A DNA stretch of 64,000 nt from Eubacteriales bacterium (GTDB taxonomy: Bacteria > Bacillota > Clostridia > Lachnospirales > Lachnospiraceae). Shown in pieces: positions 1-64,000 of the stretch. A model generated the notes under the pieces. That model was not told the origin of the DNA. It saw nothing but the letters and a program-made list of their open reading frames with translations, and made no database searches. Each line of letters begins with the position of its first letter. The stretch's first letter is position 1. The position numbers and the translations under genes were made by a program. The DNA lies in contig JAUNGM010000011.1 in the NCBI GenBank assembly GCA_030524545.1, positions 1 to 64,000 on the forward strand, read 5' to 3'.

Positions 1-1285
1 CTGCCTGCTCCCCTGACGGAAGATCTTCCGCATCCAGCTGCACCACCTCATCCAGCGACAGCTTCTGCCCGTCACGGATGACGTACACATCATCACACCG
101 GCCTTCTTTGTACTTGATATAGCGTTTGACCGCCACATCTACAAATTTTTCTTCCAGTTCCACGCCATAACAGATGCGGTCAAGTTCCTCACAGGCAATC
201 AATGTAGACGCCGAGCCGAGGAATCCATCCAGTACAACGCCATTGGTCATTGTACACTGCTTAATCAGGTAAGCAATCAATGGGATCGGCTTACTGGACG
301 GATGCCCGCAGCCTTCCTCTTTAGAATTTTTCAACCGCGGAAATTCAAAGACAGTTGTCTGTTTCTGGTCGCCATACCAGCGATGGCGGCCGTCTTTACG
401 CCACCCCCAGATGATCGGTTCATGATTGTATTTCCAGTCCGTCCTTGTCAGTACCAGACGGTCCTTCTTCCACACCAGCCCCGCCCCCACTTTAAAACCC
501 GCATCCTCAAAAGCATCATGGAAGATCCGGGCTTTTGCCGTAGCGTAAAACACATAGATGGATGCGTCATTTGCCATCGCTTCGTGGAAGCAGGAAAAGG
601 CTTTCATCAGAAATTCCACTGCATCATGGTCATTCAGATCATCGTTTGTAATAGTGCCAGATGTACTTTGCAGCGCCACCATATATGGAGGGTCCGTACA
701 CACAAGATTTGCTTTGACTTCTCCCATCAGCCGGGTATAGGTTTCCGGCAGAGTAGAGTCACCACAGATTACTGTGTGTTTTCCCAGATGCCAGATGTCA
801 CCCCTCTTTGAAAAAGCCGGACGTTTCAGTTCGCTCTCCACATCGAAATCATCTTCCCTGACTTCTTTGTCATGGACTTTATTGAAAAGTTCATCAATTT
901 CAGGCGGGTCAAAACCTGTTTTACCCAAATCAAAATCACTGTTTTCGATATCCTTCAACAGATCGGCCAGCAGGGAATCATCCCACGCGCCCGTGATCTT
1001 ATTAAGGGCAATATTCAGTGCCTTCTCCCGGATTTTATCGACATCAACCACCGCACACGGCACTTCCGTATAGCCAAGGTCCATGGCAACAGCCAATCTC
1101 TGGTGCCCTCCCACGATTGTCATATCGGAATTGACCACAAGTGGGTCCGCAAACCCAAACTCCGTAATGGAATTTTTGATTTTCTCGTACTCCTTATCCC
1201 CCGGTTTCAGTTTCTTGCGGGGATTGTATGCGGCCGGCCTGAGTACGCCCACCGGCAGCACTTTAAGTTGTGCAGTTTTCTGCAT
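1..1285 (-). CDS. ParB-like nuclease domain / DNA methyltransferase fusion (partial, C-terminus outside window)
   Basis: Modifies phage DNA by base methylation, using S-adenosylmethionine. The start at 1285 follows AGGAGG by about 8 bases, and the frame stays open to the window edge. Residues about 1-90 look like a ParB/Srx fold, with GGHQR and an NPRKK-type segment. After about residue 150 comes a methyltransferase domain with the catalytic DPPY motif, then WGWRKDGRHRW, HPSSKP and the cofactor-binding segment DGFLGSAST. DPPY precedes the cofactor motif, the beta-class order of N4-cytosine or N6-adenine methylases. This fusion is common in phages just upstream of the terminase genes, which would lie left of the window. 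The S-adenosylmethionine synthetase at 3002-4078 in the same gene run could supply its cofactor. The target base and site cannot be read from sequence. Confidence 0.9.
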   Translation of the reverse strand, partial: MQKTAQLKVLPVGVLRPAAYNPRKKLKPGDKEYEKIKNSITEFGFADPLVVNSDMTIVGGHQRLAVAMDLGYTEVPCAVVDVDKIREKALNIALNKITGAWDDSLLADLLKDIENSDFDLGKTGFDPPEIDELFNKVHDKEVREDDFDVESELKRPAFSKRGDIWHLGKHTVICGDSTLPETYTRLMGEVKANLVCTDPPYMVALQSTSGTITNDDLNDHDAVEFLMKAFSCFHEAMANDASIYVFYATAKARIFHDAFEDAGFKVGAGLVWKKDRLVLTRTDWKYNHEPIIWGWRKDGRHRWYGDQKQTTVFEFPRLKNSKEEGCGHPSSKPIPLIAYLIKQCTMTNGVVLDGFLGSASTLIACEELDRICYGVELEEKFVDVAVKRYIKYKEGRCDDVYVIRDGQKLSLDEVVQLDAEDLPSGEQA

Positions 1286-1303
1286 CCATGCGTCCTCCTT
1301 TAC

Positions 1304-1531
1304 TCAGACGCGCATGACCTCTGAGAACGGCACGAAAAAAGAGCCGAATAAGAATCCCGGCTCCGCCTCTTCCCCGTCCGACCGCGTCTGTTCATTCATG
1401 GGACACCACTGCGGGTTTTCTCCATTTGCGGATGCAAGCACCCTGTCCTCACAGCAGTCAATCTCATGTACGCAGATACCCATCGTATTGCAGACGCAGT
1501 ACACCCCGATGGTTTCAATCTTATCCTTCAT
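1304..1531 (-). CDS. small hypothetical phage protein
   Basis: A 75-residue protein with several cysteines (CVCN, DCCED, a later C) and an acidic C-terminal half. I recognise no family. The start at 1531 is chosen because AAAGGAG lies about 10 bases upstream, inside the end of the preceding zinc-finger gene. The two genes overlap by 11 bases, and the next gene (methyltransferase) begins 18 bases after this stop. The tight packing supports translation in one operon. Function is unknown. Confidence 0.55.
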   Translation of the reverse strand: MKDKIETIGVYCVCNTMGICVHEIDCCEDRVLASANGENPQWCPMNEQTRSDGEEAEPGFLFGSFFVPFSEVMRV

Positions 1532-1832
1532 TTCCCTCACGCTCCTTTCGTTTCGCCCGTCCTCTGTTGGCACAGGCATGGCTGCAATATTTCCTCACTC
1601 TCCCATACTCCCGGCTTGCCAGAAATGGTTTCCCACATTCCGGGCAGACAGCCGTCCGGGTGGATTTCCAGTTTTCCGGGTGCGGGTTTCTGTTCTTCCA
1701 CGCATACCTGCAGGGTTCCGAGCAGAATATCCTCGGACGGCCTCTGCCGTTTGGCGTGACCGCCGCACCGCAGTTGGGGCAGAACCGTTTCGCCATATCC
1801 TCCAGCATCTCCGCTTCCGTATTTGCTTCCAT
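1521..1832 (-). CDS. zinc-finger protein with paired CPxCG knuckles
   Basis: A 103-residue protein with two similar halves. The first has FCPNCGAAV then FCSEPCRYAW; the second has VCPECGKPF then YCSHACANR. Each half offers four cysteine-type ligands, so two zinc ribbons are likely. The C-terminus is very basic. Such proteins are common small genes beside phage methylases and HNH nucleases, and may bind DNA or RNA. No catalytic residues are visible. It overlaps the next gene (1304-1531). The first 40 residues also fit an RNA polymerase-like or FYDLN-type ribbon, so only the zinc binding is called. Confidence 0.7.
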   Translation of the reverse strand: MEANTEAEMLEDMAKRFCPNCGAAVTPNGRGRPRIFCSEPCRYAWKNRNPHPENWKSTRTAVCPECGKPFLASREYGRVRKYCSHACANRGRAKRKEREGNEG

Positions 1833-2377
1833 CGCCGCCCCTCCTTCCTGTGTGGTTCATGTTGCACCGTTTCCATGCTGCGCCGTAACCCCGCCCATTT
1901 TGCGGAAAAATCCCAAAAAACACATAAAAAACGGTGAGGTGAATTTTCATCCTGTCAGCATGGATGCCGCATGGATAGCTGCTGCTTTATTCCAGATTTT
2001 CATGTTCCACCGGAACAAACAAAAACACACGAAATTCCCCGTTTTATCAAGGAAGTTCATGCGTTTTGGTTCATTTCGGATATTTAAAAGACAGGGCCTG
2101 GCAGTGCTGCCGCGCCTCTTCGTCTGCTGGTTTCATTTTGCGCCGTAACTGCCAGACCCCCGGCCTATCAAATTCGCGGTTTTTTACGTTTGAGGGGGCG
2201 GCGGTCTCCGTGGCACTTCACCACAGAGAAGTAAACCCGGCCCCCGGTGGCCCCTTTCTGCCATAATGTACACAAACAAAACCACGAAAATCTGTGTAAA
2301 TTATGTCTGAGGTATTCCTTGATATATCTTCGTTTTGACGGTAATATGTCCACAACAAAAGCAAGGGAGGAACACAC
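1833..2377. other. intergenic region, no convincing gene
   Basis: About 545 bases between the minus-strand zinc-finger gene and the plus-strand gene at 2378. Short open frames exist on both strands, but none has a ribosome site together with a natural-looking protein. Promoters firing outward in both directions must lie here. I could not pick out a convincing -35/-10 pair. Confidence 0.5.
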
Positions 2378-2611
2378 ATGGAAACAACAATCAAAACAGT
2401 CACCTATGAAGAGGCTCTTTCAAAGGCTTTAGAAATGGGATTCCAAGTTGCCCAGATTTATGGCATCAGCACCTACATTGAGGAAATGCTGGAAGACTGC
2501 CGCAAGGAACCCACCGGTGAATTTCCTGCTGACTGGATCATCGTTGGCGATGTCCTCTGCCGCACAGGAGATATCTGGCAGGAGAATGCGGAAGTCTACT
2601 ATCTCCACTGA
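2378..2611 (+). CDS. small hypothetical protein, opposite strand to the operon
   Basis: A 77-residue acidic protein (METTIKTVTY start) with a well-placed GGGAGG about 8 bases before the ATG. It has a normal amino-acid make-up and a C-terminus rich in aromatic residues. It is the only plus-strand gene in the first 22 kb and converges with the HNH gene at 2634. I recognise no family; small acidic phage proteins of this kind are often anti-host or regulatory, but nothing here shows that. It could also be cargo with its own promoter. Confidence 0.6.
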   Translation: METTIKTVTYEEALSKALEMGFQVAQIYGISTYIEEMLEDCRKEPTGEFPADWIIVGDVLCRTGDIWQENAEVYYLH

Positions 2612-2633
2612 GTCAGGACAAATCCGGCCTGCA

Positions 2634-2999
2634 TTAATAGGTGTAGGTCGGATTATTATCTTCCGCCCGCGTCTTTTTATCATGACACTGCTTACATAAA
2701 CTCCTCCAGTTGCTCCGGTCCCAGAACAGCTTTTGGTCGCCGCGGTGTGGGGTGATGTGGTCAACCACTGTCGCCTTCACATACCGTGGCGGCTGTTTCT
2801 TCATGCACAGCACACACAGCGGATGCGCCTGCAGGTATTCCCGGCTGGCTTTCTGCCATCTCTTTCCGTACCCGCGCTTTGCAGCTGACCGCACTTCTTC
2901 CGGGTGCAGTGCTTTGTGCTTTTCACAATACTTTGTTCCCGATTCCACCAATTCCGCACAGCCGGGATGCTTACAGGGAACCTTTGGTTTCCAAGGCAT
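2634..2999 (-). CDS. HNH endonuclease
   Basis: A 121-residue HNH nuclease. Zinc-type cysteines appear near the N-terminus (CKHPGC, YCEKH) and around the active site (HPLCVLCMKK, LCKQCHDKK). The catalytic core is VVDHITPHRGD, followed by FWDRSNW and the final HNH half LCKQCHDKKT. Phage HNH proteins of this size usually sit by the terminase and help DNA packaging by cutting. The start at 2999 is preferred over an upstream ATG because GGGAGG lies 8 bases before it. It follows metK directly and overlaps no coding sequence. A role in packaging is an inference from position. Confidence 0.85.
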   Translation of the reverse strand: MPWKPKVPCKHPGCAELVESGTKYCEKHKALHPEEVRSAAKRGYGKRWQKASREYLQAHPLCVLCMKKQPPRYVKATVVDHITPHRGDQKLFWDRSNWRSLCKQCHDKKTRAEDNNPTYTY

Positions 3000-3001
3000 C
3001 C

Positions 3002-4078
3002 CTATTCCTCCCACGGAAGTCCGGGCTTCCCGAAGTGCCCGTAGGCGGATACCAGGTTGTAGTCCACATCCAGGAGATGCAATCTGCTGATGATTCCCCC
3101 CGGTGTCAAATCATAGCTGTCCTCCACATAAGCCTGAATGAAATCCAGCGGTTGGAACTCTGTACCAAAGCAGTCCATGTTGACTGACACCGGATGTTCC
3201 ATCCCGATGGCATAGGCAATCTGAATTTCACACTGCTCCGCATATCCTGCCTGCACAATGTCGCGGGCGATCTTCCGTGCCATATATGCAGCCGAGCGGT
3301 CTACCTTACTTGGGTCTTTCCCGGACAGCGCACCACCGCCAAGCCTGCCGATGCCGCCATAGGTATCACAGGCAAGTTTCCTTCCTGTCACGCCGCAGTC
3401 AGCAAAAGAGCCGCCGACCACAAACCGTCCGGTCGGATTGACCAGTTTCACGAAGTCACCATTCAGCCCGTACTCACAGGCAGCCAGCACCATCATTCCC
3501 TCGATGATGTGACGGAAATCGCTAACCTCCACATCCGGGCTGTGCTGCACGGAGCAGAGGAAAGCGGTGATCCGTCCGCTGCTGTAATCAAAGCTGACCT
3601 GCGCCTTGGCATCCGCCCGGAACATCTTTGACGGATGGTTCTTCAAAAGCCGCAGGAACTTGGTCGCCACGGCAAACGGAACCGGAAGGAGCTCCGGCGT
3701 TTCGTTGGTGGCATATCCGAACATAATGCCCTGGTCTCCGGCTCCGCCCTTATCCACACCAAGGGCGATGTCCGGGGACTGCTCCCTTACCATGAGGGCA
3801 ACATCCAGCGGGCTGATGATCTCCATCCTGCCGTATTCCGTCTTTCCCTTTCCGATACGCTCCAGCACATCATCCACCAGTTTCCGGTAGTCCGGCTGGT
3901 GCCCGCTGGTCAGTTCTCCGGCAATAATCAGGCGGCTGTCCTTTAACAGGCACTCTATCGCCACTCTGCTTTCTTTGTCATGTACCAGACAGTCTGTCAC
4001 AATGGCATCCGCAACTTGGTCGCAGATTTTATCGGGATGCCCGTCTGACACCTGTTCGCATGTTAAAATTCTGCTCAT
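3002..4078 (-). CDS. metK: S-adenosylmethionine synthetase (methionine adenosyltransferase), phage-encoded
   Basis: Makes S-adenosylmethionine from methionine and ATP. Family motifs run in order: GHPDKICDQ near residue 13, GAGDQGIMFGYATNET near 120, the GGSFADCGVTGRK region, then GGGALSGKDPSKVDRSA. At 358 residues it is shorter than the usual cellular enzyme (about 380-400). The open frame extends 75 codons upstream, but the start at 4078 is chosen because GAGGAG lies 10 bases before it and the protein then begins where the family does. It lies among phage replication genes, with an HNH nuclease and a DNA methyltransferase downstream. Supplying the methylase or countering SAM depletion are plausible roles, not shown here. 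Confidence 0.95.
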   Translation of the reverse strand: MSRILTCEQVSDGHPDKICDQVADAIVTDCLVHDKESRVAIECLLKDSRLIIAGELTSGHQPDYRKLVDDVLERIGKGKTEYGRMEIISPLDVALMVREQSPDIALGVDKGGAGDQGIMFGYATNETPELLPVPFAVATKFLRLLKNHPSKMFRADAKAQVSFDYSSGRITAFLCSVQHSPDVEVSDFRHIIEGMMVLAACEYGLNGDFVKLVNPTGRFVVGGSFADCGVTGRKLACDTYGGIGRLGGGALSGKDPSKVDRSAAYMARKIARDIVQAGYAEQCEIQIAYAIGMEHPVSVNMDCFGTEFQPLDFIQAYVEDSYDLTPGGIISRLHLLDVDYNLVSAYGHFGKPGLPWEE

Positions 4079-4215
4079 AGTTTTACTTCTCCTCTCGTTT
4101 GGTTTATGTATCAAAGCAGGCACCCTTTGCCGCTGCTCACCCTGTAGGGATTCCCACAAAGCAAGCCGCCACAAAAGATGCCTGATATGATTTATTATCT
4201 GCCACAATGAATCGT

Positions 4216-4533
4216 AATGTAGGAGATTGTAGGAGATGAACGCATCCAAAAATCCGCACCTCCTACAATCTTCAAACCCTGATTTTCCTTGAAAATAAGC
4301 CATTTTCCTGATTTTCTTTTTCTGTTTTTATTCTTTTGTAGGAGATGTAGGAGATAAAATATAAATCCTCTATAAAAGAAACAATAAAAAATAATAACCT
4401 ATTTTCCTCCTACATTTCCTACACCCAATCTTGGAGGGCTAAAAAGTAGCGTAAAATAAAGGTTTTCTTGAATTTCGCGCCTTAAGAATTGTAGGAGGTT
4501 GTAGGAGATGAAAAAACCGCAGCCCCTACAAAA
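4216..4533. repeat. iteron-like cluster of TGTAGGAGAT repeats; candidate replication origin
   Basis: The gap between metK and the primase gene holds at least six direct copies of TGTAGGAG(A/G) (near 4219, 4229, 4337, 4346, 4490, 4500) and four inverted copies of (C)CTACA (near 4261, 4406, 4417, 4524). Several lie as head-to-tail pairs spaced 9-10 bases, one helical turn. The DNA between them is AT-rich (about 4350-4400). Repeats at one-turn spacing with an AT-rich stretch next to a D5 primase-helicase fit an initiator-bound origin. Binding sites for a repressor are the main alternative. No initiator protein was identified. Confidence 0.55.
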
Positions 4534-4595
4534 GCGGGTATCGTGTTGTTCCTTCAGGCTTGAGTGATTGCACATTGTGGAAATAACAATCGTCT

Positions 4596-7037
4596 TTAAG
4601 CATCTGGAACCACCTCAAACTCCGGTTCCTCACCCGTGGCAAATTTCACATCCTCAACAACGGTCGTTGGGTTTCCTCCGCCTGTCGGCCTTCCGCTGTT
4701 GTTGTATGTGTAATGCACTTCCATGCCTTTTCGGAAATTCTTCATATTTTCTGGCTTGTATCCACTATCCCTGCACCAGTCCACATATCTGGTATAAACT
4801 GCTTTACTTGCCAGCTTATTCCCATATTCTGTAACCAGGCACTCCGTTGAAAACATGCTGATCCGGTCTGATTCCTTGTGGTAAGCATCGGTCGCCTCCA
4901 GCACGGACTTTGGCATAGTAAGCCCCTCTCTTTCAAAAAGCCTGTGCCCTTCCAGCAGCCAGTTAAAGATACCGGACATATTTTCTTCCTCTGCAAAGAA
5001 AGCCTTCAATCCCTTATCCTGTTCTTCCTCCTCAAAATGGCGGTTGAACGGGATGATCTTGATACGGCCGGAATCGAACAACGTAAGGTCTGTGATATTC
5101 GGCAGATGGTTCGTGTTGATGAATATCTTGAAATTTGGACGGAACTCAAAAGAATTCTCATGCAGGAAACGAGCCGTGATGGAATCGTTACCCGTCATAC
5201 GCTTGGTAAATGCCGCGTCCATGGTGAGCTTCTTTTCCGGCTCCGAGATGTTCACAAACCGGGAGCCTGCAAGCCGCGCCACTTCCTCTGTGGGGCCGTT
5301 GCTCTGTGCGTTGAACTTCATGGCAAGAAGGGCGGGATCGGCGTTGCGGCCGTAGTCGCCCATGATCCGCAGGAACGTCTCCATCATGGTACCCTTGCCG
5401 TTACGGGAAGTCGCACCGTAGAGGATAAACAAACATTCCATCCTGGTATCACCGGACAGTGCGTATCCCAGTGCCTTCCGGATATACCGGATACGTTCTT
5501 CATCCCCCTGCATGACCTCCTCCATGAACTGTGTCCATCGCGGGCAGTCCGCATCCGGATCGTAAACGACCGGGGAAATTTTCGTCAGGTAGTCCTCCGC
5601 CCGGTGTTCCCTAAATTCCAGTGTTCTCAAATTCAGCGTCCCATTGGCGAGATTGAACAGGTAAATGTCCCGGTCAAAAAAAGACATTGCCAGGGGATAC
5701 ACGGATTTCGCATCTTTTAACATGGTTTCCCTGTGTTTCCTCTGCTGCAGCTTGCGGATGCGGTCGATGAACCGCTTTCTGGTATCCTCCTCCTTGATCT
5801 TGATCGCATAAGTCAAAAGGCGGTCCGCTAAGAGCTTTGCCAGCTCCGCAACTTTCAGCCCTCCCGTGTCTGCCCGCCAGACTGTCCCGTCATACACATA
5901 CCAGATGCCCCGGTCACGATTATAACGCGCCACGCCTTTGAAGTAGTCTGCGAACATATTTCCGACTCCGATCTCATCCCGGCCATAGCGGGGATTGGAC
6001 TGCGGCTGCATCTCATCCAGCGTGGTCTTGATCTGGGAAAGGTCCGGATTGTAATCCACCTCTTCCCCGTCAAGGTTCTTAAACTCATCCCCTGCATCCG
6101 TGATGTCCTGCGGATCAACAGGAAGATAGATCGCACGGCAGGTGGACACAGCATTCCGGATGGAGATTGCCCCATAGGTGGTGCCGGCCTGTTTCCGGTC
6201 CCATTTGGGACGCATCATGCCGGAGGTACGGAAAATACGGTCAATCTGCTCCTCGTCACAACCGCACCAGAACGCCAGCATGGAAAGAAAACCCATATCC
6301 GCATCGGACTGGTTATCAAAATATTTCTGCCAGTTGCCCTCGTAGTAATCCATGAAGCGTTCCCCATTGGCAGACTTCCCTGCGTGTTCCAGCACTTCCT
6401 CATCCGACAGGTATGAACACGGCTCAATGTGTGTGTTCACTACCTGGCTCTTTCGTTTCATCAGCGTATCCAGCAAAGTTTGAAGTGCCGGCATATCCGT
6501 TGGGACGGTTCCTTCCCGGTACTTATTTCCTGTCACTGTCACGAAACGGTTTGTCGCCCCGGCAAGATAGACCTCCAAACCAAGGGTACGGTTATTGATG
6601 TAATAAATGGTTTTGTCAAAATTAAAATCCGCATCCACATGGAAGAACCCGCGCAGGCCGGTTCCGGACGGGGATCGTTCCACATAAGCGTCTTTGAAGA
6701 TTCCAAGCACGGAAGCTGCCACATCGTTAAGGCTCCCGTCCTCACGGATACAATGGTCAATATCAAAAGCACCGATGCCGTTATCTACCCGGATACCGAT
6801 GCCGTCATACCCGCCCATTGCATAAGTTTTGATGACTGTGTTAAAATCCGAGAAAGTTGCGGCGTTATTGCTCTGTGCCTTTCTCCCGGTTGCCGGGTCA
6901 TAGGGCACCTTGGTAAGCCTTGCTGACCTGCCTTTTCCCTTCTCCATCTTCCATACACAGAACCGGCAGGACGCTTTCAAATCCGCCGGAATGTTTATAA
7001 AATTCACCGGCGCACGGCCGCTACTGGTAGTTTCCAC
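4596..7037 (-). CDS. phage primase-helicase, D5/NrS-1 type
   Basis: An 813-residue replication protein that should make primers and unwind DNA. The N-terminal part (about 1-200) resembles the primase-polymerase fold, with FDIDHC near 91 and RSPSGTGLRGFFH near 121. A D5-type region (about 350-500) leads to a superfamily 3 helicase domain with Walker A GATSRNGKGT at 541-550 and the following SF3 motifs, then a winged C-terminal domain. The start is a GTG at 7037 with GGAGATG seven bases upstream. The repeat cluster at 4216-4533 just downstream may be the origin it works on. Confidence 0.92.
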   Translation of the reverse strand: METTSSGRAPVNFINIPADLKASCRFCVWKMEKGKGRSARLTKVPYDPATGRKAQSNNAATFSDFNTVIKTYAMGGYDGIGIRVDNGIGAFDIDHCIREDGSLNDVAASVLGIFKDAYVERSPSGTGLRGFFHVDADFNFDKTIYYINNRTLGLEVYLAGATNRFVTVTGNKYREGTVPTDMPALQTLLDTLMKRKSQVVNTHIEPCSYLSDEEVLEHAGKSANGERFMDYYEGNWQKYFDNQSDADMGFLSMLAFWCGCDEEQIDRIFRTSGMMRPKWDRKQAGTTYGAISIRNAVSTCRAIYLPVDPQDITDAGDEFKNLDGEEVDYNPDLSQIKTTLDEMQPQSNPRYGRDEIGVGNMFADYFKGVARYNRDRGIWYVYDGTVWRADTGGLKVAELAKLLADRLLTYAIKIKEEDTRKRFIDRIRKLQQRKHRETMLKDAKSVYPLAMSFFDRDIYLFNLANGTLNLRTLEFREHRAEDYLTKISPVVYDPDADCPRWTQFMEEVMQGDEERIRYIRKALGYALSGDTRMECLFILYGATSRNGKGTMMETFLRIMGDYGRNADPALLAMKFNAQSNGPTEEVARLAGSRFVNISEPEKKLTMDAAFTKRMTGNDSITARFLHENSFEFRPNFKIFINTNHLPNITDLTLFDSGRIKIIPFNRHFEEEEQDKGLKAFFAEEENMSGIFNWLLEGHRLFEREGLTMPKSVLEATDAYHKESDRISMFSTECLVTEYGNKLASKAVYTRYVDWCRDSGYKPENMKNFRKGMEVHYTYNNSGRPTGGGNPTTVVEDVKFATGEEPEFEVVPDA

Positions 7038-7105
7038 AATTTATCATCTCCAATCCTGGTTAGAAATCTTGTTGAATGTAAAATCTGGACATAAAAAGAC
7101 TGCGC

Positions 7106-7573
7106 TCACTTATCCCGCACCTTTCCAGCCAGACCGAGATGCACTTCCACAGCCTTTTCAATCTCATGTACTCTGTCCTCTCCGACACGCCCCACAAAAC
7201 TTTTGAGGGCGCACTTGCCAATGGTAGTCACCTGCTCCGCCAGCACCATAGAAGGCTCCAGATTGGGACAGTCAGAGGCTTCTGTCAAAACATGTGTTGG
7301 AAGATATGCTTTTTTCTTCTTGGAAGTCATCGGCACGACTGTCACAGTACCGGAATGCCCGTTTGCCGTGTCATTGCTCATAATAAATACCGGCCGGCAT
7401 CCTTCCTGAACACTCGTCCCCGGATGCTTCCCAAGCTCTGCAAACCAAATGTCTCCTCTGACCGGAGCTGCGCCGTTATGTACGATGTCCGTTTGCGGTT
7501 TGGATATCAGTTTCTCTGGATTTCTCATCTTCCGGGAATACGCTGATTCCTTCCTCCTGTTTTTCCTGCCCAA
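7106..7573 (-). CDS. MazF/PemK-family endoribonuclease toxin-like protein
   Basis: The core from about residue 35 matches the MazF fold: RGDIWFAELG, GCRPVFIMSND, VTVVPMTSKKKK, then PSMVLAEQVTTI and a closing helix. Members cut mRNA and are normally blocked by a small antitoxin encoded just upstream. No antitoxin gene is visible in the 240 bases upstream, so this may be an orphan with another role, such as host take-over or regulation. The start is uncertain: a TTG at 7573 has GGGAGG at good spacing, and an ATG at 7528 lacks a ribosome site. The basic N-terminal extension is unusual for the family. Confidence 0.8.
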   Translation of the reverse strand: MGRKNRRKESAYSRKMRNPEKLISKPQTDIVHNGAAPVRGDIWFAELGKHPGTSVQEGCRPVFIMSNDTANGHSGTVTVVPMTSKKKKAYLPTHVLTEASDCPNLEPSMVLAEQVTTIGKCALKSFVGRVGEDRVHEIEKAVEVHLGLAGKVRDK

Positions 7574-7838
7574 TTCTCTCACCTCCCGTGGTGTCTGCAA
7601 AAGAAAAAGCCGGAAACAGGAATGCTCCTGATCCAGCTTTATGTTAGGAGGACATCTCTATCCTCCGCCTCTCGGCATTATAAATAATACCACGGTTTTC
7701 ACTCAAAAATAAAGGCTCCGAATATTCAACTTATTAAGGTAAATGTTCAGTTTATATATGGAAATGTTCAAGTTATTTTTTATACCATAAACATCCTAAA
7801 GCGGAAAAATCCGGACGCATCATAACATCCGGATTCCG

Positions 7839-8318
7839 CTACGCAAACAATATTTCACTTTTCCAAATCATAAAAGAATCCACTTCTATTGCAAGAAGTC
7901 TTACTGCTTCATTCCTTCTCCGGGTAATCGTAGACTGCGATAAAGAAAACTTTCTTTCCACTTCCACCCGTGGCAGCTGTTTCAAAAACAAGGCTTCTGC
8001 CACTTCCTTTACCTCACCCTCTAATCCCATAATGCCGTGTTCTAAAAGATACACTTTTTCTTTATCATCCAAGTAAGCATCTATCAATTTCCGATCCTTT
8101 CCGCGGATTCCTGGCTGAATAAATAAATCCTCATTTGGTGCAGCTTCTGGCACAAACGCTTCAAGATTAATCTGGCAGTGTTTCAATAAAAATCCTCGGT
8201 TTTCTTCAAAATTCTTACACCCTTCTTTCATTTTGGGATATTGTCTGATGGCCTCTAAAATAAAGTCAGTAGCTTCCACACTTGCCCGTTCAACATTCTT
8301 TTTCTTTCTTCCCATCAT
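7839..8318 (-). CDS. phage sigma-like / HTH regulator
   Basis: A 159-residue protein whose C-terminal 40 residues form a helix-turn-helix of the sigma region 4 type (VERKFSLSQSTITRRRNEAV). The N-terminus is basic (GRKKKN) and the middle is helical. It overlaps the stop of the preceding gene by ATGA, so the two are probably translationally coupled. Phages of this group commonly have one or two such proteins before the packaging genes, acting like late-gene activators (ArpU-type role). That role is inferred from position and fold only. Confidence 0.6.
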   Translation of the reverse strand: MMGRKKKNVERASVEATDFILEAIRQYPKMKEGCKNFEENRGFLLKHCQINLEAFVPEAAPNEDLFIQPGIRGKDRKLIDAYLDDKEKVYLLEHGIMGLEGEVKEVAEALFLKQLPRVEVERKFSLSQSTITRRRNEAVRLLAIEVDSFMIWKSEILFA

Positions 8319-8863
8319 AACTCCTCTGCGATCTGCTCTATTAATGACAATTCTTCTGCTATAGCTTCGATTGCTTTCTCCCGTGCATCTGCAATCTGCT
8401 GTGGCCGCAAACTATTCCCATACTCATCCCTGACAGCACTCCACACCCTATGTTCTATGAAAAGACACTGGAATACAGCCCTTGTCCTGTCATCCATCCG
8501 CTCATTCATGGCAGTCTCCACAATCTCCATCTGCTCACAGAGTTTCCGGTATTCATCCATCCGGCTCTGCGCTTCTTTTTGCATCCGGTATTTCTGTTTC
8601 TCTACATACCCATCTGCCAGCAAGATTGCCGCCCTTTCCGGGATATTGGAAATATTGCTGGTCTGTACCCGCTCTCCTTCCTGCTGCCCTCCTCCGATCA
8701 AATCCTGGATCGCCATGTCCTCGGTATATTCAAACTCTCCCGTCATCAAATCCTGAAGCTGTTTCTTTTCCTTTGCAGCATCAGAATATGATCCGGCCAG
8801 AAGGAGGGCTTCCGTCAGGAACCGCTCCTCTATTTCATATTTTTCTTTCTTCGGTCGTCCCAT
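8315..8863 (-). CDS. phage protein, DUF1492-like, putative transcription regulator
   Basis: A 182-residue, mostly helical, acidic protein beginning GRPKKEKYE after GGGAGGAGG. The middle (about 85-130) is a likely coiled coil (RMQKEAQSRMDEYRKLCEQM). The end (about 130-180) has the arrangement of a sigma region 4-like segment with RPQQIADAREKA. It is coupled by a 4-base overlap to the HTH gene at 7839-8318. The pair probably works together in regulation. I am not certain of the family name. Confidence 0.5.
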   Translation of the reverse strand: MGRPKKEKYEIEERFLTEALLLAGSYSDAAKEKKQLQDLMTGEFEYTEDMAIQDLIGGGQQEGERVQTSNISNIPERAAILLADGYVEKQKYRMQKEAQSRMDEYRKLCEQMEIVETAMNERMDDRTRAVFQCLFIEHRVWSAVRDEYGNSLRPQQIADAREKAIEAIAEELSLIEQIAEEL

Positions 8864-8919
8864 GAATCGTCCTCCTCCCGTCCGAACCGTGTATTTTTGT
8901 CCTAATAAGCACTATGCCC

Positions 8920-10302
8920 TTATCGGCCAAGTCTGGCCTTGACCGCAGCGATCAGCTTTTCCTGCGTCACGTCCTTTTCTTCCAGTGCCGCCATCACATC
9001 TTCATCCACTGTGCCTTTCGTAATGATGTGATGGATTGTCACCACATCCGTCTGCCCCTGCCGCCAGAGTCGGGCATTGGTCTGCTGGTAAAGTTCCAAG
9101 CTCCAGGTCAGTCCGAACCAGATCAGGATGTGCCCGCCCTGCTGAATGTTCAGACCATGTCCGGCACTTGCCGGATGGATCAGTGCAACCGGGATATTCC
9201 CTGCATTCCAATCCCGGATATCCTCACTGTTCTTTATGTCCCTCGGAGAGCATCCCATCTTTGTGAGATGTTCTTCAATACGTTTCTTATCATGCTTGAA
9301 CCAGTACGCTACCAGAACGCTCTGCCCGTTGGCAGCTTCGATCAAATCCTCCAATGCTTCCAGCTTGTGGTTGTGAATCCTGCGGGCTGTGCCATTCTCA
9401 TCATACACAGCGCCGTTTGCCATCTGCAGGAGTTTCCCGGAAAGGGCTGCGGCATTGGCAGCGTCTATATCACCATCTTCCAACGGGATCAGCAGGTCTT
9501 TTGCCAGCATATCGTAGAGTTTCTTTTCCTGCGTGCTCATCTCCACTTCATGGGAAGCCATCACACACTCTGGCATATTAAGATAATCCAGAGCCTTCAT
9601 TGAGATCGTGATGTCTGAAATCTTTTCGTAGATCTGTTCTTCTGCTCCGGGGCGCGGTACATACTGGAACACCACACCAGTCTGTGGATTCATGCTGCCA
9701 GCTTTAAAGTAGGCTTCCCGGTACCGGCCGATAAATTTCCCCAGACGCTGTCCTCCATCTAAAATCCCAATCTCTGCCCATAAGTCCATAAGACCATTGG
9801 AAGTCGGCGTACCAGTCAGGCCAACAAACCGCTTTACAAACGGACGGATCTTCCGCAGAAACCGGAACCTCTGACTTTGATGGTTTTTGAAGGAGGAAAG
9901 TTCATCAATCACCACCATATCAAAATCCCACCGCAGGCCATTTTTCTCGTAATACTCCACCAGCCATTTGACCGTCTCACGGTTGATGACATACACCAGA
10001 GACGGATGGTTCAGTGCCCCAATCCGTGTCTTTACATCCCCAACGATGACGGAAATGGAAAGGAACTTCAGATGTTCCCACTTTTCAACTTCTGCCGGCC
10101 AGGTGTCCCGTGCTACTCTGAGGGGAGCCACTACCAGCACCTTGCTCACATCAAAGGTATCCAACATTAAGTCATTGATTGCGGACAGTGTAATTGCCGT
10201 CTTACCTCAACCCAAGCCCATATCGAGAAACAAAGCTGCAACAGGATGGTTTTTGATATACTCCGTGCAATAGCTTTGATAATCATGCGGTACGAACTTC
10301 AT
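8920..10302 (-). pseudogene. SNF2-type helicase interrupted by an in-frame TGA at its Walker A motif
   Basis: A DNA-dependent ATPase/helicase of the compact phage SNF2 type. Visible motifs are VIDELSSFKN (Walker B-like), VGLTGTPTSNG (motif III), and motif VI NARLWRQGQ near the C-terminus. Translation from the coupled start at 10302 (ATGA overlap with the nuclease gene, GGAGG upstream) gives MKFVPHDYQ and then DMGLG, stop, GKTAITLSA. The normal motif is DMGLGKT, so a six-base insertion carrying TGA at 10207-10209 splits the ATP-binding loop. The remaining open frame restarts at 10167, after Walker A, and could not be an ATPase. Either the gene is broken, the stop is read through, or the base call is wrong. 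Confidence 0.85.
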
Positions 10303-10667
10303 TCGGCATCACCTCCTCCCGGCAGTATCATTTTTATCAGTTCTGGAATTTCTGCCCCTACTCCTGTTGGGACCGGTTCTCCCGGTTCCCACTCCCCAAG
10401 TGCTTTCATGACCGGTTGTATCTGTTCCGGCCGGTCTACGCAGAACACAGGGAATCCAAGCGCCAGTAACTGCTCTCTCCGTTTTCTTTGCAGCCTCCGC
10501 ATCTGTTTTCCGGGAGCTTTCAGCTCTACAAAAGCGCACTTGCCGCAGGGCAGCAGAACCAGTCTGTCCGGCACCCCGTTCATCGTCTGGCTGGTAAACT
10601 TCACCGCTTTACCGCCAGCCTCTTTGACTGCATCCACAAATGCCTTTTCTACTTCATTTTCCCTCAC
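10299..10667 (-). CDS. VRR-NUC domain nuclease
   Basis: About 122 residues forming a VRR-NUC fold, a PD-(D/E)xK nuclease family linked to Holliday-junction or flap processing. The core is NGVPDRLVLLP, then CAFVELKAPGK, with D, E and K in the expected order, followed by QRKRREQLLALGFPVF. The start is taken as GTG 10667, with GGGAGGAGG about ten bases before it. A longer frame to 10781 has no ribosome site and low-complexity sequence. It overlaps the gene before it (10654-10887) and shares ATGA with the helicase gene after it, a common phage gene pair. Confidence 0.88.
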   Translation of the reverse strand: MRENEVEKAFVDAVKEAGGKAVKFTSQTMNGVPDRLVLLPCGKCAFVELKAPGKQMRRLQRKRREQLLALGFPVFCVDRPEQIQPVMKALGEWEPGEPVPTGVGAEIPELIKMILPGGGDAE

Positions 10668-10887
10668 TGCTTCTTCCTCCTCCCGGTATCCGCCGGCTGC
10701 TGTTTTTCTTCCGGCTGGATTTCCCATGCCTGCTGGACGGCGGTTTTTTCTTTTTCCTTTCCTCCCGCATAAGATTGCCAATGGCTGCGTCTGCGGTTGG
10801 ATCAGAGTGGGAATGCCTGGACGGATGATCGGCAGTGGTTTCAGATGAGTGTGTCACCCAACGGAATCCAAAATCTCTCTCAGGCAT
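10654..10887 (-). CDS. small basic phage protein
   Basis: A 77-residue protein, acidic and His-rich in the first half and very basic at the end (REERKKKKPPSSRHGKSSRKK). It starts at 10887 with TAATG overlap to the DUF932 gene and AAGGAGATG upstream, and it overlaps the nuclease start. The position and overlaps support a real gene. Low-complexity make-up leaves no family call; a DNA-binding tail is possible. Confidence 0.5.
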   Translation of the reverse strand: MPERDFGFRWVTHSSETTADHPSRHSHSDPTADAAIGNLMREERKKKKPPSSRHGKSSRKKNSSRRIPGGGRSSEGK

Positions 10888-11954
10888 TACCCATTCATCT
10901 CCTTCCACTGCTGCCGCGCCATGGCAGCAACCTGCCAGCCGATGCCCTCCAGCGCAGTCGCCCGGTCGTAAGACTCTACATCCTGGCTTGCCCGCGTGAT
11001 GGCATTGGATAAACCATACTGTGAGAGGTCACCGCCGGAAATCAGATACTGTAGGATGTTGTCCTGCTCGTCCTGGTTCAGCCCGTAACTGCGTCCGGTA
11101 AGTTCCACCACCTCCGGCAACTTTCCTGTAATCGGCACACCAGCCGCTTCTTTTAATCTGCCCACCACCTGTGCAAAACGGCTCTCCTCAATCGCCGCAG
11201 CCGTCACATCCCGGAGTTTTAAAAGAAACGCCTTGTCCTCCGCTTCGATGGTCTCATCCGAATAAATGTGAAAGCTGTCCTCTAATGCCCTGGCTGTCCT
11301 TCCTACATGGTTCTTCCGTTCGCCCATGTCATTGACTACCATTCCGTTCGTACACACAAGGCGGTAGACCAGCGGCTGTACGGAGACGGAACCAAGGCCA
11401 ACCTCTGAATTTGAGATCACCACGCCGGCCTGCACATAGTCCCCTGGAACAACGGCCATCTCCAGCCGGTGATTCACGATTTTTAAATACAGCCGGTTCT
11501 CCGTCACCTCGCAGGAAACCACCTCATACTGCTCCTGTCCGGCAAATAACGGAAGGACTGCCGTGGCGATCTCCATATTGTCAATGCGGCGGTACCGTTC
11601 TGAAAGGAGCGCCCTTGCCACCGGACCGCTTCCGTAATCCATGGAGCGGATCATATAGCTGCCCGTCTTATCCGCAAACCATGCGTTCACATTCTCTGCC
11701 AGCAGTTCCGGTTTTTGCGCCGACATCATGTCATAATACTTTGCCGGGATGCCAAGTGCCGATGCCACCTGCCTGTGGAAGAGCTGGCTGGTACCAAAGA
11801 CTTCCTGCTGCCCGGAAACCACATGGTTGATCTCAAACGTCCGTCCGTCATCCCTGAGATGGAATGCCTCTGCCGGCCCGATATAATCTCTCTTCGCCCT
11901 GCTCTGGCGGTCCAGTTCCGCCATGACTTCTTTTAAACTTCTGCCTGTTTTCAT
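10887..11954 (-). CDS. DUF932 (phage/plasmid-like) protein
   Basis: A 355-residue DUF932 protein, a family widespread in phages and plasmids whose role is unsettled. Family features include HVVSGQQEVFGTSQLFHRQ near 45, MIRSMDYGSGPVARALLSERYR, the VSCEVTENRLYLKI strand, and the conserved YRLVCTNGMVV stretch. The start at 11954 is favoured because GTGAGGA lies ten bases upstream; an earlier ATG at 11990 has no ribosome site. It lies between the polymerase-side genes and the nuclease-helicase pair, so a part in replication or recombination is likely. Confidence 0.85.
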   Translation of the reverse strand: MKTGRSLKEVMAELDRQSRAKRDYIGPAEAFHLRDDGRTFEINHVVSGQQEVFGTSQLFHRQVASALGIPAKYYDMMSAQKPELLAENVNAWFADKTGSYMIRSMDYGSGPVARALLSERYRRIDNMEIATAVLPLFAGQEQYEVVSCEVTENRLYLKIVNHRLEMAVVPGDYVQAGVVISNSEVGLGSVSVQPLVYRLVCTNGMVVNDMGERKNHVGRTARALEDSFHIYSDETIEAEDKAFLLKLRDVTAAAIEESRFAQVVGRLKEAAGVPITGKLPEVVELTGRSYGLNQDEQDNILQYLISGGDLSQYGLSNAITRASQDVESYDRATALEGIGWQVAAMARQQWKEMNG

Positions 11955-12009
11955 ATCAAAATCCTCACTTTCCGCATCCTCCGATGCCATTTGGTATATG
12001 TCCGTACCC

Positions 12010-12348
12010 CTAAAGTTCAGCCCGTATCATCTTCTGGATGTTTCTCACAGCAGCATGCAGCTTTGTGCGGCTTAAACGCGGCGCATCCAAAAACTGCTCC
12101 ATGGCTTCCAGTTCTTCTTTCACATCATTCAGAAATGCCCTCTGGTGGTCTTCCAGTTTCTCGATCCTGCCCTCGTAGTATTTTTCCTGTTCCTCAAAGT
12201 CCACCCTATCCTGTTTGATTTCAGATACATACTCCTCAATGAAACGCCTTGGTTCCGTTCCGGCATACTCTTCGACCATCTCCAGCACATCCCTAAGTCC
12301 AAATACCGTGGCTGTTTTTCCGTCTTTCATTTCCATCACATGAGCCAT
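12010..12348 (-). CDS. small helical phage protein
   Basis: A 112-residue acidic protein dominated by heptad-like helices (about 30-85), so probably a coiled coil. The C-terminus (SRTKLHAAVRNIQKMIR) is basic. GAGGTGGCAGC precedes the ATG, and it starts 10 bases after the polymerase stop. No family recognised; a structural or partner role in replication is possible. Confidence 0.55.
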   Translation of the reverse strand: MAHVMEMKDGKTATVFGLRDVLEMVEEYAGTEPRRFIEEYVSEIKQDRVDFEEQEKYYEGRIEKLEDHQRAFLNDVKEELEAMEQFLDAPRLSRTKLHAAVRNIQKMIRAEL

Positions 12349-12357
12349 GCTGCCACC

Positions 12358-15276
12358 TCAATCCTTAAAATAGTAATCGCCTCGATACCCGGCCGCCGCC
12401 AGCGGTAAGTCCATACACCAGCGGGGATTTGCCGCCATGACTTTACAGATATCTTCTGGTGTGTACTTCCCGAGGGGTGCTTCAATAATGACTTCGTCAT
12501 GCACATGGCCCACGATCTCAAATCCAGCTTTCTCAAGCCGCCACATCGCTTCCGTCAGGATATCCCTGGCGATTGCCTGTGTTGCATTTTCCACAATTTT
12601 TCCAGAGTACGTCTCCTGCCTCTGCCACTTGTTATTTGCCCCTGTCCCACAGAAAGTCAGGCTCATCCGCCCGAACCGGTTCGGCTGGAGCTTCGGCTGA
12701 AGATATGCCAGTTTCCTGCCCGATGGCAGCTCCATCCACAGCGTACCGGAATAATACTGGAAACGGATTCTCTTGATACTGTGTTCTTCATGGGTTTTTA
12801 CGGTTTCCACCGCTGCTTTCTCCACATCCCACCAATACTGCACGATCTTCGGGTTTGCCTCCCGCCAGTTCTGGATCAGGTCTGGCAGCTCCGATTCTTT
12901 CAGTCCCATATCCAACGCACCCATGGAAATCAGTGCGCCCACGGAGCCGCCGTAACCACAGTTATGGACTAGCCTGCCCGATACGGTAAAACAGTGACGT
13001 CGTCCGGCATTTCGTATGTCATAAACTCTAACCTTGCCTCGATATACCGCCAGTTCTTTCGTCTTTCGAACACAGCTGTTTCTGCATCCCGAATAATCTC
13101 TTCCCGCGTCAATCCGGAAGACAGCTTTCGTATAACCACCGAACGTGCATAGGGCCAATATTCCGGATCGTAACGGGAAAGCACCGTACATCGTTTGTTG
13201 CGGTTGTTCTGCCTGTGTGTCACAAAATGGATATTGCCCGGAGCATAATTCCCATTGTTGTCTATCCTGTCTATCTCCATTTTTCTGTCTGGAAGCCCGA
13301 ATTTTTCGATTAGATAAATCCCCGCTTCTGTCACTCCCGGAAAATCGAATCGGATGCCTCTTTCCCCATAATTGTGATAGCCTGGATCGTTTGGGTTCTC
13401 GCACCGCTGTTTCGCAGCAGTCAGCCTTCTGTCCAGCCATAGCGGTATCTGCCTCGGCTGAGAACAGGACTGGCATCCTTTGGACAGTCCTCTTGTAAGA
13501 TTTCCCAAGATTGTCCATTGGACAGTGCCGCATCCCGTACACTCTGTCAGGACATAACAACGGTTCCACTCTTTGTTCCACCGTTTCTCCGGACCAATTA
13601 TTTTCACCCAACCGTATTGCTGTCCCACCATATCCGGATTGTATGAGATGTGCTCCGCAGGCGGCGGCGATTCCAAAGTATACCGGCTCCGTTTCCCCCT
13701 CGATAAAGACGAGATGGTCTGGTGTTGCTGTAAGTCCTTCATATTCAATCACCTCACGCTCTCCCTTGTAGATCACTCCTCCATGCGTTACCCATTCCCG
13801 GCCATCCCAAACTTTCTGTTCAGGCATAACGTCCTCAATGGGAACCAGGCCCTGATTTGTCAGAACCAAACTTCCTTCTGCAATGCAGGCTAATTCCGCT
13901 ACTTTACCCTTCTGCCGGAGGTCACCATTCACGCCATGTTTTACTACCGGCACATGGAACATCTGGCTGGCAGACTCACAGTAGATATCTGCCCCCTTTT
14001 CAAATGCATCCAACCGCCACTGTTCGCCCGCTTCCCATGCAAGCACTCTGGCTTCAATCGCTGAGAAGTCCGCAACAATAAACTCACAGCCTTCTTTTGG
14101 AACCAGCATGGTGCGGATCAGCTGGGACAGCACATCCGGTGTATTGCCGTAGAGCATCTCCACCGCTTCAAAACATCCCATCTTCACAAGTTCCCTCGCT
14201 TCATCCAGTGTGGAAATGTGGTTCTGGGGAAGATTTTGCAATTGAATCCCCCTGCCTGAGAAGCGGCCCGTGCGGTTGGCACCGTAGAACTGAAACAATC
14301 CCTTTGCCCTGCCATCCTGATTGACGTACCGCTCCGCCGCCTGGTATTTCTTCACAGAACTTTTCGCCATCTGTAACCGGAGTTTCAGCATATCCAGCGC
14401 CTCCTGGTCACATCCGTTCTTATCCAGTTCTGTAATCATTGCAGCCACATTCTTCTTTCCAAGACTCTCCATCGGGATGCCTTTTTCCTCCAGCCACTGC
14501 TTTAGCTGGCTGACGCTGTTCGGGTTCTCAAGGCCGGTCAGTTCATAGGCTTTTTTTGTCATCTCATCCGACAGCATCAGGTCACAGGCAATCGCCTGCT
14601 GCACCAGTACCGTGTCGATCCTGACACCCCGGTCGTTGATGCGCTGGTCCATATGGTAGTAGTTCCATTCAGCCTCCGGCATCGGGAATGCCACCAGCCG
14701 TCTGCGGATATCCCGTTCAGTGCGGACATCCTGCAGGCAGTAATCCTTAAATTTCCGCCACCCTTCTGGATCATGTTCCGGGAGGTTTCGTGTGCGCCCG
14801 CCATTTGATTTTGTCGGCTTGCACGGGACAGAAAAATATTTGATTAAGTTCTCCCCAGCCCGGTCCTTCTGCTCCCCGGTCTTTAACGCCAATGCCGCAT
14901 TCCTCAGTGCAAGCGGGAGAGAAAGGGATGCCGCGTGTATCATGGAACACTGCCAGCTGTCCGGGGAGAGCACCCGCCCCAGATAATGTCCGATGCAGGT
15001 ACGCTCAAACTGTGCGTTCCATGCCGCTTTGATAATGCCGGGATCGTCAATGGCATCCCATATCTCCTGCGGCACATTTTCCCCGCAGGCCATATCCACA
15101 ATCCGCACCTCTTCCTCATCAAAGGCGTATGCCAGCAGCAGGATTTCAAAATCTTCTGCTTCCACATACCGGTACACGCCACACTTGGAAAGATCTGCGC
15201 TGCTGTAGGTCTCCAAATCAATGGAAAGCACCTGCGGACTGTCTGGCGGCCTGCTGTCTGTATAAATCTCATTCAT
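12358..15276 (-). CDS. phage family A DNA polymerase with intein in motif B
   Basis: Replicates phage DNA. The N-terminal 3'-5' exonuclease domain shows SIDLETYSS (DxE) near residue 20 and YCLQDVRTE near 180. The polymerase domain shows motif A FIVADFSAIEARVLAWE near 405, the start of motif B (GDLRQKGKVAELA), and motif C GHVHDEVIIEA near 925. Motif B is interrupted after AELA by a 309-residue intein and resumes with CGYGGSVGAL. Without the intein the mature protein is about 663 residues, normal for phage enzymes of this kind. The start at 15276 follows GGGGTG; two upstream starts are possible. An HNH gene in another frame lies inside the intein. Confidence 0.93.
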   Translation of the reverse strand: MNEIYTDSRPPDSPQVLSIDLETYSSADLSKCGVYRYVEAEDFEILLLAYAFDEEEVRIVDMACGENVPQEIWDAIDDPGIIKAAWNAQFERTCIGHYLGRVLSPDSWQCSMIHAASLSLPLALRNAALALKTGEQKDRAGENLIKYFSVPCKPTKSNGGRTRNLPEHDPEGWRKFKDYCLQDVRTERDIRRRLVAFPMPEAEWNYYHMDQRINDRGVRIDTVLVQQAIACDLMLSDEMTKKAYELTGLENPNSVSQLKQWLEEKGIPMESLGKKNVAAMITELDKNGCDQEALDMLKLRLQMAKSSVKKYQAAERYVNQDGRAKGLFQFYGANRTGRFSGRGIQLQNLPQNHISTLDEARELVKMGCFEAVEMLYGNTPDVLSQLIRTMLVPKEGCEFIVADFSAIEARVLAWEAGEQWRLDAFEKGADIYCESASQMFHVPVVKHGVNGDLRQKGKVAELACIAEGSLVLTNQGLVPIEDVMPEQKVWDGREWVTHGGVIYKGEREVIEYEGLTATPDHLVFIEGETEPVYFGIAAACGAHLIQSGYGGTAIRLGENNWSGETVEQRVEPLLCPDRVYGMRHCPMDNLGKSYKRTVQRMPVLFSAEADTAMAGQKADCCETAVREPKRSRLSQLWGKRHPIRFSGSDRSGDLSNRKIRASRQKNGDRQDRQQWELCSGQYPFCDTQAEQPQQTMYGAFPLRSGILALCTFGGYTKAVFRIDAGRDYSGCRNSCVRKTKELAVYRGKVRVYDIRNAGRRHCFTVSGRLVHNCGYGGSVGALISMGALDMGLKESELPDLIQNWREANPKIVQYWWDVEKAAVETVKTHEEHSIKRIRFQYYSGTLWMELPSGRKLAYLQPKLQPNRFGRMSLTFCGTGANNKWQRQETYSGKIVENATQAIARDILTEAMWRLEKAGFEIVGHVHDEVIIEAPLGKYTPEDICKVMAANPRWCMDLPLAAAGYRGDYYFKD
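12961..13887 (-). mobile_element. intein (309 residues) in DNA polymerase motif B
   Basis: The insert begins with Cys (CIAEGSLVLTNQG, block A) and has TPDH (block B TxxH) about 55 residues in. It ends with VYDIRNAGRRHCFTVSG (block F) and GRLVHN followed by Cys of the host protein (block G). All residues for standard splicing are present: Cys1, the block B His, terminal His-Asn, and Cys+1. The central in-frame part (about 60-280 of the intein) has no recognisable endonuclease domain and looks like unselected sequence. A separate endonuclease lies there in another frame. Confidence 0.92.
12969..13742 (-). CDS. HNH homing endonuclease encoded out of frame inside the intein
   Basis: A 257-residue protein read in the +1 frame relative to the intein on the same strand. 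It starts at ATG 13742 with GAGGTGATT in ribosome-site position and stops at 12969, eight bases before the intein ends. Zinc-type cysteines (CTGC, CQSC) flank residues 68-93. The RCENPNDPGYHNYGERGI segment and the core EIDRIDNNGNYAPGNIHFVT, followed by RQNNRNKR, are typical of phage HNH homing nucleases. It should cut intein-free polymerase genes and so spread the intein. Its last 30 codons overlap the intein's essential C-terminal splicing blocks, so both proteins are encoded by the same bases there. Confidence 0.88.
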   Translation of the reverse strand: MKDLQQHQTISSLSRGKRSRYTLESPPPAEHISYNPDMVGQQYGWVKIIGPEKRWNKEWNRCYVLTECTGCGTVQWTILGNLTRGLSKGCQSCSQPRQIPLWLDRRLTAAKQRCENPNDPGYHNYGERGIRFDFPGVTEAGIYLIEKFGLPDRKMEIDRIDNNGNYAPGNIHFVTHRQNNRNKRCTVLSRYDPEYWPYARSVVIRKLSSGLTREEIIRDAETAVFERRKNWRYIEARLEFMTYEMPDDVTVLPYRAG

Positions 15277-15358
15277 GTTCATCACCCCATGTAATGGGAA
15301 CTCCGGGAGAAGGCATCCGCCTCCTTCCCGGCTCCCATTATTTTGCTGCTGTGTTACT

Positions 15359-15934
15359 TTATTTCAGGAAATCCGGCATATCTTCGCCCAGAACCTCTTC
15401 CTCTTCCGTTTCCAGTGCGTCAAATTCGCTTTCCGCAGATGCCCTGCCGGACAGACGTTCACCGTCTTTCACGAACTGGATATTGGAAAGGCCGGCAGCC
15501 ACACCGCGGTTGCCATTAGCATTGAATGGATAGAAATTCACGCTGACATTGCAGTAACACCCGGAATAAACCAGCATCGGGTCTGTCACAGGCTGTACCC
15601 TGCGGTCAACAATACCCGGTGCATCTTTCGATGTGGCATTCACAAACATGCAGTCCTGATAGGTCTCATCATCCGGCCGGTCGATATCACCGTCACGCAG
15701 GGGCAGCTTCAGGTTCGGAGGGATCTTCCCGCTCCACTTGCGTGTCCTGCCGTCCTCTTTCGCCGCCTCCACTGCTTTCTGGATACGGGCCAGGGTTTTC
15801 TTGTCACTCTTTGGAATGACACAGGAAACGGAATATTTCTCATCACCGCCATTGATTGCCTTCGGTTCCCAGATGTTTGCAAAGGAAATCCGGCAGGGAA
15901 TGATCACTTTCGTAGGGTTTGTATTAGTTGCCAT
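15359..15934 (-). CDS. DUF2815 protein, probable phage single-stranded DNA-binding protein
   Basis: A 191-residue protein matching DUF2815 (KVIIPCRISFANIWEPK start, EKYSVSCVIPKSDKKTL, CYCNVSVNFYPFNANGNRG, acidic tail ending EDMPDFLK). The beta-rich body with an acidic end is like a single-stranded DNA-binding protein, the role usually assumed for this family beside phage polymerases. The start at 15934 follows AGGAGG by about ten bases; the frame extends 13 codons upstream without a ribosome site. Confidence 0.85.
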   Translation of the reverse strand: MATNTNPTKVIIPCRISFANIWEPKAINGGDEKYSVSCVIPKSDKKTLARIQKAVEAAKEDGRTRKWSGKIPPNLKLPLRDGDIDRPDDETYQDCMFVNATSKDAPGIVDRRVQPVTDPMLVYSGCYCNVSVNFYPFNANGNRGVAAGLSNIQFVKDGERLSGRASAESEFDALETEEEEVLGEDMPDFLK

Positions 15935-15969
15935 AGTCGTTGTCCTCCTATATTCATTTCTTAACTGGA

Positions 15970-17193
15970 TCACTGATTCAGCACTTCAAATTCATCTTCG
16001 GCAGTCCCGTTTAAGTCCACTGCCGGACGCGGGTCTGTTTCCGGTACCAGCGCCAGCTTACCGGGCGGCTTGACCACAAACTCACCCAGTATCTGTGCAA
16101 ACCGTTTTTTGCCCATCATCTTCTCAAATTCCGTAAGCGAGATAAGCTCCTGCTTATACACATCCGTGAAACCTTCTTTTGCTGCGGCATTCACTACCGC
16201 TTTTGTGTCAGTGAACTGTCGCTTGCTCCTGCCCTCCACTACCTTATAGCCGGACCAGACAACACCGTGGTTGATCGCCTCGTTGGAAACATAAGCAAAT
16301 ACGGCGGTGATCCATTCGGATATGCGGTTCAGTGTCGGAAGGATGGCTTCAATCTCCTGCTGGGAGATCAATGCCGGAGACTTGAAGGTGAGCGCTTCTG
16401 TGTTCGGGCTGTAAGGTGCCGTGGCATCGGTCAGTTCCACCTCGTCCGCCAACGCTCCTTGATCCAGGTCAAGAAATTCCTCCCTTGCCAGTGCCAGGGC
16501 TTCCTCTGCCCTTGCACGGCACATGGCCTTTGCCCGACAGAACCTGCACCAGTCACCCGGTTTCTGCTCACCTTTTCCCTCAAATGCCATCTTTGCCACC
16601 GGCCGGATGCTCTCAGCCCAATCCAGAAGTTCCTGTTTCGTACAGGTAAACGTACTGATATTCTCAAGCCGCGGCTGAATGATGGTCATGGAAACGGTCT
16701 GGATGTCAAACAGATAGTCATAGGCATGCAGTGCGCCAAGTGCATACAGCATCATCTGCGTGTTGTGGTCTGCATCAACGAACACGCCGGAACCCGTCTT
16801 GAAATCACAGACATGGAGCAGGCCGGGAGCCAGGATCACCATATCCCCGGTACCAAAACCGCTCGGTGCAATATGGCTGTAATCCAGTTTTTCTTCCACC
16901 AGTGCCAGCACAGAAAGCCCCTGCGCCTTCAGCTCCTCAATCGTGGAGATCACAAACTCCGCATAGACATCGGTCAGCCCTTCAATCTCCTCTGTCAGAT
17001 ACTCGGACTGCGGGCGCTTCATCCGCCGGTGCAGATACTTCTTTACCTTGTACTCACACAGTTCATGCGCCCATGTCCCTTCCTCTGCGTAAGAGGAACT
17101 CTCATTCGGAAAGTTCTCCTCCAGCCTTGCAGATGGCGGGCAGTTCAGCCAACGCTTGGAACTGGATGCGGATAATAATGCGTGTGCTCCCAT
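15970..17193 (-). CDS. DUF2800 protein, PD-(D/E)xK (Cas4/RecB-like) nuclease
   Basis: A 407-residue DUF2800 protein of the RecB/Cas4 nuclease fold. The order is RWLNCPPSARLEE near the start, EEGTWAHELCEY, a catalytic GTGDMVIL...LHVCDFKTGSG segment (D...DxK) near 115-135, QMMLYALG, and a cysteine cluster WCRFCRAKAMCRAR near 225 that may hold an iron-sulfur cluster. It is paired with DUF2815, as is usual in phages of Firmicutes, and probably acts in recombination. The start after MP is chosen by homology length; its ribosome site is weak. Confidence 0.85.
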   Translation of the reverse strand: MGAHALLSASSSKRWLNCPPSARLEENFPNESSSYAEEGTWAHELCEYKVKKYLHRRMKRPQSEYLTEEIEGLTDVYAEFVISTIEELKAQGLSVLALVEEKLDYSHIAPSGFGTGDMVILAPGLLHVCDFKTGSGVFVDADHNTQMMLYALGALHAYDYLFDIQTVSMTIIQPRLENISTFTCTKQELLDWAESIRPVAKMAFEGKGEQKPGDWCRFCRAKAMCRARAEEALALAREEFLDLDQGALADEVELTDATAPYSPNTEALTFKSPALISQQEIEAILPTLNRISEWITAVFAYVSNEAINHGVVWSGYKVVEGRSKRQFTDTKAVVNAAAKEGFTDVYKQELISLTEFEKMMGKKRFAQILGEFVVKPPGKLALVPETDPRPAVDLNGTAEDEFEVLNQ

Positions 17194-17205
17194 AGGCATC
17201 CACCA

Positions 17206-17673
17206 TCACAGCTGTGCGAGGTCGTTTAAGAACGCCTCCCTTTTGTCCTCTGGAAGCTCACTGACCGCGCCACAGCCATAGGAAGTAAGCAATGCCTTGA
17301 TCTTCGGGCTGTTCTTCCGGTTCATGGTAATCTTCTGCGCTGCAACTTTTAAAAGATCATCCACGGTAATTGCGGCTGTGGATTTTTTATCTTCCGGTGC
17401 TGCCTCAAACGGCAGTTCCTCCTCTGTCATTTGGGAATCGCCTGCCGCTGTGTCAGCCTGTTCCTTCTGTCCGTCCGCCGCCTTATCAGCAGATTCCGTA
17501 GAAATCTGCTGCTCTGCCAGTCCTTCCATCTGCTGCATCTGCTCTGCCATTCCGTCAAACATGATGGAGAACCCCTGAAAGATCGTAGTCATGCCTTTCA
17601 CGATCTTCTCCGGGCTGACTGTCGGAAGCAAAGCGCTGCCTGCTGCCTTTCCCTTACTTTCGGTCTTTGCCAT
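17206..17673 (-). CDS. hypothetical phage protein with SAP-like C-terminus
   Basis: A 155-residue protein with a helical first third (MTTIFQGFSIMFDGMAEQM), an acidic low-complexity linker, and a compact C-terminal segment (VDDLLKVAAQKITMNRKNS...LLTSYGCGAVSELP). GGAGGGTT precedes the ATG, and it overlaps the following-upstream gene by 20 bases. Proteins of this layout travel with DUF2800/DUF2815 genes. No firm family. Confidence 0.55.
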   Translation of the reverse strand: MAKTESKGKAAGSALLPTVSPEKIVKGMTTIFQGFSIMFDGMAEQMQQMEGLAEQQISTESADKAADGQKEQADTAAGDSQMTEEELPFEAAPEDKKSTAAITVDDLLKVAAQKITMNRKNSPKIKALLTSYGCGAVSELPEDKREAFLNDLAQL

Positions 17674-18175
17674 GGCCTAACCCTCCTGTTTCAGATTTCT
17701 TTCCCGGACGCATCCCCTCCGGCAGCACGGACTCCATGATACCCATGAGGATAGCCCCGCCCAGAAGCTGCCCCAACATCTCCGGGAACTCGTTTTCCAG
17801 GAAATCAGATGCACTGCCTTCCGGCTTATGGTTCTCCCGTGCTGTATGCTCCTCCTGTGCTGCACTGCTGGCCTCCTGCGGATTATCCTCTGTGATTTCT
17901 TCTTCCACAACCTCAACAACGCCCATCTTCTCCAGGATGCGTTCTTCTGCCTCCAGCACCTCTTTCACGATGCTCATCTCGATACCGGTCTCCCCGGCAA
18001 TCTCCGCTGCCAGCTCATCCAGATCGATTTCCACATCCTCTCCCTGGCATCCACAGCAGCATGGTGTATCTTCCTTTTCAAAATGGTTCGTGGTCTCCAT
18101 ATGCTCGTCCAGATGGATGTGCAGATTTCTCACTCTCAAAACGACTGCTTCTTTTTTCATATCCTTTTTACTCAT
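17654..18175 (-). CDS. hypothetical acidic phage protein with Cys cluster
   Basis: A 173-residue acidic protein. Near residue 35 it has CCCGCQGE, a possible metal site; the middle is Glu-rich, and a hydrophobic stretch (MLGQLLGGAILMGIMESVL) lies near 140. The start at 18175 follows GTGAGGA at proper spacing and lies inside the last codons of the previous gene. Unknown function. Confidence 0.5.
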   Translation of the reverse strand: MSKKDMKKEAVVLRVRNLHIHLDEHMETTNHFEKEDTPCCCGCQGEDVEIDLDELAAEIAGETGIEMSIVKEVLEAEERILEKMGVVEVVEEEITEDNPQEASSAAQEEHTARENHKPEGSASDFLENEFPEMLGQLLGGAILMGIMESVLPEGMRPGKKSETGGLGHGKDRK

Positions 18176-18650
18176 GGTTCGTGTCCTCACTTTCTTCCTG
18201 ATCTTGGCCGCCCTGTTCCCGGCAGCCCTCCGTGTGTTCTTCCTGTCTCTGTTTCCACGCATTCACGATGCACTCGATCAGCCTGCCCGGTTCCGGCAGG
18301 CACCGTACCGGGATGCCAAGTTCCCTGGCATAACTGATCTCCCGGCTCATGCCGTCAGAAATCCGCTCCCCGAATACCCACAGTTCGTCTGAAACTGCCA
18401 GCCACCGCATCCCAAGCGCTATGCCTTCCTCCCGTTCCTTTTCATCATCATCCTCAAGGAACTGAGTGAAATACAGATGCGGTGCTAGGGGCAGATACCC
18501 CAATTTCACTAATATCCGGCAGGCCAGCTTTGCCCTTTTTACGTTCTCTTTCATTTCCCGCTCCCGGTCCGCTTCTGAAAGGGAAGCTGCCTTATAAGGG
18601 GAACAAACGTAAATGGTCTTTGCCGTGCTTTCCGTAACCTTAACTCCCAT
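18168..18650 (-). CDS. DUF4406-like (nucleoside 2-deoxyribosyltransferase-fold) protein
   Basis: A 160-residue protein with the small Rossmann-like fold of DUF4406/DUF7768: TIYVCSPYKA, a helix with AKLACRILVKLGYLPLAPH, then LGMRWLAVSDELWVFGE and MSREISYARELGIPV. These resemble nucleoside 2-deoxyribosyltransferases and often act on nucleotides or as sensors, but substrate and activity cannot be read here. The start at 18650 follows AGGAGGACACCG. It overlaps both neighbours by a few bases, so it is part of the early operon. Confidence 0.75.
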   Translation of the reverse strand: MGVKVTESTAKTIYVCSPYKAASLSEADREREMKENVKRAKLACRILVKLGYLPLAPHLYFTQFLEDDDEKEREEGIALGMRWLAVSDELWVFGERISDGMSREISYARELGIPVRCLPEPGRLIECIVNAWKQRQEEHTEGCREQGGQDQEESEDTNHE

Positions 18651-18855
18651 CGGTGTCCTCCTCTGCAGGCGCTTCCACGGGATGGAATGAAACACTGTCC
18701 ACACACCCACTGGGCATGATGATCAGCACACGGTTCTCCCTACCAAAGAGCGCATCCAGAACCCGGTTACGGATTCCCCTTTTGTGTACGTCACAGATGG
18801 GCCTGCCCATATCTCTGGTGCCGATGTCCATCGTGAATCTCTTTGCTGCATCCAT
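18640..18855 (-). CDS. small hypothetical phage protein
   Basis: A 71-residue protein (MDAAKRFTMD start, AAGGAGG well placed) with a beta-rich middle (RVLIIMPSGCVDSVSFHP). It ends inside the next gene, so expression is coupled. No family recognised. Confidence 0.5.
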   Translation of the reverse strand: MDAAKRFTMDIGTRDMGRPICDVHKRGIRNRVLDALFGRENRVLIIMPSGCVDSVSFHPVEAPAEEDTDGS

Positions 18856-18921
18856 TGACTTATCCTCCTTCCAGTCAAATCTGTTTCCGGCGGCTGTGCC
18901 TCCGGGAAGGAGTTTTCTATG

Positions 18922-18955
18922 AACCCCTTCACCTGTTGTCGTGGGAGAAGGGGTT
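18922..18955. other. hairpin between early-operon genes
   Basis: Nine-base arms AACCCCTTC and GAAGGGGTT separated by 16 bases lie between the sigma-like gene (18965) and the next gene (18855). There is no clear T-run on the minus strand, so this may be an RNA processing or attenuation site rather than a terminator. Confidence 0.45.
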
Positions 18956-18964
18956 TTGCAACCA

Positions 18965-19606
18965 TCATGCAAAATTTTTTTTAATTTTTTTCAGAGCTTG
19001 CTTCAGGATGTTGTCTACTGCCTGATGACTGACTCCCAGCTTGTCCGCAATCTGCTGCTGTGTAAGTCCATCAAAAAAGTATGCCGTAACAACTTCACGC
19101 TGCCGCTCAGTCAGACAAGCTAACAATTCAGACAGCATGTCCATCTGAATGATCGCATCCAGCACATCCGGCACTTCCTCTTCCACCCGGATATGCTCCC
19201 AATCATCCTCATACTGCCTGCTCCCCTTACGGTCACCTTTCCGGTTCATAAGGTTCGCCTCGATCTGCTCCTCTCCTTTTAAGGCCACCGCTATGCTCCA
19301 GTCATCTCCATCCAGAAGGAGTCTGCTCTCTGTGGGCAGACCATCCTCCCCGTCGTGGAACTGGTATGTATACTCACCGCACTCACCAATACTGACCACG
19401 GTGGTGCCGCTGCCATTGGAGTAGACAGCATAACCACCCGGATACACACTCAGGCTCCCGTCCGGCCCGATCTCCCGGACCGCCACAGGTTCTTCCCCGG
19501 ATTCCCTTAACTGCCTTGCGGTCGGAGTTTTATACCCTGCACCGTTTCCAACTATCTCCCGTAACTGCCGGAACGTAAGCCCGGACTTTTCTTTTTTTCT
19601 TTCCAT
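18965..19606 (-). CDS. sigma-70 region 4-type regulator with an extra N-terminal domain
   Basis: A 213-residue protein. The last 70 residues form sigma region 4 (LTERQREVVTAYFFDGLTQQ, then IADKLGVSHQAVDNILKQAL). The first 130 residues hold a beta-rich domain (SLSVYPGGYAVYSNGSGTTV, CGEYTYQFHD, RLLLDGDDWSIAVAL) of unknown type. Sigma region 2 is missing, so it is more likely an activator or repressor than a full sigma factor. AAAGGACACGAC precedes the start. It is the first gene of the early operon and may control it. Confidence 0.75.
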   Translation of the reverse strand: MERKKEKSGLTFRQLREIVGNGAGYKTPTARQLRESGEEPVAVREIGPDGSLSVYPGGYAVYSNGSGTTVVSIGECGEYTYQFHDGEDGLPTESRLLLDGDDWSIAVALKGEEQIEANLMNRKGDRKGSRQYEDDWEHIRVEEEVPDVLDAIIQMDMLSELLACLTERQREVVTAYFFDGLTQQQIADKLGVSHQAVDNILKQALKKIKKNFA

Positions 19607-20066
19607 GTCGTGTCCTTTCCGCCCGGACACGGGATGCTGTGGTCATTCACAGACAGGCTGTGATAGCCATAGCGGGCGGCAAAAGACATAGAAAAAGGCG
19701 GACCTGAGTGCCGGAAGTACACCCAAATCCGCCCGGATGCCTGAAAAAAGCGCAGCAAGACCATAGGGTACTTCACAGCGATTTTTTTCGATACCTTCCG
19801 ACACGCTGCCGGAACATCTGTAAAACCGCCTTATGAAATATCCTTTGCCTTCTCGCGAACCAGGCATTTGATATATGTATTTTTCGTTGCCCCTGCTATC
19901 TGCAGGGATGCTGGCTGTTCCCCTGTTCCATGCGGCACAGCCGGAGCCGCATGGATACGCACCACCTCCTTTCCAAGCCGTCTTTCGACAGGCTTATTTT
20001 ATGAATACACAGCGAGAAATGTTATAAATCCCCGAACCCTGTCGCAGCCCCTACAGGGCAGAAACA
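19607..20066. other. intergenic control region with a perfect hairpin
   Basis: No convincing gene. At 19928-19954 there is a perfect inverted repeat, CCATGCGGC and GCCGCATGG with a nine-base loop, just after an AAAGGAGGTGGTG ribosome-site-like sequence on the minus strand. A short minus-strand frame (19831-19962, GTG start) overlaps it but its spacing to the ribosome site is poor. The layout suggests leader-RNA or operator control of the early operon. Confidence 0.4.
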
Positions 20067-20107
20067 CCCGACAAAGCACCATCCTATGTGCATCTAACTT
20101 TGTCGGG
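20067..20107 (-). terminator. hairpin after the DUF3825 gene
   Basis: Ten-base arms CCCGACAAAG and CTTTGTCGGG lie 28 bases past the stop of the gene at 20135. On the minus strand the stem is followed by TGTTTCTG, a weak T-run, so this is a probable intrinsic terminator. Confidence 0.55.
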
Positions 20108-20134
20108 CGTCTCTCTATTTTTATTCTCTTATCT

Positions 20135-20944
20135 TTATTTCACAAGTTCTGTCAGCCACGGGACTAACGGCCTTGCAACCACTCTGGCGTTTAGGTAAGC
20201 CATCTCCAGAGTCAGGCAGGTGTGTCCCATGTAATATCCGTCCATCACTTCCAGCGTCATGACAAGGTCCGGTTTCTTCATGTTCGTCAGATAAACCGGA
20301 AGAAGATACTGTATCTTCCCCTGGTATCCCTGCGGAACTACAAGCCCCGGTTCCACCACGGCCCGCCGTCTGCCAAGCTCCACCGCTGTTTCAAATAAAA
20401 GCGGCAGGTTCTTTGCCTTGCGGATCTTCGCCGGAATCCTCTCCAGATTTTCTGTATCCCCTAATATGTGTTCTACGTTTACCCTGATCGGCCAGTCCGG
20501 ATTAAATCCCGCTCCCCGTTTCGCTGTGTAGTAGGAAGGCTTCTGCGGCAGAGGCTGTATGTATCTCAGCCACGGTGACAGCTCGTCACAAAATCCCCTA
20601 AAATACCATTCCAGCATGGAGTCCTTCTTGTGGTTCCGGTCAAAGAAAGCGTAAATCCCTTTATACCGGCTGTTATATAGTCCGGTATGGAAACAGGCTC
20701 TCTCGTTCTCCACATGGAAAAACTGTGCTGCTTTTCTGGCATCTTCTGCTGAATTAAACTCAATGCATTGTTTGCGAAAAATCATATGTATATAGCGTTC
20801 CAGAATAGGTGTGTCCTGGTTCTTCGTTACATTGGTTGGTTTCTTGAACCGCCACGGCTCCGGGAGGGCTATCTGCGCCAATTCATCCAACTGCCCGTAC
20901 CAATCAGGCACAAAGGCAAAACTAAATAAATCTGTCGTCAACAT
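20135..20944 (-). CDS. DUF3825 protein
   Basis: A 269-residue protein beginning with the family's LFSFAFVPDWYGQLDELAQ segment, then PEPWRFKK. The body is beta-rich with YFRGFCDELSPWL and RVNVEHILGDTENLERIP, and it ends LNARVVARPLVPWLTEL. DUF3825 proteins occur in conjugative and other integrative elements, often near sigma factors, and may bind RNA or nucleotides. It overlaps the previous small HTH gene by 23 bases. Activity is unknown. Confidence 0.8.
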   Translation of the reverse strand: MLTTDLFSFAFVPDWYGQLDELAQIALPEPWRFKKPTNVTKNQDTPILERYIHMIFRKQCIEFNSAEDARKAAQFFHVENERACFHTGLYNSRYKGIYAFFDRNHKKDSMLEWYFRGFCDELSPWLRYIQPLPQKPSYYTAKRGAGFNPDWPIRVNVEHILGDTENLERIPAKIRKAKNLPLLFETAVELGRRRAVVEPGLVVPQGYQGKIQYLLPVYLTNMKKPDLVMTLEVMDGYYMGHTCLTLEMAYLNARVVARPLVPWLTELVK

Positions 20945-21170
20945 TTCTTAATCCCCTCCACTTCGGTATCGCATCAACCAGTTTCATCTGAATCCGTGTC
21001 TTTAGATCGCCGTCAACATACTGGTACTCATTGCCCTGCGCGTCCTCGGTCTTCACTGTCGCTAATGTGTTGATATAATCATCATAGTAAATTAAAATTT
21101 GATCGAGAGCCTCCCGGTCGCCTTTTACAGCGGCACAGATCAGCTCATATGTAAGTTCATTTTCTTTCAT
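20922..21170 (-). CDS. small HTH (HTH_16-type) regulator of an integrative element
   Basis: An 82-residue helical protein (ELTYELICAAVKGDREALDQ, then YYDDYINTLATV). It matches the short sigma-like helix-turn-helix proteins found in Tn916-type and related elements, which pair with a region 4 sigma factor. AAAGGAACCATT precedes the start; the gene overlaps the sigma-factor gene before it and DUF3825 after it. A close paralogue lies at 35330-35599. Confidence 0.75.
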   Translation of the reverse strand: MKENELTYELICAAVKGDREALDQILIYYDDYINTLATVKTEDAQGNEYQYVDGDLKTRIQMKLVDAIPKWRGLRNVDDRFI

Positions 21171-21591
21171 AATGGTTCCTTTCATGATAGTTTCGTATGG
21201 CAGCAAACGCTTTCTGCCGCCAGTTGTAGATTGTCCTTGGCGTGACAGCAAACTGTGCAGCTATCTCAATATCCGTGTACCCATACCAGAAATCCAGGAT
21301 CAGTACCTCCCTCTGTGTTTCTGATAATTTCAGCATGGCATTGTAAAGCCATTCGCTGGTAATCACACAGATGTGGGATTTCCCCTGCAGAACCAGATGC
21401 TCGGACGGATAGATGTCCTCCTGCACCTGTGTTTCAAACAGATACTGCATCTTCTCTGTCGCCGTCTGTTCTTTTTCTCTTCTTCTTTTTTCTTCATCCA
21501 CTGCATTCCTGCACTCGTTCTTCATCACAGTCTTGGCAAAACTGTCAAATATGGCAATGATGCAGTCCTTGTCTTTTAAGGGAGCCGACAT
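21157..21591 (-). CDS. RNA polymerase sigma-70-like factor (region 4) of an integrative element
   Basis: A 144-residue protein. The C-terminal half is sigma region 4: LSETQREVLILDFWYGYTD, then IEIAAQFAVTPRTIYNWRQK. The N-terminal half is short and helical, too small for full sigma-70 regions 2-3. Such factors drive excision or transfer genes in integrative conjugative elements. It heads a three-gene operon with the HTH and DUF3825 genes and lies just downstream of the repeat array at 21626-21924. Confidence 0.8.
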   Translation of the reverse strand: MSAPLKDKDCIIAIFDSFAKTVMKNECRNAVDEEKRRREKEQTATEKMQYLFETQVQEDIYPSEHLVLQGKSHICVITSEWLYNAMLKLSETQREVLILDFWYGYTDIEIAAQFAVTPRTIYNWRQKAFAAIRNYHERNHYERK

Positions 21592-21625
21592 GATCGTTCC
21601 CCCTTTCTTATGCAGTTTTGAGTGG

Positions 21626-21924
21626 TCCTTATCGCCTCCTTTGAACTACTAAGACGAATCTGCCCATACAAAACCGGAAAGGTTTTTCAAAATTTCTCAA
21701 AAAATTTTCTGAGTGGCAGAACTGTCCTTTTGTCCCCTTTAACTACTAAGACAGATCTGCCCACCCCAAACCGGAAAGGTTTTTCAAAATTTTTTCAAAA
21801 AATTTTTCCGGGCAGTAGAAATGTCTCTTTTTCCCCTTTAAATAACTAAAACAATTCAGCTTTTCAAAATCGGAAATGAAAGCGGAAATCTTTTCAAAAA
21901 ATTTTTCATGGGCTATATTTTCAA
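21626..21924. repeat. three tandem imperfect repeats of about 98 bases
   Basis: Copies begin near 21626, 21725 and 21823. Landmarks repeat at 97-100 base spacing: AACTACTAAGAC at 21644 and 21741 (AATAACTAAAAC at 21841), and the AT-rich TTTCAAAATTTTTTCAAAAAA block. The first two copies share AAACCGGAAAGGTTTTTC, a small hairpin. The third copy is degraded. The array lies directly upstream of the sigma-factor operon, so it may hold binding sites or a structured leader RNA. Confidence 0.7.
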
Positions 21925-22241
21925 TAGAGGCACAAAACAAACACGGAGGGCCTCTGCTCCAATAACAATCAAAGAAATTCGTCAGAAATTGACATAGAAA
22001 AACGCCAGGGAGCCTCTGCTGCTTCCTGACGTGATAGTTCCAGATATGGTAGTAATATGCGTTATAGGTATTATTGTAGGCATTGAACACGCAATATAAT
22101 GCCTGTTCGTAGGTATAAGACTCCGCATCGAATGCTAAGATTTTTTTAATTGTCCACCCGGCGGGAACCTATACCCTTTCACAAAAATAATGCCATCCAC
22201 GGTTTTCTCCTTACGGCAAACCACAGATGGCAAACACGAAT

Positions 22242-22291
22242 AAGCCCTGCTGCGGGAAGCCGTTTTTTTTATTAGCTCCCCGACAGGGCTT
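22242..22291. other. long hairpin upstream of the XRE regulator
   Basis: Outer arms AAGCCCTG and CAGGGCTT enclose a second partial stem (GCGGGAAGCC with GGGGAGC on the other strand) around a run of eight T. It could be a terminator for minus-strand or plus-strand transcription, or an operator for the divergent genes. Confidence 0.45.
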
Positions 22292-22399
22292 TCTATATTC
22301 CATTTCCACAATCGGCATAATCTTGCATACTATGTAGGTACGATTAGGGAATGTGAAAACCCAAATCGGCACGATAGAATATATGTGAGGTGAATGATT

Positions 22400-22765
22400 A
22401 TGCCGAAAGACAAATTAGCACATTTGGGTAACTGCATCCGCGCCGCAAGACACGTCTGCAAGCTAACCCAACAGGAACTGGCGGATGATTGCCATGTGGC
22501 GATCAAAACCGTCCAGAACATAGAGAGGGGACTGATGAACCCTTCCTTTGAAATCCTATACCCGATTGTGAACCGGTTAGGAATTTCAGCCAACATACTG
22601 TTCAACCCGGAGATTTCCGATGAAGATATGGATGTAGAGCATCTCATCGGGAAATTCCAAATATGCCATCCGCAGGAACGGAAATTCATGTTGAACACCG
22701 TAGACTGTATGACCGAGCAGTTCCTCGCCCAGCACAGTGAGTCCGATGCGGAAAAATCTGAGTGA
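22400..22765 (+). CDS. XRE-family transcriptional regulator
   Basis: A 121-residue DNA-binding protein with an HTH in the first 65 residues (LGNCIRAARHVCKLTQQELA, then VAIKTVQNIERGLMNPSFEI) and a helical C-terminal tail. GAGGTGAATGATT precedes the ATG at 22400. It is divergent from the sigma-factor operon and so is well placed to repress it, like an element maintenance repressor. No peptidase (ImmA) partner is next to it. Confidence 0.85.
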   Translation: MPKDKLAHLGNCIRAARHVCKLTQQELADDCHVAIKTVQNIERGLMNPSFEILYPIVNRLGISANILFNPEISDEDMDVEHLIGKFQICHPQERKFMLNTVDCMTEQFLAQHSESDAEKSE

Positions 22766-22902
22766 AACCAGTAGGACAAGAATTCCTTGTTGCTGCTGGT
22801 TTTTCTCGTTATCTGCCATTATAAAACACCGGGTTATGAACGAGTTATGGATGAGTTATGAATGGTATAATATTTTGAAAATCGTTCGACAGAATGTGAC
22901 AA

Positions 22903-23250
22903 TTATGTATTTGCCAGACGCTTAATGGTTGCCAGTAAATCCGGATCAGTTTTGCTACAGAATTCTTCGCCGTGGAACTTTACGCAATTAACTACAAACG
23001 AATCTTCAATCCCGGACATCAGCAGGAACGGAATGCTCTTTCCGTTCCTGCAAAGTTGTTCCAGTAATTCCAATCCAGTGCCGTCCGGTAGATTATAGTC
23101 CGAGCAGATTAAATCAACAGTGTTTTCTTCCAGATTATGCAGTGCTTCTCTTACCCCGCAAGTCTCATATACCTGAAGCTGTTTACTCAGCACATCAGAT
23201 AAAAGTTTCAAAAACATAACATCGTCCTCTACAATTAATACCTTTTTCAT
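22903..23250 (-). CDS. stand-alone response-regulator receiver protein
   Basis: A 115-residue CheY-type receiver domain without an output domain: VLIVEDDVMFLK (acidic pocket), DLICSDYNLPDGTG (phospho-acceptor Asp), PFLLMSG (Thr/Ser position), and FCSKTDPDLL, where the usual switch Lys is in place. Its promoter carries the same direct repeats as the promoter of the ABC transporter at 25749, so it is probably switched on by the regulator at 27734. It could act as a phosphate sink for that system. Confidence 0.85.
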   Translation of the reverse strand: MKKVLIVEDDVMFLKLLSDVLSKQLQVYETCGVREALHNLEENTVDLICSDYNLPDGTGLELLEQLCRNGKSIPFLLMSGIEDSFVVNCVKFHGEEFCSKTDPDLLATIKRLANT

Positions 23251-23306
23251 CCTGATCATGCCTCATCTTTCCATACACAGAAGTTCTTTTTCGGTTCTTT
23301 TTCTGT

Positions 23307-23350
23307 ATTGTACAGATTTTTGCTTACAATTAGATGAATTTCTGCTTACG
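23307..23350 (-). promoter_or_regulatory. response-regulator-type promoter of the receiver gene
   Basis: Two 14-base direct repeats on the minus strand, CGTAAGCAGAAATT (23350-23337) and TGTAAGCAAAAATC (23328-23315), are spaced 22 bases, two helical turns. TACAAT (-10) follows 2 bases later at 23312-23307. The arrangement matches the site at 26469-26512. Confidence 0.7.
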
Positions 23351-23363
23351 AAAATGTAAGGTT

Positions 23364-23403
23364 GAAAAAGGCAGGCAATTCATGACTATGAACTGTCTGC
23401 CTT
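23364..23403 (-). terminator. intrinsic terminator after the ABC permease gene
   Basis: On the minus strand AAGGCAGACAGTTCA pairs with TGAATTGCCTGCCTT and is followed by TTTC. It lies 14 bases after the permease stop and so ends the transporter operon before the receiver gene's own promoter. Confidence 0.8.
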
Positions 23404-23416
23404 AAAATAAAGAGTG

Positions 23417-25765
23417 CTAATGTGCGCTAATATTCTCCACAATCGACATGGCGTGAAGACGTTTTGCCGGACCTCTGACAGCAAGGACGGTTGTGAGCAA
23501 TACAACACAGATGATCAATCCCAGAGCTAAAAACGGAATGTTCCATGCAATTCCCCAAAAATTCGTAATCAAGCTGACAAAGACAACCCAATGCAAAGGT
23601 ATTCCTATTATACATCCGGCAATAATACCGCTGACCGCATACGTTGTTGCTTCTGCAACGATCATCTTCACCAGTTGCCAATCACTCATACCTATTGCCC
23701 TCATTGCTCCATACTGCTTCATTTTTGCCGCAACACCCATGTTTATGGTATTCATTATATGAAAAACTGTAATGGCAACAATGATCGACAAAAAACCATA
23801 TACCAAAACGGCAAAAGCACGATACAAGTTTCGTTGCTGCTGGACAGCGGATAAATTATTAGAAAATGTGACATCACCTGTAAACAGGGATTCCACTTCC
23901 TTGACATCTTGCTGCGAAGCACTATTCTGGAACTGGACGTCAATAATCGTATAGCCATTCTCACCAGTTAAGCCAGTAAAAGTTTCCTCTGAGCAAAAAA
24001 TAGTTTCTGTTCCCTCTAAACGCGCTAATGGACTATCCGATAAGATACCTGCCACCGTAACCTTGCGTTCTTCACCATTGATGGACAGAACAATACTGTC
24101 TCCCACATGGACATCCGAGGTTTCGCTATCTACAAATAACACTTGGTTCACTTTCTGCCGAACCGGATCAACCGAGCCTTCGATCAGGGAATCTTCGGCC
24201 CACTTGAATTGATTTTCTTCATACGATATCACGTTGCTGTTAGAGAGATTTCCTTGAATCATAGCAGGAACATCATACGCAAACATTCGACCAAACGCAC
24301 GCTTTACGGCATTATTTTGACTGACTGCTTCGGTCATACTGTTATCTATGGAGCAAGTGTTACTTTCGCTTACAATAGATAGCTCTGCTGTCCATTCCGG
24401 CGGTATAAACGCATTTTTCATAAAATCCACAAGAGTTGTGAATGATAAGAAAAGTGCAATACAGATTGCAAACGCACCAGTCATCAGAATATAATTCTTC
24501 TTACCTGCTTTTGCATGATGTACGCCCAAAGCCGTTTCAATCTTAAAGCGGTTTGTATTTGCCGCCTTATGAAAAGAATTTACTTGTTGTGCGTTCCCTG
24601 ACACAGCTTCCAGTGGAGATACTTTTGCTGCCTTTTTCGCCGGAGAACGGGCGGCAAGGAGTACAGTAAGAAGCCCTAATATAATACTTACCACAATACT
24701 AATCCAGCTAATTCCGAAAACAGGCATAGCTGAGAACCACTGCGGGCTGATAATTCTCATAGCTGCAGACAGAATCCAAACAACGATAATAGATAAACCA
24801 ATTCCAATGGGAATCGCCGTTTTACACCAATGAAGCCCCTCATGGCGCACAAACCGCATGATTTGCTTTTTAGTTGCACCCAAACACCGCATACTGCCAA
24901 AAAACTGTGTTCTCTGCATGACATTACTGTTCAAGGTACTTGATATCATCAGTATGCAGGTCAACATAACGATAATGGAGAGGAGCAGGGCCACTTGATA
25001 TATCTGGCTGACATTTGTCCCTGCCAACTGGCCCTCTACGCTTAACAGACTTTCATTCGCAGTAACTTGTTCATCGGACAGGCCATTCTTCACTTTTATA
25101 TCAGCGATTGCATTTGCCATATCAGAACGCCGGGAAAGCTGAATAACATAATCCCAATCCGTCATTGGACTGCCAGCCGAAAAAGCGAGAGCATCAAAAC
25201 CGTCTGGCGTCAAAACAGCGATAGATGTTTCACCGGTAACCAGCCGAGCGGCATCTTCGTTATCCAAAAAACCGACAACAGAAAAACTTGCAGAACTCCC
25301 ATCAGGACGCACTAAGTCGACCAATGCGCCCAATTCAAGCGAAGTAGCCTCTTTGATTGAAGAAGAAACAGCAATCTCATTTTCTGTGGTGGGGTAGCTT
25401 CCCTCAGTAAGCGTATTCAAATATATATCTTCAAAAACAACTTCGTCTTGGCCGCTAATAGCAACAGGCTGTTCGTTAATCGAGTACCCCGCATCAGACT
25501 TGACCGTATTATGCCAGCCTGAAACCTCAACTTCAGGCCGTACTGAAATCAGCGTTGCCGTATCTGCATCAAGCGCGGAAAACTGATAATGCCAATTCCC
25601 GCTCGTTTGCATTTGTTTCTGGATTGCACCTTGCAAATACATATCAGCAAGGCCGAACATGACTGCCACCAAAAACACAGCGAGTATGATACAAATACGG
25701 GTCATTTTACTTTGCTTTTGATGAACTTTTGCGGATATAGGAACAAGATCAAGATAACGTCTCAT
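23417..25765 (-). CDS. ABC transporter permease, FtsX/MacB type
   Basis: A 782-residue membrane protein with two FtsX-type halves. The first transmembrane helix is at about 25-45 (RICIILAVFLVAVMFGLA), then a large outside domain. A three-helix bundle follows at about 265-380, then a second helix and outside domain (430-640) and a final bundle at about 660-770. These permeases move antimicrobial peptides or envelope substrates, or use ATP for sensing, rather than importing solutes. It overlaps the ATPase gene by 17 bases, with GGGAGG before its ATG. Confidence 0.88.
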   Translation of the reverse strand: MRRYLDLVPISAKVHQKQSKMTRICIILAVFLVAVMFGLADMYLQGAIQKQMQTSGNWHYQFSALDADTATLISVRPEVEVSGWHNTVKSDAGYSINEQPVAISGQDEVVFEDIYLNTLTEGSYPTTENEIAVSSSIKEATSLELGALVDLVRPDGSSASFSVVGFLDNEDAARLVTGETSIAVLTPDGFDALAFSAGSPMTDWDYVIQLSRRSDMANAIADIKVKNGLSDEQVTANESLLSVEGQLAGTNVSQIYQVALLLSIIVMLTCILMISSTLNSNVMQRTQFFGSMRCLGATKKQIMRFVRHEGLHWCKTAIPIGIGLSIIVVWILSAAMRIISPQWFSAMPVFGISWISIVVSIILGLLTVLLAARSPAKKAAKVSPLEAVSGNAQQVNSFHKAANTNRFKIETALGVHHAKAGKKNYILMTGAFAICIALFLSFTTLVDFMKNAFIPPEWTAELSIVSESNTCSIDNSMTEAVSQNNAVKRAFGRMFAYDVPAMIQGNLSNSNVISYEENQFKWAEDSLIEGSVDPVRQKVNQVLFVDSETSDVHVGDSIVLSINGEERKVTVAGILSDSPLARLEGTETIFCSEETFTGLTGENGYTIIDVQFQNSASQQDVKEVESLFTGDVTFSNNLSAVQQQRNLYRAFAVLVYGFLSIIVAITVFHIMNTINMGVAAKMKQYGAMRAIGMSDWQLVKMIVAEATTYAVSGIIAGCIIGIPLHWVVFVSLITNFWGIAWNIPFLALGLIICVVLLTTVLAVRGPAKRLHAMSIVENISAH

Positions 25766-26444
25766 TTGCTTTTCCTCCCAAATCCGTAAGAATACCGTCT
25801 GATACCCTGAACACGCGATCTACCGAAGCGGCCAGATTGTTATTGTGGGTAATCATCAAAATCGTCTGTTGGTAATGGCGGGAAGCCTGGATTAGCAGGT
25901 CCATAACATCCTGACTACTTTTACTGTCAAGATTTCCAGTTGGCTCATCTGCTAAGATCAATTTTGGTTTTGTTATCAATGCACGACCGATGGCAACACG
26001 CTGCTGTTGCCCACCAGATAATTGATTAGGCAAATGATGACGTCGGTCTACCAGTCCCAAAACTTCCAAAATTTCATCAATATCTGCGGGCTTAGGTTTC
26101 TTATAATCCAAGAGAAGCGGAAACATGATATTCTGCTCTACTGTCAACTCCGGTACTAACTGAAATGACTGGAATACAAAACCGATATTACGCCGCCGAA
26201 AAATTGTTCTTTTTTCCTCTTTCATAGAAAACAAATTCTGTCCATCCATATAAACATTACCGGAAGTTGGAGTATCTAATGCTCCAATACAATTGAGCAG
26301 CGTACTTTTACCAGATCCAGATTCACCAACAATCGCAGCAAATTCGCCTTTCTCCATTGAAAAGGATACATTTTTTAAGGCTTCCACTCTTGCTTCGCCT
26401 TTTCCATATGTTTTACATAAGTTCTGTACTTTTAAAATTTCCAT
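25749..26444 (-). CDS. ABC transporter ATP-binding protein, MacB/LolD-like
   Basis: A 231-residue ATPase with Walker [10 protein letters not shown], the Q-loop [13 protein letters not shown], signature LSGGQQQR, Walker [13 protein letters not shown] and switch His in MITHNNN. It pairs with the overlapping FtsX-type permease. Transcription probably starts at the response-regulator site upstream (26469-26512). The set resembles peptide-antibiotic resistance modules. Confidence 0.92.
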
Positions 26445-26468
26445 TATAACAGTACCTCCTTTTCCAAA

Positions 26469-26512
26469 AAGATAGCAAATTCATCTTACACTCCGGTGAA
26501 TTTAACCTTACA
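26469..26512 (-). promoter_or_regulatory. response-regulator-type promoter of the ABC transporter
   Basis: On the minus strand, direct repeats TGTAAGGTTAAATT (26512-26499) and TGTAAGATGAATTT (26490-26477) are spaced 22 bases, followed after 2 bases by TATCTT (-10, with TG just before it). The same spacing and the same TGTAAG core occur before the receiver gene. The repeat overlaps the end of the kinase gene. Confidence 0.7.
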
Positions 26513-27737
26513 GTTTCGTAAGCAAGGAAATTATAAAAGTGGTTCCTTCATTCAAGTTACTTTGAACAGAAATCGTTCCACCCTGGCCTTCGATGATTGA
26601 CTTCGCCAGTGGCAGGCCCAATCCAACACCTTGCGTGTCCAAAGAATTTTTGCTCCGATAGAATCGCTTAAAAATGTGATGTATATCTTCGGCTGAAATA
26701 CCATGTCCATTATCTGTAATCATAATCCGAGCCATATATGGAGAACGATCATAACTAATCCATATTTTCCCTCCTGCCGATGTATGGTCTAAAGCATTTT
26801 TTACAATGTTGCCAATTGCTTCACTTGTCCATTCCATATCGCAAATAATTGTATCTTCCATCGGCCCATTCATCAAAATCTCCTTCTTCTCATTTTTTGC
26901 CCGTATTGTCAATTCACTAACAGCTCGTAAAATCAATTCTGATATTTGATAGGATTCCTTTTCAAATATAATATTTCCAACATCTAACCGGGTAATCTTC
27001 AACATGGAGGAAATCAGTTGTTCCATGCGTTTTAAAGATACATTCATTTTTGTAGAAAACTCTTTTACTGTATCCGCATTATCCGGCTCACCTTCAATTA
27101 TTTCCTGGTACATAGCAAGAGCTGACAATGGCGTTTTTAATTGGTGTGATATGTCGGAAATAGTACCTTTTAGGAATTCTTTACTTTTACGTTCCGTTTC
27201 ATTTTTTGCCTGTAGCATAGTTGAAAGCTGGTCTATTGACGCAAATAATTGAAAAATCGTCCCTTCGTTGCTTTGAGGCATATGGCGGGAGTAATTTCCC
27301 TCTATAAAATCAGAGATTGTATTTTCAGCTTGCTGATACAAATGTTCCCGCTTCCAGAAAAAAAGGAATGTTCCTGCTATAAGCACAATAGCCAAAACTG
27401 CTCCCGCCATCAACATGGGAAATTCTACTGTACGTTGAAATTGCGAAACAAGAGGAAATAATACTGTTGCTGTCTGGTCTGTCCTTCCAATTTTAGAAAG
27501 GAAGTTAGCTCCATTCTCACTACTTTCTGTATTTGCAATTGCAGTTGCTATAACATCTTCGGAAATTCCCTGATCCATGAGAGAAGTAATGATTGCATTA
27601 TCATGTGATAAAATGAGTTTCTGTGCCGCATTCGTTTGTATCACAACAATGCCTGCCCCTAAAAGAAAAAGCAGCAGAACAAAACAAAACACAAAATACC
27701 AATACCGTCTTATCTGTCTGTCATTCCAAAAACTCAT
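26508..27737 (-). CDS. sensor histidine kinase
   Basis: A 409-residue membrane kinase. Transmembrane helices lie at about 12-34 and 125-145, with an outside loop of about 90 residues. The phospho-acceptor His is in SDISHQLKTPLSAL, and the catalytic domain has NIVKNALDHT (N box), ITDNGHGIS (G1), FKRFYRSK, and GVGLGLPLAKSI (G2). It starts at 27737 with AAGGAGG upstream and overlaps the regulator by ATGA. The genomic link to an FtsX-type ABC transporter suggests it senses a peptide or envelope stress. Confidence 0.92.
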   Translation of the reverse strand: MSFWNDRQIRRYWYFVFCFVLLLFLLGAGIVVIQTNAAQKLILSHDNAIITSLMDQGISEDVIATAIANTESSENGANFLSKIGRTDQTATVLFPLVSQFQRTVEFPMLMAGAVLAIVLIAGTFLFFWKREHLYQQAENTISDFIEGNYSRHMPQSNEGTIFQLFASIDQLSTMLQAKNETERKSKEFLKGTISDISHQLKTPLSALAMYQEIIEGEPDNADTVKEFSTKMNVSLKRMEQLISSMLKITRLDVGNIIFEKESYQISELILRAVSELTIRAKNEKKEILMNGPMEDTIICDMEWTSEAIGNIVKNALDHTSAGGKIWISYDRSPYMARIMITDNGHGISAEDIHHIFKRFYRSKNSLDTQGVGLGLPLAKSIIEGQGGTISVQSNLNEGTTFIISLLTKL

Positions 27738-28432
27738 ACCGCAACCTCCTTCCATTGATATCCAAAACCACGCACTGTTATCAAGTGTTCCGGGTGGGAT
27801 GGGTCCGCTTCCACCTTCTCCCGGAGCCTCCGCACGTATACAGAAAGGGTGTTGTTATCTACATAGTCCCCGGTGCTATCCCACAACTCACTTAAGATCA
27901 TATCCCGTGTCACAATCCGATTCGCATTCCTTACCAGCAGGCAGAGCAGCCGATATTCTGCACCAGTCAGATCCAATACCTTTCCCGCCAGCATCACCCG
28001 ACTTCCGAAAAGATCAATGGTAATGTCTCCACATTCAATCGTTGTGGGATTAGCTGCATTCGATATTCCCGCCCTGCGGAGCAATGCCCGGATGCGCGAA
28101 CATAACTCTCCCAATTTAAAAGGTTTTGTTATATAGTCATCGCCCCCGCAGTCAAGCCCACGGATCACACTGACTTCCTCATCAGATGCCGTCAGATAAA
28201 TGATCGGTATCTGATGATTCTGCTTTCTTACCTTTTCGCATACTTCAAATCCTGTTCCATCCGGTAAAGTGACATCTAAAAGTAGCAAATCATATTTTCC
28301 GATATCCTGCAACGCTGTAAATGCTTCACGGACAGTACGAACCGTTTCCACTTCAAATCCATTTTTCTTTAAGGAATATTGAAGCCCATCTATTAAACTC
28401 ACATCATCTTCTAACAATAAAATTCTATTCAT
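27734..28432 (-). CDS. OmpR-family response regulator
   Basis: A 232-residue regulator: receiver with LLLEDDVSLIDG, LLLLDVTLPDGTG (phospho-acceptor Asp), YLTASDEE and ITKPFKLGEL, then a winged-helix output domain (GAEYRLLCLLVRNANRIVTR, YVRRLREKVE, VRGFGYQWK). It is the likely partner of the kinase, encoded with ATGA overlap. The 22-base-spaced TGTAAG repeats at two nearby promoters are its best candidate sites. Confidence 0.93.
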   Translation of the reverse strand: MNRILLLEDDVSLIDGLQYSLKKNGFEVETVRTVREAFTALQDIGKYDLLLLDVTLPDGTGFEVCEKVRKQNHQIPIIYLTASDEEVSVIRGLDCGGDDYITKPFKLGELCSRIRALLRRAGISNAANPTTIECGDITIDLFGSRVMLAGKVLDLTGAEYRLLCLLVRNANRIVTRDMILSELWDSTGDYVDNNTLSVYVRRLREKVEADPSHPEHLITVRGFGYQWKEVAV

Positions 28433-28611
28433 GTTGTAGCTCCTTTCCTGCCTGCCCGCCCATCATCTGGCCTGCTTGCATCTTTTGGTATCAGCCAGAC
28501 ACCAGACAGTTTTATTGCCCCAGGAATACGGCTTGCTTTACAGTGATACTGTACCATTCGCTCTGTCAATTCCCACTTCCTGGCTGCTTCTTTTGTCGTC
28601 ATAAAATCCAT
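28429..28611 (-). CDS. small HTH (excisionase/MerR-like) DNA-binding protein
   Basis: A 60-residue HTH_17-type domain (TTKEAARKWELTERMVQYHC, then IPGAIKLSGVWLIPKDA). It heads the two-component operon with ATGA overlap to the regulator and GGGAGG before its ATG. Proteins of this size act as excision factors or local repressors; it may bind the palindrome in its own promoter. Confidence 0.75.
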   Translation of the reverse strand: MDFMTTKEAARKWELTERMVQYHCKASRIPGAIKLSGVWLIPKDASRPDDGRAGRKGATT

Positions 28612-28635
28612 CTTCGTTACCTCCCGGCAGATACC

Positions 28636-28664
28636 ATTATATTTCGTTAAAACGAAAGAAGCAA
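28636..28664 (-). promoter_or_regulatory. sigma-70-type promoter with palindromic operator
   Basis: TTGCTT (28664-28659) and TATAAT (28641-28636) are separated by 17 bases, an almost ideal promoter for the operon starting at 28611. The spacer contains a perfect 16-base palindrome, TTTCGTT AA AACGAAA (28642-28657), so a repressor bound there would block RNA polymerase. Confidence 0.8.
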
Positions 28665-28703
28665 GTCAGATGGTCTTAAGTTTCCTTAAATGTTCTGATA
28701 ACT

Positions 28704-28747
28704 TTAAAAGCAGAGGCCAGTCGCTCATATGAAGCAACAGCCTCTGC
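28704..28747 (-). terminator. intrinsic terminator after the winged-helix genes
   Basis: On the minus strand GCAGAGGC pairs with GCCTCTGC and is followed by TTTTAAAG. It lies just past the stop of the winged-helix fragment at 28754. Confidence 0.7.
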
Positions 28748-28753
28748 CTTTAT

Positions 28754-28942
28754 CTATCCCACAAACTTATAGCCTCTCCCAATAACGGTCTGGATCATAT
28801 CCGGGTTCTGCAGTTTCCCTCTAATCTGGCAAATCACGTTATAGACCACATGCTCGCAGCCAGTCACACTCTCCTTCCAAACGGCATCGTAAATCTGTTC
28901 AGGAGAAAGCACCCAACCGGGATACTTTTTCTCATCCCACAA
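28754..28942 (-). pseudogene. winged-helix domain fragment (partial duplicate)
   Basis: About 62 codons matching the C-terminal part of the upstream winged-helix protein: YPGWVLSPEQIYDAVWKES, VVYNVICQIRGKL, IQTVIGRGYKFVG. It has no ATG or ribosome site and begins right at the stop codon of that gene. It looks like the leftover of a tandem duplication. Confidence 0.7.
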
Positions 28943-29330
28943 ACTTATACCCGCTCCCCACTACAGTCTCTATATACCCATCTCCGATCTTCCGCCTGAT
29001 CTGGCTTATTACATTCGTCACCGCCGCCCCGCAATGCTCCGAGTCCGCTTTCCAAACCGCTTCGTAAATCATGGATTGTGAGAGAACCCAGGATGGATAC
29101 TGTGCTAAGTAAAGCAGCGTAAAAAACTCATGGTGGGTGAGTGGAACGGGAATGCCGTTTTGGTAGACGGTCTGTTCGTTGATACGGATCTCCAGACCAG
29201 GGAATTTTAATGCCTGGGGAGAGGATGTTAAATGCGTAACCTGGCACTGCGTCCTTGAGGATAAGAAGTCCACGACCTCTTGCAGAATTCCATCCTCCTC
29301 CCTGGACTCAATGACCAGGATATTTATCAT
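28932..29330 (-). CDS. winged-helix protein lacking a receiver domain
   Basis: A 132-residue protein. Residues 1-35 keep the start of a receiver-like strand (INILVIES) but no phospho-acceptor. From about 55 an OmpR-type winged helix follows (LTHHEFFTLLYLAQYPSWVL, IYEAVWKADSE, VTNVISQIRRKIGDGYIETV). GGAGGTAAAAGCCT precedes the ATG. A paralogue of about the same length lies at 36306. It may regulate genes without phosphorylation. Confidence 0.8.
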   Translation of the reverse strand: MINILVIESREEDGILQEVVDFLSSRTQCQVTHLTSSPQALKFPGLEIRINEQTVYQNGIPVPLTHHEFFTLLYLAQYPSWVLSQSMIYEAVWKADSEHCGAAVTNVISQIRRKIGDGYIETVVGSGYKFVG

Positions 29331-29336
29331 AGGCTT

Positions 29337-29699
29337 TTACCTCCACTTTGCTTCTTTCAGTTTCGTATAGCTTTCATCGCTAATGATATGTTCAATTTTA
29401 CAGGCATCCTCTTCGGCCTGCGCCGGATCAACGCCAAACTCTATCAGACTGGAAGTAAAGAACTGATGCTTCTCATAGATTTTCTCCGCTACTTCTTTAC
29501 CGGCATCAGTCAGATGAAGATAGCCATCTTGGTCCATTGTCAAGAAGCTACCTTCTCGCAAAACTTTCACCGCATGGCTAATACTCGGTTTGGAGAACCC
29601 CATGTGCCGAGCAAGATCAACAGAGCGTACCATACCCTTAGTCTTTTGGATCATGAGGATTGCTTCTAAGTAGTCCTCGCCCGACTTATAAAGTTCCAT
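29337..29699 (-). CDS. DtxR/MntR-family metal-dependent repressor
   Basis: A 120-residue regulator with the family start YKSGEDYLEAILMI and a winged HTH (SVDLARHMGFSKPSISHAVK). The metal-binding helices include EKHQFFTSSLIEFGVDPAQA and EEDACKIEHIISDES, holding the E/H/C-type ligands, as in MntR-sized proteins without an SH3 domain. It is the fourth gene of an operon with two ABC transporters and a ZinT-like lipoprotein, which supports control by iron, manganese or zinc. Confidence 0.88.
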   Translation of the reverse strand: MELYKSGEDYLEAILMIQKTKGMVRSVDLARHMGFSKPSISHAVKVLREGSFLTMDQDGYLHLTDAGKEVAEKIYEKHQFFTSSLIEFGVDPAQAEEDACKIEHIISDESYTKLKEAKWR

Positions 29700-29708
29700 A
29701 GACACCTC

Positions 29709-31457
29709 CTATACGCTGAGTTTCCAGTTCGCCGATTCCGTCTGCAAATCAACCAATCTCCGATACAAACCGTTTTTCTTCATAAGTTCAGAATGAGTGC
29801 CACTCTCTGCAACAATTCCATTTGCAAGCACTATGATCTGATCTGCTGCCTCAATGGTTCTCATTCTATGAGCGATAACCAAAACTGTCTTACCTTGAAC
29901 AAGTTTAGAAATCGCGTTCTGAATTTCTGTTTCATTATCCACATCAAGGGAAGCGGTTGCCTCGTCCAGTAAAATAACAGGGGCATCTTTCAGCAGAGCG
30001 CGGGCAATCGAAAGACGCTGACACTCACCGCCAGAAAGAGTAGAACCATTTTCTCCAATGACAGTCTGATAGCCTTGCGGAAGCCGTTCAATAAATTCAT
30101 GGCACATAGCGGCTTTTGCCGCAGCTATCACATCTTCGTCAGTGGCATTTTTGCGCCCCACACGAATGTTCTCCATAATCGTGTTATTAAACAGCACCAC
30201 ATCCTGAAAAACGATGGAAAAGTCTTTCATCAGCATAGTAGAATCTAGCGGCGCAATATCCGTTCCGCCTAACAGGATTTTTCCGCTTTCCAGCGGATAG
30301 AACTTAGCAGCCAGTTTCGCAGCCGTACTTTTGCCGCCGCCAGATGGCCCGACTAATGCTGTGACTTGACCTTGCTTCGCTGTAAAAGAAACATCCTGTA
30401 AAACAGACTTGCCTTTCTCATAAGAAAACTTCACATGGTCGAATGTAATATCATAACCATTGGTGTGAATATTTTTCTCCCCAGCTTCTTCCGGGTATTC
30501 CTCGATTTCTTTCAGGCGGTTCACTTGTAACCCTACGCTGAACATTTCTGCCATATTAGACATAGCGCCGGAAAGCGGGTCATACAGTCTGGAAGCTGCA
30601 ATTAAATACAGAATATAAATAAATAGACTTGTCTGGCCTTTCATAACCAGCCCATTTCCAACAACAATCACCGTTGCCAGGCCAAGCCGAAGAAACATCT
30701 GCCCCGTTGTTAATAGGCTGGCAGTTGCCAATTCGGACGATACCTGCGCTTTTTCCGCAGCATCCATTTTGGCATCCAGCTTTTTCAGGTAATCTTCTTC
30801 CTGATTGCAGGCTTTAATGTCCTGTACCGTTTCCAGACATTCCTGTATTCCCTCTGCAAGTTCAAGTCTGGCTCCCATGTGTTTTTTTCCAAGTTTCTCT
30901 TGCCATTTGCGGGAAAGAATTACGATTGCAAAGGAAATCGGAGCAACCCATAAAAGCGCAAGCCCCATTTGCCAGTTAAAAATAAGCAAACCGACACATA
31001 CGATAACGGTTGAGATCACAGCACCCCAAAATTGAGGAACAGTATGGGAAAATGCGTGTTCAAAGCTGGCGCAATCACCCATGATTGTGCTGGTCAGATC
31101 AGAAAGGTCGCGCTGGTGGAAGAAAGAGAGTGGCAAAGTCCGCAGCTTCTCCGCAAGGCGGATACGCCGTCTGGCACTTTCCGCATAGGTTCCCATATAC
31201 GCTGCCGTATATTGGAGATAATGCAGGATAAATACCGCTGCCAAAATTACAATTCCAATCCCTGTATAAACGATAATGCTAAATTCCTGTGTTGCTGTTC
31301 CCAACAACGGCGCTAATAACTGGTTCAAAACAATTGCCAGCAGGATAACGGGGAGCATCAGACTGATATTTGCCAGAACAGAGTACACAATTCCCTTAAA
31401 CAAATCTCTTGCGCCCTGATCGCTGAGTGCATATTTCTTTTTCAGTGCTTCAATCAT
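29709..31457 (-). CDS. ABC transporter, fused permease-ATPase, second half of a heterodimer
   Basis: A 582-residue type IV exporter-fold half-transporter: six transmembrane helices in the first 330 residues, then an ATPase with Walker A GPSGGGKST, signature LSGGECQR and Walker B VILLDEATASLD. Start at 31457, one base after the stop of its partner. Pairs of this kind linked to AraC and DtxR regulators resemble the YbtP/YbtQ and IrtA/IrtB siderophore importers. Drug export is the alternative. Confidence 0.88.
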   Translation of the reverse strand: MIEALKKKYALSDQGARDLFKGIVYSVLANISLMLPVILLAIVLNQLLAPLLGTATQEFSIIVYTGIGIVILAAVFILHYLQYTAAYMGTYAESARRRIRLAEKLRTLPLSFFHQRDLSDLTSTIMGDCASFEHAFSHTVPQFWGAVISTVIVCVGLLIFNWQMGLALLWVAPISFAIVILSRKWQEKLGKKHMGARLELAEGIQECLETVQDIKACNQEEDYLKKLDAKMDAAEKAQVSSELATASLLTTGQMFLRLGLATVIVVGNGLVMKGQTSLFIYILYLIAASRLYDPLSGAMSNMAEMFSVGLQVNRLKEIEEYPEEAGEKNIHTNGYDITFDHVKFSYEKGKSVLQDVSFTAKQGQVTALVGPSGGGKSTAAKLAAKFYPLESGKILLGGTDIAPLDSTMLMKDFSIVFQDVVLFNNTIMENIRVGRKNATDEDVIAAAKAAMCHEFIERLPQGYQTVIGENGSTLSGGECQRLSIARALLKDAPVILLDEATASLDVDNETEIQNAISKLVQGKTVLVIAHRMRTIEAADQIIVLANGIVAESGTHSELMKKNGLYRRLVDLQTESANWKLSV

Positions 31458-31458
31458 G

Positions 31459-33258
31459 TTATACGTCCCCCTTTCCAACTTTCCAGGAAATCGAAGTCTG
31501 ATAGTCTTTCCACATGGTCGCATAAGTGCCATTCCCGGACAACAGTTCATCATGTGTGCCGCGTTCTATGATTTTCCCGTCCTTAAACACTAAAATCAAA
31601 TCGGCATCCTGTATGGTAGAAAGCCTGTGTGCGATCATCAGAACAGATTTTCCCTTTGTCAATTCTTCAAACGCAAGCTGAATTTGATGCTCGTTCTCTG
31701 CATCAGCAAATGCGGTTGCCTCGTCTAGAACAATGATAGGAGCGTCTTTCAAAATAGCCCTTGCCAGAGCAATACGTTGATTTTCACCGCCGGAAAGATA
31801 TGTACCGCCACTCCCAACAATGGTATCAAGGCCATTCGGAAGCCGGTCTATGATCTCCTTGCATTGCGCCATTTCCGCCGCTTTCAATACTTCTTCGCGG
31901 GTAGCCGATGGCCTGGCTGCCCGGATGTTCTCTAAAAGGGTGTCTTTGAAAAGACGTGTATTTTGAAACACGAAAGCAACTCGTTCCATCAGATCGCGCT
32001 TTGCAATGTTACGAACATCTACACCGCCAACAGAAACGCTGCCCTCTTGAACATCATAAAAACGGGGGATAAGACTTGCGGCTGTACTTTTGCCGCTACC
32101 GGACGCTCCAACCAAAGCGACTGTTTTTCCAGTCGATACTTCAAAGCTCACTTGCTCCAACGCCTTTTCTTTGGCTCCCGGATAAGTAAACGATACATTC
32201 TTAAATACAACGCTTGCATCTTTCGGCACTTGTGGGGAAACGGGTTCAGGAAGCGGCTGTTCCTGCAAAATGGCCTCCACACGGCTGACCGCGCTCTTAG
32301 CGGCCATGAGCTGTTCACTGGCAAACATGATACGGTTCATCATTGTGGCGCATACAGGTGTAAACAGACTGTAAAAAAGAAAATCAAGCGCCACATCTTT
32401 ATAGGCTGCCTGGCCGCTGACACCCGCTAAAATGAGCATGGCAACTGGAATCAGGAGAACGAAAGTTCCATTCAAAGTTACCGTGAATCCAGTCAGCGGA
32501 ACCCGGCACTTTAACGCATATCCAGAGGCAAATTTCTCATATTCTTCAATGGCGGCGTGAAAATTCTTGAAAGAATAAATCGTCTGCTGGAATACCTTTA
32601 CGATAGGAATACCGCGGATGTATTCAACAGCCTCTTTGTTCATTCTTTCCAGGGCCGTCATATACTTAGACATAAACTGGGCATTATCACCGCCCATCAT
32701 CTGCTTTAAGAAAAACACACTGATTGCCATTGGAATCAGGCAACAGATGCCAAGCCGCCAGTCAAATAGGAAAATCAATACTAAAACAGCTACCGGCATA
32801 ACTACAGCTCCGGTCAGATCGGGAAGCTGGTGGGCCAAAAAGCCCTCTGTAAGTCCCGCATTATCATCAATAATTTTCCGTAGCTGTCCACTGGCGTTTT
32901 GACTGAAATAGCCAAGCGGCAAGGTCAAAATATGATGAATGGCCTCTTTTCTCATGTTCGTAGCAGTACGAAACGCTGCAAGGTGGGAACAGTTCAGCGC
33001 AAAAAAATAGAGTAAAATGCTAAGTGCAGAAAACAACACCGCAAGCCATGCATACCATCCACAGGAAACCGCAAGCGTAATATCGCCCTGTCCAAGCGCG
33101 TGAATGAACTCCCGGATGACAAACCAAATGCAGACAAATGGTAACATAGATAAAATGGTACTGATTCCAGCTAGAATACATCCAACAATGGTCAACCAGT
33201 GCCGGTTTCCTGCATACGCAAACATTTTGGATAATTCGGCATTTTCCTTTTGATTCAT
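31459..33258 (-). CDS. ABC transporter, fused permease-ATPase, first half of a heterodimer
   Basis: A 599-residue half-transporter with six membrane helices and an ATPase: Walker A GASGSGKST, signature LSGGENQR and Walker B IIVLDEATAFAD. The Asp-Ala after DEATAF, where a partner usually has SLD, suggests unequal ATP sites. AGGAGG precedes the ATG at 33258; an upstream in-frame start lacks one. It is followed at once by the second half. Confidence 0.88.
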   Translation of the reverse strand: MNQKENAELSKMFAYAGNRHWLTIVGCILAGISTILSMLPFVCIWFVIREFIHALGQGDITLAVSCGWYAWLAVLFSALSILLYFFALNCSHLAAFRTATNMRKEAIHHILTLPLGYFSQNASGQLRKIIDDNAGLTEGFLAHQLPDLTGAVVMPVAVLVLIFLFDWRLGICCLIPMAISVFFLKQMMGGDNAQFMSKYMTALERMNKEAVEYIRGIPIVKVFQQTIYSFKNFHAAIEEYEKFASGYALKCRVPLTGFTVTLNGTFVLLIPVAMLILAGVSGQAAYKDVALDFLFYSLFTPVCATMMNRIMFASEQLMAAKSAVSRVEAILQEQPLPEPVSPQVPKDASVVFKNVSFTYPGAKEKALEQVSFEVSTGKTVALVGASGSGKSTAASLIPRFYDVQEGSVSVGGVDVRNIAKRDLMERVAFVFQNTRLFKDTLLENIRAARPSATREEVLKAAEMAQCKEIIDRLPNGLDTIVGSGGTYLSGGENQRIALARAILKDAPIIVLDEATAFADAENEHQIQLAFEELTKGKSVLMIAHRLSTIQDADLILVFKDGKIIERGTHDELLSGNGTYATMWKDYQTSISWKVGKGDV

Positions 33259-33333
33259 AGTCACAAATCCTCCTAAAAAAGAGTCGGTGGGTATCAGAGC
33301 CACTCCAATTCCCACCGACACAAATTTTATTGC

Positions 33334-34107
33334 TTATTCAGACAGATTTTCTGTGCAGAAAAGCTGAATGCAGTTTTCGATGTCCTCCTGTGTGTAGTCA
33401 ACAGAAATACCGGAAGCCAGCCAATAAGCATATGTGCCCGCATCATACTGTCCCAATGCGTCCAAATCACTGCCATAGCGGAATTCAATGTGCCATGTGG
33501 TATCCATCGTATCGGGTGCCATGCAGAAATATGTAAATTCGCCAGAATCAGCATCGTCACTTTCGTAAATGTAAAGGCCACGAATTTCTTCCATGCCAAC
33601 ATAGTGATAAGAATGGCTGAATAATTCATTTCCGTCTGCATCCACTCCGGAAATGGTTGTGCCATCAAAAGTGAATTGTTCCACATCCTGTAGGAAAGCA
33701 CAGCAGTATGCCATGCTGCCGTCCTGATAAGCCGCTACCGCATCCTCCCCGGTCAGGGTTCCAGTCACCATAGAAGCCATCATGTCAACGGCGCTTTCAG
33801 CATTCTCCTTCCCAACCAGTTCTACACTGTCATCCAGCCATAACTGTTTGTATTCATCCGCCAGAACAACTGGCCAAAGCTCCTGATAGGTTCCTTCCAG
33901 ATCAAGCAAGAGCTGTTCTGCAGCCGCTTGATTCTCGTCAACTTCACTTTCCTGTTCTGTATCTGCGCCAGTGGTTGACTCTTCCGTAACGGCGTTTGCA
34001 GGTGGCTGCGTTTCGGATGTACCGTTACTTGTGTTTCCACAGCCAGCCAGCAAAGAAAGAACCAGGGCAAAAACAAGAAACAGGCTTGCTAATTTTTTCT
34101 GTTTCAT
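33334..34107 (-). CDS. lipoprotein with ZinT-like metal-binding domain
   Basis: A 257-residue lipoprotein: signal peptide with lipobox LLAGC at about residue 18-22, a Ser/Thr/Glu linker, then a domain of about 190 residues resembling ZinT/AdcA C-terminal regions (LEGTYQELWPVV, FDGTTISGVDADGNE, YHYVG, FTYFCMAPD, TTWHIEFRYGSDLDAL). The usual run of His ligands is largely replaced, so metal binding is uncertain. First gene of the ABC/DtxR operon; it may hand metal or a chelate to the transporter. Confidence 0.7.
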   Translation of the reverse strand: MKQKKLASLFLVFALVLSLLAGCGNTSNGTSETQPPANAVTEESTTGADTEQESEVDENQAAAEQLLLDLEGTYQELWPVVLADEYKQLWLDDSVELVGKENAESAVDMMASMVTGTLTGEDAVAAYQDGSMAYCCAFLQDVEQFTFDGTTISGVDADGNELFSHSYHYVGMEEIRGLYIYESDDADSGEFTYFCMAPDTMDTTWHIEFRYGSDLDALGQYDAGTYAYWLASGISVDYTQEDIENCIQLFCTENLSE

Positions 34108-34126
34108 TATGGTTTCCTCCTAAACA

Positions 34127-34171
34127 AAATATGTGCATCGGTTAGATTGAGCTAACCAATGCACATATTTT
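34127..34171. promoter_or_regulatory. long palindrome before the lipoprotein operon
   Basis: A nearly perfect inverted repeat of about 20-base arms (AAAATATGTGCAT, one mismatch, GGTTAG, and its complement) around a short loop. It lies between the AraC gene stop and the AGGAGG of the lipoprotein gene. It can end AraC transcription and may also fold in the leader or bind a regulator such as the AraC or DtxR protein. Confidence 0.7.
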
Positions 34172-34221
34172 ATCCGACATTTATTCGAATTACAATGACT
34201 GAACAGACTAAGTCTATCCAT

Positions 34222-35244
34222 TTAGACACTCTTTTTATATATGGTGGGTGGCATTCCGTACTCAGCATGAAAGGCCGATGTAAACTTGTTCGGATTTGTA
34301 TATCCAATCTTTGCAGCAATTTCCGCTATGGACAACTGCCCCTCCCGCAATAACTGTTCTGCGATCTGCAAACGGTATGTACGAAGATAGGCATACACGG
34401 AAGTTCCATAAACGCCTCTAAAACATTTTTTCAATGTAGTTGTTGAAATACCAAATCTTTCAGAGAGCTGTTCAATCGTATAGTGCTTTGTCAAATCTTT
34501 TGTAATAAAGGCGGCTACTTCTTTTATAAGTTTGACTTGCTTTTGGTTATAGTAATCCGTCTGTGTTACTTCTTTTACTTCATCAAGATCACTTAAAAAT
34601 AGTAACAGCTCCAACATTTTGATTTTCATATATCCTGGTTTTCGCTGTTCCCGTACATGGTATAATTCAGAAAAGATGTGTTCAATAGAGGGATTTGCCC
34701 GCATGATGCAAAGGCGGTTGTCCTCACAAATGTATTTTTGAATATAATTCAAATCAATGTTCAGCAGCTTCATAATCTGCCGCACTTCCGGCAACAGTTC
34801 ATCCAGGTCAATAATAATCGTAATTCCATGATAATGACTAAGCGGAAATGCTGAAAAGGATTTCTTTTTCATCATAGAACCAATGGATAAATCACCCGCA
34901 GCCATATAACAGCAGCCGTTTTCTCCAAAGTTGCACTCATACCGCCCAATACAACAGTGGTTAATTTCGATCATGTTTTTAGCAGTAGCTTGATTTTGAT
35001 TGCAATATGCCATGTGCATATCATTGTAGTACAGTTCAATTCCAGTAAACACCTGATAGGCAGTTATTCTTCCTGTTCCGGTCTCATTGGATAGTTTATA
35101 TACTTTACAATCAGGACACAGGTTGTTTTCATCTTCCACGGTTTCTCCGTATAGTTTTGTTCCCTCAAATTCTAAAGGCAAATGTGCCAGTGTTGTCAGA
35201 ATGTCAATGGTATCGGAAATCGCTTGCTTTTTCATGGCAGACAT
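34222..35244 (-). CDS. AraC-family transcriptional activator
   Basis: A 340-residue regulator with a long N-terminal sensing domain (Cys-rich, NNLCPDCKVYKL, CCIGRYECNFGENGCCY) and a C-terminal AraC domain with two HTH motifs (YTIEQLSERFGISTTTLKKC, then SIAEIAAKIGYTNPNKFTSA). AAAGGGGGATTGG precedes the start. In siderophore loci such as ybt an AraC protein senses the chelate and turns on the transporter; the same order here supports that reading. Confidence 0.9.
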   Translation of the reverse strand: MSAMKKQAISDTIDILTTLAHLPLEFEGTKLYGETVEDENNLCPDCKVYKLSNETGTGRITAYQVFTGIELYYNDMHMAYCNQNQATAKNMIEINHCCIGRYECNFGENGCCYMAAGDLSIGSMMKKKSFSAFPLSHYHGITIIIDLDELLPEVRQIMKLLNIDLNYIQKYICEDNRLCIMRANPSIEHIFSELYHVREQRKPGYMKIKMLELLLFLSDLDEVKEVTQTDYYNQKQVKLIKEVAAFITKDLTKHYTIEQLSERFGISTTTLKKCFRGVYGTSVYAYLRTYRLQIAEQLLREGQLSIAEIAAKIGYTNPNKFTSAFHAEYGMPPTIYKKSV

Positions 35245-35329
35245 ATCCAATCCCCCTTTCTTGTTTGTTGCATCTAACTCGTTTTTAGTATATTCGAGGA
35301 AAATTCAGAAGTCAAGAAACCTATAATGA

Positions 35330-35599
35330 CTAAATATCCGCATTTTCCCCTTCTGCTATCCGCTCCGCTTCCTCCAAAGGGAAGTCCGGTATCTTCTCCA
35401 GCAGATTCAGAATAATGGATTGTTTCATATCCTCATCCACATAGGTTCTCACGCTGCCATCTGGCTGCCTTTCTTTCACTGTAGCAAACTCTGTCATATA
35501 ATCATCGTAATATCTAAGAACTCGTTCCGTTGCCCACTTCTCCCCGGCAACAGCCGCTTTGATAATTTCATAAGTCAATGTATTCTGCTGATCGTCCAT
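35330..35599 (-). CDS. small HTH (HTH_16-type) protein, paralogue of the one at 20922
   Basis: An 89-residue helical protein with TYEIIKAAVAGEKWATERVL and RYYDDYMTEFATV, the same plan as the gene at 20922-21170. GGAGGTACGG precedes the ATG. No sigma factor gene is adjacent, so this copy is a stray piece of another integrative element or acts alone. Confidence 0.7.
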   Translation of the reverse strand: MDDQQNTLTYEIIKAAVAGEKWATERVLRYYDDYMTEFATVKERQPDGSVRTYVDEDMKQSIILNLLEKIPDFPLEEAERIAEGENADI

Positions 35600-35695
35600 A
35601 ATTCCGTACCTCCAAATTGATATACTGCTAACAGCATACCATATCTGTGTGGAAAAAGCACCCGCCAGTCACACTGACAGATGCCCTCATCCCAC

Positions 35696-36115
35696 TTAAT
35701 ACACTTCATCAAAATATCCAATGAACACCGACATCCGAAGCAGACCATCTTTCATCGAAAACGTCACATTCTCCGCCCGCTCTGCAATCTCCTTTAGCAG
35801 CGTCAGAGCCTCCCTGTCACAGAATTCAAAATGCTCCAAGTACAGATCAATGGTCGCCTGCCATTTCTGGTAATCAACCTCGCCCCGGATTTTTCCGCCG
35901 AACTGCCGGACGTAAGCGTCACACTCCCCAAGCAGGTATTCATAATCAGCTTTCTCTTTGGGAACCACACGCTTTGGGATTTTGTCCATTTCCTCCTGGT
36001 ACTTCTGAAAGAATCCAACCTCCATCAATGTGTCCAGAAAATCCTTTCCCTCTGCCTTATTGCTTCTCTCCCGGAATTCTTCTCCGTAGTCTTTTTCGTA
36101 TATTTCATTTTCCAT
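35696..36115 (-). CDS. hypothetical protein of an integrative element
   Basis: A 139-residue acidic, mostly helical protein with aromatic patches (YEYLLGECDAYVRQFGGKI, YQKWQATIDLYLEHFEF) and a final strand-rich end. AAAGGG lies upstream of the start at 36115. I do not recognise the family. Its place between element-type regulators suggests the same origin. Confidence 0.55.
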   Translation of the reverse strand: MENEIYEKDYGEEFRERSNKAEGKDFLDTLMEVGFFQKYQEEMDKIPKRVVPKEKADYEYLLGECDAYVRQFGGKIRGEVDYQKWQATIDLYLEHFEFCDREALTLLKEIAERAENVTFSMKDGLLRMSVFIGYFDEVY

Positions 36116-36261
36116 GCTTCGCACCCTTTCCTGTAGAATAATTTACCACTACGGGTAGGATGTTACCATAGATTTCTTATTATTCGTTGTCATGAAAGAT
36201 AACTTTATGGGTCTATATTGATAAGTTTATCAGTCTTTTCGTTTCAAGCTTATTTAAAACA

Positions 36262-36301
36262 GCCCCGGAATACAATGTATTTTAACACTGTGTTCCGGGG
36301 C
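36262..36301 (-). terminator. intrinsic terminator after the winged-helix gene
   Basis: GCCCCGGAA and TTCCGGGGC arms, followed on the minus strand by TGTTTTAAAT, start five bases after the stop of the gene at 36306. Confidence 0.8.
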
Positions 36302-36305
36302 CTTA

Positions 36306-36716
36306 CTATCCTATAAACTTATATCCACTATTAATCACAGTTTCTATGTATCCATCTCCGATTTTTCTCCTAATCTGGCTTATTACATTCGTCACAGCAG
36401 CACCACATCTATCGGCAGGCTCTTTCCACACGACCTCATATATCTGTTCCTTTGTAAACACCCATCCGGGATGCTGTGCCAAATAGAGTAACGTAAAAAA
36501 CTCATGATGACTCATCGGCACCAGTTCTCCCTTCCTACAGACCCTCTGCTCTTTTGGTTGAATTTCCAAGCCAGAGAAACACAACGTCTTAGCAGAAAGC
36601 GTCACCTCAGAATGGGAAGATAAATTTGTAACCCTACATCTTGTTTTCTTAGTCACAAATGAAATTACTTCCTGGAGGAAGGTATTCTCCGCTTCGATCA
36701 CTAGAATATTTACCAT
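36306..36716 (-). CDS. winged-helix protein lacking a receiver domain (second copy)
   Basis: A 136-residue paralogue of the gene at 28932. It has the same ILVIEA start, no phospho-acceptor Asp, and a winged helix (MSHHEFFTLLYLAQHPGWVF, IYEVVWKEPADRCGAAV, QIRRKIGDGYIETV). GGAGGTGGCAAT precedes the ATG. Two divergent copies 7 kb apart in the same cargo region suggest recurring capture of this gene by mobile elements. Confidence 0.78.
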   Translation of the reverse strand: MVNILVIEAENTFLQEVISFVTKKTRCRVTNLSSHSEVTLSAKTLCFSGLEIQPKEQRVCRKGELVPMSHHEFFTLLYLAQHPGWVFTKEQIYEVVWKEPADRCGAAVTNVISQIRRKIGDGYIETVINSGYKFIG

Positions 36717-36769
36717 ATTGCCACCTCCTGGATTTCATAATATTCCAAATTATAAGTTCAATCAGTCAG

Positions 36770-37546
36770 CTAAAATTTTGAGTTTATTTTATTCCGAATC
36801 CGGATAGTCCATCTATTCATGTGTTCCTTATTGTGCAGCAACATTTCATATGCTCTTTTTTCAGCGGAAACGTATCCGAATATGGATAAAGATAGAGCAA
36901 TTAACAAGATTCCAATAGCACTGAATGTATTTCCACCTGTTTTCAAATATTCATCTGCATAAATACTGCATAAACAACCGACAAACAGCAGGATTGTTGC
37001 TGTAATATTTGCCGTAAAATATTTTTTCCGCAATATTGTATATGTGTGTTTAAGCTGTTCAAGATAGTTCCCATCAAACAGCAGGGCTGTGTTTTTCCAG
37101 CCCTTATATTCATTCTCATAAAAGTTCTGTGTCGCTATAATCCCTATTCCTACAATGAGCAGAACCACACTGCTGAATAACTGCGGCATGGAATCTTCCT
37201 GCAAAAAGAAACATGGGATCACGGAACAGATGATAAAGAAGATTCCGACAGCACGGGCTTTCACCACTTTGTGGTGATACAACAAATAACCTTCAGCTTT
37301 TTCTCTGCTGATATAATAGCTGCCATCTTCCCTATCTTCCTTTTCATCCGCATCATCTTTTAGCAAGTAATCTACACTAACATGAAATATGTTGGCGAGT
37401 ACCAGTATTTTTTCTACATCCGGGCATCCCTGGTTGTTCTCCCATTTGCTGACAGCCTGTCTGGTTGTTCCAAGAACTTCTGACAATGCCTCCTGCGACA
37501 TGCCCTTCTCTTTTCTTAACTTATATATCTTTTCTCCTAAAGTCAT
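36770..37546 (-). CDS. XRE-family regulator with membrane C-terminus
   Basis: A 258-residue protein. The first 70 residues are an HTH (LGEKIYKLRKEKGMSQEALS, RQAVSKWENNQGCPDVEKI). Several hydrophobic helices follow (about 105-155 and 180-225). HTH-plus-membrane proteins of this kind sit next to FtsX-type ABC operons and are thought to sense their state or substrate at the membrane. GGAGGTATCGAGT precedes the start at 37546. Confidence 0.85.
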   Translation of the reverse strand: MTLGEKIYKLRKEKGMSQEALSEVLGTTRQAVSKWENNQGCPDVEKILVLANIFHVSVDYLLKDDADEKEDREDGSYYISREKAEGYLLYHHKVVKARAVGIFFIICSVIPCFFLQEDSMPQLFSSVVLLIVGIGIIATQNFYENEYKGWKNTALLFDGNYLEQLKHTYTILRKKYFTANITATILLFVGCLCSIYADEYLKTGGNTFSAIGILLIALSLSIFGYVSAEKRAYEMLLHNKEHMNRWTIRIRNKINSKF

Positions 37547-37634
37547 ACTCGATACCTCCTGACATTGTAACAATTACTGGTGTAAATAATCACTCTTGAA
37601 TATTATAACAAATTCTTTAGAATACAGCAGCCAC

Positions 37635-40094
37635 TTATTCCATACTTATCGCTTCCACAACAGAAATCTTCCTATAAATCCGCTTTGTAGTGATCAATCC
37701 GCCATAAATAGTAATAAGCATGAATATTCCAATGAAAAGTAATAATGTTTCTATTTCCAGATGAAAAACGAGGTTCCAGTGCAGCAGATTATTCAATGCC
37801 TTCACAAAAACCATATTCAGCAAAATTGCACAAAACCCTCCTGTGGCAGACGCAAAAACTGCTTTCATACCCCCATCTAAAATGCACTGCATATGCGCTT
37901 GAGAACGGGTGAGTCCCAGTGCTTTCAATATTGTTATGGAACAAATGTTTCCGCGAGTTTCTGAAACCATACAATTTATAATGATAAGCAAGGCGGAAAA
38001 CAATATAATCAAAAGTATCCCATACAATAGATATATTATCTGATTGTCGGCCTGCATCTCCACTTCCTTCATTTCCTGTACATCCCAGACAGCAAGATAG
38101 GGATCCGTGCTGCCATTCTTAAAATTCTTCTTAAATGTATCGAACTCACAGCCGGGATTTAGGACAACATTTACATATCGGATTTTATAATCAGAAACAG
38201 CAGAAAGAAAACCATCCATTCCGATCAATGCAGATTTTCCGTCATTCAAGATAGAAGCATAACTGCCTTCTATTGTAAACTTCTGTCCATTAACTTCTAT
38301 CTCATCACCAATTTTTAATCTGCATTTCTGCAAAACAAAATCAGATAAGAGGATGCTATCTGGCTTTTCCAATGCGTTCCATTCATCCGTAGTAATATCC
38401 ATAAATGACATCAATTGATCTCTGTTTTGTGCTTCATGAGCGTACCCGTTTAACTGGATTTCTACACCATTACAGTCAAAATAGGATTGATAAAGCGGAT
38501 ATATTTCTGATACCTCTTCTCTGTTTTCCAGCATATCCAAATCTGTATTTGTTATCGAAGCTCCTGATACAGAGCGTACGACTGCATCCCCGAAATAAGA
38601 ATAGTCTGCCAATTTATTCAATGTTACATTCAACTGTTGAAATGTGCAGCTTAATCCGGTTATAAAGGTTATAATCAGTGCCAACAAAACCACAGTCCTC
38701 TGATTCTTTTTTCTGTTCTTTTGATAATTGTTCCTTACAATTAGTTTGCAATAATCAGGAAAACAGGGTATCTTCTGCGTGATCAGCCGGGCAAACTTGG
38801 GATAAAAAAGCCTTACGGTTATAAGAATCAAAAAAATATCTGCGCTAATCTGCAAAATGATACTTAAAAGGACATGGACTTTTAGAACAATCCCCAAAAT
38901 TCCAACAGTTACACAAAATACACATAAACAAAACGTGGTGCTCTGATTATTTTCTTTTTCAACCACATCCGGGTATTTCAGCAAACCGTCTACTATAGAT
39001 TCCCGTGCCACCCTGTGCGCTAAAAGCAGAGCAATCACAAAACCTCCAACGATACAACAAATAGCAGCAAAGAAGATCGCCACATAAGGGATTTCCAGAG
39101 GAATATCTCCCATATGCAGCAGGCTGGCTATCATTCCGGTCATAACCCTGGCCGATATGAAACCGAGAACCAGTCCCAGTGAGGAACCGGTCAGGCAAAA
39201 TACACCTCCCATTTTACCTAACAGAGAATATAACTCCTGTTTTGTCGCTCCCAACACTTTCAAAACTGCCAGTTCTTTCCTTGCGCCATATAAATAATGA
39301 TTGATAGTAATACCCATAAGATAATACCCTAAAAGAAGCAGCATACCCGATACTGCATAAAAAATGTTAAAAAAGATATTAAGCTCGTTGTCAAAGGATG
39401 TGGAATTTTCATTAGCGTCAGTAATAATATAATCCTTGCCGATAGCTGTTGCCATCTGATCTTTTACATAATCAAGCTTTTGCTTTCCTGACAAGGCAAT
39501 CCGGTACTCTTGGGCCTTCATCTCAGTTTCCTGTCCAATATCTACTACCATACATTGGAAGGAATTTTTTGTGACGGTACCACTGTTCTTCAACACACCG
39601 GAAATTTGATAATTTCTCTCCCCGTTAACATTACGGACTGAGATACTATCCCCAACAGAGAGCGCATATTCCTTTTCCAGCATTTCTGTAATCAAACACT
39701 CTTCCTTCTGAGGTCTTTGACCTTCTGCCAGAATCAAAGTCTGCCGCTTAATCTCCTCTTGAGGGTCGGTGTCAATCATGAGAACTGGTGACAAACCATC
39801 CGCCGTTTCTATATAGTCTTCGTTTTCCGCATAAGGAATGATACTTTCAATCCCTAATTCTGCCTGCAAATCAGATGTAATCTGCAAAGGATTTTCTACT
39901 TTCGGTCTGATAATCAAATCAGCACCGGAAGATCTGTTTCCTATATAATTGTTATAATAATTTTTCGTAGACAATGTGCTGATCGCCGTCGCCACAAAAA
40001 TCATAACACCCAACGAAATGGATAAAACAGCCAGGATATTTTTTTCTTTATCCATTTTTAATTTTTTACGTAAATATAAAGCTCCACCACTCAT
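37635..40094 (-). CDS. ABC transporter permease, FtsX/MacB type (second system)
   Basis: An 819-residue protein with the FtsX plan: a helix near 20-40 (NILAVLSISLGVMIFVATAI), a large outside domain, a three-helix bundle at about 235-365, a second half with a helix near 465, and a final bundle at about 685-810. It starts inside the ATPase gene's stop (ATGA). The membrane-linked XRE regulator lies downstream. Substrate unknown; antimicrobial peptides are the usual guess. Confidence 0.88.
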   Translation of the reverse strand: MSGGALYLRKKLKMDKEKNILAVLSISLGVMIFVATAISTLSTKNYYNNYIGNRSSGADLIIRPKVENPLQITSDLQAELGIESIIPYAENEDYIETADGLSPVLMIDTDPQEEIKRQTLILAEGQRPQKEECLITEMLEKEYALSVGDSISVRNVNGERNYQISGVLKNSGTVTKNSFQCMVVDIGQETEMKAQEYRIALSGKQKLDYVKDQMATAIGKDYIITDANENSTSFDNELNIFFNIFYAVSGMLLLLGYYLMGITINHYLYGARKELAVLKVLGATKQELYSLLGKMGGVFCLTGSSLGLVLGFISARVMTGMIASLLHMGDIPLEIPYVAIFFAAICCIVGGFVIALLLAHRVARESIVDGLLKYPDVVEKENNQSTTFCLCVFCVTVGILGIVLKVHVLLSIILQISADIFLILITVRLFYPKFARLITQKIPCFPDYCKLIVRNNYQKNRKKNQRTVVLLALIITFITGLSCTFQQLNVTLNKLADYSYFGDAVVRSVSGASITNTDLDMLENREEVSEIYPLYQSYFDCNGVEIQLNGYAHEAQNRDQLMSFMDITTDEWNALEKPDSILLSDFVLQKCRLKIGDEIEVNGQKFTIEGSYASILNDGKSALIGMDGFLSAVSDYKIRYVNVVLNPGCEFDTFKKNFKNGSTDPYLAVWDVQEMKEVEMQADNQIIYLLYGILLIILFSALLIIINCMVSETRGNICSITILKALGLTRSQAHMQCILDGGMKAVFASATGGFCAILLNMVFVKALNNLLHWNLVFHLEIETLLLFIGIFMLITIYGGLITTKRIYRKISVVEAISME

Positions 40095-40759
40095 TTTACC
40101 CCACCATCCTTTACCTGTATGGTTCTTTCCGCATATGATTGGTCTTGTAATGAATGGGTCACCATCAGAATCGTTGTCTCGTTGTCTCCATTGATCTTCT
40201 TTAACAGTTTCATTACTTCTTTTTTGTTCCGGCTGTCCAAATTTCCAGTTGGTTCATCTGCAAAAATCAGCAACGGATTTGTCACAATCGCCCGTGCAAT
40301 CGCCACACGTTGGTTTTGTCCGCCTGAGAGTTTTTCCGGGGTATTCCCGAAATACTGACTTAACCCTACATAAGATAAAGCCTTCTCTGCCGCTTCATGG
40401 GCCATTTCCTTTTTTACCCCATCAATTAGTAAGGGGAGCATGACATTTTCAACCACAGTCAGCTCCGGAAGCAGATTGTAGCTTTGAAAAATGAAACCCA
40501 CATTTTTCCTTCTGAACATGGCTTTTTGCGATTCACTCATTTTTGTAATACATTCATTGTTAATATAGACATCTCCCCCGGTAGGTTCCAAAAAGCCGGC
40601 TAACAAATTTAGCAATGTGGTTTTACCAGAACCACTTTCCCCATGTATGGCTATAAACTCACCTTTTTGAATTTGAAGATTGACATGATTAATAACCATA
40701 CTATCCCGATATGCAGTAATATAACTTTTGCATAAATCTCTCGTTTCCAATAATGCCAT
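40091..40759 (-). CDS. ABC transporter ATP-binding protein (second system)
   Basis: A 222-residue ATPase with Walker A GESGSGKTT, Q-loop FIFQSYNLLPELT, signature LSGGQNQR, Walker [13 protein letters not shown] and the switch His in MVTHSLQ. GGAGGTGCTTACTT precedes the ATG. It forms an operon with the overlapping permease. A terminator upstream (40951-40983) separates it from the island beyond. Confidence 0.92.
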   Translation of the reverse strand: MALLETRDLCKSYITAYRDSMVINHVNLQIQKGEFIAIHGESGSGKTTLLNLLAGFLEPTGGDVYINNECITKMSESQKAMFRRKNVGFIFQSYNLLPELTVVENVMLPLLIDGVKKEMAHEAAEKALSYVGLSQYFGNTPEKLSGGQNQRVAIARAIVTNPLLIFADEPTGNLDSRNKKEVMKLLKKINGDNETTILMVTHSLQDQSYAERTIQVKDGGVK

Positions 40760-41473
40760 AAGTAAGCACCTCCTGTTCTATGGATAGATGATACAATTTC
40801 ACGCCTGGTAATTCCATATTTCAGAAGATGCACTTTCGCAACTACACGTTGCAGTTTGGTTGCATACCTGTTATTGAGGTTATTTTCACAAAAATAGCAG
40901 CTTTCATCCTTCAAATGCACCCTATCGTTTTTTGAGTATGGGTAATCGTTAAAAATGCACCCTCCGACTGCCAAGGGTGCATTGTATCAATTTGTGGTAC
41001 GCAAGCCAGTGAGATGGTACGCCAATAATCATCAATACATATCTCCAAAAGCGGCTTCATACAAACGGCACCTCATATTTCTACGAGGCACCGTTTATCT
41101 CATTTTTCTTCAAATTGTCAAACCTGTCAACTCGACCTGCAAATATCCAACCAGTCTACTCAACCTACCCATTTTGCAAGCTGTCAACTCAACCCTACGC
41201 TATTTTTTCAAGTAGATATGTTTCCATTAACAGCAAACTTATCATTTTCCGATTGGGCTGTCCTGTGTCCTAAATCCGCTCCACCTCGGAAGTCCCTTGT
41301 TTTCAAGCCTTTTTCATACATCTACTTCTCGACTTTCGACATCAAACATACGACCTCGACATGCGGTGAAAGTTATTTCTTATACTAAATAGCGAAACTA
41401 TTACCTTTTGCGAAAAGGTTTATATGCCACTTAGGGGGGATAACGTTTACCCCTATATATTTTATAAGAGATT
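40760..41473. other. intergenic region with hairpins and short repeats
   Basis: About 715 bases without a supported gene. It has a minus-strand terminator (40951-40983), a second imperfect hairpin at 41063-41096 (AAACGG...CCGTTT), and three copies of GTC(A/T)ACTC(G/A)ACC at 41126, 41154 and 41183, spaced 28-29 bases. This may mark a junction between inserted segments. Confidence 0.5.
40951..40983 (-). terminator. intrinsic terminator
   Basis: On the minus strand AATGCACCCT pairs with AGGGTGCATT and is followed by TTT. It insulates the ABC operon at 37.6-40.8 kb from transcripts coming from the RtcB-like operon. Confidence 0.75.
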
Positions 41474-42022
41474 TTACATTAACAGTAATTTTTCTAAAGA
41501 GAGTATTTCTCCATAAGGAAAATTTATAGTATTCCATATCTCTTGGGTAATTATAGTATTACTTAATGTAAGTAATAGCATTTTCAAAAATTGGTTATGC
41601 GAACATATTAATATATTTCCATCTTCTTTATTCATTAATTGCAGAAACTCAGTTGCCCTATTCTTAAAATCAACATATGATTCACCGGAAGGAGGAGTCG
41701 AAAAAAGTCTGAATTTTCCATTAATAAATAATTCAGGGCTGTTACTGACAATAAAAGATTTTAGCTTCCCTTCCCAAATCCCCATATCACGTTCATATAG
41801 TAATTTCGAATATCGAACCGGAACTTTTGGGTTGGTTTTAAAATAACAATCAATGGTTTGTCTACAACGCAATGCATCGGAGCAATAAACTAAATCAATA
41901 TGATAAGAATTCGTTATCAATTTTTCATTTTCTATGGACTGCGTAAGACTCCTTCCATTTATTAATTGTCTAGTATTATTAGAAGTTTTCAAATGCCTCA
42001 AAAAAAAATAGTTTCTGCTCAT
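41474..42022 (-). CDS. histidine phosphatase superfamily protein
   Basis: A 182-residue phosphatase of the phosphoglycerate mutase-like fold. The first motif is FLRHLKTSNN with Arg-His at residues 9-10, where the family usually has RHGxT. Then come CSDALRCRQT, ERDMGIWEGK (acid residue) and the second catalytic His in ICSHNQFLKML. The unusual Leu after RH and the gene pairing suggest a dedicated substrate. It starts at the stop of the RtcB-like gene (TAATG) and so is translated with it. It may act on phosphorylated RNA ends or nucleotides, an inference from the partner only. Confidence 0.85.
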   Translation of the reverse strand: MSRNYFFLRHLKTSNNTRQLINGRSLTQSIENEKLITNSYHIDLVYCSDALRCRQTIDCYFKTNPKVPVRYSKLLYERDMGIWEGKLKSFIVSNSPELFINGKFRLFSTPPSGESYVDFKNRATEFLQLMNKEDGNILICSHNQFLKMLLLTLSNTIITQEIWNTINFPYGEILSLEKLLLM

Positions 42023-44625
42023 TAATCAGTTTTCTCCCTCTCTATAGCTCTAATGCTGTTTTTGGAGTATTCGCATACAGGTAATAATGTTTTCACAATT
42101 TTACCCTGTATATAGTTATGTCCCATCTGAAGAAATTCTTCTCCATCTTTAAATTGTCGAATCTTTTTCCCAGGACATTCAATATGTTCTTGTGATTTAA
42201 TCTGCGATGGATAATCTCCTTCATCTGTAGTAATAATGAGATTCCCACTTTCTTTATGCACTTTAATATTTGTAACATGTTCGATTTCTTGCCCCCATCC
42301 ATGTGGTACTAAACATACCTTCCCCTTTTTTTCGCCAAGGTTAATTTGAAAATTATCCGGTCCTATTTCAAAAATATACACTGGTTTTTGATATGCTGAA
42401 AAAATGGGGACTTGTGTTCCAACCGGTTCCACAAATGTACCGATAGCTATAGATTGACTTGTAGGCATGTAATAATGATGTCTCATCCAATTTTCGTCAT
42501 TTAAAAAATCCCCACCATTGATTTTTTTTGCTAACCAAAAATGGATCTGTTCATTATACCTTTGAAAATTCTTAACCATACGAATAAAATAGCGTGCATC
42601 TTCATCCTTTAGATATTTAAAATATCGTCCATCTTTACCTTCAATATGTTTCACTTTATCACTATACCAATTTCCTTCAACAGGGTACAATCCCATATAC
42701 GAGTGTTTTAATTCATTTGCAGATGAATGCATAACAATGTAATACTCATCCGAAGAAGAATCTTTTGCAAGTAAGAGAAAATGGTTTCCTGTTGTAAAAC
42801 TAAAAGAATATCCTTTTTCTTCAGAGGCTTTCTGAGAGTATTTTTTTACCGTATCATAAAAGGTTTCTGGATATGTAATCCATTGGGGGTTAATTCTATC
42901 TAGTTTATATACGCTGCTTGTACAAATATTAACGGTAGCATCTACCGGAACCATGTCAATTCCACAATGCCATGTGACCAGCATTCCGGTAGCAAAACCA
43001 CCTGCTAAGCGCTGCACATTATTAGGAAACCCTAAGTCTAGTGAAGGAATTATATGACAAAAGCTATTTTCACTTTGATCATGTTTTTTTATTGCTTCTG
43101 TAAATAGAAGTTCTGTTTCGTGAATATATGGTAACAATATTTGCTGTGTTCTATCGTTAAGTAGATTTTCAGGATTATATAAATCTACGTATTTCTGCAT
43201 ATATGAGCTAGGTATAAATTCACCTATTCGTCCTTTATCAGAGCTCCACGTACTGCACACATAATTGAAAATCTGTTTTTCATATACCTTATGAAGATAG
43301 ATATTATCATAAGCGGAATTGCGTAAAAATTCCCTCCATTCCATATGGTAGCTACGAGCACTGAAACGCTCTGGTAATGGATCATCCACATCAACATCAG
43401 GATAGATGATGGTACTATTGCTCATTATCATATTCAGATATTCTCGATGTGCTTTATATTCAGATGTTTCCGAGTCATAATAGTAATCTGCTGCATGAAG
43501 CATAAAATTGCCTTTATATAAACGTTTATAATTCCACAACTTATTGGTTCGGAAGGCAAGAAATTCTTCTGTCATAACAGCGTGGTCAATTTGTAATAAT
43601 GGAAGAAAATAAATATGAAGGCTGATATTATATCCCTTTTCTTTTTCTTCATGTATTTCTCTATATATATTTTCCTGCAGGGACTTTATTGCTTCATCAA
43701 TATCTCTAATAGGTTGTCCACATTCAGTAGATTCTTCAAAAATTAAAGGATCTGTAAGAAGTATTGATAAACGGGTCAGCTGATGATTTCTAATTGCCTC
43801 TATCAGTTCGTTAGAAACATCATTAGAATCGCCACGTCTAAAAGCTTCTCGAAGAGATGCTCCAGCGATTATCAAATGTCCGCTTGCACTTTTGACAAGT
43901 TTGCGCCGTAAATCCCAAAATCCATCGTTTATACATACTGAAGAGGATTGCCGTAAATTAAACGGGGTATTATTCATACGGTCAAAATATTCTGTGAATT
44001 CTTTGTATTGTGTCCTTGGAAACTTATTTACGAGCATACAAGTAGCTCCCTGCAAAATGGAAAATAAAAACAACATATGAAAAAATTCAGGATATCGTTT
44101 TTTACCATATAAAAAAAGTATATATTTCCGTACATAATCTAAAGCAATGACATCACTATGATGAGTAGTGCTTTTTTTATTATTTTTACAGGTTTCCTGA
44201 ACTTTAGTTAGGGCTTCATGCACTAAAGGCATTTTTTGAAGTGCAAAGTCAGCGCAGATGTTTTTTTCTGCACAAAATATTCTATCATAGATATCTCTTG
44301 GCACTAGTTTAGCATAATCTTCATATGAGTTAGAAATATATTTCGCCAATTCCTCTCGTACACTGAGTATCCCATTTGCATTAGTTCCTGTCATAAGGTT
44401 ACTAAGAAGCGAACGATCTGCTCCAAATAAACGTTGATAAATATTTGTTTTTCCTTTATTAATAAATTCTACAGGAATAATCATATTTAAGCATGCTCTG
44501 TTATCTTCGTTTGGAAAAAAAGTTTTAAGATCATCACCATTATAGAGAATATCCTGACCATTTAAAATTTCGTTTAGTATTTGTTTAAATCCTTGTATAG
44601 GGTTTATAATTTTTTGTTTTGCCAT
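42022..44625 (-). CDS. large protein with divergent RtcB-like (RNA ligase) C-terminal half
   Basis: An 867-residue protein with GGAGGTAATT before its ATG. The C-terminal half carries RtcB motifs in the right order: GIDM (Asp 557), TGNHF (612-616), MHSS (His 633), RHHYY (715-719) and PHGWGQ (His 775, matching the SHGAG catalytic His of RtcB). The metal-binding Cys of the DIGCG motif is replaced by Pro. RtcB joins RNA 2',3'-cyclic or 3'-phosphate ends to 5'-OH ends using GTP and manganese. The region about 245-420 (HLIIAGASLREAF, LSILLTDP, YNISLHIYFLPL) looks like a phospholipase D-like sensor fold without HKD catalysis. The operon partner is a histidine phosphatase. RNA repair or phage defence is possible. 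Confidence 0.6.
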   Translation of the reverse strand: MAKQKIINPIQGFKQILNEILNGQDILYNGDDLKTFFPNEDNRACLNMIIPVEFINKGKTNIYQRLFGADRSLLSNLMTGTNANGILSVREELAKYISNSYEDYAKLVPRDIYDRIFCAEKNICADFALQKMPLVHEALTKVQETCKNNKKSTTHHSDVIALDYVRKYILFLYGKKRYPEFFHMLFLFSILQGATCMLVNKFPRTQYKEFTEYFDRMNNTPFNLRQSSSVCINDGFWDLRRKLVKSASGHLIIAGASLREAFRRGDSNDVSNELIEAIRNHQLTRLSILLTDPLIFEESTECGQPIRDIDEAIKSLQENIYREIHEEKEKGYNISLHIYFLPLLQIDHAVMTEEFLAFRTNKLWNYKRLYKGNFMLHAADYYYDSETSEYKAHREYLNMIMSNSTIIYPDVDVDDPLPERFSARSYHMEWREFLRNSAYDNIYLHKVYEKQIFNYVCSTWSSDKGRIGEFIPSSYMQKYVDLYNPENLLNDRTQQILLPYIHETELLFTEAIKKHDQSENSFCHIIPSLDLGFPNNVQRLAGGFATGMLVTWHCGIDMVPVDATVNICTSSVYKLDRINPQWITYPETFYDTVKKYSQKASEEKGYSFSFTTGNHFLLLAKDSSSDEYYIVMHSSANELKHSYMGLYPVEGNWYSDKVKHIEGKDGRYFKYLKDEDARYFIRMVKNFQRYNEQIHFWLAKKINGGDFLNDENWMRHHYYMPTSQSIAIGTFVEPVGTQVPIFSAYQKPVYIFEIGPDNFQINLGEKKGKVCLVPHGWGQEIEHVTNIKVHKESGNLIITTDEGDYPSQIKSQEHIECPGKKIRQFKDGEEFLQMGHNYIQGKIVKTLLPVCEYSKNSIRAIEREKTD

Positions 44626-45533
44626 ATAGAATTACCTCCATATTTTAATAATATCATGGGTGATCCACCTAAAGGGAATTACATCTATATGATAACATAC
44701 AATGGCTTTCTTAGGCAGATACTTTTTCAGATTGCCGGAAAATTTATGAATCCACCCACACTCAATTTCTGTCTCTCCTACAAAAGCACATTGACCTCAA
44801 TGAAATCGTTCTCGTTTCCCTATGTATTAACGGGAATATCCCGCAAATACCCTCTGTACGATCTTTATGAGTGCTTATCATTTAACTTTTTTGACTCTCT
44901 GCTCCTTGTTTTATTTCAGCATCTTCGTGAATTCTGTGGCTTCGCCAAGGTTCCAGTCTCTTCTTAAATCACCCGCTATAAACAGCTTTTTCTTGAAAAT
45001 ATGCTGTTTTCAGCCATCTTCTGAACCACTCTGTCAGACAATCGATTCCTTACACGGATATGAACCTTTTTGATTTATCTGGTATTAAAACTTAGATTTC
45101 CCAAGTGTGCCAACCGTATCATCAAATAACTGAAAGCTTACGCAATTGCATAATCTTACCACGTGTACCTTTTTTTATCTCATAAATTCTAAAATTCCAA
45201 GGTTCAACATTGTTTGTTTAAAATTACAAACCCATTTTGCAATTACCTATTAATAATATCAAAAATCAAACAAAATATCATTGGTTTTATACGAAATTGT
45301 TGTCACTTATTCACTATATAAATGCCAACAGATATTGTTTCTAGCCGTTATCCCAGAAAACACGTTATGTAAATTGTTATCTGGAAGATATATTACCAAC
45401 AGATATTAATTTAGTCGGTATGGGGGCGTTTGGTTAATCTACCACCCATACAGATAAAAATAAAGCAAATTACATTTATACTTTTTTTTGATAAGGTAGT
45501 GATAGCAAAAAAGTAATAGAAGGGAGGGTTATT
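44626..45533. other. AT-rich intergenic region, remnants only
   Basis: About 900 bases, very AT-rich, without a supported gene. Minus-strand frames near 44650-45080 read as broken pieces with several stops. Two copies of CCAACAGATATT occur at 45325 and 45396. Likely decayed insertion debris. Confidence 0.45.
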
Positions 45534-45684
45534 ATGGATAAGCCTGTAAAGATTTCAATAAGAAAAGTTTTTTGTAAGAAATGTGGGACATGAAATGATA
45601 GGAAATCTGCTTTCTACTACCACTAGGACAAGCTGTGAATGTTGTAGTAAAACAATTTCAGATATAGCACCGAATAATTCTTAA
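45534..45684 (+). pseudogene. small zinc-ribbon protein gene with a one-base frameshift
   Basis: GGGAGG precedes the ATG at 45534. The frame MDKPVKISIRKVFCKKCG runs into TGA; removing one G from GGG at 45585-45587 gives continuous reading into HEMIGNLLSTTTRTSCECCSK and a normal stop at 45684. The joined 49-residue product would hold a CxxC...CxCC zinc knuckle. So either the gene is broken or frameshifting makes the long form. Confidence 0.55.
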
Positions 45685-46003
45685 TTATGCCATATTGAGA
45701 ATTCCTCACAACGCTGCTTCACATATGGATATTGGTGCGAATACCATCAAATTTGCTGGCAAAGTAAGCATAGCTTGTCTCAAAGTTTTCATTTTGTCTA
45801 CTTATGATAAGGTTCGATTCGTATGATTCTTCACTTGATTTGACCCTGATAGCAAAATGAAAAAGGGAGAAACCTGTTGGCGCAGGACTCTCCCGTAACT
45901 CTGAAACAAACCAGCAACATACTGATTCATTCCGTACAAATATATTTTAAAGTATGGTGAGCTGGAAATCAAGAAAATCATATACTGCAAGGAGGTGTGA
46001 TTG

Positions 46004-46783
46004 ATGGATAGCAACAACATTTTTATTTCACTAATCTATTATGTAGGAATTGCTTCATGTGCCGCCCAAGGAGCAGAGAAAGGTAAGTACGAGTATAACA
46101 TCCCGTTGCTGTATTACATAGCAAATGCATTCGGTGGTGGATTCATACGTGATGTTATCTTCTTGAAAATGCATCCATGGTTGCTTACCTCATCAGCTTT
46201 GCCGGATCTTGTACTTGTAATCATTATCGGATTTCTGTATACTTACTATTTCTTTATCTGTAAAGCAAATGAAAAGCAATATAGTATAGCGATACAACTT
46301 GTAACCATTACAGATGCATTTGGTCTTGGCAGTTTTATATGCATTGGTATGGATAAGGCATTTATATATAGTAACAATGTTTTTACAATCATCACATGCG
46401 GTTACGTTACAGCCATTGGTGGAGGAATCCTTGCAAGCGGGAAATCACTTGCCAAGATTTTTCAAAGCAGAAAGACCGTTCGTTATCACTTTGTAACCCT
46501 GCTTGGATGCTGTTATTACTATATATTCAGACACTCACTTTGCCTTGTTTATATTATTGCTATCGGACTTTTCATGGCAAACATTGACTATAAAAAACTG
46601 TATAATCCTTTTTGCCGCAACTTAATAACTCCATGTCTCAAAGTATTTTTGCTGTATCCAGTTAGCTATAATAAAAGCAATAGCTTTCAGAGGCAGAAAA
46701 TTATCAAGATTACCAAAAAACTTGATAACTACCCAAAATGCTCAAAAATATATCTCGTACAACAAAGAATCCGCCAATGCTGA
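46004..46783 (+). CDS. TRIC-type cation channel family protein (UPF0126-like)
   Basis: A 259-residue membrane protein with six to seven helices and the two repeated motifs of the family: YIANAFGGGFIRDVI near 45 and VTAIGGGILAS near 140. These proteins form trimeric potassium or monovalent-cation channels, or carry glycine-like solutes in some bacteria. AAGGAGGTGTGATTG precedes ATG 46004. The C-terminal 50 residues are basic and polar. A GGGAGA...TCTCCC hairpin lies in its leader. It is on the plus strand and ends before a terminator. Confidence 0.82.
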   Translation: MDSNNIFISLIYYVGIASCAAQGAEKGKYEYNIPLLYYIANAFGGGFIRDVIFLKMHPWLLTSSALPDLVLVIIIGFLYTYYFFICKANEKQYSIAIQLVTITDAFGLGSFICIGMDKAFIYSNNVFTIITCGYVTAIGGGILASGKSLAKIFQSRKTVRYHFVTLLGCCYYYIFRHSLCLVYIIAIGLFMANIDYKKLYNPFCRNLITPCLKVFLLYPVSYNKSNSFQRQKIIKITKKLDNYPKCSKIYLVQQRIRQC

Positions 46784-46827
46784 TACCTATTAGTCATTAC
46801 AATTAAATAAGCTAAAAATAACATCTA

Positions 46828-46874
46828 AAAAAGGACCGTCACTAAATATTTGATATTATGGCAGTCCTTTTTCT
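46828..46874 (+). terminator. intrinsic terminator after the TRIC-type gene
   Basis: AAAAGGAC and GTCCTTTTTC arms, with a partial inner stem, end in a T-run on the plus strand, 45 bases after the channel gene. Confidence 0.7.
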
Positions 46875-47110
46875 TAGCCGAACTATACTTTGTATCAGAT
46901 GCGGTATAAATATGGGATTCCTGTAAGTGTTTGTTACACTAGCTCCGCAGATGTCGATAAATCATCTTTATCCGAATTGAAAAAGGGAATATAAAAATTT
47001 CAAAATAGCAATTCTTATAAATGCAATTTGTATCGTCATTGGAGGAACTGGATACTATTTGTTCCGAAACATGATTAAATGTATAACCAACTCCCAATCG
47101 GCCTCTTTTC
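46875..47110. other. junction region beside the recombinase module; truncated frame
   Basis: A plus-strand frame about 46990-47090 reads as a membrane-anchor-like peptide (AILINAICIVIGGTGYYLFR) but has no start codon or ribosome site and merges into the end of the recombinase gene. It may be a host gene cut at the prophage edge, so the attachment site is a candidate near 47.0-47.1 kb. No duplicate site is visible in the window. Confidence 0.35.
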
Positions 47111-48532
47111 TTACTCCTCTTCATTTTTGCATTCAATCTCTGTCCCGTCCAGAAACACCACCAGCAGCTTCCCATCCTCAAAAACCTTGATGTGATCCAG
47201 CGTTTTCAGCATGAAGTCCGTATCCATCTCCGTCAAAGGCTCTGCGCCATCCGTATACTCTATGAACTTCTCCGCCCGGTACCCTTCCAGCAGATTCTCA
47301 CTCTGCATCTGCTCCTTCCAGCGCTCCATAAAAGCCTCCCGGTTCTCGACCAGAGCATTCCACGCCATCAGATACGCCTTTATCAGCGTTTCTTCATCTA
47401 CATGACGGTTGGAACAGCCCATAACCCCTTTTACCTTGTACCGTTCACTGCACTGCCATACCTTACGGTCAATGCCTGTACTGCTTCGCCAGCCTTTTCG
47501 TGCAAACACTTTATTGCATTCTCCGCAGATAATCTTCGAAGCAAACGGGTTGCTTTCCGGCCGGTGGGAATAGGAGTTTGTCCCATGTTCTTCCAGATAC
47601 CTTGCTCTACGTTTTATTTCAAGCTGTACGCATTCCCAAATTCTCTTTGAAATGATGGCATCGTGGTCATCTTCCACATAATACATCTGAATTTCGCCTG
47701 TATTCTGCGTCCGTTTCTTGGTAAGGAAATCCACCGTGTAGCTTTTCTGCAGCAAGGCATCGCCTTTATATTTTTCATTCTCCAGCATATTCATCAGAGT
47801 CGTAGCCTGCCATTTCGTGCCGCTGTTCCAATTCTGCACCCCTTCTCTTTCAAAAATCCGCTTAATATAATCTGTAGTTTTCCCATCCAGAAATTCCTGA
47901 TACAGACGCACCACAATCGGCTCCTGCTTCCTGTTGATGACCAGCTTGCCGCTGCTCTCGTCCGTATCGTAACCGAGAAACCGTTTTGTACTCATTTTGT
48001 GCTTCCCCGTTTCAAACCGCCTGCGGATTCCCCATGTACAGTTCTCTGAAATGGAGCGGCTCTCGTCTTGCGCCAGTGAGGAAAAAATCGTCAGCAGCAC
48101 TTCCCCTTTCGCATCAAGAGTATTGATATTCTCTTTTTCAAAAATAATCCCGATTCCTAACTCCTTCAGTTCCCGCACATAGTTCAGGCAGTCCAGCGTA
48201 TTCCTTGCAAAACGGGAAATGGACTTGGTAATAATCATATCAATTTTCCCCGCCCTGCAGTCAGCGATCATGCGGTTGAACTCGTCCCTCTTCTTCGTAT
48301 TGGTGCCGGAAATTCCTTCGTCCGCATAGGTTCCCGCATATTCATACAGAGGATTTTCGCTGATATAGTTCGTGTAATAATTAACCTGATTTTCATAACT
48401 TAATAACTGTTCTTCTTGGTCGGTTGATACCCTGCAGTACGCCGCCATTCTTAGTTTCTTCACAGCCTGCGCTGTTCCGGATTCCGCAGTCAAAGTCCTC
48501 TTTGCTGGTATAACGGTAACTCTTCTTGCCAT
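47111..48532 (-). CDS. large serine recombinase (module member 1)
   Basis: A 473-residue site-specific recombinase. Catalytic domain: MAAYCRVSTDQEEQ (Ser near 36), GTYADEGISGTN, MIITKSISRFARNT, FSSLAQDESRSISENC. A recombinase domain follows, then a zinc ribbon (ICGECNKVF...CSERYK) and a coiled-coil end. Its start has GAGGAGGTGATTC and lies 140 bases inside the previous recombinase gene. Probably integrates or excises the prophage with its two partners. Confidence 0.92.
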   Translation of the reverse strand: MARRVTVIPAKRTLTAESGTAQAVKKLRMAAYCRVSTDQEEQLLSYENQVNYYTNYISENPLYEYAGTYADEGISGTNTKKRDEFNRMIADCRAGKIDMIITKSISRFARNTLDCLNYVRELKELGIGIIFEKENINTLDAKGEVLLTIFSSLAQDESRSISENCTWGIRRRFETGKHKMSTKRFLGYDTDESSGKLVINRKQEPIVVRLYQEFLDGKTTDYIKRIFEREGVQNWNSGTKWQATTLMNMLENEKYKGDALLQKSYTVDFLTKKRTQNTGEIQMYYVEDDHDAIISKRIWECVQLEIKRRARYLEEHGTNSYSHRPESNPFASKIICGECNKVFARKGWRSSTGIDRKVWQCSERYKVKGVMGCSNRHVDEETLIKAYLMAWNALVENREAFMERWKEQMQSENLLEGYRAEKFIEYTDGAEPLTEMDTDFMLKTLDHIKVFEDGKLLVVFLDGTEIECKNEEE

Positions 48533-49673
48533 TTTGAATCACCTCCTCAACTACTGTCTGTTCCGTGATATTCAATCCTGCAAGGGCAGCATCATCGATA
48601 CGGATGCCCCTGCAGGCTTTCTTTCCCTTTTCAATGTAGGTACTGCACAGCCATTGGATTTTTTTCTTATAAACCTGTCTGCGCCGAAGCGTTTTTCCGC
48701 AATAAGGGCAGATCAGCATCCCGCTTAACGGATAACGGTTCTGAAATTTCTTTGTGCCGTCCTGTCCAATGTTCCTTTCTTGTTTCCGGTACTCTCTCAT
48801 TTCCTGAACCTGTCCCCAAAGCTCCGGCGAAACAATCGGCTCATGGTTTTCAGAAATGTAATAGCTCTGCACTTCGCCCCGGTTTCTCCGTGTCGCATTT
48901 CGCTGCGTGGGAGGCGTGTAATATTTCTGCAAGTGAAAATCTCCCTTGTATTTTTCATTTGAAAGCATCCCGCCGATTGTTCCGCTTTCCCATTGACCTC
49001 CTGTCACAGTCTTAACACCGAGATAATTCAGCAAGTCGGAGAGCCTGCTGCATCCGACATTCATCAGATAAAGGTCAAACAGCAGCCGGACGATTTCCGC
49101 TTCCTTCCGGTTGATTACCAAATCCCCGTATTCGTTTTTGTCATATCCGCAAAAACGCGTGGTGTTAATCATCCCTTCGCCGCGTTCAAATTTCTTCTTA
49201 ATGGACCATTTATTATTCTCACTCATGCTCCTGCTTTCTTCCTGCGCAAAAGAAGCGAGGACGGCAAGCATCATCTCGCCCTCCCCCGAAAGAGTATTTA
49301 TATTCTGTTCTTCAAAAAAAATACCGACACCAAGTCCTTTCAGTTCTCTTGCAGACTTCAGAACCGTGACGGTATTTCTTGCAAACCTCGATATGGATTT
49401 TGTAATGATAAGATCAAGTTCGCCCGCCCTTGCCTGTTCCAGCATTTTCTGGAACTGCGGACGGTTTTCACAGTAGCCGGAGATACCCTGATCTGCATAC
49501 ACCCCGGCAAACTCATATTCCGGATTCCCTTTGATCAGTCTTTCATAGGCTGCTGTCTGATTTTCCAGAGAATCTTCCTGTCTCCGGCTGTCTGTGGAGA
49601 CTCTTGCATAAGCGCATACTCTCTTTTTCCTTACTGCCGATGCCGGAAGTTTATTGATAATCTTTACCTGCAT
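48393..49673 (-). CDS. large serine recombinase (module member 2)
   Basis: A 426-residue recombinase with the same plan: CAYARVSTDSRRQ (catalytic Ser), GVYADQGISGYC, LIITKSISRFARNT, LASFAQEESRSMSENN and a zinc ribbon LICPYCGKTLRR. It overlaps the next recombinase gene by 140 bases in another frame and the smaller accessory gene upstream by 10 bases. The unusual overlap suggests strict co-expression. Confidence 0.92.
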   Translation of the reverse strand: MQVKIINKLPASAVRKKRVCAYARVSTDSRRQEDSLENQTAAYERLIKGNPEYEFAGVYADQGISGYCENRPQFQKMLEQARAGELDLIITKSISRFARNTVTVLKSARELKGLGVGIFFEEQNINTLSGEGEMMLAVLASFAQEESRSMSENNKWSIKKKFERGEGMINTTRFCGYDKNEYGDLVINRKEAEIVRLLFDLYLMNVGCSRLSDLLNYLGVKTVTGGQWESGTIGGMLSNEKYKGDFHLQKYYTPPTQRNATRRNRGEVQSYYISENHEPIVSPELWGQVQEMREYRKQERNIGQDGTKKFQNRYPLSGMLICPYCGKTLRRRQVYKKKIQWLCSTYIEKGKKACRGIRIDDAALAGLNITEQTVVEEVIQNGKKSYRYTSKEDFDCGIRNSAGCEETKNGGVLQGINRPRRTVIKL

Positions 49674-50080
49674 GTATGATCACTTCCTTCAAAATAATCT
49701 TCTGCAAACTGCTGTATCCTTTCAAAAATAGACTGTGCATCTTCAATCCTGTCTGTACACACTACTTTTACATTATTCTTACTGCAGACCAGCATGAATT
49801 CTATAAACTGTCCCCAGTCACGGGCGATTGTGGCAACCTTCATAGTAACCACCACATCAATCTTCCTTGCGGCAATCTCCATTTTCAGACGGTTGAATTC
49901 TTTTCTGTCCGGATCTGCTCCCGATGCCTCTTCAAAGAATATCTGCAGATCCCATTCCTGCTCTCCATATTCTTCATCCAGCCTTCTCATCACAGCATCA
50001 AGATACTGTGTATAGTCCCTGTCACGATGGTTCACACGGCAGTAAAAAGCCGCCCGGTTTTTCGTTCCTGCAATCACCAT
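49664..50080 (-). CDS. accessory resolvase-like protein without catalytic Ser (module member 3)
   Basis: A 138-residue protein with only the resolvase N-terminal fold: FYCRVNHRDRDY, IFFEEASGADPDRKEFNRL, VVVTMKVATIARDWGQF. The position of the catalytic Ser is Asn (CRVN instead of CRVS), and DNA-binding parts are missing. It probably acts as a directionality or assembly partner. AAAGGGGG precedes the ATG. First gene of the module. Confidence 0.82.
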   Translation of the reverse strand: MVIAGTKNRAAFYCRVNHRDRDYTQYLDAVMRRLDEEYGEQEWDLQIFFEEASGADPDRKEFNRLKMEIAARKIDVVVTMKVATIARDWGQFIEFMLVCSKNNVKVVCTDRIEDAQSIFERIQQFAEDYFEGSDHTCR

Positions 50081-50236
50081 TTTAATTGTTCCCCCTTTCT
50101 TGGTAGTCTATCTATCACTCTAAAGCCCGTAAAAGTCAAGCAATTCCGCTGTTTCCACCGCATCTTTTTCACTCTGTCCAAACTTATCCGGATGTCAAAA
50201 AAAGCCAGACGGGAAAATTCCCGCCTGACCGATTCT

Positions 50237-51715
50237 TCAGCACCTCTCTGTATAATCCAACGCGATCCAGCCGATTCCGCTTTTTAATCTGCCCCATCTG
50301 GAAGCCCCTTTTCCTTCTGCTTCTTCCACAATAGTATAAACACCGACAGGGATATACTTCACATGGTCATAATCCGTCCCCGGTCCTTTGCGGATGTTGA
50401 GGTCAGGAATCTTAACCCTTACCATATAAGGAAATTTCTCAGCCGCCTTTTCCGGGTAAAGAGCTGTTCCACTCTCATCAAAAACAAAATATCCTTTGTT
50501 GGAATCAGCACACTTCTTCGCATTCTCCAAGTTGTGGAATGCGCCTTTCTGGGAAGATTTGTCAGCCCATGCCTTCCTGACACGGTACCAGACTTCGGTT
50601 TCCTCTGCCGTATCATACTGTGTCAGATTCCAACGTTCAATGATAGAGCAGAGCTTCTCCACATAATCCGGGGAAGTCGCATATCCGCCATCCTTAATGA
50701 TCCGCGCTGCTTTTCTGTAATCCGTACAGCCCTTCAGACCGTCATACCGCAGCCTGCTGCCATTTTTCGCTCCAAGCAGATATGCGGAATGGTCTGCAAT
50801 GGACTTTTCTACGGACGGATACTTACGGAAATCTGCGGTTACCGTCACATAAGCGCCGTTCTCATACTCCTGCGTTTTCTTTGTGTAGATGGAGATGCCG
50901 TCCCATGCAGATCCGCCCCATGTGTTGCCGGAGAGGGATTTCTTCATGCCGAACACATTATTGGCATTCTGCGCCAGCTCACTTTTTCCATAGCCGGATT
51001 CCAGAATAAACTGTGCAAAAGAAACGCTGGCAGGGATGCCGCTCTGCTTCATATCTGCAGTAAATAAGGCTCCTGCTTTTGCGATTATTTCCTCTTCGGA
51101 TAGCCCCGCAAATACAGAAGCCTGTGTGCCTGTGGGAATGTCCGCACTGCCATCCATTGCCGCCTTGACTGCCTTGCGGAATCCGTCCATCGTATATCCC
51201 ATCTGAAGCTGATTCCACAAATGCTCCGGGTCTCCGTGGTTGCTCGCCACTCCCCGGCTGTGTCCCTCCCTATGGGAAATAATTACCCCGTCCGCCAGCG
51301 GATCAAGGCTGAACTTTTTACAGAGCATGGCGAACAGCCCCACCGCCGCTTCATAGGTACGTTTTGCCACTGCTTTCGCCGCAACGGTATCGGAACAGGT
51401 AAAGTTTGCACCAGATGTGTACTTAATACACGCAGGTTCGCACATCTCCACCCCGATATGGGTATCATTCGCCGCTCCCCCACAGTGCCATCCACGGTGA
51501 TTCCACGGAAGCGTCTGGTAAATGGTCCCGTCATTTCCGTCAATGAAGCCATGTACACAGGCACTTGAAAAATCCGCCCTGTTCCAACTGCTGATAAATG
51601 CGAATGCCCGTGGCTGCGGGCATCCCACGGAATGGAGCATCAACCCCTTTACCGTAATCTTTCTCCCTACCGTATAGCAGGGATTCCTTGTCAGAATGCT
51701 TTCCACCAACTTCAT
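50237..51715 (-). CDS. endolysin: amidase, glucosaminidase and SH3 domains
   Basis: A 492-residue lysin that breaks host peptidoglycan. Residues about 20-190 form an Amidase_2 domain (KGLMLHSVGC, RGWHCGG, HIGVEMCEP, ISHREGHSRG with zinc-type His). Residues about 205-365 are a FlgJ-type glucosaminidase (SVSFAQFILESGYGKSEL, NNVFGMK). The end has a SPOR-like stretch and an SH3_3 domain (KIPDLNIRKGPGTDYDHVKY). It starts by the holin stop; a GTG two codons earlier is possible. Confidence 0.93.
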   Translation of the reverse strand: MKLVESILTRNPCYTVGRKITVKGLMLHSVGCPQPRAFAFISSWNRADFSSACVHGFIDGNDGTIYQTLPWNHRGWHCGGAANDTHIGVEMCEPACIKYTSGANFTCSDTVAAKAVAKRTYEAAVGLFAMLCKKFSLDPLADGVIISHREGHSRGVASNHGDPEHLWNQLQMGYTMDGFRKAVKAAMDGSADIPTGTQASVFAGLSEEEIIAKAGALFTADMKQSGIPASVSFAQFILESGYGKSELAQNANNVFGMKKSLSGNTWGGSAWDGISIYTKKTQEYENGAYVTVTADFRKYPSVEKSIADHSAYLLGAKNGSRLRYDGLKGCTDYRKAARIIKDGGYATSPDYVEKLCSIIERWNLTQYDTAEETEVWYRVRKAWADKSSQKGAFHNLENAKKCADSNKGYFVFDESGTALYPEKAAEKFPYMVRVKIPDLNIRKGPGTDYDHVKYIPVGVYTIVEEAEGKGASRWGRLKSGIGWIALDYTERC

Positions 51716-51717
51716 CT

Positions 51718-52131
51718 TCACTCATCCCCCTTCTCTGCCCTATCATGGAGCTGCTCCAGCACCGCTTTCATCTGCTCCGGGATGGGAAGCCCCAGATGCG
51801 CCGCATTCTCCAGAAGGCTTACACCTTCATTGGAAATATAGAAAAAGATAACGGCAGTACGCAGCACGCTCCCCGTCCCGATGACCTGCACATCAAGGAT
51901 GTTGGCAATGCCGACAAGCAGAAAGATCAGTACCTTCCTGCAGATCCCCTTAAATCCCACCTCGCTGGACAGTTTCTTATCCGCCACCGCGCACATCACA
52001 CCCGTGATGTAATCCACAACCGCAAATACCACAAGGGCAATCAGCAGGCCGTCACAGCCGCCCAAGAAGTAGCCGAGCCACCCTCCGATAGCTGCCAAAA
52101 TGAGTTGGATCGAGTTCCAGAATTCTTTCAT
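51718..52131 (-). CDS. phage holin (TcdE/holin 4 type)
   Basis: A 137-residue membrane protein with two to three helices (LILAAIGGWLGYFLGG, LLIALVVFAVVDYITGVMCA, VLIFLLVGIANILDV) and a short charged tail. It matches the toxin-secretion/lysis holin family that opens the membrane for the endolysin. AAGGAGGGTTCGCT precedes the ATG, and the lysin follows at once. Confidence 0.9.
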   Translation of the reverse strand: MKEFWNSIQLILAAIGGWLGYFLGGCDGLLIALVVFAVVDYITGVMCAVADKKLSSEVGFKGICRKVLIFLLVGIANILDVQVIGTGSVLRTAVIFFYISNEGVSLLENAAHLGLPIPEQMKAVLEQLHDRAEKGDE

Positions 52132-52244
52132 AGCGAACCCTCCTTAAAATGATTTTTTGTATAGTCATGCAGAAAATCTGCATGACTGACGCGGTATTCG
52201 CCAGATAGAAATGCAAGCATTTCTGCATGGCTCATTACTCGCGC

Positions 52245-52275
52245 AAAAAAAGCGGCTGTCCCTAAAACAACCGCT
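52245..52275 (-). terminator. intrinsic terminator between symE region and holin
   Basis: On the minus strand AGCGGTTGT pairs with ACAGCCGCT (one wobble pair), followed by seven T. It would end any transcript that runs antisense to the symE leader, so it could be the end of a SymR-like antisense RNA or of the tail operon. Confidence 0.75.
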
Positions 52276-52396
52276 GATTCCCAAGTAAAAGCAATGTCTT
52301 TTTACACAATGTTTTCTTCTTATCTTTGTTGGATTTATGCCCCTGTTCCGCTTGCTATTTCCTGCGTTTAGAGTGATTAATAACACTACCAGAAAC

Positions 52397-52413
52397 GCCG
52401 CCCAAAAGGCGGC
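52397..52413. other. hairpin in the symE leader
   Basis: GCCGCC and GGCGGC around CAAAA lie just before the symE AAAGGAG site. It can shape translation of symE or end minus-strand transcripts. Confidence 0.5.
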
Positions 52414-52431
52414 ACAGAAAGGAGACATTTT

Positions 52432-52803
52432 ATGCAGACAAAAAACCTAAAAGTAGCTTACACCAGCCGCCAGACGAAATCCTCTTATATTTCCGTCCCG
52501 AAAATACAGATGGAAGGGAAATGGCTTGAGGAGCTTGGATTTGCCATCGGCACGCTCCTCAAGGTGGAATTTGAGGAAGGCTCCATCCGCCTCCGCCCCC
52601 TGTCGGAAGAAGAAGCGGCAGAACGCAGACAGCAGGAGCTGAAAGCGGAGCTTGACCGCAAATCTGCGGAGCTGAAGCAGGTACAGCTTGGCCTTGCTGC
52701 CGCCTATGCCGGCCTTTCCCCGGAACTCTCCCAAGTTGCAGAATCCAAATCCCCGTATTCTCCTTCCGGCAGGAAGTCCAAAAAGTCTGAAAAAACCAAA
52801 TAG
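52432..52803 (+). CDS. SymE-like toxin (type I toxin-antitoxin)
   Basis: A 123-residue protein. Residues about 5-60 match SymE (VAYTSRQTKSSYISVPKIQM, GKWLEELGFAIGTLLKVEFE), an AbrB-like fold turned RNA-cleaving toxin in E. coli, usually blocked by an antisense RNA over its start. The rest is a Glu-rich coiled coil and basic tail. AAAGGAGACATTTT precedes the ATG. It sits on the opposite strand inside the phage late operon with its own terminator. Confidence 0.8.
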   Translation: MQTKNLKVAYTSRQTKSSYISVPKIQMEGKWLEELGFAIGTLLKVEFEEGSIRLRPLSEEEAAERRQQELKAELDRKSAELKQVQLGLAAAYAGLSPELSQVAESKSPYSPSGRKSKKSEKTK

Positions 52804-52837
52804 CCACCGCCATATCACTCCGACACCTTCCATTTTT

Positions 52838-52864
52838 GCAGGGGATACCTCTCCCCTGCTTTTT
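52838..52864 (+). terminator. intrinsic terminator of symE
   Basis: GCAGGGG and CCCCTGC around eight bases, then TTTTT, 34 bases after the symE stop. The T-run touches the stop codon of the convergent tail gene. Confidence 0.85.
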
Positions 52865-54260
52865 ATGCTTCCTCCGTCAGTGTATAAGTGATTTTCATCG
52901 TCTTATCGACCGTTTTAACCACTGCAGAGGAAAGGTTGTTGATGGAAGCAAGGTACGGCGTCAGCAGGTACGCTGTCCGGTATTCATTCCCATAGCTGCC
53001 TCCCCATCCAAACAGGAAATGCTTGTACTGGAACAGCGGCGTTGCCGCATCATTCAGCCTTGCGCTCCCCTGCGTATGGATGACCGCATCCGCCGCAGTA
53101 ATCTGGAAATCCCCGGCTACAATCAGATCCCCTACCAGAGTCATATACACTTCACAGGAGCCAGCCTCACATAGCGGCTTCCATTTGGATGTAAAGCCGA
53201 ATTCAATCAGCGTGACATCCGCCTGATTGGAAAGGTTGATCTTGTAAATGCCCTTCTTATTATAAGCGGGGACATACAGATACCCGTTCCTCACACAGCA
53301 TTTGACTACCCGCTCCGGATAAGTGGTATTCCCGTCCCGGTTCCCTACATCCATCAGCTTTGCATTGGACAGCGTCCACTCACCTTCCGTAAAGGAATAA
53401 TCCGTTTTGGAAATTTTGATCCACACCATCGTTGCGCTGCCGGAGGAATTCCCTTCATTGGAAAAGCCATACCAGTACCCGTCCCTTCCATCCATGAATT
53501 CCCCATAAAGCGTATAATCCCCAAGGAAATGGAAGGTCTGCGTGGTCAGCACTTTATCCTCCAGAACCGTATAGGTTGAATCATCCAGTTTCTCATTCAG
53601 CCCGATATTGAAAACAGGAATCCGGATTTTTTTAATCTGCACACTGGAATCTTCCGAGGTAATGGAATACAGGATATTATTCTCAAAATCCACTTCCACC
53701 GTCTCAAACAGCACCATCTGCCTTGCCTTTGGAATATCCCCGATATCTGCGGCTTTCAGCAGGAGGAACGTGCTGGCATCCCCCGCAAGGCTTCCATATC
53801 CGTTTTCCCCTCCTTTGGCGCTCGTCAGGGCGATTGCCGCTATCGTCCCGTTCCCTTGGCTCGGCGTAAATTCCCATACAAATTTGTACCCGTTCTCCAA
53901 CACCTTGCTCTCCGTCGTGTTCAGGCTTCCCCGTGCCGTATTCGTTGTTGCATTGACATTATTGGAAGCATAAGCCACCGGAAGGTTATCTGACAGGGTG
54001 TAAATATTATCTGCATCCTCTTCCAGAGTTTTTGAGAAAAGAAGGATGCCCCCGATCATGTTCGGGCAGATTGGAAGCAGGCTCCCATTCCACAATACGG
54101 CGTCATCGTACTCCCCCGTGGCTTGGTAAAAAATCCCCATCGGATTTAAGCCGAGAATGTTATTGACTGCATTCGTTACCATATTTTCTTCTGTGATGGT
54201 TTCTGTCTCAGAAGTATTCACATCCGTCAGCTCCACAACCATCATCCCTTTTAATTTCAT
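52863..54260 (-). CDS. phage tail-associated protein (probable distal/receptor-side protein)
   Basis: A 465-residue beta-rich protein with no membrane helices (MVVELTDVNTSETETITEEN start, FHFLGDYTLYGEFMDGRDG, CVRNGYLYVPAYNKKGIYKI). Its place between tail-tip and holin genes fits a tail fibre or host-contact protein. AGGAGGTCTGAA precedes the start at 54260, one base after the previous stop. Family not certain. Confidence 0.6.
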   Translation of the reverse strand: MKLKGMMVVELTDVNTSETETITEENMVTNAVNNILGLNPMGIFYQATGEYDDAVLWNGSLLPICPNMIGGILLFSKTLEEDADNIYTLSDNLPVAYASNNVNATTNTARGSLNTTESKVLENGYKFVWEFTPSQGNGTIAAIALTSAKGGENGYGSLAGDASTFLLLKAADIGDIPKARQMVLFETVEVDFENNILYSITSEDSSVQIKKIRIPVFNIGLNEKLDDSTYTVLEDKVLTTQTFHFLGDYTLYGEFMDGRDGYWYGFSNEGNSSGSATMVWIKISKTDYSFTEGEWTLSNAKLMDVGNRDGNTTYPERVVKCCVRNGYLYVPAYNKKGIYKINLSNQADVTLIEFGFTSKWKPLCEAGSCEVYMTLVGDLIVAGDFQITAADAVIHTQGSARLNDAATPLFQYKHFLFGWGGSYGNEYRTAYLLTPYLASINNLSSAVVKTVDKTMKITYTLTEEA

Positions 54261-54261
54261 T

Positions 54262-56142
54262 TCAGACCTCCTGTCCCATGGCCACCGGACGGCAGAACGC
54301 GCCGATGGCATATTTTCCTGCCACATGGTCACTGTAGCTTCTCTGTACCAGCTCCATTGTTTCCATCTTTACGGTTTCCCCATAGCCTCTCGCCTGAATG
54401 CCCCCGCCGATCATAAACCTTGCCTCTGTCTCTTCTATATTGATCTTGCCATCCCAAGCCGCTGCCGCCGCCATTGCCTGACCGCTGACTGCCGCAATGC
54501 AGCCCCCGGTATCCACGATACCCGTCCCATTCGCCATCCGCAGGTACAACTCAAAGGTGTTCGTGATATTCGGGACGACATTGTCAATCGGATAATAGAG
54601 GGAAAAAGTATGCTTCCCGCTGTGCCAAGTTTCCGCCGGATGGTGGAGCAGTATCTCCTCATCATTGAATACGAAGGTCACAATGGCTTCCGCCATGCCG
54701 TCTTCCTTCCAAGTGACCGGAAGCTCCACCTCAACGGTAATGCCATCATCCCCTGTCCCCGTTCCGGTGCTGGCGGATTCATCCGTGCCTCCCGTTTCCG
54801 CATCCCCGGCTCCTGCAGTCCCATCTGCATTAGCCGGAATTACGATGCTGCCCTTTGCGCTTGCTTCCCGGTCTTCCTGTACCGCTGTCACATCCACAAT
54901 CACCTGCCCGAAGAACTGTACATGGGTTTCCTCCGATGATGCAAACTCGATGCTGACAATCCGCACATCACTGTCAGCGATTGTATAAGCGGACGCATTC
55001 GTAAACGTGTGTATGCCGATTTTTCCCGCTTCGATCTGGTTCAGCAGCCCGGAAATGTTCTTGTCGTTCTTGCTCTTGGCCTGTGCAAGCCGGGGATTCT
55101 TTCCCACGCACCGGATGGACTGTCTTCCGCCGATGCGGTGTTCGATGGATGTAATACAGGCAGTCTGCGTCCCGTCTGCCTGCCCGCCGGAAAAAGTCAG
55201 TACATCCCCCAAGTCCAGAGCTGGGTTCCCTATTGTGGACGAATCAAACGGGACATAAGATATAACAGACAGGTCTGCTAAAATATTTTCACAGAGCGTC
55301 CGCCGCGTTTCCTCAAGGCCGAACTGCAGGAGTGGGTTGACACCAAGATTCATGGTCAACCCGTCATCCGTTTCCAGCGCATAATATTCCGCCGTCTGCG
55401 TCCTCAGATTCGTGGAACTGACCGCCGTATACCTCGTAATAAAATCAGAAAAGCTGCTGGAAAACCGATGCCTTCCTTTTATCTCCAATACCGGAACCGT
55501 ACCGTATTTGCGAAGCTCAAGGCGGCCCTCCCTGTTGATGCAGAAAAAACCGCCCAACACCTGTGCAACAAAATACAAAACATCCCGGTACGTTTCAATA
55601 TCATTTTCCGGGTAGATGGAAAGAAGCTCCTCCCCATTCGGCATCGCTTCAATCTCTTCTTTGGTATGTGCCAGTTCCACATTGCAGGCCCCACAGCACA
55701 GTTCGAGAAAAGCATAGGCATTTCCCACGGTTTCAAACCCGTTAAAGCTCTTCTCAAACCGGAGCATATAATCATATGCTTTCAGTTCCAATGTTTTCAG
55801 ATGCCTGTTTGCTTCGCTGACTTCAAAAATGCCCATCGGGATTTCCTCAAAGTTCCCATCCGGCAGCCGGAAATGGCAGGACAGCTCTACCTTCGCATCT
55901 TCCAGCGTATAACGGTCAATCTGTGAAAAGAGCGTAATCCCCATCTCTGACGCATACACCGTCCCGATTTCCAGCTCCGTGCTTCCGCAGCACTGCGCTG
56001 TGATATACCCGCTTCCCTTTACGATATCACGGTACCCGAAAGGATACTCTTTTCCTGCTTTTATTGTAATTTTCCCCGTCCAGTAATATTCTCTGGTGTT
56101 CTCCTGCACCGCCTGCAGGAATGCCTCGCTTACCGGGTACAT
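54262..56142 (-). CDS. phage tail-tip (baseplate hub/endopeptidase-like) protein
   Basis: A 626-residue tail protein following the small protein after the tape measure. The first 350 residues resemble siphovirus tail-hub proteins (REYYWTGKITIKAG, YTLEDAKVELSCHF, AYDYMLRFEKSFNGF, RHRFSSSFSDFITRY). A Gly/Ser/Thr linker near 450-480 leads to a beta-rich C-terminal domain. AAAGGGG precedes the start. A role in attachment and DNA delivery is inferred from position. Confidence 0.75.
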   Translation of the reverse strand: MYPVSEAFLQAVQENTREYYWTGKITIKAGKEYPFGYRDIVKGSGYITAQCCGSTELEIGTVYASEMGITLFSQIDRYTLEDAKVELSCHFRLPDGNFEEIPMGIFEVSEANRHLKTLELKAYDYMLRFEKSFNGFETVGNAYAFLELCCGACNVELAHTKEEIEAMPNGEELLSIYPENDIETYRDVLYFVAQVLGGFFCINREGRLELRKYGTVPVLEIKGRHRFSSSFSDFITRYTAVSSTNLRTQTAEYYALETDDGLTMNLGVNPLLQFGLEETRRTLCENILADLSVISYVPFDSSTIGNPALDLGDVLTFSGGQADGTQTACITSIEHRIGGRQSIRCVGKNPRLAQAKSKNDKNISGLLNQIEAGKIGIHTFTNASAYTIADSDVRIVSIEFASSEETHVQFFGQVIVDVTAVQEDREASAKGSIVIPANADGTAGAGDAETGGTDESASTGTGTGDDGITVEVELPVTWKEDGMAEAIVTFVFNDEEILLHHPAETWHSGKHTFSLYYPIDNVVPNITNTFELYLRMANGTGIVDTGGCIAAVSGQAMAAAAAWDGKINIEETEARFMIGGGIQARGYGETVKMETMELVQRSYSDHVAGKYAIGAFCRPVAMGQEV

Positions 56143-56159
56143 GAAAACACCCCTTTCCG

Positions 56160-56522
56160 CTATAATTCGTTCAGCGTAAATGACACCGTCCACAGCCCTT
56201 TCTTAGAAGTATCCTTATAGAGTTTTGCTTTGAATCCTGTCACATACATCTCTGTTCCCTTAAGTGCAAGCTCCTCCGTATCAAAATACTGGACGGCAAT
56301 CTTTTCCTGCTTGGAAAACGCCGTCAGCCGCGCAAGCCATGCGGCGCTGACAGAAAAAGACACTGCAATCGTAACCACTCCCGCCCTTACCACGTCCCTC
56401 TGCGTTGTCCCTGCTTCCGTCTCCCCACCGGAATCCGCCTCCACATCGGTAAGCCCAAGATCATACGAATCGGGAAGCGGAAGGTCGGTACCTTCCATTT
56501 TCAGATACTGCACAAACGCCAT
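56160..56522 (-). CDS. DUF6711-type phage tail protein
   Basis: A 120-residue protein between the tape measure and the tail hub (FVQYLKMEGTDLPLPDSYDL, VSAAWLARLTAFSKQEKIAV, LWTVSFTLNEL). Position and size match small distal-tail components of siphoviruses. Its stop is 17 bases before the next gene. Confidence 0.7.
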   Translation of the reverse strand: MAFVQYLKMEGTDLPLPDSYDLGLTDVEADSGGETEAGTTQRDVVRAGVVTIAVSFSVSAAWLARLTAFSKQEKIAVQYFDTEELALKGTEMYVTGFKAKLYKDTSKKGLWTVSFTLNEL

Positions 56523-56525
56523 TTT

Positions 56526-59393
56526 CTATCTCCCTCCGCTCCTTAAATTCGTCCTCTGCTGCGCGCTTACCACAATTTCATCCAGCAGCGCACCGCCAAG
56601 ATAAACAGGGATGACGATGTCCCCGCTCTGCCCGTTCATATCCCGGATAGCCGCTGTAATCGCCGATGTCAGCCCTGCCAGACTGCTGCCTGCCGCTGTT
56701 CCCGCAGAGTTTTCTGCATCTGCCATGCCGGAAGCTACCCTCGGATTAATGACCATATCCTCCGATACGCCCCGGACAGCCTTCTCTATCATCCCCCGGC
56801 TCCCTTCTATGCCTCTGGCAAGCCCCTTCATAAAGTCCGGCATCCAAGACTCATACTCCGTAAGCGGCCCTTCATCCGGCACGGAGAAATGGAGGAACGA
56901 TTTAATCTTATTTGCCACATCCGAAACCGCATCCCCGACTGCGCCGATGCAGCTCCTGATCCCGTTGACAATCCCCATAATGATATCCTTCCCCCACTGC
57001 AGTGCTTGGGAAGGAAGGGATGTAATGAACCGGATCGCTTGGTTAAATCCGTCCCTGATGGCTGATACGATACTGCCCATCGTGCCTTTGATTCCGGTGA
57101 GCATATTCTGGAATGCACTTGTAACTGTATTTTTGATGCCGTTCACGATGGATGTGACGGTACTCTTAATACTGTTCCAAACCGTGGAGACCACCATCTT
57201 AATCGCATTGACCACTGTCGTGAACGCCGTTTTAATGGCATTCCATACCGTGACAATCACTGTCTTTATGGCATTGACTGTTGTGGTAATGACCGTTTTT
57301 ATCGCATTCCATGCCGTGGTAAGGAACGTCTGGATTGCCGTGACCACCGTAGTGATTACCGTCTTGATGGCATTCCATACCGTAGTCACCACCAGTTTGA
57401 TTGCATTAAGCACCGTGGTAATGACAGTCTTATACAGGTTGAAATACGTTGTGATAATAAGTTTGATCGCTTCCGCAGCCGCGGAAAATATCAGCCTGAT
57501 AGCTTCCCATATTCCGGAGAAGAATGTTTTAATTCCCTCCCATATGGTCTTGGCTGCCGCAGAAATTGCTTCCCACGCTGCTGTAAAAAACGCTTTCAGC
57601 CCTTCCCATACAGCAACTGCTGCTTCCTTAATCTGGTTCCAGAGGTTTATCCAGAACTCCCGAAATTCCTCACAGTTATTCCACAAATAGATAAATGCGG
57701 CCACAAGCGCTGTAATAGCTGCAATGACCAGAGCAATTGGATTGGCAAGCATAGTGGTATTTAAGGCAGCGAATGCGGTTTTTACCGTATTGATAACTCC
57801 CGCAATCTTTGGTACGACTGTCATGATTGTACCGACTGCAGAGATGACTTTCCCAACCACGATAAGGACCGGCCCCAATGCCGCCGCCAGCAGCGCTACC
57901 GTCACAATGACTTTCTTCGTCCCCTCGTCCATGCCGTTGAGCCAGTCCACGAACTTCTGTACCCAGCCGACAATCTGCTTGATAGCGGGCATCAGAAGCT
58001 CACCGAAGGAGATTGCCAGACCTTCCAGTGCGGATTTTAAAATAGTAAGCTGCCCCTGAAGGTTATCAAGCTGCGTATCCGCCATCTGCTGCGCCGCCCC
58101 GCCGCTGTCAATGATTGACTGCTGGAGGTCATCCCATGTGCTGCCCGTATTGGCAAGCAGGGCATTTACGGAAGCAAGGTCAGTCTTATTGAAAATGGTG
58201 CTGATGATATTGGACTTCTCTGCAGAAGTCATCCCGTCCATGCTCTTATTCAGATCCCCAAGAATGTCATTGAGGGAGCGCATGTTTCCTTCGGAATCGT
58301 AGACATCCACGCCGAGCTTTTCCATGCTCGCCGCCGCTTTGTCTGTCGGGTTCTGCAAAGACAGGATGACATTCCGAAGATGCGTCCCTCCCTCAGCCCC
58401 TTTGATACCATTGTTGGCAAGGATACCGAGCGCAGTATTCAATTCCGCCGTGCCGCCCTTTACGGACTTGGCTGTTGCACCGATGGTAAGGATTCCCTCT
58501 CCAAGCTGTGCAACGGAAGTGTTCGTAGTAGATGCGGTCTTTGCCATCTGGTCTACCATCATCTCCGCTTCATCCACGCCCATGCCGAGGGCTGACATGG
58601 CATCCGTTACCATATCGGAAGCAGAAGCAAGGTCAATCCCCCCTGCCGCTGCCAAGTTCAGTACAGTCGGCAGGGTATCACACATCTGCTGCGTATCGTA
58701 TCCGGCAAGCGCAAGGTAATTTAGTGCTTCGGCACATTCTTTTGCAGAAAAAGCGGTCTCCGCGCCCATCTTCTTGGCAAGCTCGGACAGCGTGGACATG
58801 GTATTGACCGTCTGCCCGTCCACCTGCGACATGGAATCCTTTGTAATTCCCATCGTTGCCTGCACCTGCGACATGGCAGATTCAAAATCTGCCGCCGTGG
58901 TGACCGCCGCCGTGCCAAGCCCTCCAACCGCCGCTGTTACAGGCATCAGCTTCTTCCCAGCTTCTGATATGCTGCTCCCGGCGCTCTTTAATTTTTCGCC
59001 CGTAGCTGCAATCTTCTGCATGGCCACAGCCGACTGGTTTGCCTGAGTTTCCAGCCGCTTCAGTTCCTGCTCCGTTTCTATGATTTCCCTTTGGAGAGCA
59101 TCATACTGCTCCTGCGAAATCTCCCCGTTTGCAAGTGCCGTGTTTGCCTGTTCCGCAGCCGTTTTTAAAGTGGCGAGCTTTTCTTTGGTGTCCTCCACCG
59201 CCTGTCCGAGAAGCCTGTGCTTCTGCGCCAGCAGTTCCGTATTGCCCGGATCGAGTTTCAGGAGTTTTTCTATGTCCCGGAGCTGTGACTGCGTATTCCT
59301 GATTTCAGAATTCACGCCTTTAAGGGCATTCTGCAGCTTCGTGGTATCGCCGCCGATTTCTACTGTAATACCCTTAATCCTGCTTGCACCCAT
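56526..59393 (-). CDS. phage tail tape measure protein (TP901 type)
   Basis: A 955-residue protein that sets tail length. It has a coiled-coil N-terminus (to about 120), a TP901 core with AAVTTAADFESAMSQVQATM and GIKGAEGGTHLRNVI, membrane-like helices near 500-580, and a long run of 11-residue repeats (TVWNAIKTVIT type, about 640-780). The end is compact (DMNGQSGDIVIPVYLGG). GAGGAGGTGGGAAGC precedes the start at 59393. Confidence 0.95.
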   Translation of the reverse strand: MGASRIKGITVEIGGDTTKLQNALKGVNSEIRNTQSQLRDIEKLLKLDPGNTELLAQKHRLLGQAVEDTKEKLATLKTAAEQANTALANGEISQEQYDALQREIIETEQELKRLETQANQSAVAMQKIAATGEKLKSAGSSISEAGKKLMPVTAAVGGLGTAAVTTAADFESAMSQVQATMGITKDSMSQVDGQTVNTMSTLSELAKKMGAETAFSAKECAEALNYLALAGYDTQQMCDTLPTVLNLAAAGGIDLASASDMVTDAMSALGMGVDEAEMMVDQMAKTASTTNTSVAQLGEGILTIGATAKSVKGGTAELNTALGILANNGIKGAEGGTHLRNVILSLQNPTDKAAASMEKLGVDVYDSEGNMRSLNDILGDLNKSMDGMTSAEKSNIISTIFNKTDLASVNALLANTGSTWDDLQQSIIDSGGAAQQMADTQLDNLQGQLTILKSALEGLAISFGELLMPAIKQIVGWVQKFVDWLNGMDEGTKKVIVTVALLAAALGPVLIVVGKVISAVGTIMTVVPKIAGVINTVKTAFAALNTTMLANPIALVIAAITALVAAFIYLWNNCEEFREFWINLWNQIKEAAVAVWEGLKAFFTAAWEAISAAAKTIWEGIKTFFSGIWEAIRLIFSAAAEAIKLIITTYFNLYKTVITTVLNAIKLVVTTVWNAIKTVITTVVTAIQTFLTTAWNAIKTVITTTVNAIKTVIVTVWNAIKTAFTTVVNAIKMVVSTVWNSIKSTVTSIVNGIKNTVTSAFQNMLTGIKGTMGSIVSAIRDGFNQAIRFITSLPSQALQWGKDIIMGIVNGIRSCIGAVGDAVSDVANKIKSFLHFSVPDEGPLTEYESWMPDFMKGLARGIEGSRGMIEKAVRGVSEDMVINPRVASGMADAENSAGTAAGSSLAGLTSAITAAIRDMNGQSGDIVIPVYLGGALLDEIVVSAQQRTNLRSGGR

Positions 59394-59420
59394 GCTTCCC
59401 ACCTCCTCAAAACGGGCATA

Positions 59421-59479
59421 AAAAAAGGAGCATCACTGCCCCATATATGGAAAAAGCACCGACATTTCTGCCGATGCTC
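59421..59479 (-). terminator. intrinsic terminator of the HsdR-domain cassette
   Basis: On the minus strand GAGCATC pairs with GATGCTC, with an inner stem, followed by C and six T. It lies between the cassette gene (59585) and the tape measure start (59393), so the late operon must read through it. Confidence 0.75.
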
Positions 59480-59584
59480 TATGTAATATTACATTTTTAA
59501 TCTCGCAAACTAAGAATTGAATTTCTCGATGTCACAAATGCTTACCCAAAATTGAAAAAACATTCATCCCTTCCGCCTTTAGAT

Positions 59585-60790
59585 CTATCTTTTCTGCATA
59601 TTATTACGGAACCTTTCACGCAACAAAGTATATTCCATAAAGGAATACATAAATTTGCTTTCTTCTTTGCCATCAAAAAATAGTAATCTGTCTGATGGAA
59701 GCCGCCCTATATCTAATATTTTCCCTTTTAATTCTATTAATTCGGAATGCTTACCAACATATTCCTTTAATTCATCTGACGGCAAACCACTAATCCTTCC
59801 GTTATGCCTAAATATTGCTTCTTTTCCAGATAAATTTACAAAGGTGTCCATATTATATTCTAAGATTGCTTTGCTCACTTTAAATTTATCTATTGCCACA
59901 AAAAATACGGTATAACTTTTCCTATGAGTATTTTCCTTGTCGTATTCCGTTGATTCTCCTGTGCCGAACATCGAAAAACTCAATATCTGACTATCGCCAT
60001 CAACATCGTTTATAAGAAACGACCTATATAATCCATCAAAATGACCTCCGCCACCGTTAGAATAATCATAGTATCGGACGCCCAAATCTTCCACCATTTC
60101 AAAGTTCTGAAATTTCACCGCTGGAAGTTTATGTTCTTCGTCCAGCAATGCTTGATACAGATTAACTGCAAAGGGGATAAATTTTACAGGAGTATCACTG
60201 CCGAAAACCCATACATCCGCTTCACTGTACTCTCTCATTAAATCAATATCCCGTAATTGCTCTAAAGTAAACCGTGATAGCTTTTCTTCTACTAACATAA
60301 TTGGCTCGTTTCTTGAAACCATCTCATCATAAGAAAGAACTTTCTCTAGTTTCTGATAGCCATTGGTCTTTTCTATGAATTTAAACATCTCCATATCGAT
60401 GCCGTTTGTAATGACAAAATAGTCTGCACCAATAATATCACAATATCTAACCGCTTGCTCCGCCACTTTATCTGTGAGAAAGGCATTGGTTTGTTTACAT
60501 TCCACTACCATCAGAGGGTATAATACATTATCCGATGTTTTCTGATGGATAACTATATCGGCACGCCCCTTTGTCCCTGCCACATATTTTGACATTGGTA
60601 TTTCAAGTATAATACACTCCGCAGGCACTTTAAGAATCTCCTCACAGTATTTGGCAATCTTCTGTCTGACGATTTCCTCCGGAGTTATCTCAATCAACCG
60701 TTTCCTGTATGGGTCAAGAAAGCAATCTTTTCCATTTCTTTTATACTGTTTTGGTAATTGCATTTCTTCAAGTTCTTCTTGTATTCTCAC
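59585..60790 (-). CDS. HsdR N-terminal-domain nuclease-like protein, cargo of the prophage
   Basis: A protein of about 400 residues. Its first 170 residues match the type I restriction HsdR N-terminal nuclease domain (RLIEITPEEIVRQKI, KGRADIVIHQ, PLMVVECKQTN, AEQAVRYCDIIGADYFVITN), with Asp, Glu-x-Lys and the Gln motif in place. The rest (beta-rich, GGGGHFDGLYRSF) is unrecognised. No helicase or methylase follows. GTG 60790 is chosen: AGAGGA lies 7 bases before it, and the promoter overlaps the upstream TTG 60865. Base composition is far lower in GC than the tail genes around it. Confidence 0.75.
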   Translation of the reverse strand: MRIQEELEEMQLPKQYKRNGKDCFLDPYRKRLIEITPEEIVRQKIAKYCEEILKVPAECIILEIPMSKYVAGTKGRADIVIHQKTSDNVLYPLMVVECKQTNAFLTDKVAEQAVRYCDIIGADYFVITNGIDMEMFKFIEKTNGYQKLEKVLSYDEMVSRNEPIMLVEEKLSRFTLEQLRDIDLMREYSEADVWVFGSDTPVKFIPFAVNLYQALLDEEHKLPAVKFQNFEMVEDLGVRYYDYSNGGGGHFDGLYRSFLINDVDGDSQILSFSMFGTGESTEYDKENTHRKSYTVFFVAIDKFKVSKAILEYNMDTFVNLSGKEAIFRHNGRISGLPSDELKEYVGKHSELIELKGKILDIGRLPSDRLLFFDGKEESKFMYSFMEYTLLRERFRNNMQKR

Positions 60791-60864
60791 AGCAGCATCC
60801 TCTTTGCTATCGTTAAAATCATATTCAAATAAATCAATTATCAAAAAAGCGGTAATTTGTATCA

Positions 60865-60893
60865 ATCATACCATACCACCCGCCCATAGTAAA
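60865..60893 (-). promoter_or_regulatory. sigma-70 promoter of the HsdR-domain cassette
   Basis: TTTACT (60893-60888) and TATGAT (60870-60865) with 17 bases between them on the minus strand. With the terminator at 59421 it makes the cassette a self-contained unit. Confidence 0.75.
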
Positions 60894-60914
60894 GCATCCG
60901 CAAATCCAACATCC

Positions 60915-60941
60915 CGGCAAGGAAATTTACATTCCTTGCCG
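60915..60941. other. perfect hairpin between tail chaperone and cassette
   Basis: GGCAAGGAA and TTCCTTGCC around six bases lie 8 bases past the tail-chaperone stop. There is no T-run. It may mark the cassette border or end late transcripts partly. Confidence 0.6.
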
Positions 60942-60948
60942 ATCCATC

Positions 60949-61113
60949 TTAAAAACGGTCCATGTCCTCCTGTGTCGCAAGTGCAGCATATTTATGCTCA
61001 TCGTTCCTGCTTTCGATATACATATCATTGATTAATCCTATGGAGAGAAGCTCCAGATCCGCTATGGACAGCCCCAACTGTACACATCTTAACAGGAACA
61101 GCGGCGTTGTCAT
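60949..61113 (-). CDS. tail assembly chaperone, frameshift extension (second part)
   Basis: A 54-residue frame in the -1 register of the chaperone gene, overlapping it by ATGA (TTPLFLRCVQLGLSIADLEL, INDMYIESRNDEH, QEDMDRF). It resembles the small proteins after gpG-type chaperones. Through a -1 shift at A AAA AAC (61140-61134) the two parts read through as one protein without any stop, adding KLRPTEREM between them. This is the G/GT arrangement of siphovirus tail chaperones. Confidence 0.75.
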   Translation of the reverse strand: MTTPLFLLRCVQLGLSIADLELLSIGLINDMYIESRNDEHKYAALATQEDMDRF

Positions 61114-61478
61114 TTCGCGCTCTGTTGGGCGAAGTTTTTTTTAGCTTCAGCATCCGTCTTGACATTCAGCCCCCAAAGTTCAATCAGCTTCGACAACACT
61201 TGGTAAATGGAAAATGTGTTAAAGCCGTCCAGCCATTCCTCCGGGGTATCCGGTATGGACGGGTCAGCGTGCTTCGCCATAACAAATGCGATATTTTCAA
61301 ACATTTCCAAGCTGAACAAGTCAAGGCTGCTCTCTTCTTCCTTCTGCCCTCCCACGCTTTTTTCAAGCACCCGAAGATCCTTATAAATATCCCTCTGGAA
61401 TTTCAGCCTGTAAATACGGGGAATCGCCGCGCTTGCTTTAAACGCCACCTGCTGCCCGTCTATTTCGATTTTTTTCAT
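61110..61478 (-). CDS. tail assembly chaperone, first part (gpG-like)
   Basis: A 122-residue protein (MKKIEIDGQQVAFKASAAI, IYRLKFQRDIYKDLRVLEKS, then NIAFVMAKHADPSIPDTPEE). It holds tail proteins around the tape measure before assembly. AAAAGGATGAGCATT precedes the start. Its last codons contain the slippery run that fuses it to the next frame. Confidence 0.85.
   Translation of the reverse strand: MKKIEIDGQQVAFKASAAIPRIYRLKFQRDIYKDLRVLEKSVGGQKEEESSLDLFSLEMFENIAFVMAKHADPSIPDTPEEWLDGFNTFSIYQVLSKLIELWGLNVKTDAEAKKNFAQQSAK
61134..61140 (-). other. slippery heptamer for -1 ribosomal frameshifting
   Basis: A AAA AAC in the chaperone frame, within a run of eight A (61142-61135). The -1 frame is open from there to 60949. 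Confidence 0.75.
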
Positions 61479-61502
61479 AATGCTCATCCTTTTCCATCTC
61501 CT

Positions 61503-62108
61503 TTACGCATTTTCTGTATTTGAAGTTTCCTCCGGCGTTGGGGAGGCATTCGGCTCGTAAACGGATTTATACCAGTTATTGTAAACCGCCTCCGTAGTTG
61601 CATCCCCGGTCTTGGCTTTCACATACCCGTTTGCCATCGGCCTTGCTTTTACCGTCAGCGTCTCCGTCTGCACTTCCTTATCTTCCTCATTGGTCTTTGA
61701 TTCAATGGATGGGCGGGAAGCGGAGCAGTTATACAATACATGGCGGATTTTACGGATGTCCCCGTCAAACTCAAACAACAGTGCAAAACTGCCTGTCTCG
61801 CTGTTTGCATTTTCCACAAGCACCTGATTAGCATCCGTTTCTTCTTTCAGTATATCCGTCCTGAAGGATTCCGGGATCATGGCAAGTTCCAGATCGCCGT
61901 CATATCCCTGATTGTTATTGATTACATAGTATTCCACCCCATCCGCATAAAACGATTCCGGTTCCCCTGTCGGGTCCATGCTGATGGAAACCGCACCGGG
62001 CATTGCCACAGGCGCGGCAAACGATACTGTCCCGTCCTCCGCTGCCGTAATCGGCGCATAGTGGACATTGCAGATATTGAATTTTACTTTGTTCTTTTTA
62101 TTGGACAC
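61503..62108 (-). CDS. phage major tail protein
   Basis: A 201-residue tail tube protein of the phi13 type (KFNICNVHYAPITAAEDGTV, PGAVSISMDPTGE, YYVINNNQGYDGDLELA, SETGSFALLFEFDGD). It stands between connector genes and the tail chaperone, as expected. A tail rich in Thr/Glu/Pro ends the protein. Confidence 0.88.
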   Translation of the reverse strand: MSNKKNKVKFNICNVHYAPITAAEDGTVSFAAPVAMPGAVSISMDPTGEPESFYADGVEYYVINNNQGYDGDLELAMIPESFRTDILKEETDANQVLVENANSETGSFALLFEFDGDIRKIRHVLYNCSASRPSIESKTNEEDKEVQTETLTVKARPMANGYVKAKTGDATTEAVYNNWYKSVYEPNASPTPEETSNTENA

Positions 62109-62110
62109 TT

Positions 62111-62428
62111 CTATACCTCCATCTCATAAAGCACTTCATACAGTTTTTCTGACTCAATCCATACTTCGCTTTTCTCATAAAATATACCGTAACCGTCAAG
62201 GACATCCTCCACTGTTTCCTCTAAGCCGATATCCTTCCGGTCAGTATAAAGTTCTATATTCAAACGGCTGGCTTTAAAATAAACCTTCCCGTCCGCTGCG
62301 AAGTTCCTGCTGTTCGGATAGAGGAACACCACGAATGGCGGATCGGGGGATTCTCCTTCCACAAAATGGTCATATGCGGACGGAAGCCCCATTTTACTGA
62401 TCATTTCCATTACTTCATCATGTGTCAT
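62111..62428 (-). CDS. phage tail terminator/completion-like protein
   Basis: A 105-residue protein (MTHDEVMEMISKMGLPSAYD, FVVFLYPNSRNFAADGKVYF, LNIELYTDRKD). Position between HK97 gp10 and the major tail protein and its small alpha-beta make-up fit a tail terminator. Overlaps its upstream gene by ATGA. Confidence 0.7.
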   Translation of the reverse strand: MTHDEVMEMISKMGLPSAYDHFVEGESPDPPFVVFLYPNSRNFAADGKVYFKASRLNIELYTDRKDIGLEETVEDVLDGYGIFYEKSEVWIESEKLYEVLYEMEV

Positions 62429-62808
62429 GGCTTAAGCCCCCTCTCGATCCGTTCCATCAGTTCTTCCTCGCCCTTTGCCTCTGCCGGGGCGATATGGGGA
62501 ATGGCAGCCACCCTGCCGCCCCCGCGCTTGGCATGGCCATGCTCCAGAAGATGTGCGATCTGGTAGCGGTCTTTCGAATGCACCGTAATGACAAGCCCAT
62601 TGCTGCTCTCCTTTGTCTTTTTTGCCGTCCAGCTTTTCTTATACTTCCCCGTCCAGGATGGCGCACCGGCCTGTATTTCCTTTTTGACCGTCTTCGCCGA
62701 TTCCGTCACCGCTTCCTTGACTGTATCCGAAGCAAGGTCAGCATATTCCAGCAGACCTTCCATTATGGCATCCGCCATCGCATCAACGCTTACTCTTTCT
62801 CCCGCCAT
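62425..62808 (-). CDS. HK97 gp10-family head-tail protein
   Basis: A 127-residue protein of the gp10 family (TVKKEIQAGAPSWTGKYKKS, IAHLLEHGHAKRGGGRVA, HIAPA), which joins tail and connector. It lies between the head closure and tail terminator genes. Confidence 0.88.
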   Translation of the reverse strand: MAGERVSVDAMADAIMEGLLEYADLASDTVKEAVTESAKTVKKEIQAGAPSWTGKYKKSWTAKKTKESSNGLVITVHSKDRYQIAHLLEHGHAKRGGGRVAAIPHIAPAEAKGEEELMERIERGLKP

Positions 62809-62814
62809 ATTCCC

Positions 62815-63144
62815 TCACCTCTTTACCAGCGCCGCCCGGATTTTCACGGTTTTATTTTTATACTGCACGTTGTCGATCAAGGAAATATTATAAATTTTTC
62901 CCCGGAACAGGATACGGTAATGCTCCGTATCCATAACGGCAATCTCAGAACAGTGCCGGACGACAAAATTTATCTCCGTCTGTGCATTGACCTGCGCCGC
63001 TTCCCAATATTCCTTTCCCGACAGGTTGTTGACATAGGCGACGCAGGAATAGCAGTCTGACCAGTTTAAGATGTGGTTTCCATTCTTATCCGTGCCTGCT
63101 TCGCTTTTCTGGAACGTAATGCGTTCCCGCATCAGTTCTATCAT
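62815..63144 (-). CDS. phage head closure protein
   Basis: A 109-residue beta-barrel protein (ERITFQKSEAGTDKNGNHIL, WSDCYSCVAYVNNL, YRILFRGKIYNISLIDN) of the SPP1 gp16-like stopper family. One base overlaps the connector gene. Confidence 0.85.
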   Translation of the reverse strand: MIELMRERITFQKSEAGTDKNGNHILNWSDCYSCVAYVNNLSGKEYWEAAQVNAQTEINFVVRHCSEIAVMDTEHYRILFRGKIYNISLIDNVQYKNKTVKIRAALVKR

Positions 63145-63419
63145 CAGAATGCCTCCTTCCGCACGGAGAACAGCAGATACTTGAGCGTTTCTGTCATAGC
63201 CCTGTGGTCAGCCTCTTCCCTATGCTCATACAGATATGCAATGGCATAAAGCTCCGCCGACCTGACAATATCCGTATACGTTTCCAGTTCCTCCGCAGGC
63301 CGTCTGCTTACCTCCAGAACCAGATGTTCCGCAGTACACATAAACTGGAGGATTGACTCATCCTCATCCGATGAGTCAATCCTCAGATACTGCTTTGCTT
63401 CCTTCAGTGTAACCACCAT
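63144..63419 (-). CDS. phage head-tail connector (gp6-like)
   Basis: A 91-residue helical protein (MVVTLKEAKQYLRIDSSDED, ILQFMCTAEHLVLEVSRRP) of the HK97 gp6 type that forms a ring under the portal. It follows the capsid gene. Confidence 0.85.
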   Translation of the reverse strand: MVVTLKEAKQYLRIDSSDEDESILQFMCTAEHLVLEVSRRPAEELETYTDIVRSAELYAIAYLYEHREEADHRAMTETLKYLLFSVRKEAF

Positions 63420-63438
63420 TCCTGCCGCCCTCCCTCAT

Positions 63439-64000
63439 TTAAGTTGTCTTCGCTTTCACGTCCAGTGTTTTTACTGCTTCAGAGAGAATCAGCTTGCCGT
63501 CCACACGCTCACAGGCAAGGAAGCCCACCTGCCCTGTTGCGGCATACAGCTCATTCAGTCTCTTGAAGCTCCTGCCCTGACGGTCAGCAATCCAGTAATA
63601 GCTGTAATCGCCGAATGCCATGACACGTTTCCCCTCCGCCAACTCCGGCACATAGATGGAAGTACGGTACGGACGGTTTAAAATCCTGTCCGGCTCGCCC
63701 TCACGCACGCTCGGCTGCCAGATATAATTCCCATTGCCGTCCTTCAGCTTACGGATAGCCTTGACCGTGGAATCGTTCAGGAGCCATGACGCCTTATTGC
63801 GGTACGGCGCGCGGAGGGAATAATACAGGTCCATGACATCATCAAACGTGATGCTCACGGTTGCTGCGGTTACCCCTGTCTCTGCACCGCTAGTAGTGTT
63901 AAATAACCCGATGGGCTTGCCCTGACCGTCACCGACAAAAAATGCTTCCTCCTCTTTCGCACCGATCCTGCGTCCGAACTCCTTGGAAATATACTGTTCG
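63439..64000 (-). CDS. phage major capsid protein, HK97 fold (N-terminus outside window)
   Basis: The frame runs open to the window edge: EQYISKEFGRRIGAKEEEAF, FFVGDGQGKPIGLF, then DVMDLYYSLRAPYRNKASWL, YIWQPSVREGEPDRILNRPY and a final AFGDYSYYWIADRQG. These are the C-terminal two-thirds of an HK97-type capsid. The start, and probably protease and portal genes, lie to the right. Confidence 0.9.
   Translation of the reverse strand, partial: EQYISKEFGRRIGAKEEEAFFVGDGQGKPIGLFNTTSGAETGVTAATVSITFDDVMDLYYSLRAPYRNKASWLLNDSTVKAIRKLKDGNGNYIWQPSVREGEPDRILNRPYRTSIYVPELAEGKRVMAFGDYSYYWIADRQGRSFKRLNELYAATGQVGFLACERVDGKLILSEAVKTLDVKAKTT

Follow-up and report, generated by a model that had tools for sequence, protein, structure and literature searches.

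A phage family A DNA polymerase gene in the window (the whole stretch of 64,000 nucleotides that was analysed) very probably contains a mobile intein whose splicing and homing functions are encoded by overlapping genes. The intein is read in the polymerase frame, and an HNH endonuclease nested in the +1 frame probably spreads the insert.

Polymerase gene, intein and nested HNH gene

The polymerase ORF (12358..15285, minus strand) is unbroken and comprises 975 aa as translated, about 666 aa without the 309-aa insert, with matches to PF00476 (4e-23) and phrog_17 (8e-130). The insert comprises 309 codons from Cys1 to Asn309 (12961..13887, minus strand). The first-pass annotation had described this frame as open from Cys1 (13887) to Asn309 (12961), which was confirmed on the sequence. 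The junctions are ..KGKVAELA / CGYGG.., so that a +1 Cys directly follows Asn309; they are kept in the relatives, where the +1 residue is C or S.

The splicing blocks are all located on the minus strand. Block A (CIAEGSLVLTNQG, 13849..13887) has C1, V8, L9, T10 and G13 invariant in 40 rows, and block B (T55..H58, 13702..13743) contains a TxxH motif with T55 and H58 invariant, also in 40 rows. Block F (RVYDIRNAG..FTV, 12982..13029) has D290, G295 and T301 invariant and block G (RLVHN, 12961..12975, then the +1 Cys) has N309 invariant and H308 kept in at least 90% of the 40 rows of the alignment. The insert is an intein as judged by blocks A, B and F/G, the +1 residue, the predicted fold and the seamless insertion.

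The HNH endonuclease ORF (12969..13742, minus strand) comprises 257 aa plus a stop in the +1 frame relative to the polymerase and intein, and is preceded by a Shine-Dalgarno sequence, GAGGTGA (13749..13755, minus strand), six bases 5' of its ATG. The first-pass annotation had proposed this ORF, its own ribosome site and the overlap of its 3' end with blocks F and G, and all of them held. Block B is overlapped as well, by the first 30 or so HNH codons, which that annotation did not include. The HNH protein contains a CxxC...CxxC zinc-finger-like part (13464..13541, minus strand; C68, C71, C90, C93), where C90 is invariant and the other three cysteines are each present in at least 90% of 33 rows, and a nuclease core, EIDRIDNNG...N..N (13197..13277, minus strand), with E156, D158, R159, I160 and N170 invariant in the same number of rows. 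It matched phrog_374, 'HNH endonuclease', at 1e-23 in PHROG; all 33 of 33 HNH members matched phrog_374, phrog_3377 and phrog_2081, and Pfam HNH_3 was matched in only 3 of 34.

Structure and family searches

The AlphaFold2 model of the intein frame gave an intein fold around a middle predicted to be disordered, with block mean pLDDT of 92-97 for residues 1-80 and 92-95 for residues 281-309. In a Foldseek search of this model against the PDB, 49 of 50 rows were inteins or intein-like domains; the best E was 8e-4, two rows were below 0.001, and the TM to the query was low because the middle is disordered. Pfam and NCBIfam searches of the intein-frame protein (P0001) gave no intein call and Pfam Hint_2 was matched by one of 42 members, at E 0.03; the insert is accordingly identified as an intein from its motifs, its predicted structure and its homologues. 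The N part matched phrog_26005, of unknown function, at 9e-11 in PHROG. Sequence searches of the PDB were weak, the best intein matches of the intein profile being at E 0.48 and the HNH profile giving none. A search of viral contigs with P0001 as a single protein found no relative, probably because its middle evolves fast in the intein frame; the relatives were recovered instead by the HNH query and by alignments.

Selection on both reading frames

When codons 31-230 of the window HNH were resampled synonymously with their own codon usage, which is already depleted of stop-makers, a mean of 11.8 stops arose in the intein frame and none of 500 trials was stop-free; the observed number is zero. 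The relatives were tallied from retrieved loci whose HNH shares at least 55% identity across 150 codons or more, not pre-filtered on the intein frame. The resulting 92 loci represent 72 distinct sequences, about 55 at 97%, with some phages present in two collections, and include two loci on the minus strand, that of the window (L019) and a free-standing one (L020). No intein-frame stop was found across the HNH in 91 of 91 relatives (92 of 92 with the window), whereas the other spare frame had 18 stops on average in those relatives. Loci that kept the HNH and broke the intein frame, named beforehand as what would count against the nested arrangement, are therefore rare, none of the 91 breaking inside the HNH. 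Exceptions outside it are three. In L028 and L082 the host frame is lost before the HNH begins; one homopolymer indel separates L028 from L081, a second record covering that region, and L082 is rearranged. In the third, L058, a C block in frame was not detected.

Codon positions and starts were analysed in 45 non-redundant inteins, taken from loci where the host frame is open and the length exactly 927 nt. A stop-making T before AA, AG or GA in the intein frame was found at 0 of 2103 opportunities against 677 expected. The fast-evolving position is intein position 3 outside the HNH and changes to HNH position 3 inside it, while all three positions are slow where block F and the HNH overlap. 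An ATG at the HNH start is present in 42 of the 45 (simulated mean 23.2, maximum 33) and an SD-like motif before it in 38 (simulated mean 18.2, maximum 29); the three inteins lacking the ATG have another SD and start in frame. By this comparison the HNH start and its Shine-Dalgarno sequence are conserved beyond the needs of the intein protein. The nested two-frame arrangement is conserved and not a product of chance. The codon-position check that had been suggested for both frames detected selection in both, with the qualification that the middle of the intein protein is nearly unconstrained beyond the avoidance of stops.

An improbable alternative is that the intein splices and carries the HNH as a passenger in decay, whose production or activity has ceased and whose conservation stems from past activity. 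Mini-inteins and part-deleted HNH copies exist, HNH activity is a prediction, and the catalytic motif is unusual. However, purifying selection acts on the HNH code in the middle region across the 45 divergent copies (heterozygosity of 0.56 at HNH position 3, compared with 0.28 at position 1 and 0.22 at position 2), the SD and ATG are preserved, and presence and absence are patchy.

Less probable still are two translational frameshifts, one into the HNH frame after block B and one back before block F, giving one ordinary fused intein-endonuclease. SD-like sequences within genes can promote frameshifting, and in many loci the open stretch of the HNH frame extends two codons or more 5' of its ATG. 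However, an unbroken intein frame, protected against stops, already links all the splicing blocks, the conserved feature is the SD and ATG pair, for which loci without that ATG carry a substitute, and the relative frame varies between lineages. A frameshift error in the sequence that hides one fused intein is likewise very unlikely, because the arrangement repeats across independent assemblies.

Recurrence, empty sites and mini-inteins

The first-pass annotation had called for a search for the same nested arrangement elsewhere, and it recurs in many loci. Among loci found with the intein profile, 79 of 80 contained the N block, and the HNH-profile match was in host+1 in 79 of 79 and in frame in none of these, in agreement with the earlier claim that the nuclease is not fused in frame between blocks B and F. 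At least 568 intein relatives were confirmed among the matches listed. The arrangement occurs in two relative frames and at several sites in polymerases, and helicases are hosts as well; as read from these loci, double coding of this kind is recurrent across numerous phages and is not confined to one host gene. Among cultured strains, Allofustis seminis DSM 15817 has an intact copy (locus L066).

Empty sites are common and occur in polymerases up to 97% identical to occupied ones, and seamless empty/occupied pairs were identified at 97, 94 and 92% polymerase identity. In a 126-row polymerase tree there were at least 23 changes of intein presence or absence, 11 of them forced by well-supported branches. 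Mini-inteins without the HNH were also found, and in L017/L080 (504 nt) the HNH is part-deleted and the intein frame intact. The HNH tree, a quick tree with several long branches, suggests that the HNH was captured three separate times; L125, which has no open host frame, was placed in the host+1 group, and L131 and L132 fell outside the supported host+2 group.

Proposed mechanism and significance

Translation of the open polymerase frame would give a precursor in which residues 1 to about 85 and 277-309 form the splicing domain, as the predicted fold indicates. This domain would excise itself and join the polymerase halves, and the roughly 190 intervening residues, a predicted disordered loop, would be a by-product of the HNH frame. 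Ribosomes entering at the internal SD and ATG in block B, a conserved sequence, would make the separate 257-aa HNH. This enzyme may cut or nick polymerase genes that lack the intein, at the conserved KGKxAELA|CGYGG site, where repair would copy the whole unit in. Selection would hold the nuclease as a protein and the intein as splicing blocks with no stops between them, and loss of the nuclease by in-frame deletion would leave a mini-intein.

Whether overprinting is a general and repeatedly evolved route to mobile inteins is a matter on which we are evenly divided. At least three HNH lineages would have been captured out of frame, in two relative frames and in polymerase and helicase inteins; overlap with the splicing blocks of an essential gene would shelter the nuclease and its own ribosome site would set its dose apart from splicing.

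A widespread class with splicing and homing in separate overlapping genes would alter the detection and annotation of inteins: a search in frame recovers an intein whose middle makes no sense, and a search for HNH genes recovers a nested ORF that seems spurious. The arrangement also bears on how nucleases enter and leave inteins, because both functions are genetically separable here, and its naturally dual-coded sequences are material for the study of overlapping genes.

Comparison with known systems

In canonical large inteins the homing endonuclease is a domain read in frame, located between blocks B and F. The window element shares their splicing blocks, insertion at a conserved motif and homing logic, but its endonuclease is a separate overlapping gene outside the intein polypeptide. 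In fractured genes, where a split intein has a free-standing endonuclease gene at its break point, the host gene is in separate ORFs; splicing and homing are two proteins there as here, whereas in the window a single uninterrupted ORF encodes the host protein and overlaps the endonuclease gene.

HNH genes are frequent in phage introns, and a related insertion is labelled 'type I self-splicing intron' in the record of Sodalis phage SO-1. A group I intron with an HNH ORF is nevertheless barely credible, the frame being open throughout with conserved intein blocks and a predicted intein fold. No match up to E 1 was found in an Rfam search of 12300-15300. Seven related loci, SO-1 and APSE-1 among them, gave no intron family at the Rfam gathering threshold, and the intron reading was rejected on this lack of Rfam matches. 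Both SO-1 (gp38/gp39) and Hamiltonella phage APSE-1 (APSE-1_45/APSE-1_46) resemble the window in having an HNH CDS nested in a polymerase CDS, at related or other polymerase sites, with the SO-1 HNH in the +2 frame and that of the window in +1. The rows of these two records that were examined name neither an intein nor dual coding.

A literature search by title, abstract and passages found no out-of-frame endonuclease inside a splicing intein, within a scope that left out most subscription papers and bioRxiv and so implies no absence from print. The nearest precedent in what was covered is the ShiLan domain, a 'hidden' out-of-frame HNH endonuclease in mycobacteriophage DNA methylases (Genes 2025, PMC11855218), a paper whose conclusions cite work on overlapping reading frames in actinobacteriophages. 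ShiLan and the window element have in common an HNH out of frame within an insertion that is itself in frame and brings no stop into the host gene, a patchy distribution and proposed homing. ShiLan is described there as lacking splicing motifs and a detectable ribosome site, and is presumed to remain in the protein, whereas the window element has intein blocks with a predicted fold, a conserved SD and ATG, and mini-intein forms. That only the HNH is real, the in-frame sequence forming a loop that does not splice and stays open so that the polymerase works, as proposed for ShiLan, has a published parallel in such out-of-frame HNH insertions without splicing motifs (PMC11855218), but is extremely doubtful for the window, where Cys1, TxxH, D290, HN and the +1 Cys are conserved, the predicted fold is intein-like and mini-inteins persist without the HNH.

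Organization of the polymerase locus

The family A DNA polymerase ORF (15285-12358, minus strand) is stop-free throughout and contains an insert of 309 codons between ..RQKGKVAELA and CGYGGSVGAL.., with CIAEGSLVLTNQG as first residues and RLVHN as the last, followed by Cys. Inside the intein, in the +1 frame of the same strand, lies an HNH ORF of 257 aa (ATG at 13742, end at 12969) with GAGGTGA six bases 5' of its ATG, so that the open intein frame and the complete HNH gene with its own ribosome site were as described in the first-pass annotation. The HNH ORF matched PHROG HNH endonuclease families (phrog_374, 1e-23; phrog_3377, 2e-18). The intein-frame reading gave no significant nuclease match, the best being a PHROG 'endonuclease' with E 0.3 over the N block.

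The polymerase neighbours are genes for an Enc34-type ssDNA-binding protein, DUF2800, a DUF932 protein and an SNF2-type helicase, with a D5-type primase/helicase gene further down; by gene content we read this neighbourhood as a phage replication module. In Gardnerella phage AB1, DUF2815 and DUF2800 genes likewise lie ahead of the homologue. FtsX/MacB-type and ABC transporter genes (23417-40094) were identified between the phage replication genes and those of a serine recombinase (47111-48532) and a minor tail protein (56526-59402), and more than one element may be present in the window. A second HNH relative in the same genome (G000:C3:1197-1688, locus L020, 33% identity) has stops in both other frames and is thus apparently free-standing.

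Conservation of the double reading frame

The scan with the window HNH protein recovered 18 viral loci; leaving out the partial loci L016 and L017, the polymerase/intein frame was open over the whole HNH in every one of the 16 tested. A further 60 genome loci and 61 viral loci not seen before came from scans with an HNH alignment. The tally comprises 131 loci in which the HNH aligned over 150 codons or more, unfiltered for the intein frame, including the minus-strand L019 (the window's own) and L020, and classed by identity to one of 12 query HNH proteins. At 55% identity or more the intein frame was stop-free across the HNH in 92 of 92 loci, namely the window plus 91 relatives; these comprise 72 distinct sequences, or about 55 at a 97% cut-off, and their other spare frame averaged 18 stops. 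Between 35 and 55%, 15 of 16 were open in the window-type frame and one in the other. For the 23 loci below 35%, the other frame was open in 16, the window-type frame in two and neither in five. The last five (L020, L126, L136, L141 and L143) behave like free-standing genes and form a control set.

None of the 91 relatives kept the HNH with the intein frame broken inside it, and three depart outside: L028, where the host frame is lost 5' of the HNH through a single homopolymer indel that sets it apart from L081, another record of this region; L082, a rearranged locus; and L058, where an in-frame C block was sought and not found. With the HNH protein fixed and codons resampled from each HNH's own usage, a mean of 10 intein-frame stops was expected per sequence in the window family (range 3.5-15.8), and 11.8 for the window HNH, with 0 of 500 trials stop-free. 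In the 19 loci whose HNH uses the other relative frame, the expectation was 0.5-5.1 stops each and none was observed, although singly the absence is not unusual for several of them (up to 57% of trials stop-free).

Selection in the two frames

Of 99 inteins extracted, 78 had a length of exactly 927 nt once the window duplicate was dropped; excluding copies at least 97% identical left 45, with a median pairwise identity of 66%. In these 45, mean site heterozygosity at intein codon positions 1/2/3 was 0.27/0.17/0.60 in the intein-only N flank, the pattern of a normal protein-coding sequence read in the intein frame. Across HNH codons 31-230 the values were 0.56/0.28/0.22; because HNH position 3 coincides with intein position 1, this is the normal coding pattern of the HNH frame. 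The HNH overlap with block B gave 0.26/0.13/0.35 and that with blocks F/G 0.27/0.18/0.20; therefore both codes are held there, including the nuclease end, which had been noted to share bases with F and G. A T creating an intein-frame stop was found in 0 of 2103 opportunities (677 expected), and T was used normally (664/1993) before codons starting AC, AT, GC, GT or GG. The proposed selection on both frames thus holds for the splicing blocks and the HNH; the intein middle is nearly free except for the avoidance of stops.

Among 40 aligned inteins the invariant residues include C1, T55, H58, D290, G295, T301, L306 and N309, and H308 is kept in at least 90%. The AlphaFold2 model of the intein-frame protein had block-mean pLDDT of 92-97 (residues 1-80) and 92-95 (281-309); pLDDT fell under 50 across almost the whole of 94-276. 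Foldseek against PDB returned inteins or intein-like domains in 49 of 50 rows (DnaX, DnaB, DnaE, gp41-1, RecA and others; best E 8e-4, two rows below 0.001). In the HNH model most of residues 21-250 are confident; the tails scoring below 50 (1-17 and 254-257) are readthrough of the splicing blocks. The HNH stops inside the intein in 25 of 45 (21 after 257 codons like the window, four earlier, within block F) and continues into the extein in 20.

Start signals of the nuclease gene

ATG is HNH codon 1 in 42 of 45 inteins, against a simulated mean of 23.2 (maximum 33), and 38 carry an SD-like motif (mean 18.2, maximum 29), in 2000 draws with intein codons resampled synonymously from each polymerase's own usage. 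Intein Tyr 49 is TAT in 43 of 45 (23.5 expected) and Glu 45 is GAG in 35 of 43 (18.6 expected). The loci without that ATG (L001, L025 and L095) have an alternative SD and start in the HNH frame.

The evidence is weaker for the host+2 lineage. L127 and L128 have GGAGG and an ATG near nt 78; L130, L138, L139, L145, L147 and L152 have a 4- or 5-base SD match closely spaced 5' of an ATG at nt 93, and the remaining loci only poor candidates. No SD/start candidate was found in L135 (host+2) or L146 (TYGGKL site).

Presence, absence and reduction of the intein

Of 1732 phage records matching the joined extein query, 1303 covered at least 80% of it in one place; all 60 matches listed are single pieces, i.e. 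empty sites, and in other records the search may merge pieces across a short insert. The polymerase comparison comprised 103 empty viral contigs and 90 intein-bearing records from viral, genome and phage sets, five of them with mini-inteins. Empty and occupied polymerases were paired at extein identities of 96.9% (L056/L233), 94.4% (L148/L220), 92.2% (L095/L250) and 88.1% (L025/L211); the nearest empty relative of the window polymerase is 79.0% identical. The insertion point, between Ala and Cys codons, is seamless in the six pairs aligned. For 126 polymerases (70 empty, 52 with the intein, 4 with a mini-intein) the tree required at least 23 presence changes, 11 forced by well-supported branches, a number that is no frequency because polymerases were sampled by presence or absence. 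In the window's genus an HNH match was identified in 4 of 59 other genomes (5 of 60 with the window's own genome included), one full length with 70% identity.

Mini-inteins lacking the HNH occupy the same site in L150, L068, L070 and L074, the first two retaining SD and ATG as relics, and in L017/L080 (504 nt) the HNH is partly preserved while the intein frame is unbroken. Together these are a useful series for studying intein degeneration.

Distribution across sites and hosts

Related nesting was found elsewhere. At the same polymerase site the HNH is in host+2 in EBPR siphovirus 2, Vibrio phage 97.13 and several contigs; neighbouring polymerase sites carry a nested HNH in Sodalis SO-1 and Pseudomonas MR14, and a second site, TYGGKL|CEN, in host+1 in APSE-1 and Caulobacter RLK, Shewanella SFCi1 being alike. 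Helicase hosts are ResIII/DEAD (L112, L116, L117 and L119), with a weak DnaB match in L115, and further insertion sites were also recorded. A quick-method HNH tree of 77 rows separated, with exceptions, host+1 polymerase/helicase members, most host+2 members and TYGGKL-site members, the latter among free-standing HNH genes.

In the best 80 of at least 568 loci from the intein-profile search, 79 had the N block, with an HNH-profile match in host+1 in all 79 and in frame in none; the query's middle, being HNH-derived, favours hits of this type. A stop-free, in-frame C block was present in 76, three of them short (360-504 nt), where the HNH match is mostly readthrough of blocks. Taken together, the data show conservation, constraint on both codes, start signals kept in the window family, a predicted intein fold and a pattern of mobility. 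The original claim stands and is broader than first stated: this is an intein class with splicing and homing as two overlapping genes, in which the intein frame would splice and the nuclease would be translated separately and cleave DNA.

A 1345-aa ORF in L118 (1300-5334) matching uracil-DNA glycosylase and DNA polymerase A carries a nested intein/HNH, and two intein-bearing polymerase regions (L002 and L003) lie on one 214-kb viral contig.

Relation to known systems and annotations

PMC11855218 describes phage methylase insertions with out-of-frame HNH genes, splicing motifs absent and no detectable ribosome site, and passages of PMC12613952 refer to a further phage methylase with an out-of-frame HNH; the passages of PMC5050341, PMC9957025 and PMC7765530 matched by term contain nothing comparable. 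Nested HNH CDSs are annotated in the GenBank records of SO-1, where it is explained as an intron, and APSE-1. Given these published and annotated cases, the arrangement is not categorically new.

The Sodalis phage SO-1 record (L142, 1094-4282 and 2578-3336) names a 'type I self-splicing intron'; the insertion is likely a misannotated intein, since its ends are of intein type, its frame is uninterrupted and an HNH is nested in it in host+2. In APSE-1 (L144, 677-3658 and 2931-3353) the annotation may cut the nested HNH CDS short, as the stop-to-stop HNH frame starts well upstream, at about 2685.
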